Part shown: in pieces, positions 1 to 64,000 of the stretch
Layout of the letters: each line of letters starts with the position of its first letter
Position numbering within the stretch: position 1 is the first letter of the stretch
Source: Actinocorallia sp. API 0066
GTDB lineage: Bacteria > Actinomycetota > Actinomycetes > Streptosporangiales > Streptosporangiaceae
Assembly (NCBI RefSeq): GCF_020991275.1
Contig: NZ_JAJLQY010000002.1
Location: forward strand, 310,001 to 374,000
Length of the DNA stretch: 64,000 nucleotides
Direction: 5' to 3'
Notes under the pieces: generated by a model
Databases searched by the model: none
What the model saw: only the letters and a program-made list of their open reading frames with translations
Told to the model about the DNA's origin: nothing
Position numbers and translations under genes: made by a program

Positions 1-295
1 GTCCGCGACGATCCTCGCCGCGGTCGTGCTGGGCGGTTCCGGCAACATCCCGGGCGTCATGCTCGGCGCGTTCCTCATCGCGTGGATCCCCGAGCGGGTC
101 CGCGGCGTCGAGGAGTACCGGGTGATGGTGTTCGGCGCCGCGCTGGTGATCATGATGGCGCTGCGGCCGGAGGGCATCCTGCCGTCCCGGCAGCGGAAGG
201 CCGAGCTGGCCGAGGGCAGCGGCGGCATGGGCGCGATGGGCGCCGAGGTCGGCGGTCCCGGCGGCTCCGACGTGGAGATCGAGGTGAAGAAATGA
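1..295 (+). CDS. livM: Branched-chain amino acid ABC transporter permease LivM, C-terminal fragment
   Basis: The reading frame is open from base 2 and ends in TGA at 293-295, so only the last ~97 residues are present; the start lies off the window. The visible part has hydrophobic segments (GGSGNIPGVMLGAFLIAW, then VFGAALVIMMAL) followed by RPEGILP, a typical end of the last membrane helix in LivM/LivH permeases. A hydrophilic Gly-rich tail follows. The stop overlaps the livG start (ATGA), so the gene belongs to the same operon. The LivM assignment rests mainly on context and the RPEGILP motif. Substrates are inferred to be leucine, isoleucine, valine or related amides. Confidence 0.85.
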   Translation, partial: SATILAAVVLGGSGNIPGVMLGAFLIAWIPERVRGVEEYRVMVFGAALVIMMALRPEGILPSRQRKAELAEGSGGMGAMGAEVGGPGGSDVEIEVKK

Positions 296-1083
296 GCGAC
301 GGCACGCCCGGCACCCCGCTGATCAGCCTGCGTGAGATCGTCATGCGGTTCGGCGGCGTCACCGCGATCAACAAGCTGGAGCTGACCGTCAACACCGGCG
401 AGATCTTCGCGCTGATCGGGCCGAACGGCGCCGGCAAGACGACGGTGTTCAACGTCGTCACCGGCGTCTACCAGCCGACCGAGGGCCACGTGGAGTTCGA
501 CGGCGGCGTGTTGACGGGCCGGAAGCGCTACCAGGTCACCAAGGCCGGGGTGGCGCGGACGTTCCAGAACATCCGGCTGTTCCACAACATGACGGCCATC
601 GAGAACGTCATGGTCGGCGCGGACGCCCACCACAAGACGGGGCTCGCGGGCGCGGGCCTCGGGCTGCCGTGGCACCGCAAGGAGGAGCGGGAGGGCCGTG
701 CGCGCGCGGCCGAGCTGCTGGAGTTCGTCGGTGTGGCGCAGCGTTCCAGTGAGGCCGCCAAGAACCTCCCGTACGGCGACCAGCGCAGGCTGGAGATCGC
801 GCGGGCGCTGGCGACCAACCCGAAGCTGTTGCTGCTGGACGAGCCCGCGGCGGGCATGAACCCCGCGGAGAAGATCGCCCTTCAGGACCTCATCCGCAAG
901 ATCCGGGACACCGGCGTGACCGTGCTGCTCATCGAGCACGACATGCGCCTGGTCATGGGGATCAGCGACCGCGTCGCGGTGCTGGACTTCGGCACCAAGA
1001 TCGCCGAGGGTCTGCCGCGCGCGGTCCAGGACGACCCGAGGGTCATCGAGGCGTATTTGGGAGCCCCCGCCGATGCTTCTTGA
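292..1083 (+). CDS. livG: Branched-chain amino acid ABC transporter ATP-binding protein LivG
   Basis: A 263-residue cytoplasmic ATPase that energises the LivHM permease pair. Walker A is GPNGAGKTT near residue 44. The signature is the LivG-type LPYGDQRRLEIARAL rather than the canonical LSGGQ, and Walker B is LLLLDEPAAGMNP. The switch histidine lies in LLIEHDM, and the C-terminus has the LivG-type IAEGLPRAVQDDPRVIEAYLG. The ATG at 292 is chosen because it overlaps the livM stop by 4 nt and the protein then begins just before the first beta strand; a longer upstream extension would be Arg-rich shadow sequence. The 3' end overlaps livF by 11 nt, which implies translational coupling. Confidence 0.95.
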   Translation: MSDGTPGTPLISLREIVMRFGGVTAINKLELTVNTGEIFALIGPNGAGKTTVFNVVTGVYQPTEGHVEFDGGVLTGRKRYQVTKAGVARTFQNIRLFHNMTAIENVMVGADAHHKTGLAGAGLGLPWHRKEEREGRARAAELLEFVGVAQRSSEAAKNLPYGDQRRLEIARALATNPKLLLLDEPAAGMNPAEKIALQDLIRKIRDTGVTVLLIEHDMRLVMGISDRVAVLDFGTKIAEGLPRAVQDDPRVIEAYLGAPADAS

Positions 1084-1834
1084 GATTCAGGACATCCACG
1101 TCCACTACGGCAAGGTCCAGGCGCTCAAGGGCGTCTCCCTCGAAGTCGACCAGGGTGAGATCGTCACCCTGATCGGCGGCAACGGGGCGGGCAAGACCAC
1201 AACGCTGAAGACCATCTCGGGGCTGCGCAAGCTCACCTCGGGCCGGATCCGCTTCGACGGCGCCGACATCTCCCGGATGCCGGGCCACAAGCGGGTCCTG
1301 GCGGGCCTGGGGCAGGCCCCTGAGGGCCGCGGGGTCTTCCCGGGCATGACGGTCGAGGACAACCTCCTCATGGGCGCCTACACGCGCAGGGGCGGCGGCA
1401 TCGCCAAGGACCTCGCGGACGTCTACGAGCTGTTCGAGCGGCTCGCCCAGCGCAAGTCGCAGATGGGCGGCACCATGTCGGGCGGTGAACAGCAGATGGT
1501 CGCCATCGGCCGCGCCCTCATGGCCAAGCCCAAGGTGCTGCTGCTGGACGAGCCGTCGATGGGCCTCGCGCCCAAGCTGGTGCAGCAGATCTTCTCGATC
1601 ATCGAGGAGATCAACCGGCGGGGCACGACCGTCCTGCTGGTCGAGCAGAACGCGCAGCAGGCATTGAAACTTGCACATCGGGCATACGTGCTGGAAACCG
1701 GACATGTAGTAAAGTCCGCACCCGCAGCCGATCTGCTGGACGACCCCGAGGTGCGTGCCGCGTACCTGGGCGGCGACGTCGCCACCGGCGGCGAGCCCGC
1801 CGCGGACGGGACAGCGGGCAACATCCCGCACTAG
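1073..1834 (+). CDS. livF: Branched-chain amino acid ABC transporter ATP-binding protein LivF
   Basis: A 253-residue second ATPase of the Liv importer. Walker A is GGNGAGKTTTLK, the signature is MSGGEQQMVAIGRAL and Walker B is LLLDEPSMGLAP, the last a hallmark of LivF. The H-loop position reads LLVEQNAQQAL, with Q in place of H as usual in LivF. The C-terminal DLLDDPEVRAAYLGG is also family-typical, followed by a short tail. The gene starts inside the end of livG. The next gene begins 62 nt later with its own ribosome binding site, so livF probably ends this operon, although I see no clear hairpin terminator. Confidence 0.95.
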   Translation: MLLEIQDIHVHYGKVQALKGVSLEVDQGEIVTLIGGNGAGKTTTLKTISGLRKLTSGRIRFDGADISRMPGHKRVLAGLGQAPEGRGVFPGMTVEDNLLMGAYTRRGGGIAKDLADVYELFERLAQRKSQMGGTMSGGEQQMVAIGRALMAKPKVLLLDEPSMGLAPKLVQQIFSIIEEINRRGTTVLLVEQNAQQALKLAHRAYVLETGHVVKSAPAADLLDDPEVRAAYLGGDVATGGEPAADGTAGNIPH

Positions 1835-1896
1835 CGGTGCCCGCTTCGAACGTTCCAAGAAGGCCAGCGAAAACACATCAAGGGAGATAACGCGCC

Positions 1897-2793
1897 GTGA
1901 GATCCCACACCATCCGTAGCCGCGCCGTCGCCACCGGGGCCGTCGCCCTCGTCGCGGCCCTCGGCCTCACCGCCTGCGGCGACGACGAGCCCGCGACCAA
2001 GCCCGACGCGGCCCCGTCGACCGCGGTGGACCAGGCGCTCGCCGACGCCGTCCCCGCCGACATCAAGGCCGACGGCAAGATCGTCATCGGGGTGGACTCC
2101 ACCTACCCGCCGAACGAGTTCCTCGACGAGGACGGCAAGACCGTCACCGGCTGGGACGTCGCCCTGTTCGACGCGGTCGCCGCCAAACTCGGCCTCAAGA
2201 CCGAGTGGGTGACCAGCAAGTTCGCCGACATCATCCCGGGCGTCGTCACCTCCGGGAAGTACGAGGTCGGCGTCTCCTCGTTCACGATCAACCCCGAGCG
2301 GCTCGCCGAGTCCTCGATGGTGAGCTACTTCAACGCCGGAACCCAGTGGTTCGCCAAGGAGGGCGCGACGATCACGCCCGAGACGGCGTGCGGCAAGAAG
2401 ATCGCCGTCCAGGCCGCCACCGTCCAGGTCGAGGACATCGAGGCCCGCAACAAGGCGTGCAAGGACGCCGGGCAGCCCGAGATCACCATCGACCAGTACC
2501 AGGGCCAGGACCAGGCGACCGCCGCCGTCGTGTCCGGCAAGAACGACGCGGGCCTCGCCGACTCGCCGATCGCCGCCTACGCGGTGGCCAAGGCGCCCGG
2601 CCTCCAGCTCGTCGGCGACATCTACGACGCCGCCCCCTACGGCTACGTCGTGAAGAAGGACTCGCCGTTCGCGCAGGTCCTCGGCGACGCCGTCAAGGCG
2701 CTCATCGCCGACGGCACCTACACCAAGGTGCTCACCGAGTGGGGCGTCCAGGGCGGCGGCATCACCGACCCGCAGGTGGACCCGGCTTCCTGA
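1897..2793 (+). CDS. Polar amino acid ABC transporter substrate-binding lipoprotein
   Basis: A 298-residue extracytoplasmic solute receptor of the SBP_bac_3 family. The N-terminus is basic (MRSHTIRSR), followed by a hydrophobic stretch and a lipobox LTAC with the acylated cysteine at about residue 27. The first lobe begins [17 protein letters not shown], and [16 protein letters not shown] is the usual family block. The GTG at 1897 is preceded by AGGGAGAT. It shares its stop with the permease start (TGATG), forming a three-gene importer. The exact ligand cannot be read; glutamate, glutamine, arginine or cystine are the usual family substrates. Confidence 0.93.
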
Positions 2794-3734
2794 TGAAGAC
2801 GCAGGAGAACGGACGGGCACGGCCCGAGGCCATCAGGGCCGTGCCCGTCCGGCACCCGGGACGCTGGATCGCCGTCGCCGTCCTGGTGGTCCTCACCGCC
2901 CAGTTCGCGCACATGCTGTTCACGAACGAACAGTTCATGTGGGCCTACATGTTCGAGAACGCGTTCCGGCCGTCGGTGCTCGAAGGCGTCAGGACGTCCC
3001 TCGTCCTGACGGTCCTCGCGATGCTGATCGGCGTGGCGCTCGGCGTCGTCATCGCGGTGCTGCGGCTCTCGGACAACCCCGTGCTGAGCGGCGTCGCGTG
3101 GGTCTACACGTGGTTCTTCCGCGCGGTGCCCCGGCTCGTGCTCGCCGTGCTGTTCGGCAACATGGGCATCCTCTACGCCCAGTACACCGTCGGGCTGCCG
3201 TTCACCGAGCAGTTCGCCGACCTGCTCGGCGTCGACATCAACGGGACGATCTTCTCGATCGACGCCAACACGCTGCTGACGGGCTTCATGGCGGGCCTCC
3301 TGGCTCTCGCCCTGTCCGAGGCCGCCTACATGGCCGAGATCGTCCGTGCGGGCATCCTGTCGGTGGACCCGGGCCAGGCCGAGGCGGCGTCCGCGCTCGG
3401 CATGTCCAAACCGCTCGTCATGCGGCGGATCGTGCTGCCGCAGGCGATGCGGGTGATCATCCCGCCGACCGGCAACGAGACGATCGCGATGCTCAAGGAC
3501 ACCGCGCTCGTCGCGTTCGTGCCCGTCACCAACGAGCTGTTCTTCCAGTTGACGGCGATCGGCACCCGCGACTTCCGGCCGTTCCCCATGCTCGTCGCCG
3601 CCTGCCTCTGGTACGTGGCGCTCACCAGCGTGCTGCTCGTCGGCCAGTACTTCCTGGAACGCCGCTTCTCGCGCGGCACCCAGCGGACCGCACGGGCCAG
3701 GACGAGGCTGCGCGTGCTCGGAGGGGACCACTGA
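2793..3734 (+). CDS. Polar amino acid ABC transporter permease (HisM/GltK type)
   Basis: A 313-residue inner-membrane permease with a cytoplasmic N-terminal tail and about five hydrophobic segments, beginning with [18 protein letters not shown]. The EAA loop that docks on the ATPase is recognisable as [19 protein letters not shown] followed by ALGMS. It is the only permease in this operon, so it probably forms a homodimer. The ATG at 2793 overlaps the receptor stop by one base, and its own stop overlaps the ATPase start by one base. Known in the family is uptake of polar or basic amino acids; the specific substrate is not visible. Confidence 0.92.
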
Positions 3735-4501
3735 TGGCCGAACCGCCGATGGTGCTCGCGGAGAACGTGCACAAGAGCTACGGCCGCACCGAGGTGCTGC
3801 GCGGCATCGACCTCGCGGTCGAGCGCGGCGAGGTGATGTGCGTGATCGGGCCGTCAGGCTCGGGCAAGTCCACGTTCCTGCGCTGTGTCAACCACCTGGA
3901 GAAGATCAACGGCGGCCGCCTCTCCGTGGACGGCCGACTCATCGGATACCGGGAGAAGAACGGCAAGCTGTACGAGCTGAAGGAACGGGAGATCGCGGCG
4001 CAGCGCCGTCAGATCGGCATGGTGTTCCAGCGTTTCAACCTGTTCCCGCACATGACGGCGCTGGAGAACGTCATGGAGGCGCCGCTCAAGGTCAGGCGCC
4101 AGCCGCGCGCGAAGGCCCGGGTGGCGGCCCGGCTGCTCCTGGAGCGGGTCGGCCTCGCCGACCGCGCCTCGCACTACCCGTCGCAGCTCTCCGGCGGCCA
4201 ACAGCAGCGTGTCGCCATCGCCCGCGCCCTCGCCATGGAACCGGCCCTCATGCTCTTCGACGAGCCCACCAGCGCCCTCGACCCGGAACTCGTGGGCGAG
4301 GTCCTGGAGGTCATGAAGGCCCTGGCCCGCGACGGCATGACCATGGTCGTCGTCACCCACGAGTTGGGCTTCGCCCGCGAAGTCGCCGACACCCTGGTCT
4401 TCATGGACGAGGGCGTCATCCTAGAACAGGGCCCCCCCACCCAACTCCTCACCCACCCCACCCACCCCCGCCTCCAAGAATTCCTCTCCAAGGTCTTCTG
4501 A
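3734..4501 (+). CDS. Polar amino acid ABC transporter ATP-binding protein (GlnQ type)
   Basis: A 255-residue ATPase. Walker A is [15 protein letters not shown], the Q-loop lies in [18 protein letters not shown], the signature is [15 protein letters not shown], Walker B is [19 protein letters not shown] and the H-loop is VVTHELGFA. These blocks are characteristic of GlnQ/HisP proteins. The region between Walker A and the Q-loop carries a short insertion ([17 protein letters not shown]) that occurs in a subset of actinobacterial members. It is coupled to the permease through a TGATG overlap. The last ~80 bases are strikingly C-rich. A hairpin follows 12 nt after the stop. Confidence 0.95.
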
Positions 4502-4513
4502 GGCGGGGCGTCG

Positions 4514-4553
4514 CGCCCGTGGTGGAGCCGCGCACAGGCTCCCACCGCGGGCG
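4514..4553 (+). terminator. Probable terminator of the polar amino acid operon
   Basis: A long imperfect hairpin follows the operon: CGCCCGTGGTGGAGCC pairs with GGCTCCCACCGCGGGCG, with one bulge and one mismatch, across a 7-nt loop. There is no T-run, which is common for actinobacterial terminators, so termination is inferred from position and stem strength. Confidence 0.45.
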
Positions 4554-4730
4554 TTCGCGTCGTCGGGGGCCGGGGAGGCAGGTGGGGCCTGGAAGCGCCG
4601 TTGGGGCCGCGTGGTTCATGCGTTTTCTACTTGGCGTTCCAGGCCCGTTCGGGTCACGGTAGCGAGCGGGGTGTCGGCGCGTAAAGCCGGTGGCGGAAGG
4701 GTGACGTGGGACACGGCGGGCGGGTGCGGA

Positions 4731-4771
4731 CGGTGACGGCCGGGGCCCGGGTGGGGCGCCGGCCGTCACCG
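4731..4771 (-). terminator. polA transcription terminator
   Basis: A perfect 13-bp inverted repeat (CGGTGACGGCCGG and its complement) encloses a 15-nt loop and abuts the polA stop codon at 4772. A stem this long immediately after the gene is best read as the polA terminator. It lacks a clear T-tract on either strand. Confidence 0.6.
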
Positions 4772-7453
4772 TCAGTGGGCGGCGTCGAACCAGGTGCGGC
4801 CGGTGCCCATGGAGACGGCCAGGGGGGCGCGGAGGGTGTAGGCGCCGTCCATCTGGGTGCGGACCAGGGTGGAGAGGTCGGCCAGTTCGCCGGGGGCCAC
4901 CTCGAAGATGAGTTCGTCGTGGACCTGGAGGAGCATCCGGGAGCGGAGTGAGGAAGCGCGGAGCGCGGCGTCCACCCGGATCATGGCGACCTTGATGATG
5001 TCGGCGGCCGAGCCCTGGATCGGGGCGTTCAGGGCCATCCGCTCGCTCATCTCGCGGCGCTGCCGGTTGTCGGAGTTGAGGTCCGGCAGGTAGCGGCGGC
5101 GGCCCAGGATCGTCTCGGTGTAGCCGTCACTGCGGGCGTCGGAGACGACGGAGGCCAGGTAGTCGCGGACACCGCCGAACACCTCGAAGTACTCCTCCTT
5201 CAGGCCGCGCGCCTCGGACGGGCTGATCCGCAACTGCTGGGACAGGCCGAACTCCGACAGGCCGTAGGCCAGGCCGTAGTTCATCGCCTTGATCTTGCTG
5301 CGCAGCTCCGGCGTGACACTGCCGGGATCGACGGAGAACACCTTGGCGGCGGTGATCGTGTGGAAGTCCGCGCCGGACTCGAACGCCTCGATGAGCGCCT
5401 CGTCGCCCGACAGGTGCGCCATGATCCGCAGCTCGATCTGGCTGTAGTCCGCCGTCAGCAGGCACTCGTAGCCCGCGCCGACGGTGAACGCCTCGCGGAT
5501 CTGCCTGCCCTCGTCGGTACGGGTCGGGATGTTCTGGACGTTCGGGTCGGTGGACGAGAGCCGTCCCGTCGCCGCGACCGTCTGGTTGAACGTCGTGTGG
5601 ATGCGGCCCGTCTCGTCCGCCAGCGGGATCAGCGAATCCACGATCGACTTGAGCTTGGCGACCTCGCGCCAGCGCAGGATGCGCTCCAGCACCGGGTGCT
5701 CGCTCTTCTCCAGCAGCGTCGTGAGCGCCTCGGAGTCGGTCGTGTAGCCCGTCTTGGTGCGCTTGGTCTTGGGCAGGCCCAGCTCGTCGAAGAGGACCTG
5801 CTGGACCTGCTTGGGGCTGCCCAGGTTGAACTCGTGGCCGACCGCGTCGAACGCGCCCTGCTCGACCTCCTTGGCCTGCCCGCCCAGCGACGCCGACAGG
5901 TTCGCCAGATGGTCGTTGTCGATCGCGACGCCCGCCCGCTCCATGCCGGACAGGATCGGCACGAGCGGCAGCTCCAGCTCGGCCAGCAGCCGGGCCGCGC
6001 CGCGCCGCTCCAGCTCGCCGTCCAGCGCGTCCGCCAGATCGACCACGGCGCGGGCCCGGACGGCGAGCTCCTGCGCCGCGTCGTCCTCGTCGGAGCCGTC
6101 CAGGGTGAGCTGGCCGTTCTGCTCGGCCTCCTCGCGCAGCTCCCGGTGCAGGAAGCGGAGCACCTGCTCGCCGAGGTCGTAGGAGCGCTGGTCGGGGGCG
6201 ACGAGATAGGAGGCGAGCGCGGTGTCGCTGGTGACCCCGGCCAGGGTGAGGCCGCGCGCGGCGAACGCCAGGCCGGGGCCCTTGGCGTCGTGGATCGCCT
6301 TCGGCCTGTCGGCGCTGGCGAGCCAGGCCGCGAACGCCCGCTCGTCCTCGGGGAGGAGCACGGCCGGGTCGAAGTGCACGGCGGCGCCCTCGCCGTCGGC
6401 CAGCGCGACGGCCGTCAGCTCGCCGGTGCCGCGGCCCCAGCGGCCCGCCACCGCGACGCCCACGCGGCCTTCGCGGGCGGCCAGCCAGTCGCCCAGCGCG
6501 CCGGGCGCCAGCTCGGCCAGCTCGACGGTGAAGCCCTCGTCGGCCTCCACCACGTTCTCGGAGATCGTGTTGAACAGCCGCTCGCGCAGCTCGCCGCGGA
6601 ACTCCAGGGTGTCGAGCAGCGCCTGGATCTCGGCGCGCTCCCAGTCGCCGACGGTGAGCTCGGCCGGGCCGCAGTCCAGCTCGACGGAGGTGTCCAGCCG
6701 GTTGATCTGGGCGTTGCGGATGACCTCGCCCAGGTGCTCGCGCAGCGACGCGCCCGCCTTGCCCTTGATCTCGTCGACGCGGGCGATCAGGTTGTCCAGG
6801 CCGTCGTAGGCTTCCAGCCACTTGGCGGCCGTCTTCGGGCCGACGCCGGGCACGCCGGGCAGGTTGTCGCTCGTCTCCCCGACGAGCGCCGCCAGCTCCC
6901 GGTAGCGCGCGGGGGACACCCCGTACTTCGTGGTGACGGCCTCCGGATCCATCCGGGCCAGCACCGAGACGCCCTTCACCGGGTACAGGACGGTGGTGTT
7001 GTCGTCCACGAGCTGGAACGCGTCGCGGTCGCCGGTGACGATCAGGGTGCGCATGCCCTCGGCGGAGGCGCGCGTGGCCAGGGTGGCGATCAGGTCGTCC
7101 GCCTCAAAACCGGAGACCGAAAGGTGCCGGATACGCAGCGCGTCCAGCATCTCGTGGATCAGCTGGACCTGGCTGCGGAACTCGTCGGGCGTCTTGGCGC
7201 GGCCCGCCTTGTACTCCGTGTAGGTGGTGTGGCGGAACGTCGGCTCTGATCTGTCGAAGCACACCGCGACGTGGGTCGGCTTCTCGTCGCGCAGCACGTT
7301 CACGAGCATCGACGTGAAGCCGAACACCGCGTTGGTGTGCTGCCCCGTCGTCGTGGAGAAGTTCTCCACCGGCAGGGCGTAGAACGCCCGGTAGGCCAGG
7401 GAGTGCCCGTCGAGCAGGAGCAGGGTCTGAGGGGTCGGTTCCGCGTTAGCCAC
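4772..7453 (-). CDS. polA: DNA polymerase I
   Basis: An 893-residue polymerase for Okazaki fragment processing and repair. The N-terminal 5'-3' exonuclease begins LLLLDGHSLAYRAFYALP and continues through GFEADDLIATLA and the helix-hairpin-helix GVPGVGPKTAAKWL, about residues 1-300. The middle region (~300-480) corresponds to the proofreading domain. I cannot find its DEDD carboxylates, as expected for actinobacterial PolA, which usually lacks 3'-5' activity. The polymerase domain has motif A TADYSQIELRIMAHLSGD, the O-helix RSKIKAMNYGLAYG and motif C LLQVHDELIFEV. The start is GTG. It is divergent from the thioesterase gene with a 68-nt gap, an arrangement I associate with other actinobacteria. 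Confidence 0.97.
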   Translation of the reverse strand: MANAEPTPQTLLLLDGHSLAYRAFYALPVENFSTTTGQHTNAVFGFTSMLVNVLRDEKPTHVAVCFDRSEPTFRHTTYTEYKAGRAKTPDEFRSQVQLIHEMLDALRIRHLSVSGFEADDLIATLATRASAEGMRTLIVTGDRDAFQLVDDNTTVLYPVKGVSVLARMDPEAVTTKYGVSPARYRELAALVGETSDNLPGVPGVGPKTAAKWLEAYDGLDNLIARVDEIKGKAGASLREHLGEVIRNAQINRLDTSVELDCGPAELTVGDWERAEIQALLDTLEFRGELRERLFNTISENVVEADEGFTVELAELAPGALGDWLAAREGRVGVAVAGRWGRGTGELTAVALADGEGAAVHFDPAVLLPEDERAFAAWLASADRPKAIHDAKGPGLAFAARGLTLAGVTSDTALASYLVAPDQRSYDLGEQVLRFLHRELREEAEQNGQLTLDGSDEDDAAQELAVRARAVVDLADALDGELERRGAARLLAELELPLVPILSGMERAGVAIDNDHLANLSASLGGQAKEVEQGAFDAVGHEFNLGSPKQVQQVLFDELGLPKTKRTKTGYTTDSEALTTLLEKSEHPVLERILRWREVAKLKSIVDSLIPLADETGRIHTTFNQTVAATGRLSSTDPNVQNIPTRTDEGRQIREAFTVGAGYECLLTADYSQIELRIMAHLSGDEALIEAFESGADFHTITAAKVFSVDPGSVTPELRSKIKAMNYGLAYGLSEFGLSQQLRISPSEARGLKEEYFEVFGGVRDYLASVVSDARSDGYTETILGRRRYLPDLNSDNRQRREMSERMALNAPIQGSAADIIKVAMIRVDAALRASSLRSRMLLQVHDELIFEVAPGELADLSTLVRTQMDGAYTLRAPLAVSMGTGRTWFDAAH

Positions 7454-7521
7454 GGTCAGAGCCTAGTCTCGACCGGTGACAGTTTCCGGCACTGGACGGA
7501 ACCGATGGGCGGAGTTGACAC

Positions 7522-7929
7522 GTGAATTCTGACGAGATCCTGGCGCTGCTGCGGGAGACGGGCGGCGACCTCGGCCGGACGATGGGCATCGAGATCACCG
7601 AGGCGTCCCCGGACCGCGTCGTCGGCAAGATGCCGGTGAAGGGCAACACCCAGCCTTACGGGCTGCTGCACGGGGGCGCCTCCTGCGTCCTGGCCGAGAC
7701 GCTCGGCTCGGTCGGGTCGGCGCTGCACGCGGGCGAGGGCAGGATCGCCGTCGGCATCGAGATCAACGCGACCCACCACCGCTCGGCCACCGAGGGCTTC
7801 GTCACCGGCGTCGCCACCAAGGTCCACGGCGGCCGCAGCCTCGCCACCTTCGAGATCGTCATCACCGACGACAGGGACCGCCGCGTCTGCACCGCCCGCC
7901 TCTCCTGCATGCTGCGAGATAGCGCCTGA
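7522..7929 (+). CDS. PaaI-type hotdog-fold thioesterase
   Basis: A 135-residue acyl-CoA thioesterase-like protein, probably a cytoplasmic tetramer. The hotdog fold is indicated by the LLHGGASCVLAETLGS helix motif, where the PaaI-type catalytic residue normally lies after HGG, and by the strand GIEINATHHRSATEG. Length is typical. The substrate is unknown; PaaI-family enzymes hydrolyse aromatic or hydroxyphenylacetyl-CoA esters, and close relatives are listed as uncharacterised thioesterases. The start is GTG at 7522. It is divergent from polA. Confidence 0.88.
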   Translation: MNSDEILALLRETGGDLGRTMGIEITEASPDRVVGKMPVKGNTQPYGLLHGGASCVLAETLGSVGSALHAGEGRIAVGIEINATHHRSATEGFVTGVATKVHGGRSLATFEIVITDDRDRRVCTARLSCMLRDSA

Positions 7930-7946
7930 TCGCTGGGGATTCGTTC

Positions 7947-8001
7947 TCTCATGTGACTTTCATGTGGTGATCAGGGTCGGCCCAGACGGCGGCACCACGC
8001 T
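7947..8001 (+). promoter_or_regulatory. Response-regulator-like promoter of the export operon
   Basis: Three consecutive 11-bp units (starting at 7947, 7958 and 7969; the first two read TCTCATGTGAC and TTTCATGTGGT) lead directly into a 14-bp core, GCCCAGACGGCGGC at 7980. A -10-like CACGCT at 7996-8001 follows, 8 nt before the ATG at 8010. There is no Shine-Dalgarno sequence, so a leaderless transcript is likely. The same spacing and core recur before the gene at 12758. Direct repeats with an 11-bp period suit OmpR/PhoB-type activators; the regulator itself is not in the window. Confidence 0.6.
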
Positions 8002-8009
8002 CTGGCGAC

Positions 8010-9109
8010 ATGAAATCCCTCATCAAGCGCCGGGCCGTCGTGGTCAACGGCACGCTGGGCGTGCTGTTGGCGGGCGGTGTCGGCGCCGCCTACCTCTCGC
8101 TCGCGGGGGACGGCGCGGAACCGGCCGCCGCGGCGGCCAGGACCGTCACCGTCTCCCGGGGCGACCTGACGGCCTCGGTGTCGGCGTCCGGCGCGGTCGC
8201 GAGCGCGAAGACCAGCGCGTTGGGCTTCGCCGCCTCCGGGACCGTCGCCGAGATCGACGTCGCGGTCGGGGACAAGGTGAAGAAGGGCGACAGGCTCGCC
8301 GTCCTCGACCAGACCGAGGCGCTGGAGAACCTTGAGGCCGCCCAGGCCGAGCTCGCCGTCGCGGCCGACGGGGACACCGACACCGCCCAGGGCAACGCCG
8401 CCTACGTGCAGGCGAAGAACGCGGTGCGCGGCGCCCAGCGCGCCCTGGACGGGACGGTCATCCGGGCGCCGTTCAACGGGACGGTCACGGCCGTCAACGG
8501 CGAGGTCGGCGGCTCCTCGTCCGGCGCTACGAGCGGCTCGGGCGCGGCGTCCTCCGGGTTCATCGAGATAGCGAACCCGAGCAGGCTCAAGGTCGAGGGG
8601 TCGTTCACCGAGGCGGACACCACCGAGCTGAAGGTCGGCCAGGCCGCTTCCGTGACGTTCGCCGCGCTGAGCGGGGTGACCGCGCAAGGCGAGGTCACCG
8701 CGATCTCCACCGAGCCGACCACAACGAACAACGTCGTCTCCTTCGCGGTGACGGTCACGCTCACGTCCCGTCCCGCGAAGGTGCGGATCGGCCAGACGGC
8801 CACCGTCACCGTCGTCACCGCCAAGGCGCAGGACGTGCTGTACGTCCCGACGGCGGCCCTCAGCACGGCGGGCGGCCAGAGCACCGTCACGGTCCTGCGG
8901 AACGGGACGCCGACCGTGCGGACGGTCGAGACGGGCGTCGCGGGCACGATGGGCACGGAGATCACCTCCGGCCTGGAGGAAGGCGACCGCGTCCAGGTGG
9001 CCACCTCTACCGGCTCCGGTAACACGACCGGAGGGTTCCCCGGCGGAGGCGGTTTCCCCGGCGGAGGCGGTGGCGGTTTCCCCGGCGGCGGCGCGCCGGG
9101 AGGCGGCCG

Positions 9110-9113
<4 letters not shown>
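8010..9113 (+). CDS. MacA/HlyD-like membrane fusion protein of an ABC exporter
   Basis: A 367-residue adaptor anchored by one N-terminal helix (NGTLGVLLAGGVGAAYLSLA). It has the usual order: a strand VTVSRGDLTASVSASGAV, a lipoyl-like half GTVAEIDVAVGDKVKKGDRL, a short helical hairpin, the second lipoyl half VIRAPFNGTVTAVNGEVGG, beta-barrel segments and a membrane-proximal region ending GDRVQVATSTGSGNT. The C-terminus is a low-complexity tail built from FPGGGG units, which is not standard for MacA. In a Gram-positive this adaptor probably extends from the membrane into the wall. It overlaps the ATPase gene by 4 nt. Confidence 0.88.
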
Positions 9114-9840
<727 letters not shown>

Positions 9841-9844
<4 letters not shown>

Positions 9845-11082
9845 GGGCGCGGGAGGTCCTCGGGTTCGCGCTGCGCGGCCTGGGCGCCAACAAGCTGCGC
9901 AGCGGCCTGACAACGCTCGGCATCCTCATCGGCGTCGCCTCGGTGATCCTGCTCGTGGCGGTCGGCAACGGGTCGGCCGAGGCGGTGAAGAACAGCATCG
10001 GCTCGCTCGGCGCGGGTTCGCTGACCGTCTCGTCCTCCACGACGGGGCGCGGCGGCGGCTTCGGCGGCCAGGCGACGACAGGCCCGCGCACCCAGGCGAA
10101 ACAGCTCACGGTCGAGGACGCCGAAGCCCTCGTGGACCCGGAGGCCGCCCCGCACGTGGAGAGCGCCTCGCCGGTGGTGAACGCCAACTCCGTCACCACC
10201 ACCTACGCGACGACAAGCCATAACGTAAGCCAGTTCATCGGTACGTATCCCGGCTACTTCAAGGCGGCGAACAAGACCGTCGCCAAGGGCGCCGCGTTCA
10301 CGCGCGCACAGGTGGACGGGCGGGCCCGGGTCGTCCTCATCGGGCCGACCGTGGCGACCGAGCTGTTCGGCGCCGTCGAACCCGTCGGCAAGAAGATCAA
10401 CGTGTCCGGCGCGTTCTTCACCGTCGTCGGGGTGCTGGCGGAGTCCGGGTCGGCCTCCACCGGCTTCCAGGACGCCGACGACGTCGCCATCGCGCCGATC
10501 ACCGCCGTGCAGGGCACCCTGACCAGCTACGGGTCGCTCAGCCAGATCGTCGTGCGGGCGAAGAACGCCGACGTCGTGGACGACGCGCAGGCCGAGATCA
10601 CCACGATCCTCAACCAGCGGCACAAGATCACCGGATCGACCTCGGACTTCACCGTGTACAACCAGGCTTCCGCGCAGGACGCCGTCGCGGAGTCAAGCCG
10701 CACCTTCACCGTGCTGCTCGCGGCCGTCGCGGCGATCAGCCTGCTCGTCGGCGGGATCGGCGTCACCAACATCATGCTCGTCACGGTGACGGAGCGGACC
10801 CGCGAGATCGGCGTCCGCAAGGCCATCGGCGCGCCCAAGGGCGCCATCCTCGGCCAGTTCGTGGCGGAGGCGACGATCCTCTCGCTGCTCGGCGGGGTCC
10901 TCGGGGTGCTCGTCGGGGTCGTCGGCAGCCGGTTCGAGATCGTCGGCGTGCAGCCGGTGCTCGTGCCTTCGTCGATCGCGCTGGCGCTCGGCGTCTCGGT
11001 GGCGATCGGCCTGTTCTTCGGCAGCTACCCCGCCAACCGCGCGGCCAACCTGCGGCCCATCGAGGCCCTCCGACACGAGTAG
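9841..11082 (+). CDS. MacB-like ABC transporter permease (FtsX family)
   Basis: A 413-residue permease with the MacB topology: one helix at the N-terminus (LTTLGILIGVASVILLVAVG), a large extracytoplasmic MacB_PCD domain of about 230 residues, then three helices forming the FtsX domain. The conserved FtsX motif VTERTREIGVRKAIGA is present after the second helix and the protein ends NLRPIEALRHE, a family-typical C-terminus. The PCD begins with a Gly-rich RGGGFGG segment. It completes the exporter with the genes at 8010 and 9110. Next gene after 7 nt. Confidence 0.92.
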
Positions 11083-11089
11083 GAACCCC

Positions 11090-11407
11090 ATGAGCAACGC
11101 AAGACACCGCGACGCCTCCGCGCCGCCCGCCGACGGCACCGCCGTCCTGGCCGAGAGCCCCTTCCCCGGCGGCCTGGACGACGCGCTCGCGGCGCGGCCC
11201 GCCCGGCCGCGTCCCGGGCCGACCCTGTACCTCGCGGCGGGGCTCGTCGCCGTCGCCGGGTTCCTCGGCGGCGTCCAGGCGCACCAGACCTGGGGCGGCG
11301 GCACGGACGCGCCCACGGCCGTCTCAGAGCCGTCCACGGGGCGTCCGGGCGGCGCCACGACCGACTTCCCCGGCGGCGCCCCCCGCGAACCAGGAGACCC
11401 CCGATGA
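11090..11407 (+). CDS. Small single-span membrane protein of the export operon (paralogue of the 12758 gene)
   Basis: A 105-residue protein with a cytoplasmic N-terminus containing LDDALAARPARPRP, one membrane helix (LYLAAGLVAVAGFLGGVQAH) and a Gly/Pro-rich outside tail with a TDFPGGAP motif. The block LxxALAARPxRxR plus VAVAGFLGGxQA is nearly identical in the protein encoded at 12758, so the two are paralogues in one island. I do not recognise a named family. Position between the permease and a lipoprotein suggests an accessory of the exporter or one of its substrates. Stop overlaps the next start by 4 nt. Confidence 0.75.
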   Translation: MSNARHRDASAPPADGTAVLAESPFPGGLDDALAARPARPRPGPTLYLAAGLVAVAGFLGGVQAHQTWGGGTDAPTAVSEPSTGRPGGATTDFPGGAPREPGDPR

Positions 11408-11853
11408 GAACCCTCACCCGAGCCGGAACCGGCCTCGCCCTGGCCGCCCTGCTCTCCCTCACCACCGCCTGCGGCGACGACAAAACCACCGGCACCGGCG
11501 ACTTCGCCGCCTACCAGGCATGCTTGGAGGAACACGGCGTCACCCTGCCCGGCCCCAACGGCGCGGGCCGCCCCTCAGGCGCCCCGGACGGCGCGGGCAG
11601 GCCGACCGACCGCCCCTCGGGCGCTCCCGGCGGGATGCCCACCCTGTCGGCCGAACAGCAGCGGGCCATGCAGGAGTGCGCCTCCCTCAGGCCCGAAGGC
11701 GGCTTCGGCGGCCCCGGCGGCGGCCAGGGCGGCGGTCCCGGTGGTCAGGGCGGGCGGCCGAACGGTCAGAGCGCCCCCGAAGGCACCGAGGACGCTCCGA
11801 CTGCCCAGAACACCACCGATGGGCGGGAGCCGGGCGATGGCGGGGTGGCATGA
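11404..11853 (+). CDS. Gly-rich lipoprotein of the export operon
   Basis: A 149-residue predicted lipoprotein. The signal peptide has a lipobox LTTAC with the cysteine near residue 23. The mature part has two short blocks, FAAYQACLEEHGVTLP and LSAEQQRAMQECASLRP, each with one cysteine, so a disulphide outside the membrane is possible. These are separated and followed by Gly/Pro/Arg-rich low-complexity sequence. Proteins with this YxxCLxxHGV pattern accompany MacAB-like exporters in other actinobacteria from what I recall; the function is unknown. It overlaps both neighbours by 4 nt. Confidence 0.75.
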   Translation: MRTLTRAGTGLALAALLSLTTACGDDKTTGTGDFAAYQACLEEHGVTLPGPNGAGRPSGAPDGAGRPTDRPSGAPGGMPTLSAEQQRAMQECASLRPEGGFGGPGGGQGGGPGGQGGRPNGQSAPEGTEDAPTAQNTTDGREPGDGGVA

Positions 11854-12695
11854 ACGGGTCGGTGAAGGTGGCGGCGTTGGCCGTGGCCCTTGTGCTCGTG
11901 GGCGGGTTGTCCGGGTGCTCGGGAGGGGCGGAGCCGGGCGGCGGGGTCTCGACGGCGGCGACTTCGGTGGCGACGGAGGCCGCTGAGCCCGCCGGAGGGG
12001 CTGACGGGACGGTCTCGGCCTCCGGGACCGTGGAGAGCGCTCGGGTGCGGAGTCTCTCGTTCGGGACGGGTGGTGTCGTCACCCAGGTGAAGGTGAAGGC
12101 CGGGGACAAGGTCGCCAAGGGGGACCTGCTGGCCGCCGTGGACGCGACGGTGCCCAATGAGGCACTCGATGCGGCGTACACCGCTTACGTCGCGGCGCAG
12201 GACGGGTACGCGGAGGCCGAGAAGGGCGAGAAGAAGCGGGCCTACGCGCAGCTCGTCAAGGCACGCAACGGGTACCGGGCGGCGCGGCGCGCGGTGGAGG
12301 GCACGCGGATCCACGCGCCGTTCGCCGGAACCGTCACCTCGGTGACGGCGACCGTGGACGCCGAGGCGCAGGCCGGTGGCGCGGTCGTCACGCTCGCCGA
12401 TCTGACGCGGCTACGGGTCGGCGCCGAGTTCACCGAGGCCGACACGGCGCTGGTGAAGGCGGGTCAGAAGGCGACCGTCGTGTTCGACTCGCTGGACGCG
12501 ACGGTGAAGGGCGAGGTCGTGTCCGTCGCGCCGACCCCGGTCAGCGCGGCGAGCACCACGGGCGCGGGCGGCGGGGGAGGGTTCCAGCAGTCGGCGACGT
12601 CGGTCGTCCGCTACGAGGTGCTCGTCTCGCTCTCGTCCCGGCCGAAGGGCATCCGCTCCGGCACGCCCGCCACCGTGGAGATCACGACGGGCTGA
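11850..12695 (+). CDS. Second HlyD/MacA-like adaptor, lipoprotein
   Basis: A 281-residue adaptor with a lipobox-like LSGC near residue 23, so unlike the 8010 protein it is probably lipid-anchored. Lipoyl halves are FGTGGVVTQVKVKAGDKVAKGD and RIHAPFAGTVTSVTATVDAEA, flanking a short helical hairpin rich in Tyr and Lys. A beta-barrel follows and the protein stops at RSGTPATVEITTG, lacking the membrane-proximal domain and Gly-rich tail of the first adaptor. No second ATPase or permease is nearby, so it may share the exporter or form mixed adaptor rings. The start ATG overlaps the preceding stop (ATGA). Confidence 0.85.
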   Translation: MNGSVKVAALAVALVLVGGLSGCSGGAEPGGGVSTAATSVATEAAEPAGGADGTVSASGTVESARVRSLSFGTGGVVTQVKVKAGDKVAKGDLLAAVDATVPNEALDAAYTAYVAAQDGYAEAEKGEKKRAYAQLVKARNGYRAARRAVEGTRIHAPFAGTVTSVTATVDAEAQAGGAVVTLADLTRLRVGAEFTEADTALVKAGQKATVVFDSLDATVKGEVVSVAPTPVSAASTTGAGGGGGFQQSATSVVRYEVLVSLSSRPKGIRSGTPATVEITTG

Positions 12696-12750
12696 TCTCA
12701 TCGTCCTCTCACCCGGCGCTCACGTTCCGCCCAGACGACGGCCCGATGCT
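12696..12750 (+). promoter_or_regulatory. Second copy of the export-island promoter architecture
   Basis: Beginning at the stop codon of the adaptor gene, three 11-bp units (TCTCATCGTCC, TCTCACCCGGC, GCTCACGTTCC) are followed immediately by GCCCAGACGACGGC at 12729 (13 of 14 bases as at 7980) and a -10-like GATGCT at 12745-12750. The ATG at 12758 follows 7 nt later. Spacing matches the promoter at 7947 almost base for base, so both units are probably controlled by the same activator. Confidence 0.6.
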
Positions 12751-12757
12751 GCCACGC

Positions 12758-13300
12758 ATGCCCGAGCCGATCACCCCCCAGGACCTCCTGGAGACCTCCC
12801 CCTACGAGGACACCCTCGAAGAGGCCCTGGCGGCCCGCCCGCCCCGCGCGCGTCTCCCGGTCGCCACCCTCGCGCTCGGCGCGGGCGTCGTCGCCGTCGC
12901 GGGCTTCCTCGGCGGCATCCAGGCCGACCGCCACTGGGGCCCCGACACCACCCCCGCCGCCCAGGCCCCGCAACGCGGCACCTTCCCCGGCGGCGGCCCC
13001 GGCGGCGGCCCGGGCGGCTTCCCCGGCGGTGTCCCGGGCGGCTTCCCGGGCGGCGGCCAGGGCGGTTTCCCCGGAAACGGTCAGGGCGGCCCGCAAGGCA
13101 ACCGCCCGACCACCGGCACCGTCATCAAGGTCTCCGCCACCACCCTCGAACTCACCACCCCTGACGGCCAGACCGTCAAGATCAACCTCACCGACCAGAC
13201 GACCGTCACCACAACCCGCCCCGGAACCACCAAGGACCTCAAACCCGGCACCCAGGTCACCATCCGAGGCGACCAGATCACCACCCAACCCACCCCCTGA
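12758..13300 (+). CDS. FPGG-repeat membrane-anchored protein with C-terminal beta domain
   Basis: A 180-residue protein (MPEPITPQDLL...). The ATG at 12758 is preferred over the in-frame ATG at 12746 because its distance to the shared promoter core matches that of the 8010 gene. Domains: an N-terminal segment with LEEALAARPPRAR, one helix (LALGAGVVAVAGFLGGIQA), a tail of about ten GG-rich turns with repeated FPGG, and a C-terminal ~60-residue beta-rich domain starting TGTVIKVSATTLELTTPDG and ending VTIRGDQITTQP, resembling DUF5666-type OB-like modules. The first half is paralogous to the 11090 protein. Function unknown. Confidence 0.78.
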   Translation: MPEPITPQDLLETSPYEDTLEEALAARPPRARLPVATLALGAGVVAVAGFLGGIQADRHWGPDTTPAAQAPQRGTFPGGGPGGGPGGFPGGVPGGFPGGGQGGFPGNGQGGPQGNRPTTGTVIKVSATTLELTTPDGQTVKINLTDQTTVTTTRPGTTKDLKPGTQVTIRGDQITTQPTP

Positions 13301-13487
13301 CCCCACACCACAACCCACCCACCCGGCCCCACACCCCGCAACACCCCACAAGACCACCAGACCACCACAAACGCGGCATGCCCCCCTCGGGGCCACTCAC
13401 GCGGCGGTCGCGGCTGGGTGGGTTGGGTTGGGGGAGGGGGGCGGTGGAGGGGCGGGGAATGTCGGGGGGCCGGGTTAGGGTCGGGGC

Positions 13488-15110
13488 ATGGTGGTGGGAC
13501 GGGTTCTGGAGCGGGTGTGGGGGTTGCCGCCCGCGTTGACGGCGCGGGTGCGGGTGCGGCGGGCGGTGCCGGTGGTGATGCCCGACGAGGTGGTGTTGCT
13601 GGCGGACGTGTACGAGCCGCAGGGGGTGAAGCACGCGCCGACGGTGTTGGTGCGGAGTCCGTATGGGCGGCGCGGGTGGGTGGAGCACGCGTGCGCGGTG
13701 CCGTTCGCGCGCCGGGGCTACCGGGTCGTCGTCCAGTCGGTCAGGGGCACGGGCGGGTCGGGCGGCGAGTTCGACCCGTTCGCGGAGCGGGCCGACGGCC
13801 TCGCCACGCTGGACTGGCTGGAGCGGCAGCCGTGGTGGGCGGGCCGGACACTGACGTTCGGGCCCAGCTATCTGGGGCTCGCCCAGTGGGCCGTCGCCGC
13901 CGAGGCGGGGGAGCGGCTGACGGCGATCGCCCCGTTCGCCGCCGCCTCCCAGTTCCGCGACCAGACGTACCTGGGCGAGGCGTTCACCCTGCGAGGCTGC
14001 CTCTCGTGGTCGGCGATGATGGCCAGGCGCGACCTCGGCCCGGTGCGCGGCCGGGTCGCGGCGCTGCGCGAGTCCCGCCGTCTGGAGCGCGCCTACCTGA
14101 CGCTGCCTCTGGAGGAGGCCGACGTCGCGGTGCGCGGCGAGCCCATCCCGTGGTTCCGCGAGTGGCTCAGGCACGCCGACCCGGGCGACCCGTACTGGAC
14201 CGACACCCGCGACCACCGCGCCCGCGTCGCCGACGTCACCGCTCCCGCGACGCTCGTCACGGGCTGGCACGACCTGTTCCTCCAGTCCCAGCTCGCCGAC
14301 CACGCCGCCCTCACGAAGGCGGGCGCCCGCACCCGCCTCACCATCGGCCCGTGGACGCACACCTCACCGGCCCTGTTCGGCGCGGCGCTCCGCGACGCGC
14401 TCGACTGGTTCGGCACCCTCGCGCGCGGCGGCGTCCCCGACGGCGACCCGGTCCGCCTCCACCTCCAGAACGCCGACGAGTGGCGCGGCTACGCGTCATG
14501 GCCTCCACCGGCCGACAGCCGGGCCTTCTACCTGCATCCGGACGGCGCGCTGCGCGACGACCCGGGCAAGGAGGGCAGCACGTCCTTCACCTACGATCCC
14601 GCCGATCCGACCCCGGGTGTCGGCGGCCCGCTGCTCGGCCCCGGCGGCGGCCCGCGCGACCAGGCGGCCGTCGAGGTCCGCCCTGACGTGGCGCTCTGGA
14701 CGTCGCCGCCGCTGCCCGCCGACCTCGACGTGGCGGGCCCGGTCTCCGCCGTGGTGCACCTGCGCTCGGCCCGCCCGCACGGCGACCTGCTCGTCCGGGT
14801 CTGCGACGTGGCCGCCGACGGCCGTTCCGTCCAGGTCTGTGACGGTCTCGTCCGCCTCACCCCCGACACGCACCCCGCCCGTGACGGCGTCCGCGAGGTC
14901 ACGGTCGAGCTGTGGCCGACGGCCTGGCGGTTCCGCGCGGGCCACCGGATCCGCGTGCACGTCGCGGGCGGCTCGCACCCGAGGTTCGCCCGCAACCCCG
15001 GCACCGGCGAGCCCCTGGCCACCGCCCGCGAGACCGTCCCCCAACACCACGAGGTCCTGCACGGCCCGCCCCACCCGACGGCGGTCTTCCTCCCCGTCCT
15101 CCGCGCCTGA
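13488..15110 (+). CDS. CocE/NonD family hydrolase (X-Pro dipeptidyl-peptidase-like)
   Basis: A 540-residue alpha/beta-hydrolase of the CocE/X-Pro dipeptidyl-peptidase S15 family. The oxyanion region RSPYGRRG is near residue 57, the nucleophile Ser127 lies in FGPSYLG, the acid is likely in ATLVTGWHDLFLQ and the His in TIGPWTH. The C-terminal jelly-roll (PepX_C) starts around residue 400 and includes VRVCDVAADGRSVQVCDG and RFRAGHRIRVHVAGGSHPRF. No signal peptide is seen, so it is probably cytoplasmic. It hydrolyses esters or acyl-proline bonds; the substrate is not predictable. The 5' half is G-ending in codon use and the 3' end C-ending. Confidence 0.92.
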   Translation: MVVGRVLERVWGLPPALTARVRVRRAVPVVMPDEVVLLADVYEPQGVKHAPTVLVRSPYGRRGWVEHACAVPFARRGYRVVVQSVRGTGGSGGEFDPFAERADGLATLDWLERQPWWAGRTLTFGPSYLGLAQWAVAAEAGERLTAIAPFAAASQFRDQTYLGEAFTLRGCLSWSAMMARRDLGPVRGRVAALRESRRLERAYLTLPLEEADVAVRGEPIPWFREWLRHADPGDPYWTDTRDHRARVADVTAPATLVTGWHDLFLQSQLADHAALTKAGARTRLTIGPWTHTSPALFGAALRDALDWFGTLARGGVPDGDPVRLHLQNADEWRGYASWPPPADSRAFYLHPDGALRDDPGKEGSTSFTYDPADPTPGVGGPLLGPGGGPRDQAAVEVRPDVALWTSPPLPADLDVAGPVSAVVHLRSARPHGDLLVRVCDVAADGRSVQVCDGLVRLTPDTHPARDGVREVTVELWPTAWRFRAGHRIRVHVAGGSHPRFARNPGTGEPLATARETVPQHHEVLHGPPHPTAVFLPVLRA

Positions 15111-15154
15111 CCCCGGGACGGCGCGGACGCCCCGGCGACGACGGCGCGGGGGCC

Positions 15155-15508
15155 TCAGGGTTCGGGGAAGCAGTTGGTGCCTACGACGGACTTGCCCGTG
15201 TTGTCGCGGTCGTAGACCGTGGTGCTGGTACAGCCCCAGATGCGGGGTTCGCCGGTGCCGGTGGAGCGGGTGATGATGATGCGGAGCGCGCCGCTGGTGG
15301 TGCCGGTGGGTTTGGCGCCGTTGGAGGCCGCGCACTTCACGCCGTGCACGACGGGCGGGTAGATCAGCGGGACGGGCCCGTCGGTGGCGCAGGTGTAGGT
15401 GGGCAGGTCGCTGGGCGCGGTCGGGAGCGCGCGGCTCGCGGCGGTGGGCGCGGCGGCGAGTAGGCCGACACTCACCGCGAAGACGGCGAAAGCGGACCAA
15501 AGGCGCAT
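15155..15508 (-). CDS. Small secreted protein, unknown function
   Basis: A 117-residue protein with a clear Sec signal peptide (MRLWSAFAVFAVSVGLLAAA, cleavage near AAPTAASRA). The mature ~90 residues contain four cysteines (TYTCAT, VKCAAS, WGCTST, TNCFPEP), which would form two disulphides. I do not recognise the family. The start is supported by AGGAGG seven bases upstream. A palindrome lies 27-42 bp before the start and may be an operator. It converges with the CocE-type gene at 13488 with a 44-nt gap. Confidence 0.75.
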   Translation of the reverse strand: MRLWSAFAVFAVSVGLLAAAPTAASRALPTAPSDLPTYTCATDGPVPLIYPPVVHGVKCAASNGAKPTGTTSGALRIIITRSTGTGEPRIWGCTSTTVYDRDNTGKSVVGTNCFPEP

Positions 15509-15534
15509 GGGTTCCTCCTGGGAGTCGCGGAAAG

Positions 15535-15550
15535 TAGCAAAGTTGCTACC
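15535..15550. promoter_or_regulatory. Candidate operator palindrome
   Basis: GTAGCAA-AG-TTGCTAC is a perfect inverted repeat with 7-bp arms and a 2-bp centre, located 27-42 bp upstream of the minus-strand secreted-protein start and in the gap before the gene at 15615. It is A/T-rich against a GC-rich background, which suits a repressor site. No adjacent regulator is visible. Confidence 0.4.
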
Positions 15551-15614
15551 ATCGGCGACCCCGCAGTGGAGGCGCGGACACGCGCGGCGTGCGGCCGCCG
15601 GTCCGCGCCGCGCG

Positions 15615-15938
15615 TCAGGGCTCCTCGCCCTGCTGCTGCTCGCGCGCCTTGCGCCGCTGCTCCTCGACCCGCGCCTTCAGGCCGCGCAGGAACTCCTCGT
15701 CGTCGTCGGGCGCGACCGGCGTCGCGGGCGGGCGGCGGAGCGCCTCCCACGGCGGCCGGGGCCTGCCGAAGACGAGCCAGAGGATCGAGCCGACGTCGGG
15801 GATCAGCAGGACGACCACGAGCCACAGGAATTTGGGAAGATTCCTGACGTCCCCCGCGTCGGTGGTGAGGACGTCGAAGATGCAGAAGATCCAGAACGCG
15901 AGCAGGATCAGCCCGAAGCCACCGAAGAGCAGGGGCAT
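15615..15938 (-). CDS. Small membrane protein with PLDc_N-type domain
   Basis: A 107-residue protein with two hydrophobic helices (FGGFGLILLAFWIFCIFDVL and KFLWLVVVLLIPDVGSILWLVFG), connected by a loop with DVRNLPK. The WxxxxxxxP-xxGxxxWxxxG arrangement is that of the phospholipase D nuclease N-terminal (PLDc_N) family, found in small actinobacterial membrane proteins and in cardiolipin synthases. The catalytic PLD domain is absent here. The C-terminus is a charged helix (FLRGLKARVEEQRRKAREQ). The start is preceded by AGGACGTG. Role unknown. Confidence 0.85.
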   Translation of the reverse strand: MPLLFGGFGLILLAFWIFCIFDVLTTDAGDVRNLPKFLWLVVVLLIPDVGSILWLVFGRPRPPWEALRRPPATPVAPDDDEEFLRGLKARVEEQRRKAREQQQGEEP

Positions 15939-16027
15939 GGTTCACGTCCTTTCGAAAGACCGGTCAGGCAAACGGTAGTCGAACCCGGGGCCTCCGGTGC
16001 GCGTCTGTGGAGGGAGAGGAGGCGGCC

Positions 16028-16750
16028 ATGAAGGTGACGTGGGCGACGCGGGCGGTTCCGGAGCGGGACTGGCCCAACGAGGATTTTTTCGCCGCCGCCG
16101 AGGGCGCGGTGGTGGTGCTGGACGGATGCAGCCTGCCGCCCGGCACGGATCTGGGCTGCCGCCACGGCACCGCCTGGTACGCCCGCACGCTCGGCCTGGA
16201 ACTGCTCGGCAGGATGCTGGACAACCCGCCCGTCCCCCTGGATAGGGGAAACGCCCTGCGGGCCTGTCTGGCGGGCGCGATCGAGGCGGTGGCGGCCCGG
16301 CACGCGGGCACCTGCGACCTGCGCCACCCGGCGACGCCCGCCGCGACGGTCCTGGCCCTGCGCGAGCGCCCCGAGGGCGTCGAGTACCTGGTCCTGGCCG
16401 ATTCGGTCCTCCTCCTGGACTCCGGCGACAGTGTGGAGGTCGTCTCCCGCGAGTACGCCCGCACCTATGCCGCCGCCGACCCGGCCGCCGCGGCCCGCGC
16501 GATCACCGGCGCCCGCCCGCCGGGCGCCCTCCGCCGCGCCGCCCTCCTCACCGACGGCGCCACCCGCCTCGCCGACAAGTTCCACATCCTGGGTTGGCAA
16601 GATCTCCTCACCCTGCTGGCCACTGACGGCCCCCAGGCCCTCATCGACCGCACCCGGGCCGCCGAGGACGCCGACCCCGACTGCCACCGCTGGCCCCGCA
16701 CCAAACGCCACGACGACGCCACCGCCACCCTCTGCCTCTTCGACCCCTGA
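16028..16750 (+). CDS. PP2C-like protein phosphatase
   Basis: A 240-residue protein with PP2C (PPM) features: an N-terminal VVVLDGCS (DG metal motif), DSVLLL in the middle strand, LLTDGATRLAD and the terminal RHDDATATLCLF, which matches the DDxT metal site. Phosphatases of this type dephosphorylate Ser/Thr residues and need Mn or Mg. The domain is shorter and more divergent than PstP, so activity is likely but not certain. ATG 16028 is chosen over an in-frame GTG at 16007 because AGGAGG lies at the right distance. No kinase partner is adjacent. Confidence 0.8.
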   Translation: MKVTWATRAVPERDWPNEDFFAAAEGAVVVLDGCSLPPGTDLGCRHGTAWYARTLGLELLGRMLDNPPVPLDRGNALRACLAGAIEAVAARHAGTCDLRHPATPAATVLALRERPEGVEYLVLADSVLLLDSGDSVEVVSREYARTYAAADPAAAARAITGARPPGALRRAALLTDGATRLADKFHILGWQDLLTLLATDGPQALIDRTRAAEDADPDCHRWPRTKRHDDATATLCLFDP

Positions 16751-16757
16751 GTTACCC

Positions 16758-16813
16758 AAGTGTCATGGGATTTCCAACATGATCCTCTTCGCCCTGATTT
16801 ATAGTTGACACTT
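16758..16813. repeat. Spaced 8-bp inverted repeat in a promoter region
   Basis: AAGTGTCA at 16758-16765 and its exact complement TGACACTT at 16806-16813 flank 40 bp of AT-richer DNA upstream of the membrane-protein gene. The second arm includes TTGACA (16805-16810), a -35-like hexamer, although no good -10 follows. It may be a paired operator or a loop-forming site; chance occurrence cannot be excluded. Confidence 0.3.
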
Positions 16814-16873
16814 CATTGAGTGCGCAGGTCTTGGAGGCGGAAGGCCGCTGGGCCGTTCGTTTGCGAGGCTTGG

Positions 16874-18340
16874 GTGACCCGTCGACTTCCCACGGTGCTG
16901 GCCGCCGCGCTCGTCGGATGGGCCGCTGTCCTGTCCTTCGGCGCCCCCTGGGCGGGCGACACGCGGATCCACCTCGCGACCCTGCACGCGCTGATCGCCG
17001 ACCCGTGGAGCCCGGCCGACCCCCTCGTCGGCCTGGCCGAGGGCAGCCCCTACTACTCGCCTTACGCCTACCTGCTCGCCCTCACAGCCAAAGCGGGAGG
17101 GTTCGCCCCGATCACGGTGCTGCGGGTCGCGGGGGTCCTCAACGTCGCGCTGTGGCTGTGGGCGCTCGCCCGGTTCACCCGCAGGCTCGGCGGGGGAGCG
17201 CGCACCACGGTCCTCGCCGTCGTCTTCTGCCTGCTGCTGTGGGGGCTGCACCCGCAGGCGTGGAGCGGCTTCACCGGCCTGTACTCGCTGTCGTGGACCA
17301 TGGCCTACCCGAGCCTGTTCGCGACCGCCCTGATGCTCCTGGCCTGGGACGTCTTCCTTGACATCCGCTCGGGGCGTCCCGGATACGGCGCCCCCGCGCT
17401 GCTCGCCCTCGTGATGGCGGTGCTCGTCCTCGTCCATCCGTTCACGACCGTCGGGACGGCCCTGGGCCTCGTCGCGTTCGCGCTGGCCGACCCGCGCGCG
17501 ACCCTGCGGCGTCCCGTCCTGGCGCCCGCCGCGCTCGCGGCCGTGGGGCTCGCGCTGCTGTGGCCGTTCTCCGACGTCACCGACCTCATGGCCGCCACCC
17601 CCGGCATGGCCGAGATCCACTGGACGCTCGTCGACGACCTGTGGGCCGACCACGGGCTCGCCCACTACGGCCTCGCTCTCGCCGGGCTGCCCGCGCTCGT
17701 CGCGCGCCGGAACCGGCCGCTCGGCAGGGAACTGCTCGTCCTGTTCGGCCTGGTCTGCGCGGTGCTCGCGGCCGCGTTCGCCGCCGGTTCGTGGGGGTTC
17801 GCCAGGACGCTGCCGGTCGCCGTCCTGCCCCTGCACCTGTCGCTCGCCGCCTGGTGCGGCGAGAGGGCCAGGCCACGGCTCGCCTGGGCGGCGGTCGGGG
17901 TCGCCTGCGCCGTCGGCCTGTACGGCAACCTGGGCGGCCTGACACGGCCCCTGTGGCGGCCCGTGGAGGCCGCGACGCTCGCCGAGTGGAAACAGCGCGA
18001 CCCGGCCACCGGATACGCGCACCTGCTCGCCGAGATCCGGCCCGGTGACGTCGTCGCCGCGCAGACCGACTTCGCCGCCCGCGCCGTCAACGCGCGCGGC
18101 GGGCTTTCGCTCGTGCCCGGCTGGCCCTACCCGTGGGTGGACGCCGCCGCGCGCGAGGCCGACAACGCCGCCCTGTTCGCGGTGGGGACGCGGGCGGCAG
18201 ACCGGTCCGCGATCGCCGCCCGGCACGGTGTCCGCTGTGTCCTCGCCGACCTCACGTCACCCGCGCTGGCGCCCGGCGCCCTGCCGGGGTTCGCCCTCGT
18301 CTCGACCGCACAAGGGGTGGGGCTGGCATGTCGCGCGTGA
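16874..18340 (+). CDS. Polytopic membrane protein, possible GT-C type glycosyltransferase
   Basis: A ~488-residue protein with about eleven hydrophobic helices. The first extracytoplasmic loop carries GAPWAGDTRIHLATLH and AEGSPYYSPYAYL; an acidic residue in the first loop and alternating long helices resemble GT-C glycosyltransferases, but there is no diagnostic motif I can name. The C-terminal ~110 residues form a soluble domain with ATGYAHLLAEIRPGDVVAAQ, as often seen in such enzymes. The GTG at 16874 is chosen because the hydrophobic start follows it directly; an earlier GTG at 16820 is possible. Its 3' end overlaps the acyltransferase gene by 13 nt, so the two probably modify the same envelope glycan. 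Confidence 0.75.
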   Translation: MTRRLPTVLAAALVGWAAVLSFGAPWAGDTRIHLATLHALIADPWSPADPLVGLAEGSPYYSPYAYLLALTAKAGGFAPITVLRVAGVLNVALWLWALARFTRRLGGGARTTVLAVVFCLLLWGLHPQAWSGFTGLYSLSWTMAYPSLFATALMLLAWDVFLDIRSGRPGYGAPALLALVMAVLVLVHPFTTVGTALGLVAFALADPRATLRRPVLAPAALAAVGLALLWPFSDVTDLMAATPGMAEIHWTLVDDLWADHGLAHYGLALAGLPALVARRNRPLGRELLVLFGLVCAVLAAAFAAGSWGFARTLPVAVLPLHLSLAAWCGERARPRLAWAAVGVACAVGLYGNLGGLTRPLWRPVEAATLAEWKQRDPATGYAHLLAEIRPGDVVAAQTDFAARAVNARGGLSLVPGWPYPWVDAAAREADNAALFAVGTRAADRSAIAARHGVRCVLADLTSPALAPGALPGFALVSTAQGVGLACRA

Positions 18341-19389
18341 GCTCCCGCGAAGCCTACTTTGACAACGCGAAGTTCCTCATCGGCGGCCTCGTGGTCATGG
18401 GACACGCGATCGACTACATCGACCCGCCCCACGCGTTCGAGGCGTTCGAGATGGCCTGCGCGGCGTTCCGGATGCCGGTGTTCGCCTTCCTCGTCGGCTA
18501 CTTCACCCAGGGCTTCCTGCGCTCGCACGGACGGGCCCGCAGGCTCGTCGCCAAGATCGCGATCGCGTACCTGATCTTCCTGCTGCTCTACCAGATCCTT
18601 GAGGCCGTCCTGAAGGACCTGCCCTTCGGCTACAACCCCCTCGACCCGTACGACCACCTGTGGTTCCTCACCGCGATGTTCGTCTGGCGCGGCGTCGCCC
18701 CGCTGTGGCTGCAACTGCGGCACCCCGTCGCGGTCGCGGTCTTTGTGTCGCTGGCGGCGGGCCTGGTCGAGCTGCAGGCGTTCACCAGGATCGTGTCGAT
18801 GCTCCCGTTCGTGGTGCTCGGCCTCGTCGTCCGTCGGGAGCACCTGGAGCCGCTGCGCCGTCGCGGGGTGCGGGTGGCGGCCGGGGTCGTGCTGGCCGCC
18901 GAGTTCGCCGCGTTCCTCGTCCTCCTGCCCGACTACATCTCGGGCAAGGGCGTGCTCTACAACGCGTTCGCCAACTCCTACGCGGGCTCGGAGCTGTCGG
19001 CTCCGGTCGGTATGGGGGTGCGCGCGTTCTTCGTCGTCACCGCGCTGGTGGCGGGGGCCGCGGTGCTGTCGCTCGTCCCGACGCGGGAGGGGCTCGTCTC
19101 CCGGCTGGGCGGCCGCTCCCTGTACATGTACGTGCTGCACTACGGGGTCATCCAGGTGGCCGTCCGCCTCGGCTGGTTCGACCTGCTTCCGCAGGGCTTG
19201 GCCGGGGCGCTGATCGTCGTCGTGCTGGCGTTCGCGCTCGGCGCTGTGCTGTGCAGCCCGCCCGTGGCGAAGGTCTTCCACCGGCTCATGGAGCCGCCGA
19301 CGTCCTGGCTCTTCGCCCGCCCGGCCCCGAAGCCGGAACCCGCCGCGCCCGTGGACGACGAACGGCGCACGGCCGGGGAGGGGCGATGA
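18328..19389 (+). CDS. Acyltransferase 3 family membrane protein
   Basis: A 353-residue polytopic protein of the Acyl_transf_3 (OatA/NodX-like) family. It opens YFDNAKFLIGGLVVMGHAI, where the H near residue 31 corresponds to the family's first-helix histidine. FRMPVFAFLVGYFTQGF and DHLWFLTAMFVWR are also characteristic. About ten membrane helices are predicted. Such enzymes O-acetylate or O-acylate cell-surface glycans or lipids. ATG 18328 is selected because it lies in the overlap with the upstream gene and begins the conserved region. The C-terminal ~25 residues are charged. Confidence 0.9.
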   Translation: MSRVSSREAYFDNAKFLIGGLVVMGHAIDYIDPPHAFEAFEMACAAFRMPVFAFLVGYFTQGFLRSHGRARRLVAKIAIAYLIFLLLYQILEAVLKDLPFGYNPLDPYDHLWFLTAMFVWRGVAPLWLQLRHPVAVAVFVSLAAGLVELQAFTRIVSMLPFVVLGLVVRREHLEPLRRRGVRVAAGVVLAAEFAAFLVLLPDYISGKGVLYNAFANSYAGSELSAPVGMGVRAFFVVTALVAGAAVLSLVPTREGLVSRLGGRSLYMYVLHYGVIQVAVRLGWFDLLPQGLAGALIVVVLAFALGAVLCSPPVAKVFHRLMEPPTSWLFARPAPKPEPAAPVDDERRTAGEGR

Positions 19390-19396
19390 TGGGAGT

Positions 19397-19609
19397 ATGT
19401 GTAGGAGCATCAAGACGTTGCGGCCTCCGTTCGCGGACGAGGTGACCGAGGACGACGTGCGGGCGGCGGCGCTCCAGTACGTGCGGAAGATCTCGGGGTT
19501 CAGGGAGCCGGCGGCGCACAACGCCGAGGCGTTCGAGGAGGCGGTGGAGGCCGTGGCTCGGGCCACGGCCGAGCTGCTGGAGCGGATCGAGGTGCGGGGG
19601 AGGCGCTGA
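19397..19609 (+). CDS. DUF2277 family protein
   Basis: A 70-residue cytoplasmic protein starting MCRSIKTLRPPFADEVTEDD and continuing AALQYVRKISGFREP, which matches the small DUF2277 family (typical members begin MCRNIKTL and have the ALQFVRKxSG block). The C-terminal half is an amphipathic helix (FEEAVEAVARATAELLERI). The molecular function is unknown. It is 7 nt downstream of the acyltransferase gene and is probably cotranscribed. The ATG is preceded by GGGAG. Confidence 0.92.
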   Translation: MCRSIKTLRPPFADEVTEDDVRAAALQYVRKISGFREPAAHNAEAFEEAVEAVARATAELLERIEVRGRR

Positions 19610-19641
19610 GCCTGGAGAAAGACCGGGGAAAAGCGGCGCGT

Positions 19642-19655
19642 CAGGAAATTTCCTG
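19642..19655. promoter_or_regulatory. 14-bp perfect palindrome, candidate operator
   Basis: CAGGAAATTTCCTG is perfectly self-complementary, sits in the 96-nt gap between the DUF2277 gene and the gene at 19706, and has an AT-rich centre in GC-rich surroundings. It lies 51-64 bp before the downstream start, a normal place for a repressor or activator site. Confidence 0.45.
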
Positions 19656-19705
19656 GAACGGGTCGGTGTCGTTAGTCTTGTGCGGATGCGGCGGGTGACC
19701 CCACG

Positions 19706-20275
19706 ATGGTGACCATGGGTCAGGTGCCGGGGTTCGCACGGCCGCAGGAGGCGGTGTACGCCGAACTGACGGGCAAGGCGGTCTGGAAGCTTCTCGTCAA
19801 GGGATTCGAGCTGTATCTGTCCGGCGGCAAGCCGGTGCCGGAACAGGTACGGGTGTCGTCACAGCCGGGGTCGGCGCCCGTCTTCGCCGGTCAGACGGGT
19901 TTTGGGCTCCAACTGCCGCGCGCGGCGGTGCGGCGCGAGCCCGAGCGGGAGATCTTTGTGCGGGGCGAGCGCGGCAGACGCACCGGCATCGTGATCAGCG
20001 GCCCGTGCGCGGCCGTCGGCAGCCGGGTGATCGACGCGGCGTCACTCACCGCTTACGCGCGCCGCCTCACCTACGCGACGCTCTTCGACCCGCGCGACGC
20101 CGACTCGGCGGGCCCCGCGATCCGGGCCGCCAAATCGCTCAGCGACGTGGTGTTCCTCGACGCCGAGAAGGGCTTCGGCCTGGGCGTCGAACTGGACCGC
20201 GCCACCGGGACGCCGGTCGCGCCGCTCCTGGTCCGGATGGCCGACGGGAACACGGTGGTGCAGCTCTACCCGTGA
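19706..20275 (+). CDS. Protein of unknown function
   Basis: A 189-residue soluble protein without signal peptide or membrane helix. No family is recognised. It looks like an alpha/beta domain: an N-terminal helix (YAELTGKAVWKLLVKGFELYL), strands around GIVISGPCAAVGSRVI, a helix (SLTAYARRLTYATLF) and a C-terminal beta hairpin ending DGNTVVQLYP. Start may be ATG 19706 or 19715. Its stop overlaps the converging gene at 20266 by 10 bp, so the two transcripts run into each other. Confidence 0.72.
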   Translation: MVTMGQVPGFARPQEAVYAELTGKAVWKLLVKGFELYLSGGKPVPEQVRVSSQPGSAPVFAGQTGFGLQLPRAAVRREPEREIFVRGERGRRTGIVISGPCAAVGSRVIDAASLTAYARRLTYATLFDPRDADSAGPAIRAAKSLSDVVFLDAEKGFGLGVELDRATGTPVAPLLVRMADGNTVVQLYP

Positions 20276-21372
20276 CGCAGCGCCCAGGTCGTCAGGTCGA
20301 ACACCTGGTGCACGGGCAGCTCGCGCAGCAGCCCCGTCGCCGACACCGGGTCGGCGAGCAGGCCGCGCCGGTCCACGTCGAGGCTCTGCGCGGGCGTGAG
20401 GACGCCCGCGACGAGCGTGTCGGTGGTCCGGCTCACCACCAGGGGGCCGATCCGCGCTACGGCGCCCTCGGACTCGTGGAGGGCGCGCAGCAGTGCCGTC
20501 ACCGAGGCGGCGTCGCCGGGCAGGCCGCCGCGCGAGGCGGTCAGGCCGTCGCCGATCGTCATGCTGATCAGCAGGGACGTGTAGCCGCCGCCGAGTTCTT
20601 CGAGCATCCGCCCGGTGAGGTAGTAGCGGGTGAGCCGTTCTTCGGCCTGCTTGAACCGGACGGTGAGGCCGCTGCCCTCCACGGCCCGCTCGTACACGTC
20701 GGCGAGGACCTCGCGCAGCGCCGGGTCCACCGACGTGAGCGACCCGGCGACGGTGCCGACGGGCACGGCGCCGTCGTCGAGCGTGGCGGCGAGGGAGCCT
20801 TCCAGCTCGCTCGACGTGTACTGGAGGAGGTCCGTGACGACGTCCTCGATCTCCTCCAAGGCCGTTGAGAGGTCACGGTGCAGTTCGAGGACGCGGCCTC
20901 TGTCCGTCTCCAGGTCGGCGATGCGGGTGAGGGCGGCCTCGACGCGGGCGTCTCCGTTGCCTCCGGCGATCGCGGGCACCGCGACGGGCACCGATGTCGC
21001 TTCCATGTCGGCGAGCCTGCCGCGCAGCTCGGCGAGGACGTCGCGCTGCTTCTCCAGCTCGTGCAGCCGGATCGCCTGCGCCCTGATGTACTCCTCGGCC
21101 CGGTGCAGCAGCGACGACATCTCGTCCAGTCTGCCGCCGTGCTGGCTGACCCGGAACCCCAGATCGGGGAGCATGCGCTGTTTGACCTCCGCGAGCTCGT
21201 CGTTCAGCTCACGTCCGGTGGACTCCAGCCGGTTGTGCTGGCGCAGCACGAGGTCGTGCAGGTCCCTGACCCGGCTGACGAACGCCTCCGCCTGGTACTT
21301 GGACTGCCTGCCCGCGTACAGTTCCAGAGCCCCGACTGCCACACAGAGCAGGACGAGGGCATAGGTCAGCAT
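20266..21372 (-). CDS. Membrane-anchored coiled-coil protein, unknown function
   Basis: A 368-residue protein with one N-terminal helix (MLTYALVLLCVAVGALELYAG) followed by ~140 residues of heptad-rich helix (LHDLVLRQHNRLESTGRELNDELAEVKQ and on through LETDRGRVLELHRDLSTALEEIEDVV) and a C-terminal ~190-residue globular domain including TRYYLTGRMLEELGGGYTSLLI and GLLRELPVHQVFDLTTW. ATG at 21372 is chosen: AAGGAG lies 8 nt upstream and it starts the membrane helix. I do not recognise the family. It could be a cell-envelope scaffold. Confidence 0.78.
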   Translation of the reverse strand: MLTYALVLLCVAVGALELYAGRQSKYQAEAFVSRVRDLHDLVLRQHNRLESTGRELNDELAEVKQRMLPDLGFRVSQHGGRLDEMSSLLHRAEEYIRAQAIRLHELEKQRDVLAELRGRLADMEATSVPVAVPAIAGGNGDARVEAALTRIADLETDRGRVLELHRDLSTALEEIEDVVTDLLQYTSSELEGSLAATLDDGAVPVGTVAGSLTSVDPALREVLADVYERAVEGSGLTVRFKQAEERLTRYYLTGRMLEELGGGYTSLLISMTIGDGLTASRGGLPGDAASVTALLRALHESEGAVARIGPLVVSRTTDTLVAGVLTPAQSLDVDRRGLLADPVSATGLLRELPVHQVFDLTTWALRHG

Positions 21373-21775
21373 GCGCGCTCCTTGATCGGTTACCGCGACT
21401 TTAACCCAACGCCCCCACATCCGGTGCGCCGGAGAACGCGATCCACAGCCACCGCATGCAGCCACGAACGGCGGCCCCCACGACCCGCCCGACCCGCCCG
21501 CCCCACCCCGAACGCGGCGTCCGTGAACGGCGTGGGCGCGACTCCTCCGTGCGCCCTTACGAACGCCGCCTTGCTCTACTTTGTCGGTGAATATCGCTTT
21601 TGACGATGTAGGACCAGTGTGTTCGGTTGGTGTAAGTATCGTTCGTGCTGTTCGTCCGATTGGTCGCCGATTCCCCTTGGCTGGTTCCTTCTTTTGGTGG
21701 CGTGCTTGGCAAGACGCGGTTACCGTTGTCCTTGTTTGGCGTAAAACCGGGAAACGGAGAAGGGCGGTACGTGTC
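21373..21775. other. Divergent intergenic region, AT-richer
   Basis: About 400 bp separate the divergent gene at 21372 and the XRE regulator. From about 21575 on it is clearly AT-richer than the surroundings (TTTGTCGGTGAATATCGC, TTGTTTGGCGTAAAACC), as is common before XRE-DUF397 loci. It must hold both promoters, but I see no -35/-10 pair I would defend. The frame upstream of GTG 21776 is open to 21581 but has poor codon bias. Confidence 0.5.
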
Positions 21776-22588
21776 GTGTTCAACCTCAGGGAGTCACCCG
21801 ATCCGCGCGGCAATCTGTGGGACATGAGCGCCTTCTACCTGCGGTTCTTCCGGATGCACAACGGCCACTCCGGCGACACCGTCGCGAAGTGGCTCAACTG
21901 CTCGCGGGCCACGGTTTCCCGGATGGAAACCGGCGACGCGAAGCTTGACGAGCGCCACGCGGCGATCTTGGACGCGAAGTGGAAGCTGGCCACACTGTTC
22001 CAGGATCTCGTCTGGTACGCCCGTTTGGGGGGAGATCCGAACTGGGCGAAGAATTATGTCCAGTTTGAGCAGATCGCAACGGGTGTCTGGATGTATGAAG
22101 GGCAGGTCGTCCCACTGCTGCTCCAGACCGAGGACTACATGAGGGCGCTGGTCCTCCGAGGCGGAGCCCGCGACCCGGAGAAAACGTTCTCGGATCGGCG
22201 AAAGCGACAGGCGATCCTTGACGAAGGAGGCGCGAGCCCGTTCCTGTGGGTCCTCATCGCGGAGACGGTGCTCGGCCCGCACGTCGGTGGGCGCGAGGTG
22301 ATGCGCAAGCAACTCGCCCACCTCATCGAACTGTCCCATCGACCGAAGATCATTCTTCGCGTGGTCCCCAACACCGCTGGCGCGAACGAAGGTCTGGACG
22401 GCCCCTTCAAGATCATCGCCGGGCCCCGGGGCGACGTAGGGTTCATCGAGGCGAAGGTCGACGGCCGACTCGTCACCCAGGTCGCCGAGGTCGCCATGCT
22501 CAAGCACCAGTTCGACCTCATCGGCTCGGACGCGCTATCGGTAGACTCGTCCAGAAGACTGATCGGTGAGCTCATGGAGAAGATATGA
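21776..22588 (+). CDS. XRE-family regulator with DUF5753 C-terminal domain
   Basis: A ~270-residue DNA-binding protein. The N-terminal helix-turn-helix includes FRMHNGHSGDTVAKWLNCSRATVSRMETGD (about residues 24-55). The rest is the DUF5753 domain with VWMYEGQVVPLLLQTEDYMRAL, the RKRQAIL segment and KIILRVVPNTAGANEGLDGPFKI. Proteins of this kind pair with small DUF397 proteins in antibiotic and sporulation control (the WhiJ-type families). GTG 21776 is preferred because GAGAAGG lies upstream and codon use becomes typical there. The stop overlaps the first DUF397 start (ATGA). Confidence 0.9.
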   Translation: MFNLRESPDPRGNLWDMSAFYLRFFRMHNGHSGDTVAKWLNCSRATVSRMETGDAKLDERHAAILDAKWKLATLFQDLVWYARLGGDPNWAKNYVQFEQIATGVWMYEGQVVPLLLQTEDYMRALVLRGGARDPEKTFSDRRKRQAILDEGGASPFLWVLIAETVLGPHVGGREVMRKQLAHLIELSHRPKIILRVVPNTAGANEGLDGPFKIIAGPRGDVGFIEAKVDGRLVTQVAEVAMLKHQFDLIGSDALSVDSSRRLIGELMEKI

Positions 22589-22761
22589 CTATCTGGCGCA
22601 AGAGCAGCTACTCCACACAGGGCGTGAGTGAGCACTGCCTGGAGTTGGCCGTGTTCCGCAACCGCGTCGGCGTCCGGGACTCCAAGAACCCCGAGCTCGG
22701 CCACCAGACGCTCACCCCCGAGACGTTCGGCGCGCTGGTCCACGCCCTCAAGATGTCCTAG
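22585..22761 (+). CDS. DUF397 domain protein, copy 1
   Basis: A 58-residue protein: WRKSSYSTQGVSEHCLELA, then VGVRDSKNPELGHQTLTPE and FGALVHALK, the canonical DUF397 layout (WRKSSxS, CxE, VxVRDSK, F..). It is translationally coupled to the XRE-DUF5753 gene (ATGA overlap). In other actinobacteria such pairs act as regulator and small antagonist or antitoxin-like partner. A hairpin terminator follows 30 nt after the stop. It is too short for many gene callers, but coding is clear from conservation with copy 2. Confidence 0.93.
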   Translation: MTIWRKSSYSTQGVSEHCLELAVFRNRVGVRDSKNPELGHQTLTPETFGALVHALKMS

Positions 22762-22790
22762 CCCCACAATCGCCCTTACCGAGCACGCGA

Positions 22791-22814
22791 GGCCCCAGCC
22801 TTCTGGGGCCTTTT
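22791..22814 (+). terminator. Intrinsic terminator after DUF397 copy 1
   Basis: GGCCCCAG, a CCTT loop and CTGGGGCC form a perfect 8-bp stem followed directly by TTTT. This is a textbook rho-independent terminator, so the second copy probably depends on read-through or its own promoter. Confidence 0.85.
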
Positions 22815-22847
22815 GCGAAGGTCGACGGCCGAGCTGATGGAGAAGAT

Positions 22848-23024
22848 ATGACTATCTGGCGCAAGAGCAGCTACTCCACCGAGGGCGTGAGTGAGCACTG
22901 CCTGGAGTTGGCCGTGTTCCGCAACCGCGTCGGCGTCCGGGACTCCAAGAACCCCGAGCTCGGCCACCAGACGCTCGCCCCCGAGACGTTCGGCGCGCTG
23001 ATCCACGCCCTCAAGGCGTCCTAG
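22848..23024 (+). CDS. DUF397 domain protein, copy 2 (tandem duplicate)
   Basis: A 58-residue near-copy of the 22585 protein: only Q12E, a T-to-A change (LTPET to LAPET), V-to-I and M-to-A (KMS to KAS) differ. Of six nucleotide differences, five change amino acids. The same GGAGAAGATATGA start context is kept from the duplicated end of the XRE gene, but there is no complete regulator in front of this copy. It has its own terminator. It may be an alternative partner of the same XRE protein. Confidence 0.9.
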   Translation: MTIWRKSSYSTEGVSEHCLELAVFRNRVGVRDSKNPELGHQTLAPETFGALIHALKAS

Positions 23025-23053
23025 CCCCCATATCGCCCCCACCGAGCACGCGA

Positions 23054-23078
23054 GGCCCCAGCTTTCTGGGGCCTTTTT
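23054..23078 (+). terminator. Intrinsic terminator after DUF397 copy 2
   Basis: GGCCCCAG pairs with CTGGGGCC around a 4-nt loop (CTTT) and is followed by TTTTT, one T more than copy 1. It is the duplicated version of the terminator at 22791. Confidence 0.87.
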
Positions 23079-23218
23079 GTTGCCTTGTTCGTCCTTCCAT
23101 GAGGGGCTGGTCGCTTGGGGGTGTGGACGGGTGTTATCGCAAAGAGTTCGTCAGTCCCGACAGGGGTGAGCGCTGTCCCGGCGTTCGGTGGCTACGCTCG
23201 CGGCCGGGGAGGGTGCGG

Positions 23219-24505
23219 GTGCAGCAGGAGCGGGATCACGCGGCGTATTTGGCGATGGAGTTGGCGTTGCGGGTGGGGGAGTTGATGTTGGCGGGTGGGG
23301 AGTCGGCGGAAAGTGTGGAGCGGGCTGTTATGGGGTTTGGGCGGGCATTTGGGATGCCGGTGAGGTCTGAGGTTAATGTGACGCTTTCGGCGATTTCGGT
23401 GTCGTATCTGCCGGGGCATGGGAAGCCGCCGGTGACGGGGGAGCGGACGATTCGGCGGCGGGTGGCGGACTTTACGAGGCTGGTTGAGGTGGATCGGCTG
23501 ACCGCTGAGGCCGTCGCGGGGAGGTTGACGATCGAGGAGGCGTCCGAGCGGCTGCGGAAGATCATCGCGGATCCGGGGCCGTACCCGTGGTGGGCGCACG
23601 CGCCCGCGTTGGCGGTGCTGGCCGGGGCGGGCGCGGTGCTCGTCGGGGGCGGGGCGCTGTCGGCGCTCGCCGCGTTCGCCGCCACCCTGCTGGGCGACCG
23701 GGCCGCCGCGCGGCTCGGCTCCCGAGGCGTCTCGGAGTTCCTCCAGACGGCCGTCGCCGCCTGCATCGCCGCGACGCTCGCCGCCCTGCTCGTCTGGCTC
23801 GACGTGGACGTCGCGGCCGGGGCCGTCATCATCGGCGTGGTGATCGCGCTGATCCCCGGCCGCGCGCTCGTCGCGAGCATGCAGGACGGCATCGCGGGCG
23901 ACTACGTGACGGGCTCGATCCGGCTCATCGAGGCGCTGTTCATCATCGCGGCGATCCTCAGCGGCGTCGGGTTCACCATCTACGTCGCGGCCCGGCTCGG
24001 CGTGCCCATCTCGCTGGAGCACCTGCCGCTGGCGCGGCTCGCCGAACGCAGCTCGATCCTCGCCGCCGGGGTGATCTCGGCGGCGTTCGCGGTGCACGTC
24101 ATCGCGCCGCCCGCCTGGGTCGCGCCCGCCGCGCTCGGCGGCATGGTGAGCTGGACGATCTTCACCTGGCTGCTGCGCGGCGACGTCGCGGCGGCCGCGG
24201 CGGCCCTGGTCGCGACGCTCGTGGTAGGGCTGTTCATGACGGCGCTGGCCCGCTACCGGGGCGTCCCGCCGGTCGTGGCGGTGGTGCCGTGCGTCGCGCC
24301 CCTCATGCCCGGCACGCTCATGTACCGGGGCCTCCTGGAGGTCACCACCGACCACACCGAGACGGGCCTCGTCACCCTCGTGGAGGCGGTCTCGACGGCG
24401 CTGGCGCTCGGCGCGGGCGTCATCCTCGGCGGCGAGTTCCTCCGCGTCATCCGGCCCGTCCGCGTCACCGCCGCCAAGGTCATCGCCCGGCGACGGCGAC
24501 GTTAG
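23219..24505 (+). CDS. ThrE-family threonine/serine exporter-like membrane protein
   Basis: A ~428-residue protein with the fused ThrE layout: an N-terminal soluble DUF1212 part (LALRVGELMLAGGESAESVERAV and VTLSAISVSYLPG) followed by about ten helices, including the ThrP-like second half around VPPVVAVVPCVAPLMPGTLMYRGL. The family includes the Corynebacterium threonine exporter ThrE. GTG 23219 is chosen because GGGGAGG sits 6 nt upstream; the frame stays open to 23099. Codons are G/T-ending at the start and C-ending at the end. The stop codon overlaps that of the converging helicase gene. Confidence 0.9.
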   Translation: MQQERDHAAYLAMELALRVGELMLAGGESAESVERAVMGFGRAFGMPVRSEVNVTLSAISVSYLPGHGKPPVTGERTIRRRVADFTRLVEVDRLTAEAVAGRLTIEEASERLRKIIADPGPYPWWAHAPALAVLAGAGAVLVGGGALSALAAFAATLLGDRAAARLGSRGVSEFLQTAVAACIAATLAALLVWLDVDVAAGAVIIGVVIALIPGRALVASMQDGIAGDYVTGSIRLIEALFIIAAILSGVGFTIYVAARLGVPISLEHLPLARLAERSSILAAGVISAAFAVHVIAPPAWVAPAALGGMVSWTIFTWLLRGDVAAAAAALVATLVVGLFMTALARYRGVPPVVAVVPCVAPLMPGTLMYRGLLEVTTDHTETGLVTLVEAVSTALALGAGVILGGEFLRVIRPVRVTAAKVIARRRRR

Positions 24506-25815
24506 GCCGTCACCTTGTAGTCGTCCAGGTGAGCGAGGACGGACTGGTTGGCCTCCCAGCCGTCCGGGAACTTGATCGGGAGCCCGAGGTGGACGGGCCC
24601 GGTCGAGGGGTGGGCGTCCAGGAGGTCGGGGATCCCGGCGCGGGCGACGACGACGCAGGCGTGCCGGTGCCGTGAGGTGAGCACGCACAGGCGGCCCGCC
24701 TGGAGGTGGAACTCGGTGGCGTCCCGGCGGCCCGACAGGGGGTGCAGCACGACCGTCACGTCGTACTCGCGGCCCTGGAGCCGGTTGGCGGTGTCCACGG
24801 TGATCCCGGTGCCGGCGAGCCGTGCCTTGACCGCCGCGACCTGGTCGCGGTGGGCCGCGCCGACGGCGATCCGCTCGGCCGTGACGGCCTTCTCGGACCC
24901 GTCGGCGGTGGCGACGGCCCCGCGCTGGAGGATCCGGGTCGCCAGTGCGGCCGTCGCGGTGACGGCCTCCGAGTCCGTCCGGATGGTGTGCCTTCGGGGG
25001 AGTTCGTACAGGCTCCAGCCGGAAGCTGCGGCGATGTCCAGCGCGTCGTCGAACGCGCCCATGCCCGCCGCCTCGAACCGCAGCAGCCGGTCCCCGTGCC
25101 CGGTGCCCGCCCGGAACCCGGTGTACGGGTAGAACGCGTCGGAGACGACGGGCGCCGCCGAAGCCGGAAGCCGCCACGACACCGGAAGCCGATGCACCGG
25201 AAGGTCCGGATTGTGCGCGAGCAGCACCGAGACGGCCGACTGCGTGGGGTCCCACGACTGCCCGGCCCAGCGGCCGGAGTCCACCGTGGAGAACGGGTCC
25301 AACTGCCCCGGATCGCCCACAAAAAGGGCGCGCTCGAACCGGGCGGCGATCCGCAGCAGGGCGTCCGAGCGCATCTGGTACGCCTCGTCCACGATCGCCC
25401 ACGACCAGGTGCCGTCGGCGACCGTCGCCCACTTCGCCGCGGTCGCGATCACCAGCGGCACCCCGGCCAGCGCGTCGATCTTCGGGCTGACCAGCACGTT
25501 CGGCCGCTTGACGCGCTCGGTGGGCTGGTAGTCGCCCGCCGAGAGCCGTCCGATGACCAGCTCGGACGTCTTCGCGCACAGCCGCTCGATCAGGTCGTCC
25601 ACCTGCTCGTTGGTCTGCGCGACGATCATCAGCCGCTCGCCCGCGTCCGTCAGGTGCAGCGCCGCCTTCACCACGAGCGTGGACTTGCCCGCGCCGGGCG
25701 GCGAGTCCACCACGACGCCGCGATGGCTCCCGTCGGCGAGGTCGGCGAGCACCCCCGCGACTGCCGCGTCGGCGAGCGCGCCAGCCGTCCCCAGGTCAGG
25801 CGTCTTCGCGCTCAT
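24502..25815 (-). CDS. SF1 (Upf1/Dna2-like) helicase, last gene of a four-gene operon
   Basis: A 437-residue ATPase with SF1B motifs: Walker A PPGAGKST at residues 39-46, motif Ia VAQTNEQVDDLIERL, motif II AIVDEAYQMRS, motif III FVGDPGQLDPF, motif IV VSWRLP, motif V TANRLQGREYDVTVV and motif VI LTSRHRHACVVV, which keeps the arginine finger. No separate 1B barrel domain is obvious between motifs Ia and II, unlike Dna2 or Upf1. It overlaps the gene at 25796 by 20 bp, so it is coupled to the 511-residue protein and a Cas4-like nuclease. I infer that it is the motor of a multi-subunit helicase-nuclease acting in DNA repair or defence. Confidence 0.88.
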   Translation of the reverse strand: MSAKTPDLGTAGALADAAVAGVLADLADGSHRGVVVDSPPGAGKSTLVVKAALHLTDAGERLMIVAQTNEQVDDLIERLCAKTSELVIGRLSAGDYQPTERVKRPNVLVSPKIDALAGVPLVIATAAKWATVADGTWSWAIVDEAYQMRSDALLRIAARFERALFVGDPGQLDPFSTVDSGRWAGQSWDPTQSAVSVLLAHNPDLPVHRLPVSWRLPASAAPVVSDAFYPYTGFRAGTGHGDRLLRFEAAGMGAFDDALDIAAASGWSLYELPRRHTIRTDSEAVTATAALATRILQRGAVATADGSEKAVTAERIAVGAAHRDQVAAVKARLAGTGITVDTANRLQGREYDVTVVLHPLSGRRDATEFHLQAGRLCVLTSRHRHACVVVARAGIPDLLDAHPSTGPVHLGLPIKFPDGWEANQSVLAHLDDYKVTA

Positions 25816-27331
25816 GGGTCATCTCCTCGGCTGCCGTCTCGTTCGGCTCGGTCCGGTCCTCGGGCGGGCCGCCGTGCGTCCAGGGGGTCTCCTCCGGCTC
25901 GGGCAGCGACCCGCCGGGCCGGAACTCGTCGGCGAAGGTGGTGAAGCACAGCCGCTGGCCCTGTTCGGGGATCGAGCCGGGCAGTGGCTTGCGCGCGTTG
26001 CCCATGCCGTTCTCGATCCGCAGCGTGACGGTGTCGCCGTCCACCTCCAGCACCGCGGCCTTCTGGGTGCGGGACGCGTTGTGCACGGTCATGCCGGGCT
26101 CGATCCGGAGCCTGTCGGGGGTGATGAGCTGGACGAGCGGCCTGCGCAACCCCTTCTCGTTGACGTTGTCCGGGTCGGTCCAGACGACCTCGCCCCTGAA
26201 CGCCTCGCCCGTGAGCCGGTGTTCGGCCATGACGAGGGGGTCGTCCAGCGCGCGCTGGACGGTGTACCGGGAGGCCGCGCCCTCCAGGGACGCCAGCCTG
26301 CGCGCCGCCGCCACGGCCCCGTCATGCCGGGCCTGAGGCAGGCCCTCGTCCAACGACTCCTCGAAGTTGGTGAAGGACTGCCGGTCGCCTTCGAACCGCG
26401 CTGGCACGTGCGCCGCCTCGGGCAGCTCCCGCAGCAGCCCGACCGCGTGCCACATGAGCCGCCACGTCGGCTCCATCTGCTCGGTGAGCCGGGCCCGCAA
26501 CAGCTCCTCGGCGTGCTCGCGGGCCGGGCCCTCGGGCGCGGTGTCGTAGACGGCGATCGTGGGCGCGAGGACCTCGTTGTCGAACGTCGGGTCGGTGGTG
26601 GGCCCGGCGGGCGGCACGGTCAGCGGGTCCTCGGCGAGCGTCGCCATGTCCTGACCCGTCCGGTACCGCTCGGGCGACGGCGCGCCCATCAGCCCGGCGA
26701 GCCGTGGCCCGGGGTCGATCCAGCCGAGCAGGGCGGCGAGGTTGCCGTCCTCCATCGAGCTCTGCCCGGACGCCCAGTGCTGGGCGAGCAGCTCCGTCAT
26801 CGCGCACAGGGCGGACGCGCCCGGGTAGTCCGACCTGTCGGCGAACCAGGTGAGCCAGCGGCCGAGCACCGGCACCTCGGGCGCGACCGGCCACTCGCCC
26901 TCGGTCTGCCGGAACCGGGTGGCCCGGCCCGCCAGCCGCAGGAACTCGATCGCGGGCCGGTTCGGCACGAGGATCTGCGGCGCGTCCAGGTACCGCTCGT
27001 AGGTCTCGCCCTTGCGCTCGCCGCGCTTGATCTCGATCGTCTCGGCGTTCTCGGTGGCCGCCGCGACCTCGCCGAGCACGATCCGGCCGAGTTCGGCGAA
27101 GAACGCGAACCGCAGGTCGCGGTTGCGCGGCTGCGGCACGAGCAGGACGCGCGCCTTGTCGGGGTGGTTGCCGACCATCGCGGCGAGCGGGGCGGCGGCC
27201 TCGCCCGCCAGCCGGAGCGGGATGAGGACGAGCGGGTCCTGGGCGAGCCGGACGTGCCGGACGCTCGCGAGCGGCACCGCGCGGCCGTCCCGCAGCGCCT
27301 TCATCCGCGCCACCGCGCCGAGCATGCTCAT
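25796..27331 (-). CDS. Unknown 511-residue subunit of the helicase-nuclease operon
   Basis: No family is recognised. The N-terminal ~100 residues look alpha/beta (VPLASVRHVRLAQDPLVLIPL, then KARVLLVPQPRNRDLRFAFFAELG). The middle is helical with conserved-looking Trp and Arg. Residues ~410-480 form a beta-rich segment (DRLRIEPGMTVHNASRTQKA, VLEVDGDTVTLRIENG, QRLCFTTF) that resembles the small barrel placed before the motor in Upf1/Dna2-type helicases, which the adjacent helicase seems to lack. The tail is acidic. Overlaps: 20 bp with the helicase gene and 4 bp with the nuclease gene. I infer an accessory or DNA-binding subunit. Confidence 0.78.
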   Translation of the reverse strand: MSMLGAVARMKALRDGRAVPLASVRHVRLAQDPLVLIPLRLAGEAAAPLAAMVGNHPDKARVLLVPQPRNRDLRFAFFAELGRIVLGEVAAATENAETIEIKRGERKGETYERYLDAPQILVPNRPAIEFLRLAGRATRFRQTEGEWPVAPEVPVLGRWLTWFADRSDYPGASALCAMTELLAQHWASGQSSMEDGNLAALLGWIDPGPRLAGLMGAPSPERYRTGQDMATLAEDPLTVPPAGPTTDPTFDNEVLAPTIAVYDTAPEGPAREHAEELLRARLTEQMEPTWRLMWHAVGLLRELPEAAHVPARFEGDRQSFTNFEESLDEGLPQARHDGAVAAARRLASLEGAASRYTVQRALDDPLVMAEHRLTGEAFRGEVVWTDPDNVNEKGLRRPLVQLITPDRLRIEPGMTVHNASRTQKAAVLEVDGDTVTLRIENGMGNARKPLPGSIPEQGQRLCFTTFADEFRPGGSLPEPEETPWTHGGPPEDRTEPNETAAEEMTHEREDA

Positions 27332-28437
27332 CCGACGTGCTCCCGCTGCTCAAGCTGCTCCAGGAGGAGGCGGTGCGCGTCGCGCAGCTCCTCGGCGACC
27401 TCTTCGAGCGCCGGGTCGTGCGGCGGCTCGCCCTCGGCGATGCGCAGCGCCCGGGCCAGGTCGGTGATGCCGCCGAGCTGGTCGCCGAGCTGGCGGCCCA
27501 GCAGGTCGGTGGACGCGCACGCGCGCGCCTCGGCCCGGCAGTACAGGGACAGGTCGCAGTGCGCGCGGCAGCCCGGCATGTAGCGGGCCGGGACGCGCGG
27601 CAGGGACTCGGCGAGGCCGTCGCCGGGCTCCAGCGTGAGGTCCTCGGGCAGCTCGGCGAGCAGCTCCTCGATCCGCTGCATGCGCTGGAGCTGGCGGCGG
27701 ATGACCCCGAGCTGCGGCCGGACGTCCAGCAGCGTCGCGGTCGGCCGGTTGGTGAAGTTCTCCGGGCAGACCAGGACGACCCGGTCGGCGACCAGCTCCT
27801 CGTCGTAGCCCAGTTCCGTCATCATCAGCCGTAGCGCGAGCACGTACACGGCCGCCTGCCTTGCCGCCGCCGCGACCTGCTCGGGGTTGGCCCGCCCGTC
27901 CACCACCGGGAACGACTTGATCTCGACGACGTGGAAGGCGCCCTGCGAGCGGAACGCGATGACGTCGGGCTCCAGGTAGACCGGGTGCCCGCCGACCTCC
28001 ACCCGCAGCAGCGGATGGTCGAACAGCGTGCCCTCACCCTCGACGGCCCGCTTGAGTAGCTGCTTGGTGCGGGCGTAGCGGACCTCGCGGCTGACGTTGC
28101 CGCCGACCTCCTCCAGGTCGGCGTACTCCGACTCGGCCACGGGCAGCCCCAGCTTGTCGCGGAGCAGGCCGTACAGGGCGGCGCACCCGTCGGCCTTGAC
28201 CGTCGCCTCGAAGGCGTTGCCGCGGGTGATCGCGAACTGGGACTGGCCGAAGCGCGGCGGATGCCCGAGGAACCTGGCGATCTCGGCCTTGTCGGCGCCC
28301 GCGGCGTCCAGGAGGGCGCGCCGCCTGCATCCGGGGTTGGTGGTGAGCGCGGCGATGCTGCGCGCGTCGTGGTTGCGGGGCGGGGCGTCGCCGCGCATCC
28401 TGTCCAGCCGTGCCTCCACGGCCTCCAGCGCGCTCAT
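27328..28437 (-). CDS. Cas4/RecB-like Fe-S PD-(D/E)XK nuclease
   Basis: A 369-residue nuclease. Seen: RGNAFEATV near residue 73 (Cas4/RecB motif I), D158 in YLEPDVIAF, E172-x-K174 in HVVEIKSF and Q194-x3-Y198 in RQAAVYVLAL, together the full RecB-family active site. C37 plus C290-x3-C294-x5-C300 fit the four-cysteine iron-sulphur layout of Cas4 and AddB. ATG 28437 is chosen because it overlaps the upstream gene by 4 bp and starts just before C37; the frame is open further upstream. There are no CRISPR repeats nearby, so a role outside CRISPR is likely. With the SF1 helicase it resembles a Dna2 enzyme split into subunits. Confidence 0.87.
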   Translation of the reverse strand: MSALEAVEARLDRMRGDAPPRNHDARSIAALTTNPGCRRRALLDAAGADKAEIARFLGHPPRFGQSQFAITRGNAFEATVKADGCAALYGLLRDKLGLPVAESEYADLEEVGGNVSREVRYARTKQLLKRAVEGEGTLFDHPLLRVEVGGHPVYLEPDVIAFRSQGAFHVVEIKSFPVVDGRANPEQVAAAARQAAVYVLALRLMMTELGYDEELVADRVVLVCPENFTNRPTATLLDVRPQLGVIRRQLQRMQRIEELLAELPEDLTLEPGDGLAESLPRVPARYMPGCRAHCDLSLYCRAEARACASTDLLGRQLGDQLGGITDLARALRIAEGEPPHDPALEEVAEELRDAHRLLLEQLEQREHVG

Positions 28438-29249
28438 GAGCCGAGTCCCAGCGCGCGGGTGTTCTGGAGCCTGGCCCCGAACAGCTGGGCCACCGGGTCG
28501 AGCTGCCGGGCGGCCCGCTCGGCGGCCTCCGCCCGGTGTTCGGCGTCGGCGTCGCGGTGCACGTCCAACTCGGCGTGCGCGGCGGCCCTGACGGCCGAGA
28601 GGTCGACGGTGCCCTGCGCGCCCGTCGCGCGCGGGATGCCCGCCGCGAAGCGCCACAGCAGCCGTCGCGCGGCGGGGCCCGGCTCGGCGTCGAGCCGCTC
28701 CAGCTGCTCGGTGACCCGGACGGCGGCCGTGAGGAAGTCCACGCGGGGGCTCAGCGGGCCGACCATGCGGGTGGCGGCGGGCCAGGTGCTCACCGCGAGC
28801 AGCCCGCGCGCCGGAGCCAGCAGATCGGACGTGAGCGCCGCGCAGAGGTAGAACGGCCTGGTGTGCGGGCCCGAGCGGAACGAGCGCTCCTCGTCGCGGC
28901 GCAGGCTGGTGAGCTGGCCGGAGCCCAGCGCGCCGGAGAAGAACGCCTCGTGCACGCCGAGGATCAGCTTGGGCGCGGCCGGGACGCCGAGCAGGGTCAG
29001 CGCGTGGTGCACCTGGTCGCGCACCGGGATCATCCGCTGCGGCGCGGGCGCGGCCGGGGCCATCACGGCGGTGTCCCAGGCGTGCTCCAGGCGGCGCAGC
29101 TCGGCGCGCAGGACCCGGGCGCCCGCCCGGTCGCCGCGGCCGACGGCGCGGCGCACCTCGGCGCGCAGCGCGGCGATGCGCTGTTCCAGCAGGTCGGCGG
29201 ACTCGGGCTCGGCTGCCTCGGCCGGGGGAAGTCCGGGGGAAGGCGACAT
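28434..29249 (-). CDS. Unknown 271-residue first gene of the helicase-nuclease operon
   Basis: The N-terminal ~60 residues include a charged coiled coil (LLEQRIAALRAEVRRAVGR, then RAGARVLRAELRRLEHAWD). The rest is a mostly helical domain containing QVHHALTLLGVPAAPKLILGVHEAFF, TSLRRDEERSFRSG and RPFYLCAALT, and it ends with another helix. No known motif is recognised. The order on the minus strand is this gene, nuclease, 511-residue protein, helicase, all overlapping, so it is presumably a structural or recognition subunit. There is no Shine-Dalgarno sequence before the ATG at 29249; a TACGCT at 29257-29262 would allow a leaderless start. Confidence 0.75.
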   Translation of the reverse strand: MSPSPGLPPAEAAEPESADLLEQRIAALRAEVRRAVGRGDRAGARVLRAELRRLEHAWDTAVMAPAAPAPQRMIPVRDQVHHALTLLGVPAAPKLILGVHEAFFSGALGSGQLTSLRRDEERSFRSGPHTRPFYLCAALTSDLLAPARGLLAVSTWPAATRMVGPLSPRVDFLTAAVRVTEQLERLDAEPGPAARRLLWRFAAGIPRATGAQGTVDLSAVRAAAHAELDVHRDADAEHRAEAAERAARQLDPVAQLFGARLQNTRALGLGS

Positions 29250-29269
29250 GCAGCGGAGCGTACCGGAAG

Positions 29270-29299
29270 TTCCCAGGAGTTCCAGGGTTTTCCAGTGAC
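29270..29299 (-). promoter_or_regulatory. Three 10-bp direct repeats before the helicase-nuclease operon
   Basis: TTCCCAGGAG, TTCCAGGGTT and TTCCAGTGAC (plus-strand reading) repeat with an exact 10-bp period just upstream of the operon. They cover the -35 region if TACGCT at 29257-29262 is the -10 element. One-helical-turn spacing suggests a protein bound on one face of the DNA. Confidence 0.45.
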
Positions 29300-29406
29300 C
29301 TCAGGCGTGTCGCCCGGCTATCACGAAGAAAGTTCGGTAAACGGCGGATGGCCCTTTACGGCCGTCCCTGTTGTCAGATCCGCCCCGCTGACTACCTTCG
29401 GCGCTT

Positions 29407-31011
29407 GTGACCCACCTGAACCGCCGTGACGCGCTGAAGCTCGGCGGCGCGGGCGCGGCCCTGGCCGTCCTGGCCCCGGCCGCCGCGCACGCCGACCCGA
29501 CCCCGTACTTCGCGCACGGAGTCGCCTCAGGCGACCCCCTGCCCAACGGCGTCATCCTGTGGACCAGGGTGACGCCCGTGCCCGAGGCCGTCCCCGGAAG
29601 CGGGACCGGACCGCAGGCCGACGTCTCCTGGCAGCTCTCGACAGACCCGTCCTTCAGCTCCGTGACGGCCTCCGGCACCGTCACCACCGGGCCCGACCGC
29701 GACCACACGGTCAAGGTGGACGTCGGCGGGCTGACCCCTGGCACGGGCTACTACTACCGCTTCGCTTACGCCGGTACCTACTCGCCCACAGGCCGGACCC
29801 GGACCGCGCCCGCGACGGACGCCTCCGTGTCGTCCCTCAAGTTCGGCGTCGTGTCGTGCTCCAACTGGGAGGCGGGCTGGTTCTCCTCCTACCGGCACCT
29901 GGCCGCCCGCGACGACGTCTTCGGCGTCATCCACCTGGGCGACTACATCTACGAGTACGGCACGGGCAGCTACGCGGCGGGCGGCACCGTGCCGCGCAAG
30001 ACCGCGCCCGAGCACGAGATCGTCACGCTCGCCGACTACCGGATCCGGCACGCGTCCTACAAGACCGACCCCGACCTCCAGGCCGCCCACGCGAGGCATC
30101 CGTGGCTCATCGTGTGGGACGACCACGAGATCGCGAACGACGCGTGGGCGGACGGCGCGGAGAACCACACGCCGGAGACTGAAGGCCCCTACGCGGCGCG
30201 CAAGGCGGCCTCGCTCCAGGCTTACCAGGAGTGGATGCCCGTAAGGTTCTCGCCGGAAGGCACCCTGTACAGGTCGCTGCGCTTCGGCACGCTGGCCGAG
30301 ATCGTCCTCCTGGACCTGCGCTCCTACCGCTCCCAGCAGGCGGGCGGCCTCGCCGTGGACGACCCGTCCCGGACCATCACGGGCGCGGCCCAGATGTCCT
30401 GGCTCAAGGACACCCTGGCGGCGTCCACGACGCGCTGGCGGCTCGTCGGGACGTCGGTGATGATCAGCCCGCTCGTCCTCGGCGCGCTCTCCGCGCAGGC
30501 GCTCGGCCCGCTCGCCAAGCTGCTCGGCATCCCGGCGAACGGCCTCACCCTCAACCCCGACCAGTGGGACGGGTACACCGCCGACCGGGCCGAGTTGTAC
30601 GCCGCGCTCCAGGCGCGCGGCACGGGCGACACGGTGTTCCTGACCGGCGACATCCACACGAGCTGGGCTAACGAGATCCCGCTGAAGCCCGGCACCTACC
30701 CGGTGAGCAAGTCGGTCGCGACGGAGTTCGTCGTCCCGTCCGTCACGAGCGACAACATCGACGACATCCTGGGCACCGCGCCCCGGACCGCCTCGCTCGC
30801 CATCGAATCGGCCATCGCCGTGACGAACCGGCACGTCCGCTGGACCAACCTGGACGACCACGGCTACGGCGTCGTCGAGGTGACGCCCGCCCGGACCCGG
30901 ATGGACTGGCACTTCCTCACCAACCGCCTCAACCGCAACTCGACCGAACGCAAGGCCGTCTCGTACACGACCGACCACGGCACCGCGAAGCTCAAGCGCA
31001 CCTTCGGCTGA
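29407..31011 (+). CDS. PhoD-like alkaline phosphatase/phosphodiesterase, Tat-exported
   Basis: A 534-residue secreted metallophosphatase. The N-terminus carries a twin-arginine signal (NRRDALKLGGAGAALAVLAP) cleaved near AHADP. A PhoD_N beta domain with the FAHGVASGDPLPNGVILWTRV motif follows, then the metallophosphatase domain with VVSCSNWEAG, VIHLGDYIYEYG, WLIVWDDHEIANDAWADGA and LTGDIHTSW, which supply the metal ligands. PhoD enzymes release phosphate from phosphodiesters and teichoic acid or phospholipid substrates outside the cell. The start is GTG. A hairpin terminator follows. Confidence 0.94.
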   Translation: MTHLNRRDALKLGGAGAALAVLAPAAAHADPTPYFAHGVASGDPLPNGVILWTRVTPVPEAVPGSGTGPQADVSWQLSTDPSFSSVTASGTVTTGPDRDHTVKVDVGGLTPGTGYYYRFAYAGTYSPTGRTRTAPATDASVSSLKFGVVSCSNWEAGWFSSYRHLAARDDVFGVIHLGDYIYEYGTGSYAAGGTVPRKTAPEHEIVTLADYRIRHASYKTDPDLQAAHARHPWLIVWDDHEIANDAWADGAENHTPETEGPYAARKAASLQAYQEWMPVRFSPEGTLYRSLRFGTLAEIVLLDLRSYRSQQAGGLAVDDPSRTITGAAQMSWLKDTLAASTTRWRLVGTSVMISPLVLGALSAQALGPLAKLLGIPANGLTLNPDQWDGYTADRAELYAALQARGTGDTVFLTGDIHTSWANEIPLKPGTYPVSKSVATEFVVPSVTSDNIDDILGTAPRTASLAIESAIAVTNRHVRWTNLDDHGYGVVEVTPARTRMDWHFLTNRLNRNSTERKAVSYTTDHGTAKLKRTFG

Positions 31012-31025
31012 CCGCGCCGCCCCGA

Positions 31026-31060
31026 CGCCCCCATCCGCCCCTTCCGGGCAGGTGGGGGCG
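31026..31060 (+). terminator. Probable terminator of the PhoD-like gene
   Basis: CGCCCCCA at 31026-31033 pairs with TGGGGGCG at 31053-31060, and the loop itself contains a smaller GCCC/GGGC pairing. It lies 15 nt after the phosphatase stop, with no T-tract. Confidence 0.5.
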
Positions 31061-31133
31061 GTCGCGTTAGCGGGGGTTAACGAGGTGAGAGTTGCTGGTT
31101 TCTGGAAGGTTTCATTGTTTTTGCGCAAGAATC

Positions 31134-31162
31134 TTGACTTGTTTTCATCGGTGATTCATTCT
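31134..31162 (+). promoter_or_regulatory. Promoter of the alpha-amylase gene
   Basis: TTGACT at 31134-31139, a 17-bp spacer and CATTCT at 31157-31162 form a plausible sigma-70-type promoter in an unusually AT-rich stretch. An 8-bp palindrome TTGCGCAA (31121-31128) lies just upstream, a possible site for a maltose-regulon LacI-type repressor; that part is inference. Confidence 0.5.
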
Positions 31163-31223
31163 CGCTCCAGTGGACGGCCGTCCCACCCCCATCCGATCGG
31201 CCTTCCTGAGGAGGCATCCCCGT

Positions 31224-33422
31224 ATGCACGCAAGAAAACGCGGACTCCGCTGGCGCGAGATCGGCGCCGCCGTGGCGCTGGCCGCGGGCGCGGTGGTCCC
31301 CGTCGCGGTGTTCGGCGGCGGCGCGCCCGCCAACGCGGCGGTCACCCTGAACGACAGCGAGGTGACGGCGAACCTGTGGGAGTGGAACTGGGACTCCGTC
31401 GCCGCCGCCTGCACCAACCACCTCGGCCCGGCCGGGTACGGCGCGGTCCAGGTCGCGCCGCCGCAGGAGTCCGTCAAACTGCCCAGCAGCAGCGACGGAG
31501 CGCACCCCTGGTGGGAGGTGTACCAGCCCGTCTCCTACAAGCTGGAGAGCAGGCTCGGCACCCGCGCCGAGTTCGCCGCGATGGTCCAGGCGTGCCACAA
31601 CGCCGGCGTGCGCGTCTACATCGACGCCGTCGTCAACCACATGGCGGGCACCAACAACTCCCACACGACCGGCTACGACGGCACCAGCTTCAGCCCTACG
31701 GGCTACAGCTACCCGGCCGTGCCCTACGGCTACAACGACTTCCACCACCCCGGAAGCGGCTGCACCACCTCCGGTGGGATCAACGACTGGAACAACGAGG
31801 AGCAGGTCACCGGGTGTGAGCTGCTCAGCCTGGCCGACCTGCGCACCGGCGACGAGAGCGTGCGCAACAAGATCGCCGCCTATCTCAACGACCTCGTCGG
31901 CCTCGGGGTAGACGGCTTCCGGGTGGACGCCGTCAAGCACATCAAGAAGAGCGACTTCGCCGCGATCCTCGCCAAGGTGAACAACACGACCGCGGAGAAC
32001 AAGCGGCCGTACGTCGCCCAGGAGATCTTCGACGGGGCCAGCAACCCCGCCCTCCAGGCCGCCGCCTTCATCGGCAACGGCGACGTCCTCGACTTCGCCT
32101 ACGCCAAGGGCATCCGCTCGGCCTTCCAGGGCTCGATCTCCAACCTCGCGAACGTGCCGAACTGGAACAAGGACGCGCCGAGCGCCAACGTCTTCGCCAT
32201 GGTCACCAACCACGACCTGGAGCGCGACGGCGTTGTCCTGTCCTACAAGAACGGCACGGACTACGTGCTGGCGAACTACTTCGTCCTCGCCTACCCGCAC
32301 GGGAAGCCGTCGGTCTACGACAGCTTCACCTACTCGGTGAACGGCCAGTCGCCGCCGCACAACGGCAACGGGTACGTCAACGACGCGGTGTGCGGCTCGG
32401 GATGGAACTGCCTCAGCCAGACGACGGGCGTCAAGGGCATGGTCGGCTGGGCGAACACCGCCAAGTCGGTCGGCTCCGTCTCGAACTTCACCGTGACCAA
32501 CGCCAACGTCATCGCGTTCAGCCGCGGCGACCGTGGCTGGATCGGCATCAACGACTCCGGCAGCGGCTCCACCGCGACCTACACGACCGGCCTCACGGAC
32601 GGCACCTACTGCGACGTCATCACCGGCGGCGTCAACGGCACGCAGTGCGCCGGCACCCCGGTGACGGTCTCGGGTGGGCAGGCGACCGTCACTATCCCCG
32701 CGAACAACGCGGTGGCCATCCACGCGAACGCCAAGCTCGGCGGCGACCCGACACCGACGCCGACCCCCACCACCCCGACCCCCACCCCGACCGAGCCGAC
32801 CCCGACCCCGACCGACCCGACGAACCCCGCGACCGTCACCGACACCTTCAACGTCTACACCCAGACCGTTCCGGGTGAGGACGTCTACGTGGTCGGCAAC
32901 GTCGCGGCCCTCGGCTCGTGGAACACCGGCGCGGCCGTCAAGCTCTCCGCCGCCGGATACCCGGTGTGGACGGGCTCGGTAGCACTCCCGGCCAACACCG
33001 CGATCGAGTACAAGTTCATCAAGAAGACCGCGGGCGGCACCGTCACCTGGGAGAGCAACCCCAACCGCACCTACACCACGGGGACCAGCGGCACCACGCT
33101 GAGCAACAGCTGGAACCTCGCCAACGCGAACGCCACGGCGCTCACGTTCAACGTCAACGCGACGACGTCCTTCGGCCAGAACGTGTACGTCGTGGGCAAC
33201 ATCGCCGCTCTCGGCGCGTGGAACCCCGCGCACGCGATCCCGCTTTCGGCGGCCTCCTACCCCGTCTGGAGCAGGCTCACGATCGTGCCGAAGAGCACGT
33301 CCATCGAGTACAAGTACATCCGCAAGGACGCCAACGGGAACGTGACGTGGGAGGGCGGCGGGAACCGCTCCTTCAGCACGGGCTCCGGCTCGTCCCACAC
33401 CGTCAGCAACACCTGGCAGTGA
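31224..33422 (+). CDS. Secreted GH13 alpha-amylase with two C-terminal CBM20 domains
   Basis: A 732-residue extracellular starch-degrading enzyme. The signal peptide ends near ANAAVTLND (~residue 39). GH13 motifs: D134-AVVNH139, GFRVD235AVKH (nucleophile), AQE267IFD (acid/base) and VTNH330-D331. An Aamy_C beta domain runs to ~residue 505, then a Thr-Pro linker of (TP)n units. Two tandem CBM20 starch-binding domains follow, each with VYVVGNVAALGSWN or VYVVGNIAALGAWN and the IEYKFIKK or IEYKYIRK strand. One CBM20 is the common form, so the tandem pair is notable. ATG 31224 has GAGGAGG at a good distance. Confidence 0.96.
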   Translation: MHARKRGLRWREIGAAVALAAGAVVPVAVFGGGAPANAAVTLNDSEVTANLWEWNWDSVAAACTNHLGPAGYGAVQVAPPQESVKLPSSSDGAHPWWEVYQPVSYKLESRLGTRAEFAAMVQACHNAGVRVYIDAVVNHMAGTNNSHTTGYDGTSFSPTGYSYPAVPYGYNDFHHPGSGCTTSGGINDWNNEEQVTGCELLSLADLRTGDESVRNKIAAYLNDLVGLGVDGFRVDAVKHIKKSDFAAILAKVNNTTAENKRPYVAQEIFDGASNPALQAAAFIGNGDVLDFAYAKGIRSAFQGSISNLANVPNWNKDAPSANVFAMVTNHDLERDGVVLSYKNGTDYVLANYFVLAYPHGKPSVYDSFTYSVNGQSPPHNGNGYVNDAVCGSGWNCLSQTTGVKGMVGWANTAKSVGSVSNFTVTNANVIAFSRGDRGWIGINDSGSGSTATYTTGLTDGTYCDVITGGVNGTQCAGTPVTVSGGQATVTIPANNAVAIHANAKLGGDPTPTPTPTTPTPTPTEPTPTPTDPTNPATVTDTFNVYTQTVPGEDVYVVGNVAALGSWNTGAAVKLSAAGYPVWTGSVALPANTAIEYKFIKKTAGGTVTWESNPNRTYTTGTSGTTLSNSWNLANANATALTFNVNATTSFGQNVYVVGNIAALGAWNPAHAIPLSAASYPVWSRLTIVPKSTSIEYKYIRKDANGNVTWEGGGNRSFSTGSGSSHTVSNTWQ

Positions 33423-33437
33423 CAGCAGGATGATCGT

Positions 33438-33466
33438 GGGCGGCCGGGCATTCCACCCGGCCGCCC
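33438..33466 (+). terminator. Terminator of the alpha-amylase gene
   Basis: GGGCGGCCGGG and CCCGGCCGCCC form a perfect 11-bp stem with a 7-nt loop, 15 nt after the amylase stop and just before the NUDIX gene. The T-tract is weak (TGGTTC). Confidence 0.7.
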
Positions 33467-33481
33467 TGGTTCACTGGAACC

Positions 33482-33928
33482 GTGGACAAACCCATAGAAA
33501 AGCGGCTGAGGGTGGCGGCCTACGCCGTGGTCGTCGAGCAGGACGCGATCCTGCTCGCCCGGTTCATCGGCGGTGACGTCCCCCGCTGGATCCTGCCCGG
33601 CGGCGGCCTCGAACACGGCGAGGACCCCGCCGTCGCGGTGCTCCGCGAACTCACCGAGGAGACCGGCTACACCGGCAGGATCACGGGACTGCTCGGCGTC
33701 CACTCCTTCCACCTGCCGACCCGCTCCTGGGACGGCAGGGTCGTCGACTTCCACGGCCTGCGCGTCCTGTACGAGGTGGAGCGCACCGGCGGCACACTCC
33801 GCCACGAGACGGACAACTCCACCGACCGCGCCGCGTGGTTCCCGCTGACCGAGATCTCCGGACTCGACCTCATGGAACAGGTGGACGTCGGCCTCCGGAT
33901 GTGGCGCGACCGAACATCCATGCGATAG
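33482..33928 (+). CDS. NUDIX hydrolase
   Basis: A 148-residue pyrophosphohydrolase with a complete NUDIX box, GGGLEHGEDPAVAVLREL followed by TEETGY (Gx5Ex7REUxEExGU), at about residues 40-62. WILPGG before it and a beta sheet (VVDFHGLRVLYEV) after it are typical. Members cleave nucleoside diphosphates linked to another group; the substrate cannot be predicted. The start is GTG at 33482, 60 nt after the amylase stop, with the amylase terminator in between. It is probably an independent housekeeping gene. Confidence 0.92.
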   Translation: MDKPIEKRLRVAAYAVVVEQDAILLARFIGGDVPRWILPGGGLEHGEDPAVAVLRELTEETGYTGRITGLLGVHSFHLPTRSWDGRVVDFHGLRVLYEVERTGGTLRHETDNSTDRAAWFPLTEISGLDLMEQVDVGLRMWRDRTSMR

Positions 33929-34032
33929 AACAGAATATCGAGCAGCCGCCGCACCCGCCAGAGCCCGGCCCGCCCACCGCCGCCGAGCCGCCCGATCCCG
34001 CCTCCAGAAACCAGAACGGTGAAGGAGTGGCC

Positions 34033-34941
34033 ATGTCCCCCCTCCTGGAACTGGCGACCCACCCCCTGCCGCCCGGCCCGCCGCGCCCCGTCCGGGTCGT
34101 CGGGGAGGATCTCGCCCGCGAGTGGGCGCTGGACGCCTGGCGCGCGGCGGGGCTCACCAGCCCGTCCGGGCGGGTCCACCTGCTCACCACCGTGGACGGC
34201 TGGCTGGAGCGCGGCTGGGGCGTCGCGTTCTACGGCTCGGGCGGCAACGTCACCCTGTACAGCTGCGGGGCCGAGGGCTCGTGGCTGCCCGGCACCCCGC
34301 CGCGCCGCCTCGCCCGGCCGCGCGGCTCGGGAAGGCTGCTCGGCGTCTACGAGGGCGAACCCCTCTTCCCCGGCGACAAGGCCGACTACCGTCCGCCGGA
34401 AATGTCGGGCACGCCCGCCGCCCGGACGGAACTCGCGCTCGGCGTGCACGGCACCGACCTCTACCTCATGGACTACGCGGAGGCCGAGGAGGGCGTGCGC
34501 ACCCTGGACGCCGCCTTCAGCGCCCGCACCTACGGCGAGGCCCGCGCGTTCGGCCTCCCCGTGGACGACAGGCGCCGCTGCCTCGACTACTACGTCGAAC
34601 TCGTCTGCCGCGCCCACGAGGACGTCGACGTCGACCACCTGCGCGCCCGCTCCACCAGCGACCTGTGGCAGGCCGTCCGCCCCGCCGACGACCAGCCCTT
34701 CGACGTCGACGAGCACCCGTGCTTCGGCGACTCCGGCTGGCGCCCGGTGCCGACCGTGCGCGGCCCCTGGGCGGACGCCGCGTTCCGCGAGCGCTTCGGC
34801 CCGATCGAACGCGACTGGCCGTCCGGCCGCGAACACCTCACGGCCGAGCACGTCAACGCCGTCCTGGCCCACCTGCGCCGCGCGGGCTGGTCGGTCGCCC
34901 GCGACGACACCCTCTACGCCGCCTTCTGGCCCGACGCCTGA
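34033..34941 (+). CDS. Protein of unknown function
   Basis: A 302-residue soluble protein with no signal peptide. Recognisable stretches are LATHPLPPGPPRPVRVVGEDLAREWALDAW, TPPRRLARPRGSGRLLGVYEGEPLFPGDKADYRPP and YYVELVCRAHEDVDVD, but I cannot place it in a family. ATG 34033 is chosen because AAGGAG sits 7 nt before it and coding bias starts there; the frame is open further upstream into the end of the NUDIX gene. Composition is like the neighbours. It converges with the gene at 34955. Confidence 0.72.
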   Translation: MSPLLELATHPLPPGPPRPVRVVGEDLAREWALDAWRAAGLTSPSGRVHLLTTVDGWLERGWGVAFYGSGGNVTLYSCGAEGSWLPGTPPRRLARPRGSGRLLGVYEGEPLFPGDKADYRPPEMSGTPAARTELALGVHGTDLYLMDYAEAEEGVRTLDAAFSARTYGEARAFGLPVDDRRRCLDYYVELVCRAHEDVDVDHLRARSTSDLWQAVRPADDQPFDVDEHPCFGDSGWRPVPTVRGPWADAAFRERFGPIERDWPSGREHLTAEHVNAVLAHLRRAGWSVARDDTLYAAFWPDA

Positions 34942-34954
34942 CGCCTGACGCCGC

Positions 34955-35977
34955 TCAGTCCGGCCGTGGGCCCTTCCAGACGCGGAGCGCGAAGGTGAGG
35001 GAGCGGTCCGGCTCGGTGCGGCGCTCGGTGACCGTCAGCAGCGCGACGGCCCCGGTGTCGGTGACGACGCACAGCCGCGCGCCCTTGGTGAGGACGTCGC
35101 CGTCGGCCCGGGACACGTGCTCGCGCGCGTCCCGGCAGCGCGCGTACCCCGCCGGGCCGTCCTTCGGCAGCACCGCCAGCCGACGGTCGGACGCGTGCAG
35201 GGAGCCCGCCTGGTAGTACACGTCGCCCCGGAACGGCTTCTCCTTCGGCGTCGCCTCCAGCAGCACAAGATGGTGTCTGTCCGGCAGCGTCACGGCGTTC
35301 TCGCGGACGAGTTCCGCGCCCACCTCGCGGGACGCCCAGGCGCCCTCGTACGGGTCGTCGGGGGAGTCACGGGAGCCGAGCACCTGGAACGCCGCCAACA
35401 CCGCCAGCCCGGCCACCAGGAACGTCGTCAGCCGGATCTGCGCGCCGCCGCCCCCCGACCGCGCCTTGCCGCCCGGCAGCTTCGGCAGCCGCGGCAGTTT
35501 CGGCAGTTTCGGCAGCCGTGGTCGAGGCACCGTGGTCCGCGCCTCGCGGGGCGGAGGCGGCGGCTCCGGCGTCACCAGCCGCTGCGTCTCGACCGCGAGC
35601 TTGCGCGCCCCGATGAGCCGCAGCAACTGCGCCATCGTGCGCAGCGCCTGCCCCGCCTCGCCGTCGCTGAACACACCCTCGTGCCCGGCCCGGTGCACGA
35701 CCGACCGCAACACCTGCGCCACCTTCACGCCGGGCGCCGGAATGATCTCGTGGAAGAACGGCTCCTCCACCACGAGCCGCAACAGCAACTCGGGATCACC
35801 CAGCGTGTGCGCGACCGGATGGGACGTCCGGTACGCGTCCGCCTTCTCCAACGCGGCGAGCCACTCAGGCCCGCGCCGATTGCGCATCTGACGGTCCACG
35901 TAGGGCCCGAGCCCCTGCCCGAGAAGGGAAAGCCCGTGCGCCACCCGTTCGCGGTTCACCGTCTCCGGGGTCGTCAT
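34955..35977 (-). CDS. Swt1-type HEPN domain membrane protein
   Basis: A 340-residue protein. Residues ~8-125 match the Swt1-type HEPN pattern: RVAHGLSLLGQGLGPYVDRQM, RRGPEWL, GDPELLLRLVVEEPFF and FSDGEAGQALRTMAQLLRLIGA. The catalytic Rx4-6H motif is degraded: the aligned site reads RSVVHRAGH (R91...H99), so RNase activity is doubtful. Then a Pro-rich linker with LPKLPKLPRLPKLP repeats, one membrane helix (TTFLVAGLAVLAAFQVLG, ~182-199) and a C-terminal ~130-residue beta-rich domain. It lies 39 nt downstream of the 661-residue coiled-coil gene on the same strand, so the two are probably one operon. A conflict or stress-signalling role is inferred. Confidence 0.75.
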   Translation of the reverse strand: MTTPETVNRERVAHGLSLLGQGLGPYVDRQMRNRRGPEWLAALEKADAYRTSHPVAHTLGDPELLLRLVVEEPFFHEIIPAPGVKVAQVLRSVVHRAGHEGVFSDGEAGQALRTMAQLLRLIGARKLAVETQRLVTPEPPPPPREARTTVPRPRLPKLPKLPRLPKLPGGKARSGGGGAQIRLTTFLVAGLAVLAAFQVLGSRDSPDDPYEGAWASREVGAELVRENAVTLPDRHHLVLLEATPKEKPFRGDVYYQAGSLHASDRRLAVLPKDGPAGYARCRDAREHVSRADGDVLTKGARLCVVTDTGAVALLTVTERRTEPDRSLTFALRVWKGPRPD

Positions 35978-36016
35978 CCCGGCAGCCTAACTGGGCCGAA
36001 CCACCCTGCGCTCCCG

Positions 36017-38002
36017 TCAGTTGGTCCTGGTGTTGGGGAGGTGGTCGCCTACGTAGCCGACCCAGATTCGGCCGGTGGTGCCGCCCGCGTCGTCCAGGAA
36101 GTGGATGCGGGGGGCGGGGGTGCCCGCTTTGCGGAGTTTGATGTGGGCGGGCATAAAGACGCGGCCGGACGGGTCGACCTCGGGGGGGACGGCGAAGGTA
36201 CGGACGGCGGAGAACTTGTCGCGGCCGGTGACGGAGTCGGACTCCTTCATCGCCAGGAGGTTCGCCGAGATGACGCGGCGGCCTCCCGTCTCGGCGAGGC
36301 ACCAGTCGCGGAACCCGCCCTGGAACCCGCCCGCCGAGCGGGCCCGCGCGTACTCGTCCAGGGCGCACAGCGCGTCCCACGCCTTGCCCGCCCACACCCG
36401 CCGCAGCGTCGGGTGCGCGAGGTCCAGCAGGCCCGCCTCGTGCATGGTCTCGCCGATGACGACGTGGGTGAGCGACTCGGCGAAGTGCAGCGCGTCCACC
36501 AGCGAGGCGGGCGACTCCGGGGTCTCGTCGGCGATCTCGACCGGCCCGGCGGCCTTGGCCAGCTCCGTCTCCAGCCGCCGCACCCGGACGGCCAGGCGCC
36601 GCTCCCGCGCGGTCGCCTCGGCGAGGTCCTGCTCCAGCCAGCGCTGCTGGGCGACGAGCCGCTCGATCTCGTCCTCCAGCCGGGAGGACTCCGACTCGGC
36701 CTCGGCCCTGCCGGAGTCGGCCCGCTCCCGGCCCGCGCGGGCCTCGCTGAGCTCGCGGGTCAGGCTCTCCACGTGGCTGTTCATCGTCCGCATGTGCCGG
36801 GCCAGCTCCTGCGGATCGGAGGTGACGAGGTCGAGCATGCTCTCCAGCTCGCCGTGCAGCCTGCCGCTCACCGTCTGCGCGACGGTGTCGGCGAGGCCCG
36901 CGAGCCGGTCGGCGACCCGGTCGGCGACGCCCCTGGCCAGCACGTCCAGATCGACGCCCGGCGGCGGCTCGGCGGGCCCGGGTTCCGGCTCCGGCTCCGG
37001 CTCGGGCGCGCGCGGCGCGGGCACCGGCGGGCGCGACTTGGGCGGCGCGGGGACGGGCGCGCGCACCGCCGACGCCTTGGCGAGGTCCATCATCTTGCGG
37101 TACAGCTCGTGGTCGATGAACGCCGACCGGACCGGCTGCGGCCTGGCCGCCTCGTGCAGCGCCTCGGGCTCCGCGTCGCCCTGCACGATCCGCCCGACGA
37201 CCCGGTAGGGCTCGCGCAGTTCGTCGGGCAGCTTCATGCCGGCCGTCTCGCCGATGATGTACCCGGCGGCACGGTCCAGCGCGGGCGGTCCCTCGGCGCG
37301 GACCATCTTGCCGCCCATCACCCGGTGCCTGTCGGCCTCCTCCTCGACCGGCTTGAAGCCCGCGAGGTAGGTGCGGATGCCGCCGCCGTAGACGGCGAGG
37401 TCGCCTCCGACGCAGTCGTTGAAACGGTCCTGCGCGCGCAGGTCGGCCAGCCAGACGACCTGGGCGACCCCGGCGACCCGCTCGGCCAGGTACTCGGCGT
37501 TGGCACGTCCCGACGCGCTGCCGCGCCCCTCCACCGCGACCACCACGACCGGCACCCTGCGGTTGCGCTCGGCGAGATCGGCCAGCAGGTAGACGGTGCC
37601 GTCCTCGTCGTGCTCCTCGGCCTGCGCGGGCAGTTGCACGCCGCCGTCGGTGATGCGCTCGGTGGCCAGGTAGGCGGGCAGGAACCCGGGCGCGAACGCC
37701 TCGGTGGGTTCGCCCGCGTACTGCTCGACGGTGACGACGACCCAGCCCGTCATCCGCTCGACCGTCTGGGCGTAGGTGACGCGGGTGCGCAGCCGCCCGT
37801 CCTCCAGGGTGAACCTGCCGCAGCCGCGCAGCGCGTCCATCCGGGCGCGGACGCCGCCGGACGTCGCCGCGTAGTGCGGGCTGATCGGGATGTCGGGGAA
37901 GCCGAGTCCGGCGAGCCACGTGCTGAACGCCCGGCGGAGGCGCTTGGCGAGGGTGGGGCCGGGATCGCGCAGGACGGCCTGGTAGAGCCTCGTGGTGGGC
38001 AT
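36017..38002 (-). CDS. Large coiled-coil protein with conserved C-terminal domain, unknown function
   Basis: A 661-residue cytoplasmic protein. Residues 1-290 are alpha/beta with VVVVAVEGRG and TVYLLADLAERN and are not assigned. A linker rich in Pro-Glu (APEPEPEPEPGPAEPP) is at ~330-350. A long coiled coil runs ~390-465 (VESLTRELSEARAGRERADS through RRLETELAKAA). The C-terminal ~190 residues include SLVDALHFAESLTHVVI, GKAWDALCALDEYA, VDPSGRVFMPAHIKLR and GRIWVGYVGDHLPNTRTN; this end I recall from uncharacterised actinobacterial proteins. It forms an operon with the HEPN-domain membrane protein. No catalytic motif is identified. Confidence 0.78.
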   Translation of the reverse strand: MPTTRLYQAVLRDPGPTLAKRLRRAFSTWLAGLGFPDIPISPHYAATSGGVRARMDALRGCGRFTLEDGRLRTRVTYAQTVERMTGWVVVTVEQYAGEPTEAFAPGFLPAYLATERITDGGVQLPAQAEEHDEDGTVYLLADLAERNRRVPVVVVAVEGRGSASGRANAEYLAERVAGVAQVVWLADLRAQDRFNDCVGGDLAVYGGGIRTYLAGFKPVEEEADRHRVMGGKMVRAEGPPALDRAAGYIIGETAGMKLPDELREPYRVVGRIVQGDAEPEALHEAARPQPVRSAFIDHELYRKMMDLAKASAVRAPVPAPPKSRPPVPAPRAPEPEPEPEPGPAEPPPGVDLDVLARGVADRVADRLAGLADTVAQTVSGRLHGELESMLDLVTSDPQELARHMRTMNSHVESLTRELSEARAGRERADSGRAEAESESSRLEDEIERLVAQQRWLEQDLAEATARERRLAVRVRRLETELAKAAGPVEIADETPESPASLVDALHFAESLTHVVIGETMHEAGLLDLAHPTLRRVWAGKAWDALCALDEYARARSAGGFQGGFRDWCLAETGGRRVISANLLAMKESDSVTGRDKFSAVRTFAVPPEVDPSGRVFMPAHIKLRKAGTPAPRIHFLDDAGGTTGRIWVGYVGDHLPNTRTN

Positions 38003-38150
38003 GGGTCGGCGGGGTTCCGTCCGTGTCGGCGGCGTCGCTTGCGGTGAATCCTATGTCGTTTCCCGTGACGAGACCGGGAGTCGGCAAAGATTCCGGTCCC
38101 CCCGCACGTCCGACCGGCGGGCGTGCTCACGGGTGCCTAGCCTCCGGCTC

Positions 38151-38696
38151 ATGGCAGTTCGTGAGGAACCGGGATTCGGCATCCGACTTTTCGGATATTC
38201 CCGGCGTGAGGTCGACGATTTTGTGTTCGAGGTGCGCCGCGAGCTGCGCGCCCGCACCGAGACGGCAGGCGGCGCGTCCGTCGCGCCCTCGGAGGGCGCC
38301 GTCACCCGGATGCTGCGGCTGGCCGCCGAGTGCGCCGACCAGCGCCGCGCCGAGGCGGCGGGACAGGCGGAACGCACCCTGCTCGGCGCGCGGGAGCTGG
38401 CCGACCTGATGGCCGCGGAGGCGCGCGAACGGCTCGCCGCCGCGACCGTCGAGGCCGAACGCGTCCTCGGCGAGGCCCGGCAGCGCGCGATGGAGCTGGA
38501 GGAACGGGTCGGCAAGTCGCTCGACGCCGAGGTCGGCGCCCGGATCGCGGAGCTGAGCCGGGCGCACGACCGCCTCGTCGACGGCCTCGCCACCGTGCGC
38601 ACCGCGCTGGAGGACGTGCTCGTCCGCGACGCCGAACGCGGCCCCGTCGAGACCGAGGACTTCGTCCCCCGCCAGCAGGAAGTCGGCAACGGATGA
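38151..38696 (+). CDS. DivIVA-like coiled-coil protein
   Basis: A 181-residue protein. The N-terminus, FGIRLFGYSRREVDDFVFEVR, is the short DivIVA-type membrane-curvature motif (F..xxxGYxxxEVDxF). It is followed by ~120 residues of Ala/Glu/Arg-rich helix (RLAAATVEAERVLGEARQRA, LDAEVGARIAELSRAHDRLV) that should dimerise. Relatives organise polar growth or septation (Wag31/DivIVA, SepIVA); this one is smaller. ATG 38151 begins the motif. It overlaps the next small gene by 4 bp. Confidence 0.82.
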   Translation: MAVREEPGFGIRLFGYSRREVDDFVFEVRRELRARTETAGGASVAPSEGAVTRMLRLAAECADQRRAEAAGQAERTLLGARELADLMAAEARERLAAATVEAERVLGEARQRAMELEERVGKSLDAEVGARIAELSRAHDRLVDGLATVRTALEDVLVRDAERGPVETEDFVPRQQEVGNG

Positions 38697-38956
38697 CCGC
38701 CGCCGGCATGCCGATCACCGAGAGCACGGTGCTTCCGGTGCTCTTCATGGTCGTCGTCCTGCTGGCGACCGGGCTTGTGCTGCTGGCCCGGCGGATGCTG
38801 CCGGACCGGCCCGCGCCCGCCGTCACCCGCGAGCCCGACTGGCTGCGCGCCGACCGGGCCATCGCCCGACTACGCGCCGCGGGCCTGGACACCGACACGC
38901 TCCTCGGCCCCTGGCTCGCCCACCTACGCCGCGGCGACCACCGCGACCACCCTTAA
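38693..38956 (+). CDS. Small single-span membrane protein coupled to the DivIVA-like gene
   Basis: An 87-residue protein with one helix (LPVLFMVVVLLATGLVLLARRML) and a cytoplasmic tail carrying REPDWLRADRAIARLRAAG and DTLLGPWLAHLRRGD. Unknown family. Translational coupling (ATGA) with the DivIVA-like protein suggests that they act together at the membrane. A bidirectional hairpin follows. Confidence 0.75.
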   Translation: MTAAGMPITESTVLPVLFMVVVLLATGLVLLARRMLPDRPAPAVTREPDWLRADRAIARLRAAGLDTDTLLGPWLAHLRRGDHRDHP

Positions 38957-38970
38957 GACCACACGACTCC

Positions 38971-39003
38971 ACGGCCGGTCCGAGCATGTCTCGGCCCGGC
39001 CGT
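38971..39003. terminator. Bidirectional terminator
   Basis: ACGGCCGGTCCGAG and CTCGGCCCGGCCGT form a 14-bp stem with one mismatch and a 5-nt loop between the convergent genes ending at 38956 (plus) and 39028 (minus). Confidence 0.65.
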
Positions 39004-39027
39004 CGCGTATTGAGGGAGCTCTTAGTA

Positions 39028-39678
39028 CTACGACAGCTTGCGGGCGAGGGTGACGCCGTCGCGGACGGGCAGCATGACCGAGGTGACGCGGGGGTCGGCG
39101 GCGATCGTGTCGTTGAGGGCCTTGATGGCGAGGTCGGCGGGTTCGCGGGCGGTCGGGTCCACAACACGGCCCTCGCGCAGCACGTTGTCCAGCACGACGA
39201 GGCCGCCCGGACGCAGCCGGGGGAGGATCGCCTCGTAGTAGTCCGGGTAGGCGGTCTTGTCCGCGTCGATGAAAGCGAAGTCGAACGACGGCGTCTCGGG
39301 CAGCTCCGCGAGGGATGCGAGCGCGGGGCCGATCCTCAGCTCGATCCGCTCCGCGACCCCCGCCCGCGCCCAGTGCGGGCGCGCGATGGACGTGAACTCC
39401 TCGCTGACGTCCAGGGCCAGCAGCCTGCCGTCCGGGGGAAGCTCCCGCGCGATGCAGATCGAGGAGTAGCCGGTGAAGACGCCGACCTCCAGGGCGTCGC
39501 GCGCCCCGGAGAGCCCGACCAGGAGGGACAGGAACCGGCCCTCGTCCAGGGAGACCTGCATCCCCGCGAAGTCGGGCAGCACCCGCTGGGTCTCGTCGGC
39601 GAGGTCCTGGAGGACGTCGTCGGCCGGGGTGCAGTGGTCGAGCACGTAGGCGCTGACCGCCGGGTCGAGGAAGGTCAT
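39028..39678 (-). CDS. SAM-dependent O-methyltransferase (caffeoyl-CoA OMT-like)
   Basis: A 216-residue class I methyltransferase of the Methyltransf_3/24 type. It has the SAM-binding motif ALEVGVFTGYSSICIA, the acidic ribose-binding strand LLALDVSEE, the metal-binding FDFAFIDADKTAYPDYYEA and PGGLVVLDNVLREGRV, with D and N positions expected to bind a divalent metal. It ends PVRDGVTLARKL, as in the family. Catechol-type hydroxyls are the usual acceptors; the native substrate is unknown. It is downstream of the DUF397 gene on the same strand but 195 nt away. Confidence 0.93.
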   Translation of the reverse strand: MTFLDPAVSAYVLDHCTPADDVLQDLADETQRVLPDFAGMQVSLDEGRFLSLLVGLSGARDALEVGVFTGYSSICIARELPPDGRLLALDVSEEFTSIARPHWARAGVAERIELRIGPALASLAELPETPSFDFAFIDADKTAYPDYYEAILPRLRPGGLVVLDNVLREGRVVDPTAREPADLAIKALNDTIAADPRVTSVMLPVRDGVTLARKLS

Positions 39679-39705
39679 GCCGCGAGCCTAACCCCGGGCC
39701 GGGCA

Positions 39706-39725
39706 CGGCCCCGCGCGCGGGGCCG
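39706..39725. other. 20-bp all-GC perfect palindrome
   Basis: CGGCCCCGCGCGCGGGGCCG lies in the gap between the O-methyltransferase start and the DUF397 stop. It could terminate the DUF397 transcript, which runs toward it on the minus strand, or be a regulatory site of the methyltransferase. Confidence 0.35.
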
Positions 39726-39873
39726 CGTGTCCGCCCGGTCAGGGGCCGGTGAGCGCGGCCCGCCACGCCCGTCAGGGAGTGGGGTCCCGCGCGCACCCGC
39801 TCGCGCCGGGGAGGGCGGGGCGGGCGCGCGCGGAGTCTGCGGCGGGACCTCGGTCCCGGCCGTGGCGGCTGGC

Positions 39874-40155
39874 TCAGGCCGAGCGCAGCGCCTCGTCGGG
39901 CCCCTCGCTGTGGTCCCGTTCCGGGAGGTCCCGCGCGATGTCGTCGAACACGCCGTCCCTGGCGCCCTCGACGAACGCGGTGAGCTCGTCGGCGCTGAAG
40001 ATCAGCGCCGGGCTGTCGGGGTGGCGCGCGTTGCGCACCGCCACCTCGCCGTCCGGCAGCGACGCCACCTCAAGCCCGCCGCCGGGCTCGGCCGCGCGCC
40101 ACTCGACGCCCGGTAGCCACTGGGCAGGCATCCCGTTGAAGGCCCGCAGGATCAT
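39874..40155 (-). CDS. DUF397 domain protein without adjacent XRE partner
   Basis: A 93-residue protein. The DUF397 signature is VAVRNARHPDSPALIFSADE followed by LTAFVEGARDGVFDDI, and the family's early W-containing block appears as VEWRAAEPGGGLEVA. There is an extra N-terminal stretch (MILRAFNGMPAQWLPG) and a charged tail. Unlike the copies at 22585 and 22848 there is no XRE-DUF5753 regulator next to it, so its partner must be elsewhere in the genome. Confidence 0.85.
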   Translation of the reverse strand: MILRAFNGMPAQWLPGVEWRAAEPGGGLEVASLPDGEVAVRNARHPDSPALIFSADELTAFVEGARDGVFDDIARDLPERDHSEGPDEALRSA

Positions 40156-40291
40156 CTACGCTCCTCGCCCGATTTCGGTCCGCGACCGCGCCGTTCAACG
40201 CCGGCGGTGACCGCGCGTGCACGTGCAGCTGCTCATGCATTCGTTTTACCAGGTGCGAACGCGCCGTGCAGGGTCTCCTACGATGCGGAGC

Positions 40292-41152
40292 ATGGCTCTC
40301 GTTCTCGAAACCCCCCTCTGGCGTGCCCGAAAGCAGGCGCACCGGGCCCGGCTGGAAGGGATGATCGGCGGCTACCTGGCCGGACGGCGGGCGGGGCGCG
40401 CCCATCCCGTGGAGGACTTCCTCTTCACGTACTACGGGCACCGTCCCGGTCGGCTGATGGGCTGGCACCCCGGCGCGGGCGTCGTCCTGGCCGGGGCCAG
40501 GGATTTCGGTCCCGCTTACAAGGACACCCCTGAGGGCGCGACCCTGGATCTGGACACGCTGCTGCCCAAGCGGGCCGCCGCCATCGGCTGGATCCGGGAC
40601 CTGCTCGCGGCGACGGCCTCCCGTCCCGCGCACCTGGGCTGCTTCGGGATGCACGAGTGGGCGATGGTCTACCGGCTGGAGCAGGACGAGGTCAGGCACG
40701 CGGCCTGGCCGCTGCGGCTGCCGCCCGAGGAGGTCGCCGCCGTGGTGGACCGCAGGGGGGTGCGGTGCAGCCACTTCGACGCCTTCCGCTTCTTCACCCC
40801 GCCCGCGCGGCCCCTGAACGTCGTGCAGCCGACCCGCGAGGGCCAGCGCGACCAGGAGCAGCCCGGCTGCCTGCACGCGAACATGGACCTCTACAAGTGG
40901 GCCTACAAGCTCTCGCCGCTGATCCCCGCCGAACTCGTCGCGGACTGCTTCGCGCTGGCCAGGGAGATCCGCGCGGTGGACATGCGGGCCAGCCCGTACG
41001 ACATGGCGGCGCTCGGCTACCCGCCCGTCGCGGTCGAGACGGCCGAGGGACGCGCCGAGTACGCGGCCTTCCAGCGTGACTTCGCGGCCCGTGCCGAACC
41101 CCTGCGGGCCCGGCTGGTCGGGCACTGCGACGCGCTGCTCGCCCGCGTTTAG
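40292..41152 (+). CDS. Putative 3-methyladenine DNA glycosylase-like protein
   Basis: A 286-residue protein. The sequence LWRARKQAHRARLEGMIGGYL, HPVEDFLFTYYGHRPGRLMGWHPGAG and EQPGCLHANMDLYKWAYKLSPLIP is what I recall from actinobacterial proteins annotated as 3-methyladenine DNA glycosylase; the biochemical basis of that name is weak. ATG 40292 is chosen, with ATG 40283 as an alternative. TACGAT at 40279-40284 could be a -10 element giving a leaderless mRNA, since no Shine-Dalgarno sequence is visible. It stands alone and is divergent from the DUF397 gene. Confidence 0.75.
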   Translation: MALVLETPLWRARKQAHRARLEGMIGGYLAGRRAGRAHPVEDFLFTYYGHRPGRLMGWHPGAGVVLAGARDFGPAYKDTPEGATLDLDTLLPKRAAAIGWIRDLLAATASRPAHLGCFGMHEWAMVYRLEQDEVRHAAWPLRLPPEEVAAVVDRRGVRCSHFDAFRFFTPPARPLNVVQPTREGQRDQEQPGCLHANMDLYKWAYKLSPLIPAELVADCFALAREIRAVDMRASPYDMAALGYPPVAVETAEGRAEYAAFQRDFAARAEPLRARLVGHCDALLARV

Positions 41153-41343
41153 CGGTTCCTCCTAATCGAAGCCATTTATCCCCGGCCTGAGTTGTTCGTC
41201 CCTCCATTACCGGAGAGTCCGGGATGGCGTCATTAACACCTCCGGAACGTGTGGGAAATCCGGGTGTCCCATTGCGGCCATAGCTTCCGAACTCTTAAGG
41301 GGCATGGGATAACCGCTATTACGGCTTCGATAAGGGGAGAGTG

Positions 41344-42183
41344 ATGTCCGAAGTCATCCGTGCGGCCCTGGTCCAGACGAACTGGACGGGCGACAAGGAA
41401 TCCATGATCAAGGCGCACGAGGAGTACGCGCGCCAGGCCGCCGCCCAGGGCGCCAAGGTCATCTGTTTCCAGGAACTGTTCTACGGGCCCTACTTCTGCC
41501 AGGTGCAGGACCCGGCCTACTACGAGTACGCCGAGTCGGTCCCGGGCCCGACCACCGAGCGCTTCCAGGCGCTGGCCGCCGAGCTCGGCATGGTGATGGT
41601 CCTGCCGATGTACGAGCAGGAGCAGCCCGGCGTGCTGTACAACACCGCCGCCGTGGTGGACGCCGACGGTTCCTACCTGGGCAAGTACCGCAAGACGCAC
41701 ATCCCGCAGGTGAAGGGCTTCTGGGAGAAGTTCTACTTCCGGCCCGGCAACCTCGGCTACCCGGTGTTCGACACTGCGGTCGGCAAGGTCGGCGTCTACA
41801 TCTGCTACGACCGGCACTTCCCCGAGGGGTGGCGCGCGCTGGGCCTGAACGGCGCCCAGATCGTCTTCAACCCGTCGGCCACCAGCCGGGGCCTGTCCTC
41901 GTACCTGTGGAAGCTGGAGCAGCCCGCCTCGGCCGTCGCGAACGAGTACTACGTCGGCGCGATCAACCGGGTCGGCGTCGAGGACCTGGGCGAGAACGAC
42001 TTCTACGGCACGTCCTACTTCGTCGACCCCGAGGGCAAGTTCGTCGGCGACGTCGGCGACGGCCACGAGGCCGAACTGATCGTCCGCGACCTGGACCTGG
42101 GCCTGCTCGCCGAAGTGCGCGACCGCTGGGCCTTCTACCGCGACCGCCGCCCGGACGCCTACGGCGACCTGACCGCTCCGTAG
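41344..42183 (+). CDS. Beta-ureidopropionase / nitrilase-family amidohydrolase
   Basis: A 279-residue carbon-nitrogen hydrolase with the full catalytic triad: Glu in CFQELFYGPYF, Lys in YRKTHIPQVKGFWEKFYF and Cys in YICYDRHFPEGWR. The KTHIPQxxGFWEKFYF block is characteristic of N-carbamoyl-beta-alanine amidohydrolases (beta-ureidopropionases). It hydrolyses N-carbamoyl-beta-alanine to beta-alanine, CO2 and ammonia, the last step of reductive pyrimidine degradation. ATG 41344 is preferred over the GTG directly before it; AAGGGGA lies upstream. First gene of a seven-gene catabolic and uptake operon. Confidence 0.93.
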   Translation: MSEVIRAALVQTNWTGDKESMIKAHEEYARQAAAQGAKVICFQELFYGPYFCQVQDPAYYEYAESVPGPTTERFQALAAELGMVMVLPMYEQEQPGVLYNTAAVVDADGSYLGKYRKTHIPQVKGFWEKFYFRPGNLGYPVFDTAVGKVGVYICYDRHFPEGWRALGLNGAQIVFNPSATSRGLSSYLWKLEQPASAVANEYYVGAINRVGVEDLGENDFYGTSYFVDPEGKFVGDVGDGHEAELIVRDLDLGLLAEVRDRWAFYRDRRPDAYGDLTAP

Positions 42184-42215
42184 CGTCCGCGCACGTATCC
42201 GAGGAGGCAATACGT

Positions 42216-43619
42216 ATGACCACACTCCTGGTCAAGGGCGGCAAAGTGATCGGTCCGTCCGGCGCCGTGGACGCCGACGTGCTCGTGGACGGCGAGCGGA
42301 TCGTGTCGCTCACCGTGCCGGGCGCGATCACCACGGCCGACAAGATCGTGGACGCGACGGGCAAGTACGTCATCCCGGGCGGGGTGGACGCGCACACCCA
42401 CATGGAGCTGCCGTTCGGCGGGACGTTCGCGAGCGACACGTTCGAGACGGGCACGCGGGCCGCGGCCTGGGGCGGCACCACCACGATCATCGACTTCGCC
42501 GTGCAGCGGACCGGCGAGCGCGTCCAGGACGGGCTCGCCGCCTGGCACGCCAAGGCCGCCGGGAACTGCCACGTCGACTACGCCTTCCACCAGATCATCG
42601 GCGGCGTGGACGACGACTCGCTCAAGGCGATGGACGCGCTCGTCGCCGAGGAGGGCATCTCCAGCTTCAAGCTGTTCATGGCCTATCCGGGCGTCTTCTA
42701 CAGCGACGACGGCCAGATCCTCCGGGCCATGCAGAAGGCCCGCGAGAACGGCGCCATGATCATGATGCACGCCGAGAACGGCATCGCGATCGACGTCCTC
42801 GTGGCGCAGGCGCTCGCGCGCGGCGAGACCGACCCGATCCACCACGGCATCACCCGTCCGGCCGCGCTGGAGGCCGAGGCGACGAGCCGCGCCATCTACC
42901 TGGCCGAGGTCGCCCGCGACACCCCGCTGTACATCGTCCACCTGTCGGCCAGCGGCGCGCTGGCGCGGGTCGCCGAGGCGCGCGACGCCGGACGCAACGT
43001 GTTCGCCGAGACGTGCCCGCAGTACCTGTACCTGACGCTGGAGGACCAGCTCGGCGCGCCCGGCTTCGAGGGCGCCAAGTGGGTGTGCTCGACGCCGCTG
43101 CGCTCCAAGCACGAGTCACACGGCCGTGACCTGTGGCGCGGCCTGCGCACCAACGACCTGTCGGTCGTGTCCACCGACCACTGCCCGTTCTGCTTCAAGG
43201 ACCAGAAGGAGCTGGGCGTCGGCGACTTCTCCAAGATCCCCAACGGGATCGGCGGCGTCGAGCACCGCGTGGACCTGCTCTACCAGGGCGTCGTGGACGG
43301 CCAGCTCAGCCTTGAGCGCTGGGTGGAGACGATCGCCACCACCCCGGCCCGGATGTTCGGCCTCTACCCGCGCAAGGGCGTCATCGCGCCCGGCTCGGAC
43401 GCCGACATCGTCGTCTACGACCCGAACGGCCGCACCCGCATCAGCGTCGAGACCCACCACATGAACATGGACCACTCCGCGTTCGAGGGCTACGAGATCG
43501 CCGGGAAGGTCGACACCGTCATCAGCAGGGGCAGCGTCCTGCTTGCGGACGGCGTCTACGGCGGGCGCAAGGGACACGGGCAGTACCTGCGCCGCGGCCT
43601 GTCCCAGTACCTGGCCTAG
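42216..43619 (+). CDS. hydA: Dihydropyrimidinase / hydantoinase
   Basis: A 467-residue cyclic-amidohydrolase. Metal ligands are visible in GGVDAHTHMELPFGG (HxH), FKLFMAYPG with the carboxylated-lysine position, MMHAENG, YIVHLSASGAL, and the final Asp in VVSTDHCPF. The SFKLFMAY and STDHCPF blocks are diagnostic for dihydropyrimidinases. It opens dihydrouracil, dihydrothymine or hydantoins to carbamoyl amino acids, which the upstream gene product would hydrolyse. ATG 42216 with GAGGAGG upstream. The start codon lies within a TACGTATGAC motif that recurs at 48262 and 49049. Confidence 0.95.
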   Translation: MTTLLVKGGKVIGPSGAVDADVLVDGERIVSLTVPGAITTADKIVDATGKYVIPGGVDAHTHMELPFGGTFASDTFETGTRAAAWGGTTTIIDFAVQRTGERVQDGLAAWHAKAAGNCHVDYAFHQIIGGVDDDSLKAMDALVAEEGISSFKLFMAYPGVFYSDDGQILRAMQKARENGAMIMMHAENGIAIDVLVAQALARGETDPIHHGITRPAALEAEATSRAIYLAEVARDTPLYIVHLSASGALARVAEARDAGRNVFAETCPQYLYLTLEDQLGAPGFEGAKWVCSTPLRSKHESHGRDLWRGLRTNDLSVVSTDHCPFCFKDQKELGVGDFSKIPNGIGGVEHRVDLLYQGVVDGQLSLERWVETIATTPARMFGLYPRKGVIAPGSDADIVVYDPNGRTRISVETHHMNMDHSAFEGYEIAGKVDTVISRGSVLLADGVYGGRKGHGQYLRRGLSQYLA

Positions 43620-43648
43620 GCCGCACACCTATCGAGGGGGGAACACCA

Positions 43649-44653
43649 TTGGACATCGGAGTCGTCTTCCAGCTCGACCCGCCGGCGCCGGCCGTCGTGG
43701 ATCTCGCGGTGAAGGCCGAGCGGGCGGGCTTCAGCCACGTCTGGAGCTTCGACTCGCACCTGCTGTGGCAGGAGCCGTTCGTCATCTACAGCCAGATCCT
43801 CGACCGCACCGAGCGGATCGTCGTCGGGCCGATGGTGACCAACCCGAAGACCCGCGACTGGTCCGTCACCGCCTCGCATTTCGCGACGCTGAACGAGATG
43901 TACGGGAATCGAACCGTCTGCGGGATCGGCCGTGGTGACTCGGCCGTCCGCACGCTCGGCCTCAAGCCGACGACGATCGCCGAACTGCGCGCGTCCACCG
44001 TCGCGATCCGCGACATGGCCGAGGGACGCGTCGCGGACGTGCGCGGCCAGGAGATCCACTTCCCGTGGGTCCAGGGCGGGTCGCTGCCCATGTGGGTCGC
44101 CGGGTATGGGCCGCGCGCCCTGGCCGTCGCGGGGGAGGTGGGCGACGGGTTCATCCTCCAGCTCGCCGACCCCGACATCACCGCCTGGACGATCCGCGCG
44201 GTGAAGGAGGCGGCCGCGCAGGCGGGCCGCGACCCTGAGGCGATCACCTTCTGCGTCGCCGCCCCCGCCTACGTGGGCGACGACGTGGCGCACCAGCGTG
44301 AGCAGACCCGCTGGTTCGGCGGCATGGTGGGCAACCACGTCGCTGACATCGTCGAGAGGTACGGCACGGACGGCGGGGGAGTGCCCCAGGCGCTCACCGA
44401 CTACATCAAGGGCCGCAAGGGCTACGACTACGCCGAGCACGGCAGGGCGGGCAACAGCCACACCGACTTCGTGCCCGACGAGATCGTCGACAGGTTCTGC
44501 CTGCTCGGGCCGGTCGAAGCCCATCTGGAGCGGCTGAAGGAACTGGCCGACCTCGGCGTCCACCAGTTCGCCGTCTACCTCCAGCACGACGACAAGGAGA
44601 ACACCCTCGCGGCCTACGGCGAGCAGATCATCCCAGCGGTGAAGCATCTGTGA
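43649..44653 (+). CDS. LLM-class (F420-type) flavin-dependent oxidoreductase of the hydantoin locus
   Basis: A 334-residue luciferase-like (beta/alpha)8 protein: MDIGVVFQLDPPAPAVVDLA, FSHVWSFDSHLLW, RIVVGPMVTNPKTRDW, TVCGIGRGDSAVRTLG and MWVAGYGPRALAVAGEVGDG. It fits the subfamily I know as TIGR03842, which is often found beside hydantoinases. Whether it uses F420 or FMN cannot be read. The start is TTG at 43649 after GAGGGGGGAAC. It overlaps the permease gene by 4 nt. It may reduce pyrimidines or oxidise a side chain; see findings. Confidence 0.9.
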   Translation: MDIGVVFQLDPPAPAVVDLAVKAERAGFSHVWSFDSHLLWQEPFVIYSQILDRTERIVVGPMVTNPKTRDWSVTASHFATLNEMYGNRTVCGIGRGDSAVRTLGLKPTTIAELRASTVAIRDMAEGRVADVRGQEIHFPWVQGGSLPMWVAGYGPRALAVAGEVGDGFILQLADPDITAWTIRAVKEAAAQAGRDPEAITFCVAAPAYVGDDVAHQREQTRWFGGMVGNHVADIVERYGTDGGGVPQALTDYIKGRKGYDYAEHGRAGNSHTDFVPDEIVDRFCLLGPVEAHLERLKELADLGVHQFAVYLQHDDKENTLAAYGEQIIPAVKHL

Positions 44654-45474
44654 GACGCGCGCTCGGCTCCCTGGCCCTGGCGGCGCTCGCCGCCGGGGCC
44701 TGGGAGCTCTACAAGGCACTCGCCCCCGACGAGGGCGTCTCGGTCGCGGGCGTGCGGTTCCTGCCGCGCTCGGACGACCAGGCGATGCCGCACCTGTGGA
44801 CGGTGCTGGCCCGGCTCGGCCAGCCCGAGCTGCGCGGCGGCGCGCCCATCTGGGAGGTGCTCCTGTCGGCCTGCCTGACGACGCTCGGCATCGTCGCGGT
44901 CGGGCTGCTGGCCGGGGTCGTCGTCGGCGGGCTGCTCGCGGTGCTGATGCAGCGGTTCGGGTTCGCCGAACGCGGCCTGCTGCCGTACGTCGTGCTGTCG
45001 CAGACCGTCCCGCTGGTGGCGCTCGCGCCCGCGATCGCCGGGTGGGGCGGCGCGATCATGCCGCAGTGGGGGACGGTGTCCGTCATCGCCGCCTATCTGG
45101 CGTTCTTCCCGGTCGCGGTGGGGCTGCTGCGGGGGTTGCAGTCGCCGACGCCGGAGGCCCTTGAGCTGATGGACAGCTACTCGGCGTCCTGGTGGGCGAC
45201 GCTCGTCAAGCTGCGGCTGCCCGCCTCGCTGCCGTACCTGTTCCCCGCGCTGAAGCTCGCCGGGGCGGCGGCCGTCGTCGGCGCCGTCGTCGGGGAGATC
45301 TCCACCGGCACCCGCGGCGGGATCGGCCGCCTCGTCATCGAATACTCCCGGGAGGCCACCACCGACCCGGCCAAGGTCTACACCGCGATGCTCGGCGCCG
45401 CGCTGCTCGGCCTGACCGTCACCGGTCTGCTGACGCTCGCCCAGCGCCTCGCCGCGAGGGGAGCGACACCATGA
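44650..45474 (+). CDS. ABC transporter permease 1 (SsuC/TauC type)
   Basis: A 274-residue permease of the BPD_transp_1 class. Six helices are expected, beginning with the first ~15 residues. The EAA loop reads ELMDSYSASWWATLVKLRLPA, and ISTGTRGGIGRLVIEYSREAT is a typical end segment. An inserted hydrophilic loop (RFLPRSDDQAMPHLW) follows the first helix. The start is GTG overlapping the LLM stop. With the second permease at 46250 it forms a heterodimeric channel energised by the ATPase at 45471. Inferred cargo: pyrimidines, hydantoins or carbamoyl compounds. Confidence 0.92.
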   Translation: MRRALGSLALAALAAGAWELYKALAPDEGVSVAGVRFLPRSDDQAMPHLWTVLARLGQPELRGGAPIWEVLLSACLTTLGIVAVGLLAGVVVGGLLAVLMQRFGFAERGLLPYVVLSQTVPLVALAPAIAGWGGAIMPQWGTVSVIAAYLAFFPVAVGLLRGLQSPTPEALELMDSYSASWWATLVKLRLPASLPYLFPALKLAGAAAVVGAVVGEISTGTRGGIGRLVIEYSREATTDPAKVYTAMLGAALLGLTVTGLLTLAQRLAARGATP

Positions 45475-46253
45475 TCGAACTTTCCGGCGTCACGAAGGTC
45501 TTCAACGCGGGACGGCCCGGCGAGGTCACCGCGATCGCGGCCGCCGACCTGTCCGTCGCGGCCGGGGAGTTCGTCTCGCTCATCGGCCCGTCCGGCTGCG
45601 GCAAGAGCACCCTGCTGCGCCTCATCGCCGACCTCGCGCCCCCGACGACGGGCAGCGTCACCGTAGCGGGCAAGCCCGCCTCCGCCGCCCGCAAGGACCG
45701 CTCCTACGGCATGGTCTTCCAGAAGGCCGGGCTGTTCGACTGGCGCACCGTCCAGCGCAACGTGGAGCTGCCGCTGGAGCTGCGCGGCGTCGGCAAGGGC
45801 GAGCGACGGCGGCGCGCGGCGGCCATGCTCGACCTGGTCGGGCTCGCGGAGTTCGCCGGGCACTACCCGGCCCAGCTCTCGGGCGGCATGCAGCAGCGGG
45901 TGTCGATAGCGCGCGCGCTGGCCGACGGCCCGCCCCTGCTGCTCATGGACGAGCCCTTCGGCGCCCTGGACGAGATGACAAGGGAACGGCTACAAGGCGA
46001 ACTGCTCCGGATCTGCGACGAGACCGGGACGACCGTCGTGTTCGTCACCCACTCGATCGACGAGGCCGTGTTCCTCTCCGACCGGGTCGCCGTCATGACC
46101 GCGCGGCCCGGACGGCTCACCGAGATCGTGCCGGTGTCGCTCGGCGCGCGGACCGAGGAGGTCAGGCAGTCGCCCGAGTTCTTCGCCGCCGTCACCGAGG
46201 TGCGGCGCGCGCTGCGCGGCCCGTCCGTGCCCGTCCAGGCGGAGCAGAAGTGA
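45471..46253 (+). CDS. ABC transporter ATP-binding protein (SsuB/TauB type)
   Basis: A 260-residue importer ATPase. Walker A is GPSGCGKSTLLRLIADL, the Q-loop lies in YGMVFQKAGLFDWRTVQRNV, the signature is LSGGMQQRVSIARAL, Walker B is LLLMDEPFGALDEMTRE and the switch is VFVTHSIDEAVFLSDRV. The GALDEMTR and SIDEAVFLSDR blocks are specific to the nitrate/sulfonate/taurine class. It overlaps both permease genes by 4 nt. Confidence 0.95.
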   Translation: MIELSGVTKVFNAGRPGEVTAIAAADLSVAAGEFVSLIGPSGCGKSTLLRLIADLAPPTTGSVTVAGKPASAARKDRSYGMVFQKAGLFDWRTVQRNVELPLELRGVGKGERRRRAAAMLDLVGLAEFAGHYPAQLSGGMQQRVSIARALADGPPLLLMDEPFGALDEMTRERLQGELLRICDETGTTVVFVTHSIDEAVFLSDRVAVMTARPGRLTEIVPVSLGARTEEVRQSPEFFAAVTEVRRALRGPSVPVQAEQK

Positions 46254-47008
46254 GGGCCCGCGCGCTGGCCGCGCCCGTGATCGTCGGCGTCGCCGCGCTG
46301 CTCGCCTGGGAGGTCTTCGTCCGGGTCGGCAGGGTCGCGCCGTTCGTGCTGCCCGCGCCGTCCGCGATCTTCCAGGAGTTCCTGCGCTCCTTCGACGTCA
46401 TCGTGCGGACCGGCTCGGCCAGCGGCATGAACGTGCTCGTCGGGCTCGTCGCCGGAACCCTCCTCGCGCTCGGCGCCGCCCTGCTGGCCAGCAGGTTCGG
46501 GCTGCTCGGCGAGGTGTCCGCGCCGGTCGTCGCGGCCGCCAACGCGCTGCCGATCATCGCGCTCGCGCCGATCCTGAACAACATGTTCGAATCCACGAGC
46601 AGCATCCCGCGCCGCGCCATCGTCGCCCTCGTCGTGTTCTTCCCGATCTTCCTGAACACGCTGCGCGGCCTGCGCGAGGTCGACCCGACGCACACCGAGC
46701 TGATGGACTCCTACGCCGCCTCGCCCTGGGCGTTCAACCGGCTCGTCCGGCTGCCCGGCGCCGCCCCGTTCTTCTTCACCGGGCTGCGGCAGGCGTCCTC
46801 CCTCGGCGTCATCGCCGCCGTCGTCTCCGAGTACTTCGGCGGCCTGCAGAACGGCCTCGGCTCGCGCATCACCGCCGCCGCGTCCAACACGGCCTACCCC
46901 AGGGCCTGGGCGTTCGTCGTCGGCGCGTGCGCGCTCGGGCTGCTGTTCTACGCGGCGGCGCTCCTGCTGGAACGGCTCGCGACGCCCTGGCGGCGCGCGT
47001 CCTCCTGA
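46250..47008 (+). CDS. ABC transporter permease 2 (SsuC/TauC type)
   Basis: A 252-residue permease, second partner of the hydantoin-locus importer. About six helices; the N-terminus contains RVAPFVLPAPSAIFQEFL, standard for this class, and the EAA loop is ELMDSYAASPWAFNRLVRLPGA. It ends with a helix and short basic tail (LERLATPWRRASS). Two different permease genes around one ATPase gene indicate a heterodimer, as in some riboflavin or pyrimidine-precursor (RibXY, ThiXYZ-like) importers. Confidence 0.92.
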   Translation: MRARALAAPVIVGVAALLAWEVFVRVGRVAPFVLPAPSAIFQEFLRSFDVIVRTGSASGMNVLVGLVAGTLLALGAALLASRFGLLGEVSAPVVAAANALPIIALAPILNNMFESTSSIPRRAIVALVVFFPIFLNTLRGLREVDPTHTELMDSYAASPWAFNRLVRLPGAAPFFFTGLRQASSLGVIAAVVSEYFGGLQNGLGSRITAAASNTAYPRAWAFVVGACALGLLFYAAALLLERLATPWRRASS

Positions 47009-47062
47009 TCCCGCCCCACGGACCTCCCATCCCCCCTCATATCCCCCGGAGGAAGTAAACCA

Positions 47063-48178
47063 GTGAAGAAGATCCTCACCGGTGTGTTCGCCGCGGCGCT
47101 GCTGCTGGCGGGCTGCGGCACCGCCGACGACCCCGCCGACGGCGGCGACACGACCACGCCGACCAAGATCAAGCTCCAGCTCCAGTGGTTCGTGCAGGCC
47201 CAGTTCGCGGGCTACATCGCGGCCGTGGACAAGGGCTTCTACAAGGAAGAGGGCCTGGACGTCGAGATCCTGGAGGGCGGCGTGGACATCGTCCCGCAGA
47301 CCGTCCTCGCCCAGGGCCGCGCCGACTACGCCGTCTCCTGGGTGCCCAAGGCCCTCGCGTCCCGCGAGCAGGGCGCGGCGATCACCAACGTCGCGCAGAT
47401 CTTCCAGCGGTCCGGCACCTACCAGGTGGCGTTCGCCGACAGCGGCATCAAGACGCCCGCCGACCTCAAGGGCAAGAAGGTCGGCAACTGGGGCTTCGGC
47501 AACGAGTTCGAGCTGTTCGCCGCGCTGACCAAGGCGGGCCTGGACCCGGGCAAGGACGTCACGCTCGTCCAGCAGCAGTTCGACATGCAGGCGCTGCTGC
47601 GCGGCGACATCGACGCGGCCCAGGCCATGTCCTACAACGAGTACGCGCAGCTCCTGGAAGCGGAGAACCCGAAGACCAAGAAGCTGTACCAGCCGTCGGA
47701 CTTCACCGTCCTGGACTGGAACGAGGTCGGCACCGCGATGCTCCAGGACGCGGTGTGGGCGTCCACCGAGCGGCTGAACGACACCGGCTACCAGGAGACG
47801 ACCGTCAAGTTCCTCACCGGCACGATCAAGGGCTGGATCTACTGCCGCGACAACCCCGAGGAGTGCCGTGACCTCGTCGTCGCCAAGGGCTCCAAGCTCG
47901 GGGCGAGCCACCAGCTGTGGCAGACGGTCGAGACCAACAAGCTGATCTGGCCGTCGCCCGAGGGCATCGGCGTGGTCAACGGCGGCGACTGGAAGCGGAC
48001 CGTCGACCTGGCGCTCGGCACCAAGAACGCCGACGGCGACACCGTCATCACCAAGCAGCCCGAGGGCCTGCCCTACACCAACGACTACATCAAGAAGGCG
48101 CTGGCCAAGGTGGGCGGCGACACCAAGGGCGAGTCCTACAAGCCCGACCCCGTCACCGTGGAGGCGGGCGGCAAGTAA
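47063..48178 (+). CDS. ABC transporter substrate-binding lipoprotein (NMT1/THI5-like)
   Basis: A 371-residue lipoprotein receptor. The lipobox LLAGC has the cysteine near residue 18. The mature start KIKLQLQWFVQAQFAGYIAAVDKGFYKEEGLDVEI is the NMT1/THI5 signature; this family binds pyrimidine-like molecules, sulfonates or riboflavin precursors. The C-terminal region includes TIKGWIYCRDNPEECRDLVV with a possible disulphide. The start is GTG with GGAGG upstream. A pyrimidine or hydantoin ligand agrees with the enzyme genes upstream. Last gene of the operon; a perfect hairpin terminator follows 12 nt later. Confidence 0.93.
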   Translation: MKKILTGVFAAALLLAGCGTADDPADGGDTTTPTKIKLQLQWFVQAQFAGYIAAVDKGFYKEEGLDVEILEGGVDIVPQTVLAQGRADYAVSWVPKALASREQGAAITNVAQIFQRSGTYQVAFADSGIKTPADLKGKKVGNWGFGNEFELFAALTKAGLDPGKDVTLVQQQFDMQALLRGDIDAAQAMSYNEYAQLLEAENPKTKKLYQPSDFTVLDWNEVGTAMLQDAVWASTERLNDTGYQETTVKFLTGTIKGWIYCRDNPEECRDLVVAKGSKLGASHQLWQTVETNKLIWPSPEGIGVVNGGDWKRTVDLALGTKNADGDTVITKQPEGLPYTNDYIKKALAKVGGDTKGESYKPDPVTVEAGGK

Positions 48179-48190
48179 CCGCTTCATCCG

Positions 48191-48221
48191 GACGGCCCGG
48201 GGTGGTACACCCCGGGCCGTC
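48191..48221 (+). terminator. Terminator of the hydantoin operon
   Basis: GACGGCCCGGGGTG and CACCCCGGGCCGTC form a perfect 14-bp stem around a GTA loop, followed by TTAATT. Very strong intrinsic terminator. Confidence 0.85.
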
Positions 48222-48270
48222 TTAATTCATCTCCGCGTGGGGGCGCGGACACGCTACGTGTTACGTATGA

Positions 48271-48903
48271 CTAGCAGGCGTTCAGCATCGTGTTGAGCGC
48301 GGTCTTCTCGGTGCTCTGGAGGGTGAGGCCCCAGTAGTGCTTCGTCGCGATCCAGGACTTGGCGTACGTGCAGTAGAACGCGGTGCGCGGGGGCTTCCAG
48401 GCGGCCGGGTCCTTGTCGCCCTTGGACTGGTTGACGTTGTCGGTCACGGCCCACAGCTGCGGGCGGCTGAGGTCGTTGGCGAACTGCTGGCGCTTGGCGG
48501 TGGTCCAGGAGGACGCGCCGGAGCGCCACGCCTCGGCCAGCGGGACCATGTGGTCGATGTCCACGTCGGAGGCGGCGGTCCAGGTGGCGCCGTCGTACGG
48601 GCTGTACCAGCTACCCGAGGTGGCGGCGCACGCGGAGTTGGTGACGACGTTCGTCCCGTCCCGCTTGAGCACGGTCTCGCGGGTGTTGCAGGTGCCGGAG
48701 ATGGTGATCCAGTGCGGGAACAGGTTGCGGTTGTAGCCGGAGGAGCTGCCCTCGTTGGCCACGGTGAGCGCGTTGAGCTGGTTGCGGGCCGTCGTCAGGC
48801 TGGGGATGCCGGGCGGGGTGGCCGAGGCGGCGGAGGCGGTGACGGTCAGGGCGAGCGGGGCGAGGGCGGCGGCGCAGGCCGCCACCGTGAGGACTCGCTT
48901 CAC
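48271..48903 (-). CDS. Secreted HNH-family nuclease (DUF1524)
   Basis: A 210-residue exported protein with a Sec signal peptide (MKRVLTVAACAAALAPLALT, cleavage near ASATPP). The mature part has the HNH/DUF1524 core DVDIDHMVPLAEAWRSGAS, a helix, and WAVTDNVNQSKGDKDPAAW, matching the His-Asn/Lys arrangement seen in actinobacterial secreted HNH proteins (related to the GmrSD C-terminal domain). Four cysteines (SGTCNT, NSACAA, FYCTYA, terminal NAC) suggest two disulphides. It probably degrades extracellular nucleic acid; DNA specificity is not proven. Confidence 0.92.
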   Translation of the reverse strand: MKRVLTVAACAAALAPLALTVTASAASATPPGIPSLTTARNQLNALTVANEGSSSGYNRNLFPHWITISGTCNTRETVLKRDGTNVVTNSACAATSGSWYSPYDGATWTAASDVDIDHMVPLAEAWRSGASSWTTAKRQQFANDLSRPQLWAVTDNVNQSKGDKDPAAWKPPRTAFYCTYAKSWIATKHYWGLTLQSTEKTALNTMLNAC

Positions 48904-49413
48904 GAGTCTTCCCTTCTGCCCTCATGACCCGGCCAAAGCGGGGGAATTTTGGACGAAGCGGGTCATGTTCGGGCAAAACCCAAGATCTCAAAAAGGTCTG
49001 ACGGGAGGGAAGATCCGCACGAAGTGGTGATGAACACGGAATGGCTCATACGTATGACGTTTATGACGCCGGAAATGGGGGTTCCATCACGTGTGGTGTG
49101 CGTTTAGGGGTTTGTCCCCGGGTGGGGGTCCTGATCCGGGACGGCTTTCGAGCATCGTCACAAGATCTCGCGGCGCCCGGGGGCGCCTGACCCCACTGGA
49201 CCGTTCCCGCATTGTGCGGTCGCCACAGGTGAATCCCTGGTCTTGGACCTTGCGGGACGGGCTCACACGGGCCGTCAAAGAGGCATCAGGGCAGGTCGGG
49301 TAGGGTGCGCGGACGAGCCGGGAGGCCACCGTCGCCAGAAATGGCCGCGATCACCCCTTGCGCGTTCGTGAAGACCCTGGGCAAGCTGAGGTCCCGTTTC
49401 AGGGAGGGCACAC
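48904..49413. other. Intergenic region between HNH nuclease and PucR genes
   Basis: A 510-bp gap between divergent genes. It contains CATACGTATG (49047-49056), a 10-bp palindrome within the TACGTATGAC motif that also occurs at 42211 and 48262. It also has a few short GC hairpins such as GGCGCCCGGGGGCGCC near 49172. No convincing coding frame was found. Both promoters must lie here, and a PucR binding site is plausible. Confidence 0.4.
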
Positions 49414-50601
49414 ATGGGCGCACTCGGACTCATCGAGCGAAACCACACCCACAAGGAAGTCGTGGGCCTGGCGGCGCGGCGGCTCGCCGACGACACCGCC
49501 GATCTTGAGGCGCGGCTGCTGCAGCGGATCAGGACGCAGTGCCCGGTCTCCGCCCGGCTGGTGCCCGAGGCCGAGCAGCTCGAATCCGTGCGCCTCGGCC
49601 TCGCCTACGGCCTGGCCAGCATCCCCGAACCCGGACCCGAACGCCGCGAGCTGCTCCAGGCCGCGCGCACCGGCCGTCGCCGGGCCGCCCAGGGCGTCCC
49701 GCTGGACGAGGTGATCAAGTCCTACCACCTCGCCGTCCAACTCGTCTGGGACGAGCTCGTCCGGGTCATCAGGCGGGACGCGCCCGAACAGCTCGACCTC
49801 CTCATGCGCAGCAGCATGCACATCTGGGCCGGCATCGAACGCCAGGCCGACGTCGCCGCCGACGCCTACCGCGAGGCCCAGGCCGACCAGGCGCGCTTCG
49901 CCGACGAGCGGGCCCGCCTCCTGCTCGGCGAACTCCTGGAGACGCCCGCGCCCGAACAGCCCCTCATCGACGCCATCCGCGACACCCTCGGCCTTGAGGA
50001 GAACGGCTCGTACGCCGTCGCCGTCACCCGGTACGCGCGGCCCAGGCGCGGCGTCCGCCAACCCGACCTCATGGCGGGCTGCCGCGTCGTCTGGTCGGCC
50101 GGGCACGACGGCGACATCGCCGTCGTCGCGCTGCGCTGCGACGACCTCGGCAAGGTCGCCGCCGCGCTGGAGGCGGCGGTCCAGGGCCCGGTCGGGCTCA
50201 GCCCCGCCGTCAGCGGCCTCGCCTCCCTGCCGTTCGCCCGCCGCCTCGCCGACACCGCGCTCGCCGGGCGCCGCTCCGAGGAACGCGGCGTCGTCGCCCT
50301 GGACGACCACCTGCTGCGCTCGTTCGTCAAGGCGGCGCCCGACCTCGCCGAACTGCTCCGCCGCCAGATCATGACCGAGGTGCTCGCGCTGCCGTCACAC
50401 GAGTCCTCCGCGCTGCTCGACACGCTCGCCTGCTGGCTGGAGGTCGGCTCCACCGCCGAGGCGGCCCGGCGGCTGTACTGCCACCGCAACACCGTCCTCA
50501 ACCGGCTGCGCCGCCTGGAGCAGGTCACCGGCCGCAAGCTCGACGAGCCCCGTGACGTCGTCCTGCTCGCGCTGGCCCTGGAGTCGGTCAAGGCACGCTG
50601 A
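49414..50601 (+). CDS. PucR-family transcriptional regulator
   Basis: A 395-residue regulator. The C-terminal PucR helix-turn-helix is clear: LLDTLACWLEVGSTAEAARRL, YCHRNTVLNRLRRLEQVTG. The middle ~120 residues form the GGDEF-like/CdaR domain found in this family, and the N-terminal half is helical with GRRRAAQGVPLDEVIKSYHLAVQLVWDELV. PucR proteins regulate purine, allantoin or hydantoin-type catabolism. It is 1.2 kb downstream of the hydantoin operon, so it is a natural candidate for its regulator. The ATG is preceded by AGGGAGG. Confidence 0.92.
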   Translation: MGALGLIERNHTHKEVVGLAARRLADDTADLEARLLQRIRTQCPVSARLVPEAEQLESVRLGLAYGLASIPEPGPERRELLQAARTGRRRAAQGVPLDEVIKSYHLAVQLVWDELVRVIRRDAPEQLDLLMRSSMHIWAGIERQADVAADAYREAQADQARFADERARLLLGELLETPAPEQPLIDAIRDTLGLEENGSYAVAVTRYARPRRGVRQPDLMAGCRVVWSAGHDGDIAVVALRCDDLGKVAAALEAAVQGPVGLSPAVSGLASLPFARRLADTALAGRRSEERGVVALDDHLLRSFVKAAPDLAELLRRQIMTEVLALPSHESSALLDTLACWLEVGSTAEAARRLYCHRNTVLNRLRRLEQVTGRKLDEPRDVVLLALALESVKAR

Positions 50602-50679
50602 TCTTTGCCCGCCCCGCGCGCGTGGCCCCGCGCGCGGCGGGCCCGCCGCCCGGTACCTCCTGCTGTGGGAGGTGCGCCC

Positions 50680-51204
50680 ATGGGGGAAGACAGGACGCCG
50701 CTGCGCAGGCTCGTGGTGTGGGGTGAGGCGCTCGCGGCCTTCGTCGGCGGGGCCGTGGTGTTCTTCGCGATCCCGGTGCGGCAGAGCGACGTGTCGTCCG
50801 GGTACGCGGCGCGCGGCGTCCTGCTGTTCCTGTCGCTCAGCGTCGTCACCGCGATCCTGCTGCGCCAGGCCCGCAGGGTCGCGCACGGCAGGCGCCCGGC
50901 CGCCGAGCAGATCGCGCTGCTGCTCAGCATCGTGGACCTCGTCGTCGTCTTCTTCGCGCTGCTCTACTACGCGCGGGCACACGAGTTCACCGGGCTCACC
51001 ACCCGGCTCGACGCCCTGTACTTCAGCGTCTCGACGCTGTGCACCGTCGGCTACGGCGACATCGTGCCCGTCGCCACCTGGGCCAAGGTCCTCACCACCG
51101 TGCAGATGGTCTTCGACCTGGTGATCGTCACCTCCGTCCTCACGCTCGTCCTGTCGCGGCGGCCTCCGGCGCCACCCGCATCTCGGGACGTCCCGTCGCG
51201 ATGA
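50680..51204 (+). CDS. Two-helix potassium channel
   Basis: A 174-residue membrane protein. The selectivity filter is TVGYGD in FSVSTLCTVGYGDIVPVATW, flanked by a pore helix and a final helix (VLTTVQMVFDLVIVTSVLTLVLS). Two further N-terminal helices (ALAAFVGGAVVFFAIPV and GVLLFLSLSVVTAILL) precede an outer helix (IVDLVVVFFALLYYARA), so four to five spans in total. It lacks a voltage sensor or RCK domain. ATG 50680 has GGGAGG upstream. The last 65 bp overlap the ClC-type gene on the other strand. Confidence 0.88.
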   Translation: MGEDRTPLRRLVVWGEALAAFVGGAVVFFAIPVRQSDVSSGYAARGVLLFLSLSVVTAILLRQARRVAHGRRPAAEQIALLLSIVDLVVVFFALLYYARAHEFTGLTTRLDALYFSVSTLCTVGYGDIVPVATWAKVLTTVQMVFDLVIVTSVLTLVLSRRPPAPPASRDVPSR

Positions 51205-52381
51205 GCCACGCGGGCAGGATCGCCACGCACAGCACCGGCACCAGCGCGACGCTCCCGCCCAGCACCACCCCGAGGAACAGGCTCAGCCACCCGCTCCGCG
51301 ACACCGCCACGCACACGCCCATCGCGCCCGCCGACACCGCGAGCGCCAGCGGGACGTCCGGCCACGGCAGCGCCGCCGCGAGCAGCCCGAGCGCCACCCC
51401 GATGAACGCGCTCGGGAAGATCCGCCCGCCCCGGAACCCCACCGCCGCCGCGACCAGCAGCGCCGCCGTCTTCACCACGATGATGAGCGCGAGCTGCCCC
51501 GCTGGATACGCCGCCGGGTCCCGCGCCAGCTCCTGCATCTCGTCGAGCCCCTTGAACAGGGTGATCCGGCCGCCTATCACGCCGAGGACGCCCAGCACGA
51601 GGCCGCCGAGCGTCAGCAGCACCACCGGGTTCCGCACCGTGTGGGCGACCCGGTGGAAGCGCGGCAGCAGGTAGACCATGGCCATACCGAGCAGACACCC
51701 GACGGCGGCGATCACCGCGGCGGTGACGAGATCGCCCGCATGCGCCTTCACGTACGGCGGGACGTCGAGCGCGAACGCCATCCCCGGTTCGAGGAAGTGC
51801 ACGGTGAGCGCCCCCGCCGCGGCCGCCACCACCGGGGCCACCATCCGGTCCCACAGCGGCTCCTGCGGGTTCCGCGCGGGAATCTCCGACAGCATCAGCG
51901 CCGCAGCCACGGGCGTGCCGAACATGGCCCCGATCGTGCCCGCCAGGGCCAGCGCCACCCACACCGTGCCCGGCACCCTGGGCATCACTCTGACGCCGAG
52001 CGCCGCCGCCAGCGCGACGTTCGCCCCGATCGTCGGCGCCTCCGGCCCCAGACTCACCCCGAACGCGAGCGTCACGAACAGCGCGGCCAGTAGGCCCGGC
52101 ACCGCCTTGAGCGGCAGCGGCGCGTTCCCCACCAGCCCTTCCGTCGCCGGGTCATGGCCCGCGTGCCCCGGCACATACCGGACGATCAGCCCGGTCAGCA
52201 GCCCACCCGCCGTCAGTACCACGACCGTCCACCACCAAGCCCGAGGCCCCCACAGCACCTCCTCCACAAGGTGCGCCGCCGCGCTCACCCCCACGAGCAC
52301 CAGCGCGCACACCACCCCGACGACAAGCGCAGGCCCGACCAACGGCAGCAGCCGCCGCGCCGCCCCCGGCACCGCACTCAC
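51140..52381 (-). CDS. ClC-type chloride channel / ion transporter
   Basis: A 413-residue polytopic protein (about ten or more helices). Family motifs: SLGPEAPTIGANVA (equivalent of GREGP), FGTPVAAALMLSEIPAR, and GFRGGRIFPSAFIG (GxFxP motif). The first ClC selectivity motif GSGIP is not obvious; the matching region reads EGLVGNAPLPLKAVPG, so ion selectivity may differ. Starts with GTG overlapping by 4 nt a 43-residue membrane peptide gene. It converges on and overlaps the K+ channel gene, suggesting linked control of cation and anion flux. Confidence 0.87.
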   Translation of the reverse strand: MSAVPGAARRLLPLVGPALVVGVVCALVLVGVSAAAHLVEEVLWGPRAWWWTVVVLTAGGLLTGLIVRYVPGHAGHDPATEGLVGNAPLPLKAVPGLLAALFVTLAFGVSLGPEAPTIGANVALAAALGVRVMPRVPGTVWVALALAGTIGAMFGTPVAAALMLSEIPARNPQEPLWDRMVAPVVAAAAGALTVHFLEPGMAFALDVPPYVKAHAGDLVTAAVIAAVGCLLGMAMVYLLPRFHRVAHTVRNPVVLLTLGGLVLGVLGVIGGRITLFKGLDEMQELARDPAAYPAGQLALIIVVKTAALLVAAAVGFRGGRIFPSAFIGVALGLLAAALPWPDVPLALAVSAGAMGVCVAVSRSGWLSLFLGVVLGGSVALVPVLCVAILPAWLIATGRPEMRVAPEAAATGRA

Positions 52382-52509
52382 CGCTCGACGTCAAAGAACA
52401 CGCTGAACGGCCAGCTCACCACCGAGCTGATGACCACCACCCCAAAGATCACCGCCACCCCCAACACCGCCCACCCCTTCGCCGCCGTATCGCCCCCTGT
52501 CAGATCCAC
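52378..52509 (-). CDS. 43-residue membrane peptide coupled to the ClC gene
   Basis: A short frame from GTG at 52509 to TGA at 52380-52378 encodes VDLTGGDTAAKGWAVLGVAV, IFGVVVISSVVSWPFSVFF and DVER: a single membrane helix with short polar ends. Its stop overlaps the GTG start of the ClC gene in a GTGA arrangement, the usual sign of coupled translation. Codon third positions are mostly G or C. No Shine-Dalgarno sequence is obvious and no family is recognised, so coding is probable rather than certain. It may be a small subunit or leader peptide of the channel. Confidence 0.5.
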   Translation of the reverse strand: MDLTGGDTAAKGWAVLGVAVIFGVVVISSVVSWPFSVFFDVER

Positions 52510-52612
52510 CCCTACCCGCCCGCCCCACCCAGAACCAACCCCACGGCGTCAGGGGGCGGGAGCCGTCCACACGCGGGTTGGGGTGGAGGTGGGGGCTGGC
52601 TAGGGTTGGGAC

Positions 52613-53008
52613 ATGGGCGTTGAGGGCGCGGGGAGCGTTCGGGTGGACAGTTGGGTTTGGTCGGTTCGACTGTCACGGACCCGGTCGGCGGCCGGCGACG
52701 CCTGCCGTGGCGGGCACGTCCGAGTGAACGGAGCACGGGCCAAACCAGCACAGGCGGTCCGCGTGGGCGACGAAGTAAGGGTGCGCGCCGACGGCCGGGA
52801 ACGCGTCGTCATCGTAAAAAGGCTGATCACCAAGCGCGTAGGAGCCCCCGTCGCAGTCGAGTGCTACGAAGACAAGTCACCACCCCCACCCCCCCGAGAG
52901 ATGACCGCCCCCATCGGCATCCGAGACCGAGGCACCGGCCGCCCCACCAAACGCGAACGCCGAAGCATCGAAAAACTCTTCGGCCGCCCCCCCACCGACC
53001 CCCAATAA
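52613..53008 (+). CDS. S4-domain RNA-binding protein (Hsp15/YlmH-like)
   Basis: A 131-residue protein. The S4 domain spans residues ~8-70: VDSWVWSVRLSRTRSAAGDACRGGHVRVNGARAKPAQAVRVGDEVRV, with the typical W.W..RL.K.R..A and G.V.VNG signatures. The C-terminal ~55 residues are basic (GRPTKRERRSIEKLFGR), as in Hsp15-type proteins that bind stalled 50S subunits or tRNA. Codon use changes from G-rich at the start to C-rich at the end. ATG 52613 precedes the domain directly. Confidence 0.93.
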   Translation: MGVEGAGSVRVDSWVWSVRLSRTRSAAGDACRGGHVRVNGARAKPAQAVRVGDEVRVRADGRERVVIVKRLITKRVGAPVAVECYEDKSPPPPPREMTAPIGIRDRGTGRPTKRERRSIEKLFGRPPTDPQ

Positions 53009-53359
53009 CCTAAAACCCGCCCCCTCACCCGGCCCCCACAAGCCACAAAGAGCCATGCGCCCCAACACGGGAGAGCCGTGCTTCCCACACAGGAGAACCG
53101 TCGCGAGAGCGGACGAGTGCCTTAGACCCCAGGGCAGGAAAAACGCTCCCGAAGCGGCCGCGTCAGCGCAACGGCTCAAGGAAACACACGGAAAAGGAGA
53201 AACTCATCCGTGAAATGCAGAAACCCCCAGACCGGAAACCGGGGGCGTGGGGGCGAAGCCCCCACATCGGGGGGCTCGGGGGGTCGTCCCCCCGACAGAC
53301 GATAGCGGCCACCGGGAAGTTCCGAGCGAAGCGAGGAACGAACAGCCGCAGCCGGCTCG
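53009..53359. other. Gene-free region with consecutive hairpins
   Basis: 351 bp without a credible gene. The second half (53221-53339) contains four stem-loops in a row: 53224-53245, 53247-53265 (8-bp perfect stem, GAA loop), 53276-53295 (8-bp perfect stem, TCGT loop) and 53319-53339 (GTTCC/GGAAC closing GAGCGAAGCGA). The first half is C/A-rich and featureless. Confidence 0.6.
53221..53245 (-). terminator. Probable terminator downstream of the tRNA cluster
   Basis: Read on the minus strand, CCCCC and GGGGG close an inner CCGG/CCGG stem with a three-base loop, and TTT follows. It is the only one of the local hairpins with a T-tract in the direction of tRNA transcription. Confidence 0.45.
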
Positions 53360-53431
53360 TGGACGATACTGGGATTGAACCAGTGACCTCTTCCGTGTCA
53401 GGGAAGCGCTCTCCCGCTGAGCTAATCGTCC
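53360..53431 (-). tRNA. tRNA-Val (GAC)
   Basis: 72 nt with acceptor GGACGAT/ATCGTCC, discriminator A, D-arm TAGCTCAGCGGGAGAGC, anticodon stem CTTCC/GGAAG around CTGACAC (anticodon GAC) and T-arm ACTGG-TTCAATC-CCAGT. CCA is not encoded. It is the last of three clustered tRNA genes, 1 nt from the encoded CCA of tRNA-Cys. Confidence 0.96.
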
Positions 53432-53432
53432 G

Positions 53433-53506
53433 TGGAGGTGGAGACGGGATTTGAACCCGTGTACACGGCTTTGCAGGCCGTTGCCTCGCCTCTCGGCCAC
53501 TCCACC
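53433..53506 (-). tRNA. tRNA-Cys (GCA), CCA encoded
   Basis: Acceptor GGTGGAG/CTCCACC, discriminator U (required by CysRS) and an encoded CCA, 74 nt in total. Anticodon stem ACGGC/GCCGT encloses CTGCAAA, giving anticodon GCA. The T-arm contains GGGTTCAAATCCC. Middle gene of the cluster. Confidence 0.96.
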
Positions 53507-53526
53507 GCGAGGCGATGGCCTCTCCG

Positions 53527-53598
53527 AGCGGAAGACGGGATTCGAACCCGCGACCCTCACCTTGGCAAGGTGATGCTCTACCACTGAGCCACTTCCGC
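53527..53598 (-). tRNA. tRNA-Gly (GCC)
   Basis: 72 nt, acceptor GCGGAAG/CTTCCGC with discriminator U, anticodon stem TCACC/GGTGA around TTGCCAA (anticodon GCC), T-arm CGGGTTCGAATCCCG. CCA is not encoded. First gene of the cluster in transcription order (Gly, Cys, Val). Confidence 0.97.
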
Positions 53599-53675
53599 GT
53601 GCCTGCCTCGGGTTTCAGTGCCGTTTCCGGCCGGTTCCCCTTGGCGACACGGATAACCCTACAGGAACCCGCGGG

Positions 53676-54467
53676 CTAGTGCGTACTCGTTTCGGCGGCC
53701 CCGGCGCGGGCCGGGGTGCGGCCTTCGCCGGGTGGTCCGGCGTACGCCTGGATGACGTCGAGCCATGTGTTGGCGTCGGGTCCGGACGCGACGACGCGGA
53801 GGTCGTCGCGGTGGCGGCGGCGCACGGCGAGGAGGCAGAAGTCGTGCGCGGGCCCGGTGACGCGCTGCGCGGCGGTGCTCGGCCCCCACGTCCACTGCTC
53901 CCCGGACGGCCCGGTCAGCACGACGTGGAAGGGTTCGGCGGGCGCGGGCAGCCCGTGTACGGAGAACGCGTAGTCGCGGGCCCGGACGGCGATGTGCGCG
54001 ACGTGCTTGAGCCGGTGGGTGGGCGCGACGGTGACGCCGAGGGTGTCGGCGATGTCGAGTCCGTGGGCCCAGGTCTCCATGAGCCGCGCGGTGGCCATGC
54101 TGGGCGCGGCCATGGGCGGCCCGAACCAGGGGATGCGTTCGCCGGGCGGCACGGCCCGCAGCGCGGCGAGCGCGGCCTCGCGGGCTTCGCGCCACGCGTC
54201 GAGGGGGGTGCCGGGCAGGTACTGGGCGGGGTCGGCGCCGCGTTCGATGAGGTCGGGGGTGGCGTGCGCGAGGTCGGCGAGGAACCCTTCGGGGTCGGTG
54301 GCCGAGCGCAGGGCTTGGGCGTCCGTCCAGGCGAGGTGCGCGACCTGGTGGGCGATCGTCCAGCCCGGCGCGGGTGTGGGCAGTTCCCACTGCGCGGGGG
54401 TGAGCCCGCTGACGAGGGAGTCGAGCGCCGCGTACTCGGCGCGCAGGTCGTCGAAGATCTGGTTCAC
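53676..54467 (-). CDS. DinB/MDMPI-like metal-binding protein (TIGR03084 type)
   Basis: A 263-residue protein. The N-terminal MDMPI/DinB helical bundle has FDDLRAEYAALDSLVSGLTPAQWELPTPAPGWTIAHQVAHLAWTD, where the HxxxH supplies metal ligands, and METWAHGLDIADTLG carries the third histidine. The C-terminal part includes FHVVLTGPSGEQWTWG and TGPAHDFCLLAVRRRH, typical of the TIGR03084 group. Maleylpyruvate isomerase is the characterised relative; here probably a mycothiol-dependent transferase or isomerase. The start is GTG, overlapping the esterase stop by 4 nt. Confidence 0.88.
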   Translation of the reverse strand: MNQIFDDLRAEYAALDSLVSGLTPAQWELPTPAPGWTIAHQVAHLAWTDAQALRSATDPEGFLADLAHATPDLIERGADPAQYLPGTPLDAWREAREAALAALRAVPPGERIPWFGPPMAAPSMATARLMETWAHGLDIADTLGVTVAPTHRLKHVAHIAVRARDYAFSVHGLPAPAEPFHVVLTGPSGEQWTWGPSTAAQRVTGPAHDFCLLAVRRRHRDDLRVVASGPDANTWLDVIQAYAGPPGEGRTPARAGAAETSTH

Positions 54468-55444
54468 GCGGCGGTCTCCTTCTTCGCGGCGGCCCGGCCG
54501 AGCGCGGTGCGCACCCAGTCGCCGTAGGCGTCGATGGAGGCCCTGGACTCCGGCAGGAGGGGGCCGAACATCTGGAAGACGTGCAGTTGGTGCGCCCACG
54601 TCTGGAGTGTCGTGGGGACGCCGTGGGACGCGAGTCGCCTGGCCATCACTTCGGCGTCGCTCACCAGCACCTCGCTGGAGCTGCAGCAGATGTAGGTGGG
54701 AGGCAGCCCGGTCAGGTCGGCGTTGACGGGGGAGACGGAGGGGTCTCCGGGGTCGAGCCCGTCGAGGATCTGGGTGATGAAGCGGTCGAGGAGCGGCATG
54801 ACGCTGAACGCGTCGAGGGCGGCGGCGGGGTGCGCGGCCTTGGCGGTGAGGTCCATGTCGACCATGGGGGACAGCGCGATGAGCCCGGCGGGCATGGGGA
54901 GCCCTTCGGCGCGGGCGAGCAGGCTCGCCGCGAACGTCATGTAGCCGCCCGCCGAGTCGCCGGAGAAGATGACGTCCTCGGGCCGGACGCCCTGGTCGAG
55001 CAGCCACTTGTAAGCGGCGACGCAGTCCAACGCCTCTTCCGCGAACGTCACCTCGGGCAGCATCCGGTAGTCCACGGAGAGCGCGGGGACGCCGGCGGCC
55101 TCGGAGAACCGCGCGACCATCCGACGGTGCGTGTTGAGCCCGCACGAGATCCAGCCTCCGCCGTGGAAGTAGAGGATCACCTTGGATCGGTCTGCTCCGA
55201 CGCCGCGTCCGTGCACCCACTCGGCGGCGAACCCTTCGAGCTTGATCCGCTGTACCCGGGTGCCTCGTGGCGGCGGGACGCGTCCGGCGAACTGGTCGAT
55301 CGCGGCGGCGCGCCGGAAGTCGATGGGCCCGCCGGGGACGCGCGGCAGCAGTCGGCGGGCCGCGGCACGGGCGCCCGCGCGGACCGCGCGGGCGCGCAGG
55401 CTCGCGTGCGGGTGCCGTTCGATCACCAACGTCACGGGCTCCAT
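54464..55444 (-). CDS. Alpha/beta-hydrolase esterase of the HSL family
   Basis: A 326-residue esterase. The oxyanion motif is YFHGGGWISCG near residue 92, the nucleophile lies in FSGDSAGGYM (~165), followed by the acid in the segment near LIALSPMVDMD/SSEVLVSDAE and the His in WAHQLHVFQMF. This arrangement defines hormone-sensitive-lipase-type bacterial esterases. The N-terminus is basic and lacks a signal peptide. It is coupled to the DinB-type gene and divergent from the hydrolase-ligase fusion; all three may act on acyl or lipid substrates. Confidence 0.92.
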   Translation of the reverse strand: MEPVTLVIERHPHASLRARAVRAGARAAARRLLPRVPGGPIDFRRAAAIDQFAGRVPPPRGTRVQRIKLEGFAAEWVHGRGVGADRSKVILYFHGGGWISCGLNTHRRMVARFSEAAGVPALSVDYRMLPEVTFAEEALDCVAAYKWLLDQGVRPEDVIFSGDSAGGYMTFAASLLARAEGLPMPAGLIALSPMVDMDLTAKAAHPAAALDAFSVMPLLDRFITQILDGLDPGDPSVSPVNADLTGLPPTYICCSSSEVLVSDAEVMARRLASHGVPTTLQTWAHQLHVFQMFGPLLPESRASIDAYGDWVRTALGRAAAKKETAA

Positions 55445-55634
55445 GGGGGGTCTCCTCGGCCGGGGTAGGGCGATGCTCGCACGCCGTTCCCGTGCTGCCT
55501 ACCCACATGTGATGTAAATAACTGCTTACCGCTTCCCCTGCTGCTCCGTGACGGTGTGCGTCCGCACCGTGATGTGACGGGCGTCGCTAACGCGCGGTCA
55601 GGGGCGTTGACCGCGAAGGGGTCGAGCGACGACG

Positions 55635-58556
55635 ATGGCCGGTGTGACGTCCCTGTTCAAGGCACCGGCGCCCAAGGACCTCGCCCGCTTCGGCACGCGG
55701 CTCGCCCGCGGTCTGACCGCCACCGCGCAGAACGCGTTGGAGGTAGCCCGCTTCGGGGGGTTGAGAACCGATGAGCAGGCGTCGCCCCACGAGATCGTCG
55801 CCGAGCAGCCCGTGTACAAGCTCCGGCGCTACTTCCCCGAGACGCTCGGGGACCGGCCGGTCGTGCTCCTCGTGCCGCCGCTGATGCTGACCGCCGAGAT
55901 CTACGACATCGCGCCGACCGCGAGCGCCGTCGGCGTCCTGCACGACCTCGGCGTGGACCCGTGGGTCGTCGACTTCGGGCATCCCGAGGACGAGCCGGGC
56001 GGCCTCCAGCGCGACATCAGCGACCACGTGCTGGCCATCAGCGACGCGATCGACAGGATCCAGGAGATCACCGGACGGGACGTGCATCTCGCCGGATACT
56101 CCCAGGGCGGCATGTTCGCCTACCAGACCGCCGCGTACCGCCGCAGCCAGGGCATCGAGTCGCTCGTCACCTTCGGCAGCCCCGCCGACCTCGACGCGGC
56201 CAACCCGTTCGGCGTCCCCGCCTGGTTCCCGCGCAGGCCCGTCGTCGACCTGCTCGGCCAGTTGCCGAACCTCTCCATCCCCGGCTGGGTGACCCGCAAC
56301 GGCTTCCAGATCCTCAGCCCCACCAAGTCGGTGCGCAACCGCCTTGAGTTCCTGCTCCAACTGCACGACCGCGAGGTCCTCGCGCCGCGCGAGCGGCAGC
56401 GCAGGTTCATGCAGGGCGAGGGCTGGGTGGCGTGGCCCGGCCCCGCGCTCGCGGAGTTCCTGCGCCAGTTCGTCGCGCACAACCGGATGTTGCGCGGCGG
56501 CTTTGTCATCGGCGGACGCCTCAGCTCGCTCGCCGACATCAGCTGCCCCGTCCTCGCGTTCGTCGGCGAGGTGGACGAGATCGCGCCGACCGCGATGGTG
56601 CGCGGCATCGTGCGGGCGGCGCCGCGCGCGGAGGTGTACGAGGCGACCCAGCGGACCGGTCACTTCGGCCTGGTCGCAGGATCTCACGCCGCGGGCACGA
56701 CGTGGCCCGTCGTGGCGGGCTGGATCCACTGGCGTTCCGGCCAGGGAATGATCCCTCAAGAGATAGGTCCGGTGAAGGACGAGGAACAGGGCATGCGCGG
56801 CAAGATGGGCTACGGCCTCGAACTCGCCGTGCAGGTCGGCTCCGGGGCCGTCAGGTCGGCGGCGGGGGCCGTCGCCAGCGCCGTCCACGGGCTGGTCGGG
56901 CTGGGCGAGGAGGCGGCCGAGCTGCTGCCCCGGCTGCGCCGGCTGGAGCGCATCGAACCCGACACCCGCATGTCGTTCGGCCTGCTCCTGGACGAGCAGG
57001 CGCGGCGCAATCCGGACGAGGTGCTGTTCCTCTACGAGGACAGGGCCCACACGCGCGCGGCCGCCGAACGCAGGATCGACGCCGTGGTGCGGGGCCTGCT
57101 GTCGATCGGGATCCGTCAGGGTGAGCACGTCGGCGTCCTCATGAGCAACCGGCCCAGTGCGCTGGCGCTGGTCGCGGCGCTGAGCCGGCTCGGCGCCGTC
57201 GCGGTGATGCTGCGCCCGGACGGCGACCTGCCGCGCGAGATCGAGCTCGGCCAGGTGCGCAGGGTCGTCGCCGACCCGGTGCACGCGCGGCTCGTCGAGG
57301 GCGCCGAGGTGTTCCTGCTCGGCGGCTCCGACCGAGGCCCCGACCCCGAGGCGGCCGACCACGCGGCCGCCGACCTCGACCGGATGGACACCGACCTCGT
57401 CGAGGTGCCCGGCTGGTACCGGCCCAACCCGGGCCGTGCGGGCGACCTCGCTTTCATCCTGTTCAGCGGCGACGGAAGGCACACCAAGGCGATCCGCATC
57501 ACGAACCGGCGGTGGGCGCTGTCGGCCTTCGGCACCGCCTCGTCGGCCGCGCTGTCGCCCGCCGACACCGTGTACAGCCTCGCGCCCATCTCGCACCCGT
57601 CGGCGCTGCTCATGTCGCTCGGCGGCGCCGTCGCGGGCGGCTCCCGGCTGGCGCTGGCCAGCGGCTACGACCCGGCGACGTTCTGGGACGAGGCGCGGCG
57701 CTACGGCGTCACCGTCGCGTCCTACACGTGGACCCTTCTGCACGGCCTGGTCGAGGCGCCCCCGCACCCGGGGGAGCGGCACCACTCCGTCCGGCTGTTC
57801 ATCGGCTCGGGTATGCCGCGCGGCCTGTGGCGTCGTCTGGAGACGCGCCTCGCGCCCGCCCGGGTGCTGGAGTTCTACGCCAGCACCGAGGGCGAGGCGA
57901 TCATGGTGAACCTGACGGGCAAGAAGCCGGGCGCGGTCGGGCGGTCGCTGCCGGGCAGCGCACCGGTCCGGATCGCGAAGTACGACCTGGAACGTTTGGA
58001 ACTCGTGCCTGGTTCTGACGGGTTCGCCGTCGAGTGCGGGCCCGGCGAGACGGGCATCTTGCTGGCCGAGGGCGGTACGGCGCCCGACCTGCTGCGCGGT
58101 GTGTTCGCGCCGGGCGACTCCTGGATCACGACGGGCGACCTGTTCCAGCGGGACGCCGACGGCGACCACTGGATGGTCGGCCGGACCGCCGAGATCGCCC
58201 GTACGGCCGCCGGACCCGTCCCGTGCGGCATCATCCGGGACCGCATCGGCGACGTCCCCGGCGTTGACCTGGCCGTCGCCTACGCCATCCCGGCGGGCCG
58301 CCACGACCTGCTCGCCGCCGCCGTCACCCTCCGCGCCCCCGTCACGGCCGCCGACTTCACCGCCGCCTTCCCCGACCGCGGCCCCGACCTCATCCGCGTC
58401 GTCGACGAGATCGACGCGAGCCCCTACGCCCGTCTCCTCACCACCCGCCTCCGCACCGAAGCCATCCCAGACCAAGGCACCGCCTACTACCGAGACGCCT
58501 CCGGCTCCTACCGCCCCCTCACCCCCACCGCCCGAACCCGCCTCCGCCCCCAATAA
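55635..58556 (+). CDS. Fusion of a PHA-synthase-like alpha/beta-hydrolase and an ANL acyl-CoA synthetase-like domain
   Basis: A 973-residue protein. Residues ~50-370 are an alpha/beta-hydrolase with VVLLVPPLMLTAEIYD, nucleophile motif HLAGYSQGGMFAYQ and VLAFVGEVDEIAPTAMV, similar to PhaC-type synthases and esterases. Residues ~430-960 are ANL-like: LDEQARRNPDEVLFLYED, EFYASTEGEAIMVNL (A5) and WITTGDLFQRDADGDHWMVGR (A8). The P-loop is degraded (FILFSGDGRHTKAIRI instead of SGTTGxPK) and I find no A10 catalytic lysine near the C-terminus, so true acyl-adenylate synthesis is questionable. Such fusions occur in mycobacteria and relatives as so-called acyl-CoA synthetases. Codons become C-rich at the 3' end. 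Confidence 0.88.
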   Translation: MAGVTSLFKAPAPKDLARFGTRLARGLTATAQNALEVARFGGLRTDEQASPHEIVAEQPVYKLRRYFPETLGDRPVVLLVPPLMLTAEIYDIAPTASAVGVLHDLGVDPWVVDFGHPEDEPGGLQRDISDHVLAISDAIDRIQEITGRDVHLAGYSQGGMFAYQTAAYRRSQGIESLVTFGSPADLDAANPFGVPAWFPRRPVVDLLGQLPNLSIPGWVTRNGFQILSPTKSVRNRLEFLLQLHDREVLAPRERQRRFMQGEGWVAWPGPALAEFLRQFVAHNRMLRGGFVIGGRLSSLADISCPVLAFVGEVDEIAPTAMVRGIVRAAPRAEVYEATQRTGHFGLVAGSHAAGTTWPVVAGWIHWRSGQGMIPQEIGPVKDEEQGMRGKMGYGLELAVQVGSGAVRSAAGAVASAVHGLVGLGEEAAELLPRLRRLERIEPDTRMSFGLLLDEQARRNPDEVLFLYEDRAHTRAAAERRIDAVVRGLLSIGIRQGEHVGVLMSNRPSALALVAALSRLGAVAVMLRPDGDLPREIELGQVRRVVADPVHARLVEGAEVFLLGGSDRGPDPEAADHAAADLDRMDTDLVEVPGWYRPNPGRAGDLAFILFSGDGRHTKAIRITNRRWALSAFGTASSAALSPADTVYSLAPISHPSALLMSLGGAVAGGSRLALASGYDPATFWDEARRYGVTVASYTWTLLHGLVEAPPHPGERHHSVRLFIGSGMPRGLWRRLETRLAPARVLEFYASTEGEAIMVNLTGKKPGAVGRSLPGSAPVRIAKYDLERLELVPGSDGFAVECGPGETGILLAEGGTAPDLLRGVFAPGDSWITTGDLFQRDADGDHWMVGRTAEIARTAAGPVPCGIIRDRIGDVPGVDLAVAYAIPAGRHDLLAAAVTLRAPVTAADFTAAFPDRGPDLIRVVDEIDASPYARLLTTRLRTEAIPDQGTAYYRDASGSYRPLTPTARTRLRPQ

Positions 58557-58600
58557 CCCCCCAATTCCCCACCCACCCACCCCAACACCCGCCCGCCCAC

Positions 58601-58943
58601 GGCGACGTGCGCCCGCTCACAGCGATGCGTGCGCGCTCACAGCGATGCGCGCCCGATCAGCGCGACGTGCGCCTGCCTACCGCGACGTGTACCCGCTCAC
58701 CGCGATGCGTGCGCGCTCACCGCGACGTACGCCCGCTCACCGCGACGTACGCCCGCTCACCGCGACGTACGCCCGCTCACCCCCCAATAACCCCCACCCC
58801 CACCCCAACGCGCACCCGCCCACCGCGATGCGTGCCCGCTTACCGCGACGTGCGCCCGCTCACGGCGACGTGTGCGCGCTCACCGCGATGCGTGCTCGCC
58901 TACCGCAACGCGTGTTTGCCTACCGTGACGCGTGCGTGTCTGT
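58601..58943. repeat. 20-bp tandem repeat array (15 units in two blocks)
   Basis: Block 1 (58601-58780) has nine units and block 2 (58824-58943) six. The consensus is close to CGCGACGTGCGCCCGCTCAC, with two subtypes, GCGACGTR and GCGATGCG. Units 7-9 (58721-58780) are identical. The 43-bp interruption (58781-58823) starts CCCCCAATAACCCCC and ends CGCCCAC, like the 54 bp before block 1 (58547-58600), which include the stop of the upstream gene. So leader plus array was duplicated as a larger block. The unit length is not a multiple of three and the array is not coding. Confidence 0.92.
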
Positions 58944-59053
58944 GCGACGCGGTTGCGGGCGCGTCTGAGCGCGGCGGTCGTTCGTGGGGCGGGGCAGGGG
59001 CTTGTGGTGCGTGATCGGTGGTGGTGGTGTTCGGGGGTGGTGGTGGCCGGGGG

Positions 59054-59695
59054 TTAGAGGTCTTCTTCGGGGGTGGTGAGGGATTCTCGGCGGAGGAGGA
59101 GGCCCTCGGCTCGGAACTGGACGTCGGAGCCGAAGGAGCGGGTGACGATGCGGCCGCTGGCGGCGGTGGTGAGGCGGGCCCAGCGGGCGAGGAGGGTGCG
59201 GGTCAGGGGGACGGCGACGTGGACCAGGCCGTCGGGGGTGGTGCGGCCGTAGCGGTCGGCCAGGCGGCCCAGGAGGACGCCGAGGCGCTGCCGGGCCTGG
59301 TGGGCGGTGAGCAGCGCGTACTCGTCGCGGAAGCGCGCGGTGATGGAACGGGCGAGCGCCCGGTAGATCTCCGGGTGGTCCTCGGCGAGCGCGGCGAAGG
59401 CGTCGCGCGAGACGGCGGTGGCGCGCACGTCGGTGAGCGCGGTGACGTGGCACAGGTGCGGGCGGTCGCCGGTGAACTCCACGTCGCCCAGGAGCGCGCC
59501 GGGGCCCATGAGGTCGAGGATCTGCTCGGCGCCATCGCGGGGCGCCCACAGCTTGACCCAGCCGGAGTCGATCACGTGGACGGCGTCCAGGGCCGTCCCG
59601 GCGCGCGCGAGATCCTGCCCGCGGCGGTGGTAGACGCTCGTTCCCACGCGGTGCAGATCGTCTCTCGCCGCGTCCGACAGCAGTGCCATGAACAT
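59054..59695 (-). CDS. Crp/Fnr-family transcriptional regulator
   Basis: A 213-residue protein. The cyclic-nucleotide-binding barrel spans residues ~12-120: VYHRRGQDLARAGTALDAVHVIDSGWVKLW and GPGALLGDVEFTGDRPHLCHVTALTDVRATAVSRDAF. A long dimer helix follows (SITARFRDEYALLTAHQ), then a C-terminal domain with TRTLLARWARLTTAASGRIVTRSF in the winged-helix position. The sequence LxxRLGVLLxxLxxxYG before it is Crp-typical. The phosphate cassette RxA of true cAMP binders is not clear. ATG 59695 is selected for the GGAGG 9 nt upstream; an in-frame ATG exists at 59728. Confidence 0.88.
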   Translation of the reverse strand: MFMALLSDAARDDLHRVGTSVYHRRGQDLARAGTALDAVHVIDSGWVKLWAPRDGAEQILDLMGPGALLGDVEFTGDRPHLCHVTALTDVRATAVSRDAFAALAEDHPEIYRALARSITARFRDEYALLTAHQARQRLGVLLGRLADRYGRTTPDGLVHVAVPLTRTLLARWARLTTAASGRIVTRSFGSDVQFRAEGLLLRRESLTTPEEDL

Positions 59696-59771
59696 GGGGG
59701 TGCGCCTCCAGGGGGGTGTCCGGCTCATCCAATGGCGGGCGAGATGTACCCGCTCGGGAGGTCCGGGACTC

Positions 59772-60809
59772 TCAGGATGTGAAGCGCGCGGTGAACTCCC
59801 CGGCGAGCCGCTCGATCGCCTCCCTCCCCTCCAGGACGGAGACCCAGGAGGCGGGGAACGCGGAGACCCCGTGGACGGCGCCCAGAAGGTTCCCGGTGAT
59901 GGCCCCCGTCGAGTCACTGTCGCCCGAGTGGTTGACGGCCAGGAGCAGCGCCGCCTCCGGATCGTCCTCGTGGACGAGCGCGCAGTAGACGGACATCGCA
60001 AGGGCCTCCTCGGCGATCCACCCTTCACCGAGCCCTTCCAGCAGCTCCGCGGATGGGCTTCCCTTGCTCGCTTCGGCTACCGCCCGCGTAAGCGCCTGAT
60101 GCGTCTCCTCTCCGCCGGGCGTCTCCAGGAGGACGAGTGCGCGTCGCACGGCTTCGGCGACGTCGAGGCCGTCGAGCAGGCCGCGGACGATCGCGGCGAG
60201 CGCGCCGGCCGCCAGATGCCCGGTCGGGTGCCCGTGTGTCTGCGCCCCGCACTCGGCGGCGAGCGTGAAGGCGCGCGCGGCGTCCCAGGCGGGCACCAGC
60301 CCGAACGGCGCCGCCCGCATGACGGCCCCGCACCCCTTCGAGTCCGGATTGGCGGGCAGCTCCCGCGTCCCCCGGCGCCCCGACCGCAGGCCGGACAGGC
60401 AGGCGTTCCCCGGCGCCCGCTGCGCATAGAGCCACCCTTGCAACGCGAGCCCGCCGTCGATCTCGACGCTCCCCGCCCCCGGCAGCGCCGCCACACCGAC
60501 CACGGGTGCGTGGAGCACCTGCGTCGCGTACCACCGCCGATGCGCCCGGAACACCTCCTCCACCACATCCCCGTCCGCACCCGCCCGCACCAGCCCCTCC
60601 AGCGCGAACAACGCCATCTGCGTGTCGTCCGTGATAGCCGCCCCGTCCACCCCATAAGCCCCTACCGGCCCTCGAACCCCACTTGGGCCATAAACCTCCC
60701 GAATCCGCCGCAGCGACAGGAACTCCACCGCCGCCCCGACCGCGTCCCCCACCGCTCCGCCCACCACACACCCGACAACCCGCCGCCGATACCCCAGAAG
60801 ATCCACCAT
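59772..60809 (-). CDS. ADP-ribosylglycohydrolase family protein
   Basis: A 345-residue DraG/ARH-like hydrolase. It starts GCVVGGAVGDAVGAAVEFL (conserved GxxxGDAxG), has the metal site AITDDTQM (D61, D62) and the C-terminal NHSGDSDSTGAITGNLLGA, the hallmark DxDSxG metal-binding segment. NPDSKGCGAVMRAAPFGL is also family-typical. It removes ADP-ribose from modified proteins or nucleic acids, using two Mg or Mn ions. ATG 60809 is chosen as it begins the conserved core; the frame is open to 60863. Coding strand is very G-rich at the 5' end. Confidence 0.93.
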   Translation of the reverse strand: MVDLLGYRRRVVGCVVGGAVGDAVGAAVEFLSLRRIREVYGPSGVRGPVGAYGVDGAAITDDTQMALFALEGLVRAGADGDVVEEVFRAHRRWYATQVLHAPVVGVAALPGAGSVEIDGGLALQGWLYAQRAPGNACLSGLRSGRRGTRELPANPDSKGCGAVMRAAPFGLVPAWDAARAFTLAAECGAQTHGHPTGHLAAGALAAIVRGLLDGLDVAEAVRRALVLLETPGGEETHQALTRAVAEASKGSPSAELLEGLGEGWIAEEALAMSVYCALVHEDDPEAALLLAVNHSGDSDSTGAITGNLLGAVHGVSAFPASWVSVLEGREAIERLAGEFTARFTS

Positions 60810-61185
60810 CCCCCGATCGTAACCACCCACCCCGACAAAACCCGCCCCCCAATCCACAACCACCCGACCGCAAAACCCCCTCCGCCACTCTCGAACCTTC
60901 GGGGCGGCTCAAATCGACCGCAAAAGGAGCTGTCCGGAATCAGCGGGGCACATCAAACGCGCCCGTGCGCGGTCGGGTCGGGCTGCGATCGTGCGGGGGA
61001 AGCCAAGGGTGCGGTGGGAGCGGCGGGCCCGTGAAGTGGGGATGTGCTCGGGGTGAGTGAGGGTGGCCTGGGTGGTGTGTTGGGTCAGGAGGCGAGTGCG
61101 GGTGTGGGTTGGCGCCGGGGAAATTGGGGTGCGGCGGGGAGGGGTGGTGGGGCAGGGTGGGCGGGGACGACGGGAGGGGGTCGGG
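60810..61185. other. Divergent intergenic region, strongly strand-asymmetric
   Basis: 376 bp between ADP-ribosylglycohydrolase and amidase genes. The left part is C/A-rich and the right part (from ~61030) extremely G-rich on the plus strand (GGGGTGGTGGGGCAGGG), which mirrors the two divergent 5' ends. Several G-tracts could form quadruplexes. No gene is seen; an open frame from 61057 into the amidase has no start support. Confidence 0.45.
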
Positions 61186-62409
61186 GTGGAGGTTGAGGAG
61201 TATCTGGGGTTGAGCGGGGTGGAGATCGGGGGGTTGGTTCGGGGGCGGGTGGTTTCGGTGGAAGAGGTGGTGGGGGCGGCGTTGCGGGTGTTGGGGGAGC
61301 GGGATCCGAGGGTGTTGGCGTTTGTTGAGGTGTGGGGGGATGCGGTGGGGCGGGGTGGGGAGGTGCCTTCGGGGGTTCTCGCGGGGGTGCCGATCGGGGT
61401 GAAGGCGGTGGAGGGGTTGGGGGCGGAGCAGACTCGGCGGATGGTGGCGGCGGGGTGTGTGCCGATCGGGTTGACGTCGGTGCCGGGCAAGGGGACCTCG
61501 TGGCAGACGTGGGGGTGGACGGCGAACGGGGCGACGCGGAACCCGTGGTGTGCGGAGGTGACGGCGGGCGGGTCATCGGCCGGGTCGGCGGCGGCCGTCG
61601 CGGCGGGGATCGTGCCGCTGGCGACCGGGAGCGACGGCGCCGGGTCGGTGCGCATCCCGGCGGCGTGGTGCGGTGTCGTCGGGCTGAAGCTCACCACGGG
61701 CAGGCTCGCGCCGCGCGACCGGGCGGGGCTCACCGCGCCCGGCCCGATCGCCAGGACCGTCGCCGACGTCGCGGCCGCATTCGACGCGCTCGCGGACACC
61801 CGCACCGCCCTCGACCCCTTCCCGCGCCGCCTGCGCGCCGGATGGTCCACCACCCTCGGCTTCGCCCACTGCGACCCGGAGGTGGCCGCCGTCGCCCGCG
61901 CCGCCGCCGAAGCCCTCTCCGACACCCTCGACCTGCACCCCACCCCACTGCGCCTCACCGACCCCGCCTCCACCTGGACCGCCCTACGCTCCCGACCCTC
62001 CGCCGCCCCGGCCCCTCCGCCGGTGCCGCCCGCGAGTCCGGCTGTCAGGGCCGACGGGCAAGCGACCCCGGAACAAGGTGCCGCCTCCCCGCACCCCTCC
62101 GCCGCCCCGGTGCGGGGCGTCAATGACGGGCGGCTCGCGGACTTCTTCCGGGCCGCCGACGTGCTGGTGACGCCGACGGTGCCGTATCCACCACACGGGC
62201 ACGATGGGCCGGGCGAGCGGATGAATGTGGCTCTGACGTGGGCGTTCAATCTGAGCGGGCATCCGGCGATCACTGTTCCGGCGGGGTTCACCGCGGACGG
62301 CCTTCCGGTCGGGCTCCAGCTGGTCGCGCGGCACGGGGAGGAGGCGACGCTGCTTCGCGTCGCGGCGGATGCCGAGCGGCGGCTGCCCTGGCCGTTCTGG
62401 CGGCCCTGA
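61186..62409 (+). CDS. Amidase signature family protein
   Basis: A ~407-residue amidase. The catalytic Lys lies in [13 protein letters not shown] and the Ser-cisSer-Ser region in [44 protein letters not shown], so the triad is intact. A low-complexity Pro/Ala-rich insertion ([16 protein letters not shown], ~residues 265-310) interrupts the domain. The end ([30 protein letters not shown]) is standard. GTG 61186 is chosen because GGGAGG sits ~8 nt upstream. The substrate is unknown. The 5' third is G-rich in codon use and the middle C-rich. Confidence 0.88.
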
Positions 62410-62467
62410 GGGGGCGTCCGTTCGGTGCTCCGGACGGGCCCGGCACGGTGCCGTATCGTCTTCCGGC

Positions 62468-64000
62468 GTGACCTCGCTCCTCGGCCGCTGGCGCGGCAAC
62501 CCCTGGGCGATCCTGTTGACGCTGTCGCTCGGCTTCTTCATGACGCTGCTCGACCTGACCATCGTCAACATCGCGATCCCCAACATGCTGTCGCACCTGG
62601 ACGCTTCGTTCGACGAGGTCCTGTGGGTGGTCAACGGCTATGTGCTGATCCTGGCCGTCCTCCTCATCACCTGTGGCCGGTTGGGCGACCTGCGCGGGCA
62701 GCGGCCCATGTTTGTCACCGGCGTGGCCGTCTTCACCGTCGCGTCGCTGCTGTGCGGCGTCTCGCAGGAGGCGTGGCAGCTCATCGCGGCGCGCGTGCTG
62801 CAGGGGCTCGGCGCCGCCCTGCTGATGCCGCAGACGATGGCGCTGATCATCGCGACGTTCCCGGCGGACCGGCGCGGCACCGCGATGGGCATCTGGGGGT
62901 CCGTCGCGGGCCTGGCGACGATCGCGGGCCCGACCGTCGGCGGCCTGCTGGTGAGCGCGCTGGACTGGCGGTGGATCTTTTTTGTCAACGTGCCGATCGG
63001 CGTTGTGGTGCTGGTGCTGGCGTTCGCGGTGATCCCCGACGTGCGGCACACCGCGCGCACCCCGCTGGACTGGACGGGTGTCGCGCTCGCCTCGGTCGGG
63101 CTGTTCTTTTTTGTCTTCGCGCTCACCGAGGGGCAGCGCTATGACTGGAACGCCTGGATCCTGACGTCGTTCGCGGTGTCGGCGGCGGTGCTCGCCGTCT
63201 TCGCGTGGCAGCAGTGGCGACGGCAGGACAACGCGCCGCTTCTGCCGTTCGAGCTGTTCCGTAATCGCAACTTCACGGTGCTCGGCCTTGTCGGCGTCGC
63301 CGTGTCCATCGGCATGATCGGGTTGTTCCTGCCCATCTCCATCTACCTCCAGTCGGTGCTGGGCTACTCGGCGATCCAGGCGGGGCTGGTGCTGGCGCCG
63401 TCGTCGGTCATGTCGATGATCATCGCGCCGTACGCGGGGCGGCTGTCGGACCGGCTCGGCGGCAAGCGCATCCTCATGTTCGGCCTGACGGTCTACGCGA
63501 TCGGCATGGCGTGGCTGATCGTGGTGATCGGCCCGCACAGCCCCTGGACGGTGTTCCTGGGGCCGTTCATCGTGGCGGGCATCGGCATCGGGTGTGTGTT
63601 CGCGCCGATGTCCACCGAGGCGATGCGTTCGGTGTCGCCCGCCCAGGCCGGGGCCGCCTCGGGCGTCAACAACACGCTGCGGCAGCTCGGCTCCGTGCTC
63701 GGCAACGCCACGGCGGGCGCGATCCTGCAGAACCGGATGGCGGTGGCGCTGGCCGACGAGGCGCGCGCCGTCGCGGGGCAGGTGCCCGAGGGCGACCGCG
63801 CGGAGTTCGTCGAGGGCTTCGCGGGCGCGGCGCGCGCCGGTCTTGAGCTGGGCGTGGGCCAGCACAGCGGCCCGGCGGGCGCGCCGCCGGAGGTGCAGCG
63901 CCTGGCGGCGGAGGTGTTCGAGCGCGCGTTCGTGACGGCGGTGAAGCCGACGATGGTGTTCCCGGTGATCGTCGTGCTGGTGGGCGCGCTCGGCTGCCTG
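62468..64000 (+). CDS. MFS drug exporter, DHA2 (EmrB/QacA) family, 3' truncated by window end
   Basis: 511 codons are visible with no stop before the window edge. The start GTG gives [17 protein letters not shown], then helix 1 [20 protein letters not shown], which is the DHA2 motif (LDxTIVNVALP), followed by motif [14 protein letters not shown] and motif C-like [33 protein letters not shown] is also diagnostic. Fourteen helices are expected; thirteen or so are present. Substrates are usually hydrophobic drugs or dyes in exchange for protons. It is 58 nt downstream of the amidase. Confidence 0.94.

Follow-up and report, generated by a model that had tools for sequence, protein, structure and literature searches.

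Organisation of the locus

Four genes, hereafter A to D, occupy positions 24502-29249 on the minus strand of the window, the whole 64,000-nucleotide stretch of Actinocorallia sp. API 0066 DNA that was analysed, and look like Dna2 split into separate proteins. Reading of the starts and stops confirmed the four overlapping open reading frames at the positions claimed in the initial annotation, with overlaps of 4, 4 and 20 bases between successive genes from A to D. That annotation had proposed a Cas4/RecB-type nuclease and a separate Dna2-like helicase joined by two unknown subunits, an interpretation that is partly supported here and needs changing in the roles of A and C. It had recognised no named defence or repair system, and none was found in the libraries or literature searched: A, B and C gave no useful match in Pfam, NCBIfam or PADLOC, no catalogued system in PADLOC 2.0.0 covered A-C while D gave partial helicase matches only, and a literature search reaching few subscription papers or preprints returned no paper describing the set.

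Gene B (27328..28437, minus strand, 369 aa) is, by its signature rather than by fold, a RecB/Cas4/Dna2-type nuclease with an Fe-S iron staple. The listed open reading frame opens at a GTG at 28656; an ATG at 28437, overlapping the stop of A, fits the family. The signature comprises the N-terminal Fe-S cysteine Cys37 (28327..28329; 84 of 86 aligned rows, with two gaps), the aligned nuclease site D158, E172-x-K174 and Q194-xxx-Y198 (27844..27966) and the C-terminal Fe-S cysteines Cys290-x3-Cys294-x5-Cys300 (27538..27570), all on the minus strand. C290, C294, C300 and Y198 are present in all 86 rows, D158 and Q194 in 85, and E172 and K174, like C37, in 84; the four cysteines and complete D-ExK-QxxxY site reported earlier are thus all present and near-invariant. 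According to the portion of the source available, such residues mark iron-staple nucleases, and the signature is that of the DNA nucleases Cas4, AddB and Dna2 (PMC7430649). In the correct order it occurs in 67 of the 68 B genes of at least 250 aa, in none of 862 other called genes of the same loci and in none of 20,000 shuffled B sequences; the sole miss, L093, is a copy adjoining HmaAB whose B lacks the catalytic E and K. B gave no match in Pfam, NCBIfam or PADLOC at E 1, and as the B profile gave no link to solved Cas4, Dna2 or AddB chains even at E 10, the identity of B rests on the signature. B also matched designed repeat proteins in the PDB, but over only about 33 residues, and these matches were rejected.

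Gene D (24502..25815, minus strand, 437 aa) encodes a minimal Upf1-like SF1 helicase. Of 13 motif positions checked over 84 rows, 11 are invariant, one is S or T and one deviates in a single row, and the protein exceeds the Pfam cut-offs of AAA_11 and AAA_30 and narrowly misses that of AAA_12, which bears out the earlier assignment to the SF1 Upf1/Dna2-like helicases; UvrD is matched at E 0.065. The D profile matches the SMUBP-2, DNA2 (structure 5ean) and UPF1 chains. The best PADLOC score is to the MkoA model (8e-12), with a best stretch of about 50 residues. As motif I lies at residues 38-46, there is no room before it for a barrel or stalk.

Gene C (25796..27331, minus strand, 511 aa) represents a new family with a predicted architecture of an alpha/beta N-terminal part, helices and a C-terminal beta-barrel, in a model of middling confidence (pLDDT 70.6). 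The predicted barrel, residues 377-464 (25940..26203, minus strand), is proposed to take the place of the Dna2/Upf1 barrel domain. Dna2 is described, in the part of the source available, as having the domain order nuclease, beta-barrel, stalk and helicase (PMC4716839), and the combination of a D lacking room for a barrel with a C predicted to carry one was counted in favour of a split Dna2. That C supplies the missing barrel or stalk is only suggested by the model: Foldseek related the barrel to the N-terminal barrel of F1-ATPase alpha/beta at E ~3e-3, and the 50 matches listed, out of 1274, included no solved Dna2/Upf1 barrel.

Gene A (28434..29249, minus strand, 271 aa), the optional first gene of the operon, had been described as a coiled-coil protein, which holds for the N-terminal helical hairpin (residues ~18-63); the remainder is predicted as a conserved all-helical domain (mean pLDDT 76.8). 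No convincing fold match was obtained for A, the best Foldseek match not falling below E 0.2.

Conservation and co-inheritance

All four genes were found in 65 of 74 related loci, in one order and strand in 64 and with all gaps below 350 bases in 62, the nine remaining loci all lying at contig ends; A and C are therefore regular rather than rare neighbours of the nuclease/helicase pair. A survey of 296 genomes of the phylum (thresholds E 1e-3 for B and E 1e-20 for D) detected B and D in the same 13 genomes, C in 12 of these and A in 4, and the thirteenth genome carries a diverged C between B and D. On these counts B-C-D constitutes the core and A is optional; the two unknown subunits, placed on an equal footing by the initial annotation, differ in this respect, while its pairing of a separate Fe-S nuclease with a Upf1/Dna2-like helicase is upheld by co-inheritance and gene order. 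Two further families of the phylum keep the order B-C-D with sequence identities of 22-25%; in one genome (G204) D lies ~36 kb from B-C. That the operon is an ordinary one whose four genes have unrelated functions is highly improbable, being already disfavoured by this co-occurrence and by an order maintained over distant families.

Searches of a phage collection with A, B and C, and of viral contigs with C, found no matches. Two weak matches to A in distant genomes (E 1e-4 and 5e-4) were taken as chance, and the gene upstream of B in genus g3, considered as a diverged A, resembles a membrane protein and has no similarity to A.

Genomic contexts

Three groups of 45, 7 and 8 loci, in Actinomadura, Dactylosporangium and one further genus (g3), occupy fixed chromosomal sites, and a tree built from 44 D rows places each group in one supported clade. 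The neighbours scanned at these sites are ordinary or unnamed, with no PADLOC match among ten. The Actinocorallia set is probably at a fixed site too. The window has six neighbour clusters in common with L001, its closest relative, and the neighbours checked, alkaline phosphatase D and alpha-amylase, are ordinary genes. These observations, together with Dna2 itself being a repair enzyme, would suit a complex devoted purely to chromosomal DNA repair, in effect an additional RecBCD-like enzyme for end resection, whose defence neighbours reflect only the gathering of moved genes in the same islands.

Near the moved copies, 23 of 40 genes have PADLOC matches (1e-20 or better), of which 18 belong to clear systems (Wadjet, Hma, Pgl/BREX, type I-G CRISPR and restriction). 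The others, C3a206 (L049), C3a187 (L092), mad3 (in L054 and L069) and, in L098, a partial type IIG match, do not count as clear defence genes and were left out of the 18 and of the locus figure below. The probability of obtaining 0/10 at fixed sites by chance is 0.0008, or 0.006 using the 18, the genes of related loci not being independent (L051/L069, L044/L073 and L105/L108 are such related loci). No clear defence gene was seen at 13 of 26 moved loci, including L001, a rough figure since only one to three genes per locus were scanned (one in L029), selected on size or proximity while still unidentified, and L105 and L108 were counted by annotation. The context count excluded L011 and L036 (short Actinomadura contigs), L074 (a fragment), L106 and L107 (C'-D' only, see below), L103 (neighbour scanned with Pfam only) and the window (neighbours without a PADLOC scan).

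Against a purely chromosomal repair role, at eight loci unrelated defence operons directly follow the moved copy on the same strand with gaps of 73-278 bases (L051 by clustering only), and a GmrSD_N gene lies between C and D in L027, with a gene of the same cluster likewise placed in L029. Upstream of A, in divergent orientation, L108 (by annotation) and L098 carry SbcCD genes, and six loci carry a gene cluster whose scanned member in L029 is SMC-like. The earlier statement that no CRISPR is nearby holds for positions 14000-40000 of the window, where a search for repeat families with at least three copies found none; among the relatives, a Cas3g gene, as identified by PADLOC, directly follows D in two. 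The genome also encodes four other PD-(D/E)XK matches over the cut-off, a further point against an additional repair enzyme, and a purely chromosomal role is accordingly considered rather unlikely.

Comparison with known systems

Eukaryotic Dna2 shares with the set the iron-staple nuclease residues, a Upf1-like SF1 helicase and the placement of nuclease before helicase; it carries both in one chain, whereas here there are three chains, with extra N-terminal and helical parts in C. AddAB, RecBCD and AdnAB are likewise multi-subunit helicase-nucleases with a RecB-type nuclease (Fe-S in AddB), but their motors are UvrD-like (SF1A), whereas D is Upf1-like and matches UvrD only at the E value given above. 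Two PD-(D/E)XK frames of 1054 and 1112 aa, 11 kb apart in this genome, were considered as AdnAB but lie on opposite strands. Mokosh (MkoA/B), likened to the set by the MkoA score of D, has a kinase and a PLD nuclease without counterpart in A-C, and D does not amount to a full MkoA helicase.

Bad, the DNA2-like protein of Geobacillus, is also a bacterial Fe-S nuclease with an SF1 helicase and moves 5' to 3'; it is a single chain, and the portion of the source available mentions no C or A subunit (PMC7430649). The same portion reports Bad from Firmicutes and Proteobacteria and a second class from mycobacteria and Rhodococcus (PMC7430649). Cas4 shares the Fe-S RecB-type nuclease, and in the available part of the account (PMC5704561) Cas4-like genes adjoin or are fused to UvrD or COG1205 helicases, families other than that of D; in its main text words beginning actinobacteri and Streptomyces have no occurrences. 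The linkage of Cas4 to cas1 is not seen here, the Cas1-family matches lying on contigs C3 and C4 of the genome and the window on C12.

Proposed function

The retention of the set across many species and the frequent position of moved copies beside anti-phage genes point to a probable role in trimming or destroying DNA ends. We favour, with a probability of roughly 60%, B-C-D as a Dna2-like three-chain DNA end-processing machine that is resident in some lineages and also serves as a defence helper. Weighing against this reading are the missing profile link from B to solved Cas4, Dna2 or AddB chains, the middling model of C with no Dna2/Upf1 barrel among its listed matches, the plasmid homologues of C and D that occur without B (see below), the altered B of L093, the moved loci at which no clear defence gene was seen, and the distance of D from B-C in G204. 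D would pull along single-stranded DNA, probably 5' to 3', the barrel of C would dock on D, and C would bridge to B, which would cut the strand fed to it; A would be a helical subunit that is optional and perhaps assists loading or regulation. The fixed-site sets would most likely act in DNA-end resection or repair. The moved copies often head or adjoin defence operons of diverse kinds and SbcC/SMC-like ATPase genes; there the machine would assist by degrading or resecting DNA that the partner system has cut or stalled.

Related plasmid operons

C is remotely homologous to C', the protein preceding a D-like helicase (D') in an operon of Rhodococcus and mycobacterial plasmids with the order MoxR-DUF2201/VWA-C'-D'. 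The similarity is mainly N-terminal, the barrel part alone being weak (E 0.008). This operon resembles the present set in having homologues of C and D arranged in the same order, and differs in lacking nuclease B and protein A and in having a MoxR ATPase and a VWA protein. As C' and D' occur there without any B, C-D need not serve a nuclease. One could envisage C-D as a Upf1-like RNA or RNP remodelling helicase with exchangeable effectors, B among them, directed at phage RNA or R-loops; the matches of D, which include UPF1 and SMUBP-2 alongside DNA2, and the MoxR/VWA proteins paired with C'-D' in place of a nuclease, are consistent with it. Nevertheless it appears improbable, as the B signature is that of the DNA nucleases Cas4, AddB and Dna2 in the available portion of PMC7430649, and the SbcCD and restriction neighbours handle DNA.

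A broader extension of the three-chain Dna2 reading, put forward tentatively and somewhat doubtful as a whole, is that B-C-D, with or without A, is an undescribed, partner-agnostic immunity helper, which would head Wadjet, Hma, Pgl and type I-G CRISPR operons and finish off the DNA stalled or cut there, the C-D motor being separately wired to the plasmid MoxR/VWA machine. A 395-aa plasmid protein initially considered as B proved to be a homologue of C.

Gene set and family assignment

The four overlapping minus-strand genes at positions 24502-29249 of the window, transcribed in the order A to D, encode a helical protein (A), a putative Fe-S nuclease of the RecB/Cas4 type (B), a protein of a new family (C) and a Upf1-like SF1 helicase (D). 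Their positions in the initial annotation were borne out, with overlaps of 4, 4 and 20 bases, and the finding itself, a four-gene operon read as a split Dna2-like helicase-nuclease, is real and better supported than first stated. No meaningful family was obtained from Pfam, NCBIfam or PADLOC for A, B and C, and D scored above the Pfam cut-offs for AAA_11 and AAA_30. A literature search found no published account of the set. Four PD-(D/E)XK matches were observed elsewhere in this genome (7.0 Mb, 44 contigs), as were Cas1-family matches, all on contigs other than that of the window.

Ten signature residues of B are near-invariant in 86 aligned rows, even in those of 25% identity, with the exception of H141, and the ordered signature is present in 67 of the 68 B genes, as against none of 862 other called genes and none of 20,000 shuffles. 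Since the B profile reaches no solved Cas4, AddB or Dna2, the assignment of B as a putative Fe-S nuclease rests on this signature. The sole miss is a homologue beside HmaAB (L093, 11020-12135, minus strand), in which the Fe-S cysteines are retained but the catalytic E and K are gone.

Because its motif I lies at residues 38-46, D amounts to a motor of domains 1A and 2A only; its profile matched the solved chains of SMUBP-2 (6e-10), DNA2 (1e-6) and UPF1 (7.5e-6). C was modelled, at a mean pLDDT of 70.6, with an alpha/beta region at the N-terminus, long helices and, at residues 377-464, a barrel at the C-terminus; the top Foldseek matches of this model were N-terminal barrels of F1-ATPase subunits (E about 3e-3, none below 1e-3), and comparison with a viral structure library gave nothing useful. 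In Dna2, a beta-barrel on a two-helix stalk is reported to sit between the nuclease and the helicase (PMC4716839) and it is therefore proposed, from the predicted barrel, that C may supply this part. The analogy with Dna2 is a good one in the case of B and D, and a plausible one in that of C. Bad, a bacterial Dna2-like enzyme made of one chain, is reported to act 5' to 3', and its authors mention that mycobacteria and Rhodococcus have a second class (PMC7430649); the accessible text of a Cas4 survey describes Cas4-like genes accompanying UvrD and COG1205 helicases and mentions no Upf1-like ones (PMC5704561).

Conservation and co-inheritance

A scan of genome contigs with C as the query gave 74 loci, chiefly from Actinomadura and Micromonosporaceae, 65 of which hold all four genes, the remaining nine being fragments or lying at contig ends. 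The order A-B-C-D is kept on one strand in 64 loci, with every gap below 350 bases in 62. C is separated from D by a 2.4-kb insert in L027 (with a GmrSD_N gene) and L029 (with a gene of the same cluster), and D is inverted and about 5 kb off in L066.

In a phylum sample of 296 genomes (E-value thresholds 1e-3 for B and 1e-20 for D), B and D share an identical set of 13 genomes, 12 of which have C; the thirteenth (G165) carries a C-like gene between B and D (E 1.6e-17), and in another genome (G204) B-C and D lie about 36 kb apart. Strong matches to A were found in only 4 of the 13. Thus B-C-D is the unit and A is accessory. Within the family to which the window belongs, 82 of 150 genomes carry C (73 of the 130 good ones), as do 32 of 68 genera. 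Eight genomes of one genus (g3, possibly Streptomyces) have B-C-D without A, all at one site, and two of these have a second copy with A; no g3 genome was seen among the non-matching genomes listed, a listing that leaves out 264.

C and D also have homologues, C' and D', in plasmids of Rhodococcus, Mycobacterium, Mycolicibacterium, Xylanimonas and Cellulosimicrobium, where a MoxR-type ATPase, a DUF2201/VWA protein, a small gene, the C' protein of about 395 residues and a D-like helicase follow in that order (nine loci: L106 at 4055-9137, in which the domains were assigned, L107 and L167-L173, the VWA gene not being listed in L170). The C' family was found in 44 plasmid records. Separate profile comparisons of C with C' gave E-values of 2.9e-10, 5e-7 and 9.8e-7 (0.0025 with two rows only), as against 0.019 for the best of 30 column shuffles and 0.64 for the reversed profile; the signal is chiefly N-terminal, the barrels by themselves giving 0.008. 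D and D' matched at 2e-71. C and D thus form an ancient pair whose partners can be exchanged. The hosts of the plasmid operon include Promicromonosporaceae, and a RAMP CRISPR-associated gene lies a few kb upstream in L106 and L170. A distant B-C-D set (L103) is directly followed by an RNase_H_2 protein with a weak PDDEXK_1 match (6062-7753, minus strand).

Genomic context and probable roles

Grouping by common neighbours defined three recurrent chromosomal sites, Actinomadura-type (45 loci), Dactylosporangium (7) and g3 (8). The scanned neighbours at the Actinomadura-type and g3 sites either are ordinary or lack a Pfam name, and none of 10 large genes at the fixed sites (eight loci, three sites) matched PADLOC at 1e-20. 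In contrast, 23 of 40 genes scanned away from these sites did so, 18 being clear systems; the chance of 0/10 is 0.0008 given 23/40 and 0.006 given 18/40, the related loci not being independent. Counted per locus, clear defence systems lie near 13 of 26 moved copies and 0 of 8 fixed ones (0.011, again for loci that are not independent). These comprise BREX BrxC (L027), PglW-PglX (L039), type IV restriction (L044, L073), JetA (L051), Cas3g (L055), type I restriction-modification (L056), Cas3g-Cas8g (L068), HmaA (L069), HmaA-HmaB (L093), Wadjet (L105 and L108, by annotation) and a type III methylase (L145). The other 13 moved loci, including L001, showed no clear defence gene among the one to three genes scanned in each. 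The defence operon begins directly 3' of D on the same strand in eight loci, with HmaA (L069, L093, and L051 by clustering only), Cas3g (L055, L068), PglW (L039) or Wadjet (L105, L108). Copies related to that of the window have entered defence islands and a defence role is likely for the moved copies; for the window's own copy it is unproven.

DNA-end processing would be a fitting mechanism, with D as the motor, C as the bridge and B as the cutter. In keeping with this, SbcCD (Mre11-Rad50-like) genes adjoin the set, upstream of A and divergent, in L108 (by annotation) and L098. A cluster with an SMC-like member in L029 is similarly placed in L027, L029, L051, L054, L056 and L069. This SMC-like ATPase gene (L029, 5125-8147) has a small partner of about 125-160 residues in L027, L029, L054 and L069 and stands alone in L051 and L056.

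In a tree built from 44 rows of D, every fixed-site group forms one supported clade, the g3 second copies lie on long branches, and the window and L001 group with the Actinomadura rows (support 98/95). The window's copy is thus probably resident and of a maintenance type. Its D is sister to that of Actinocorallia populi, the named organism with the nearest C found (73% identity). The window and L001 have six neighbour clusters in common, which makes the site an old one in this genus. The upstream neighbours are alkaline phosphatase D (29407-31011) and an alpha-amylase (31170-33422). At 22568-23077 are two direct 247-base repeats, 95% alike, with small ORFs of one cluster, preceded by a gene at 21587-22585 that resembles a regulator and falls into one cluster with an HTH_31/DUF5753 gene from L010.
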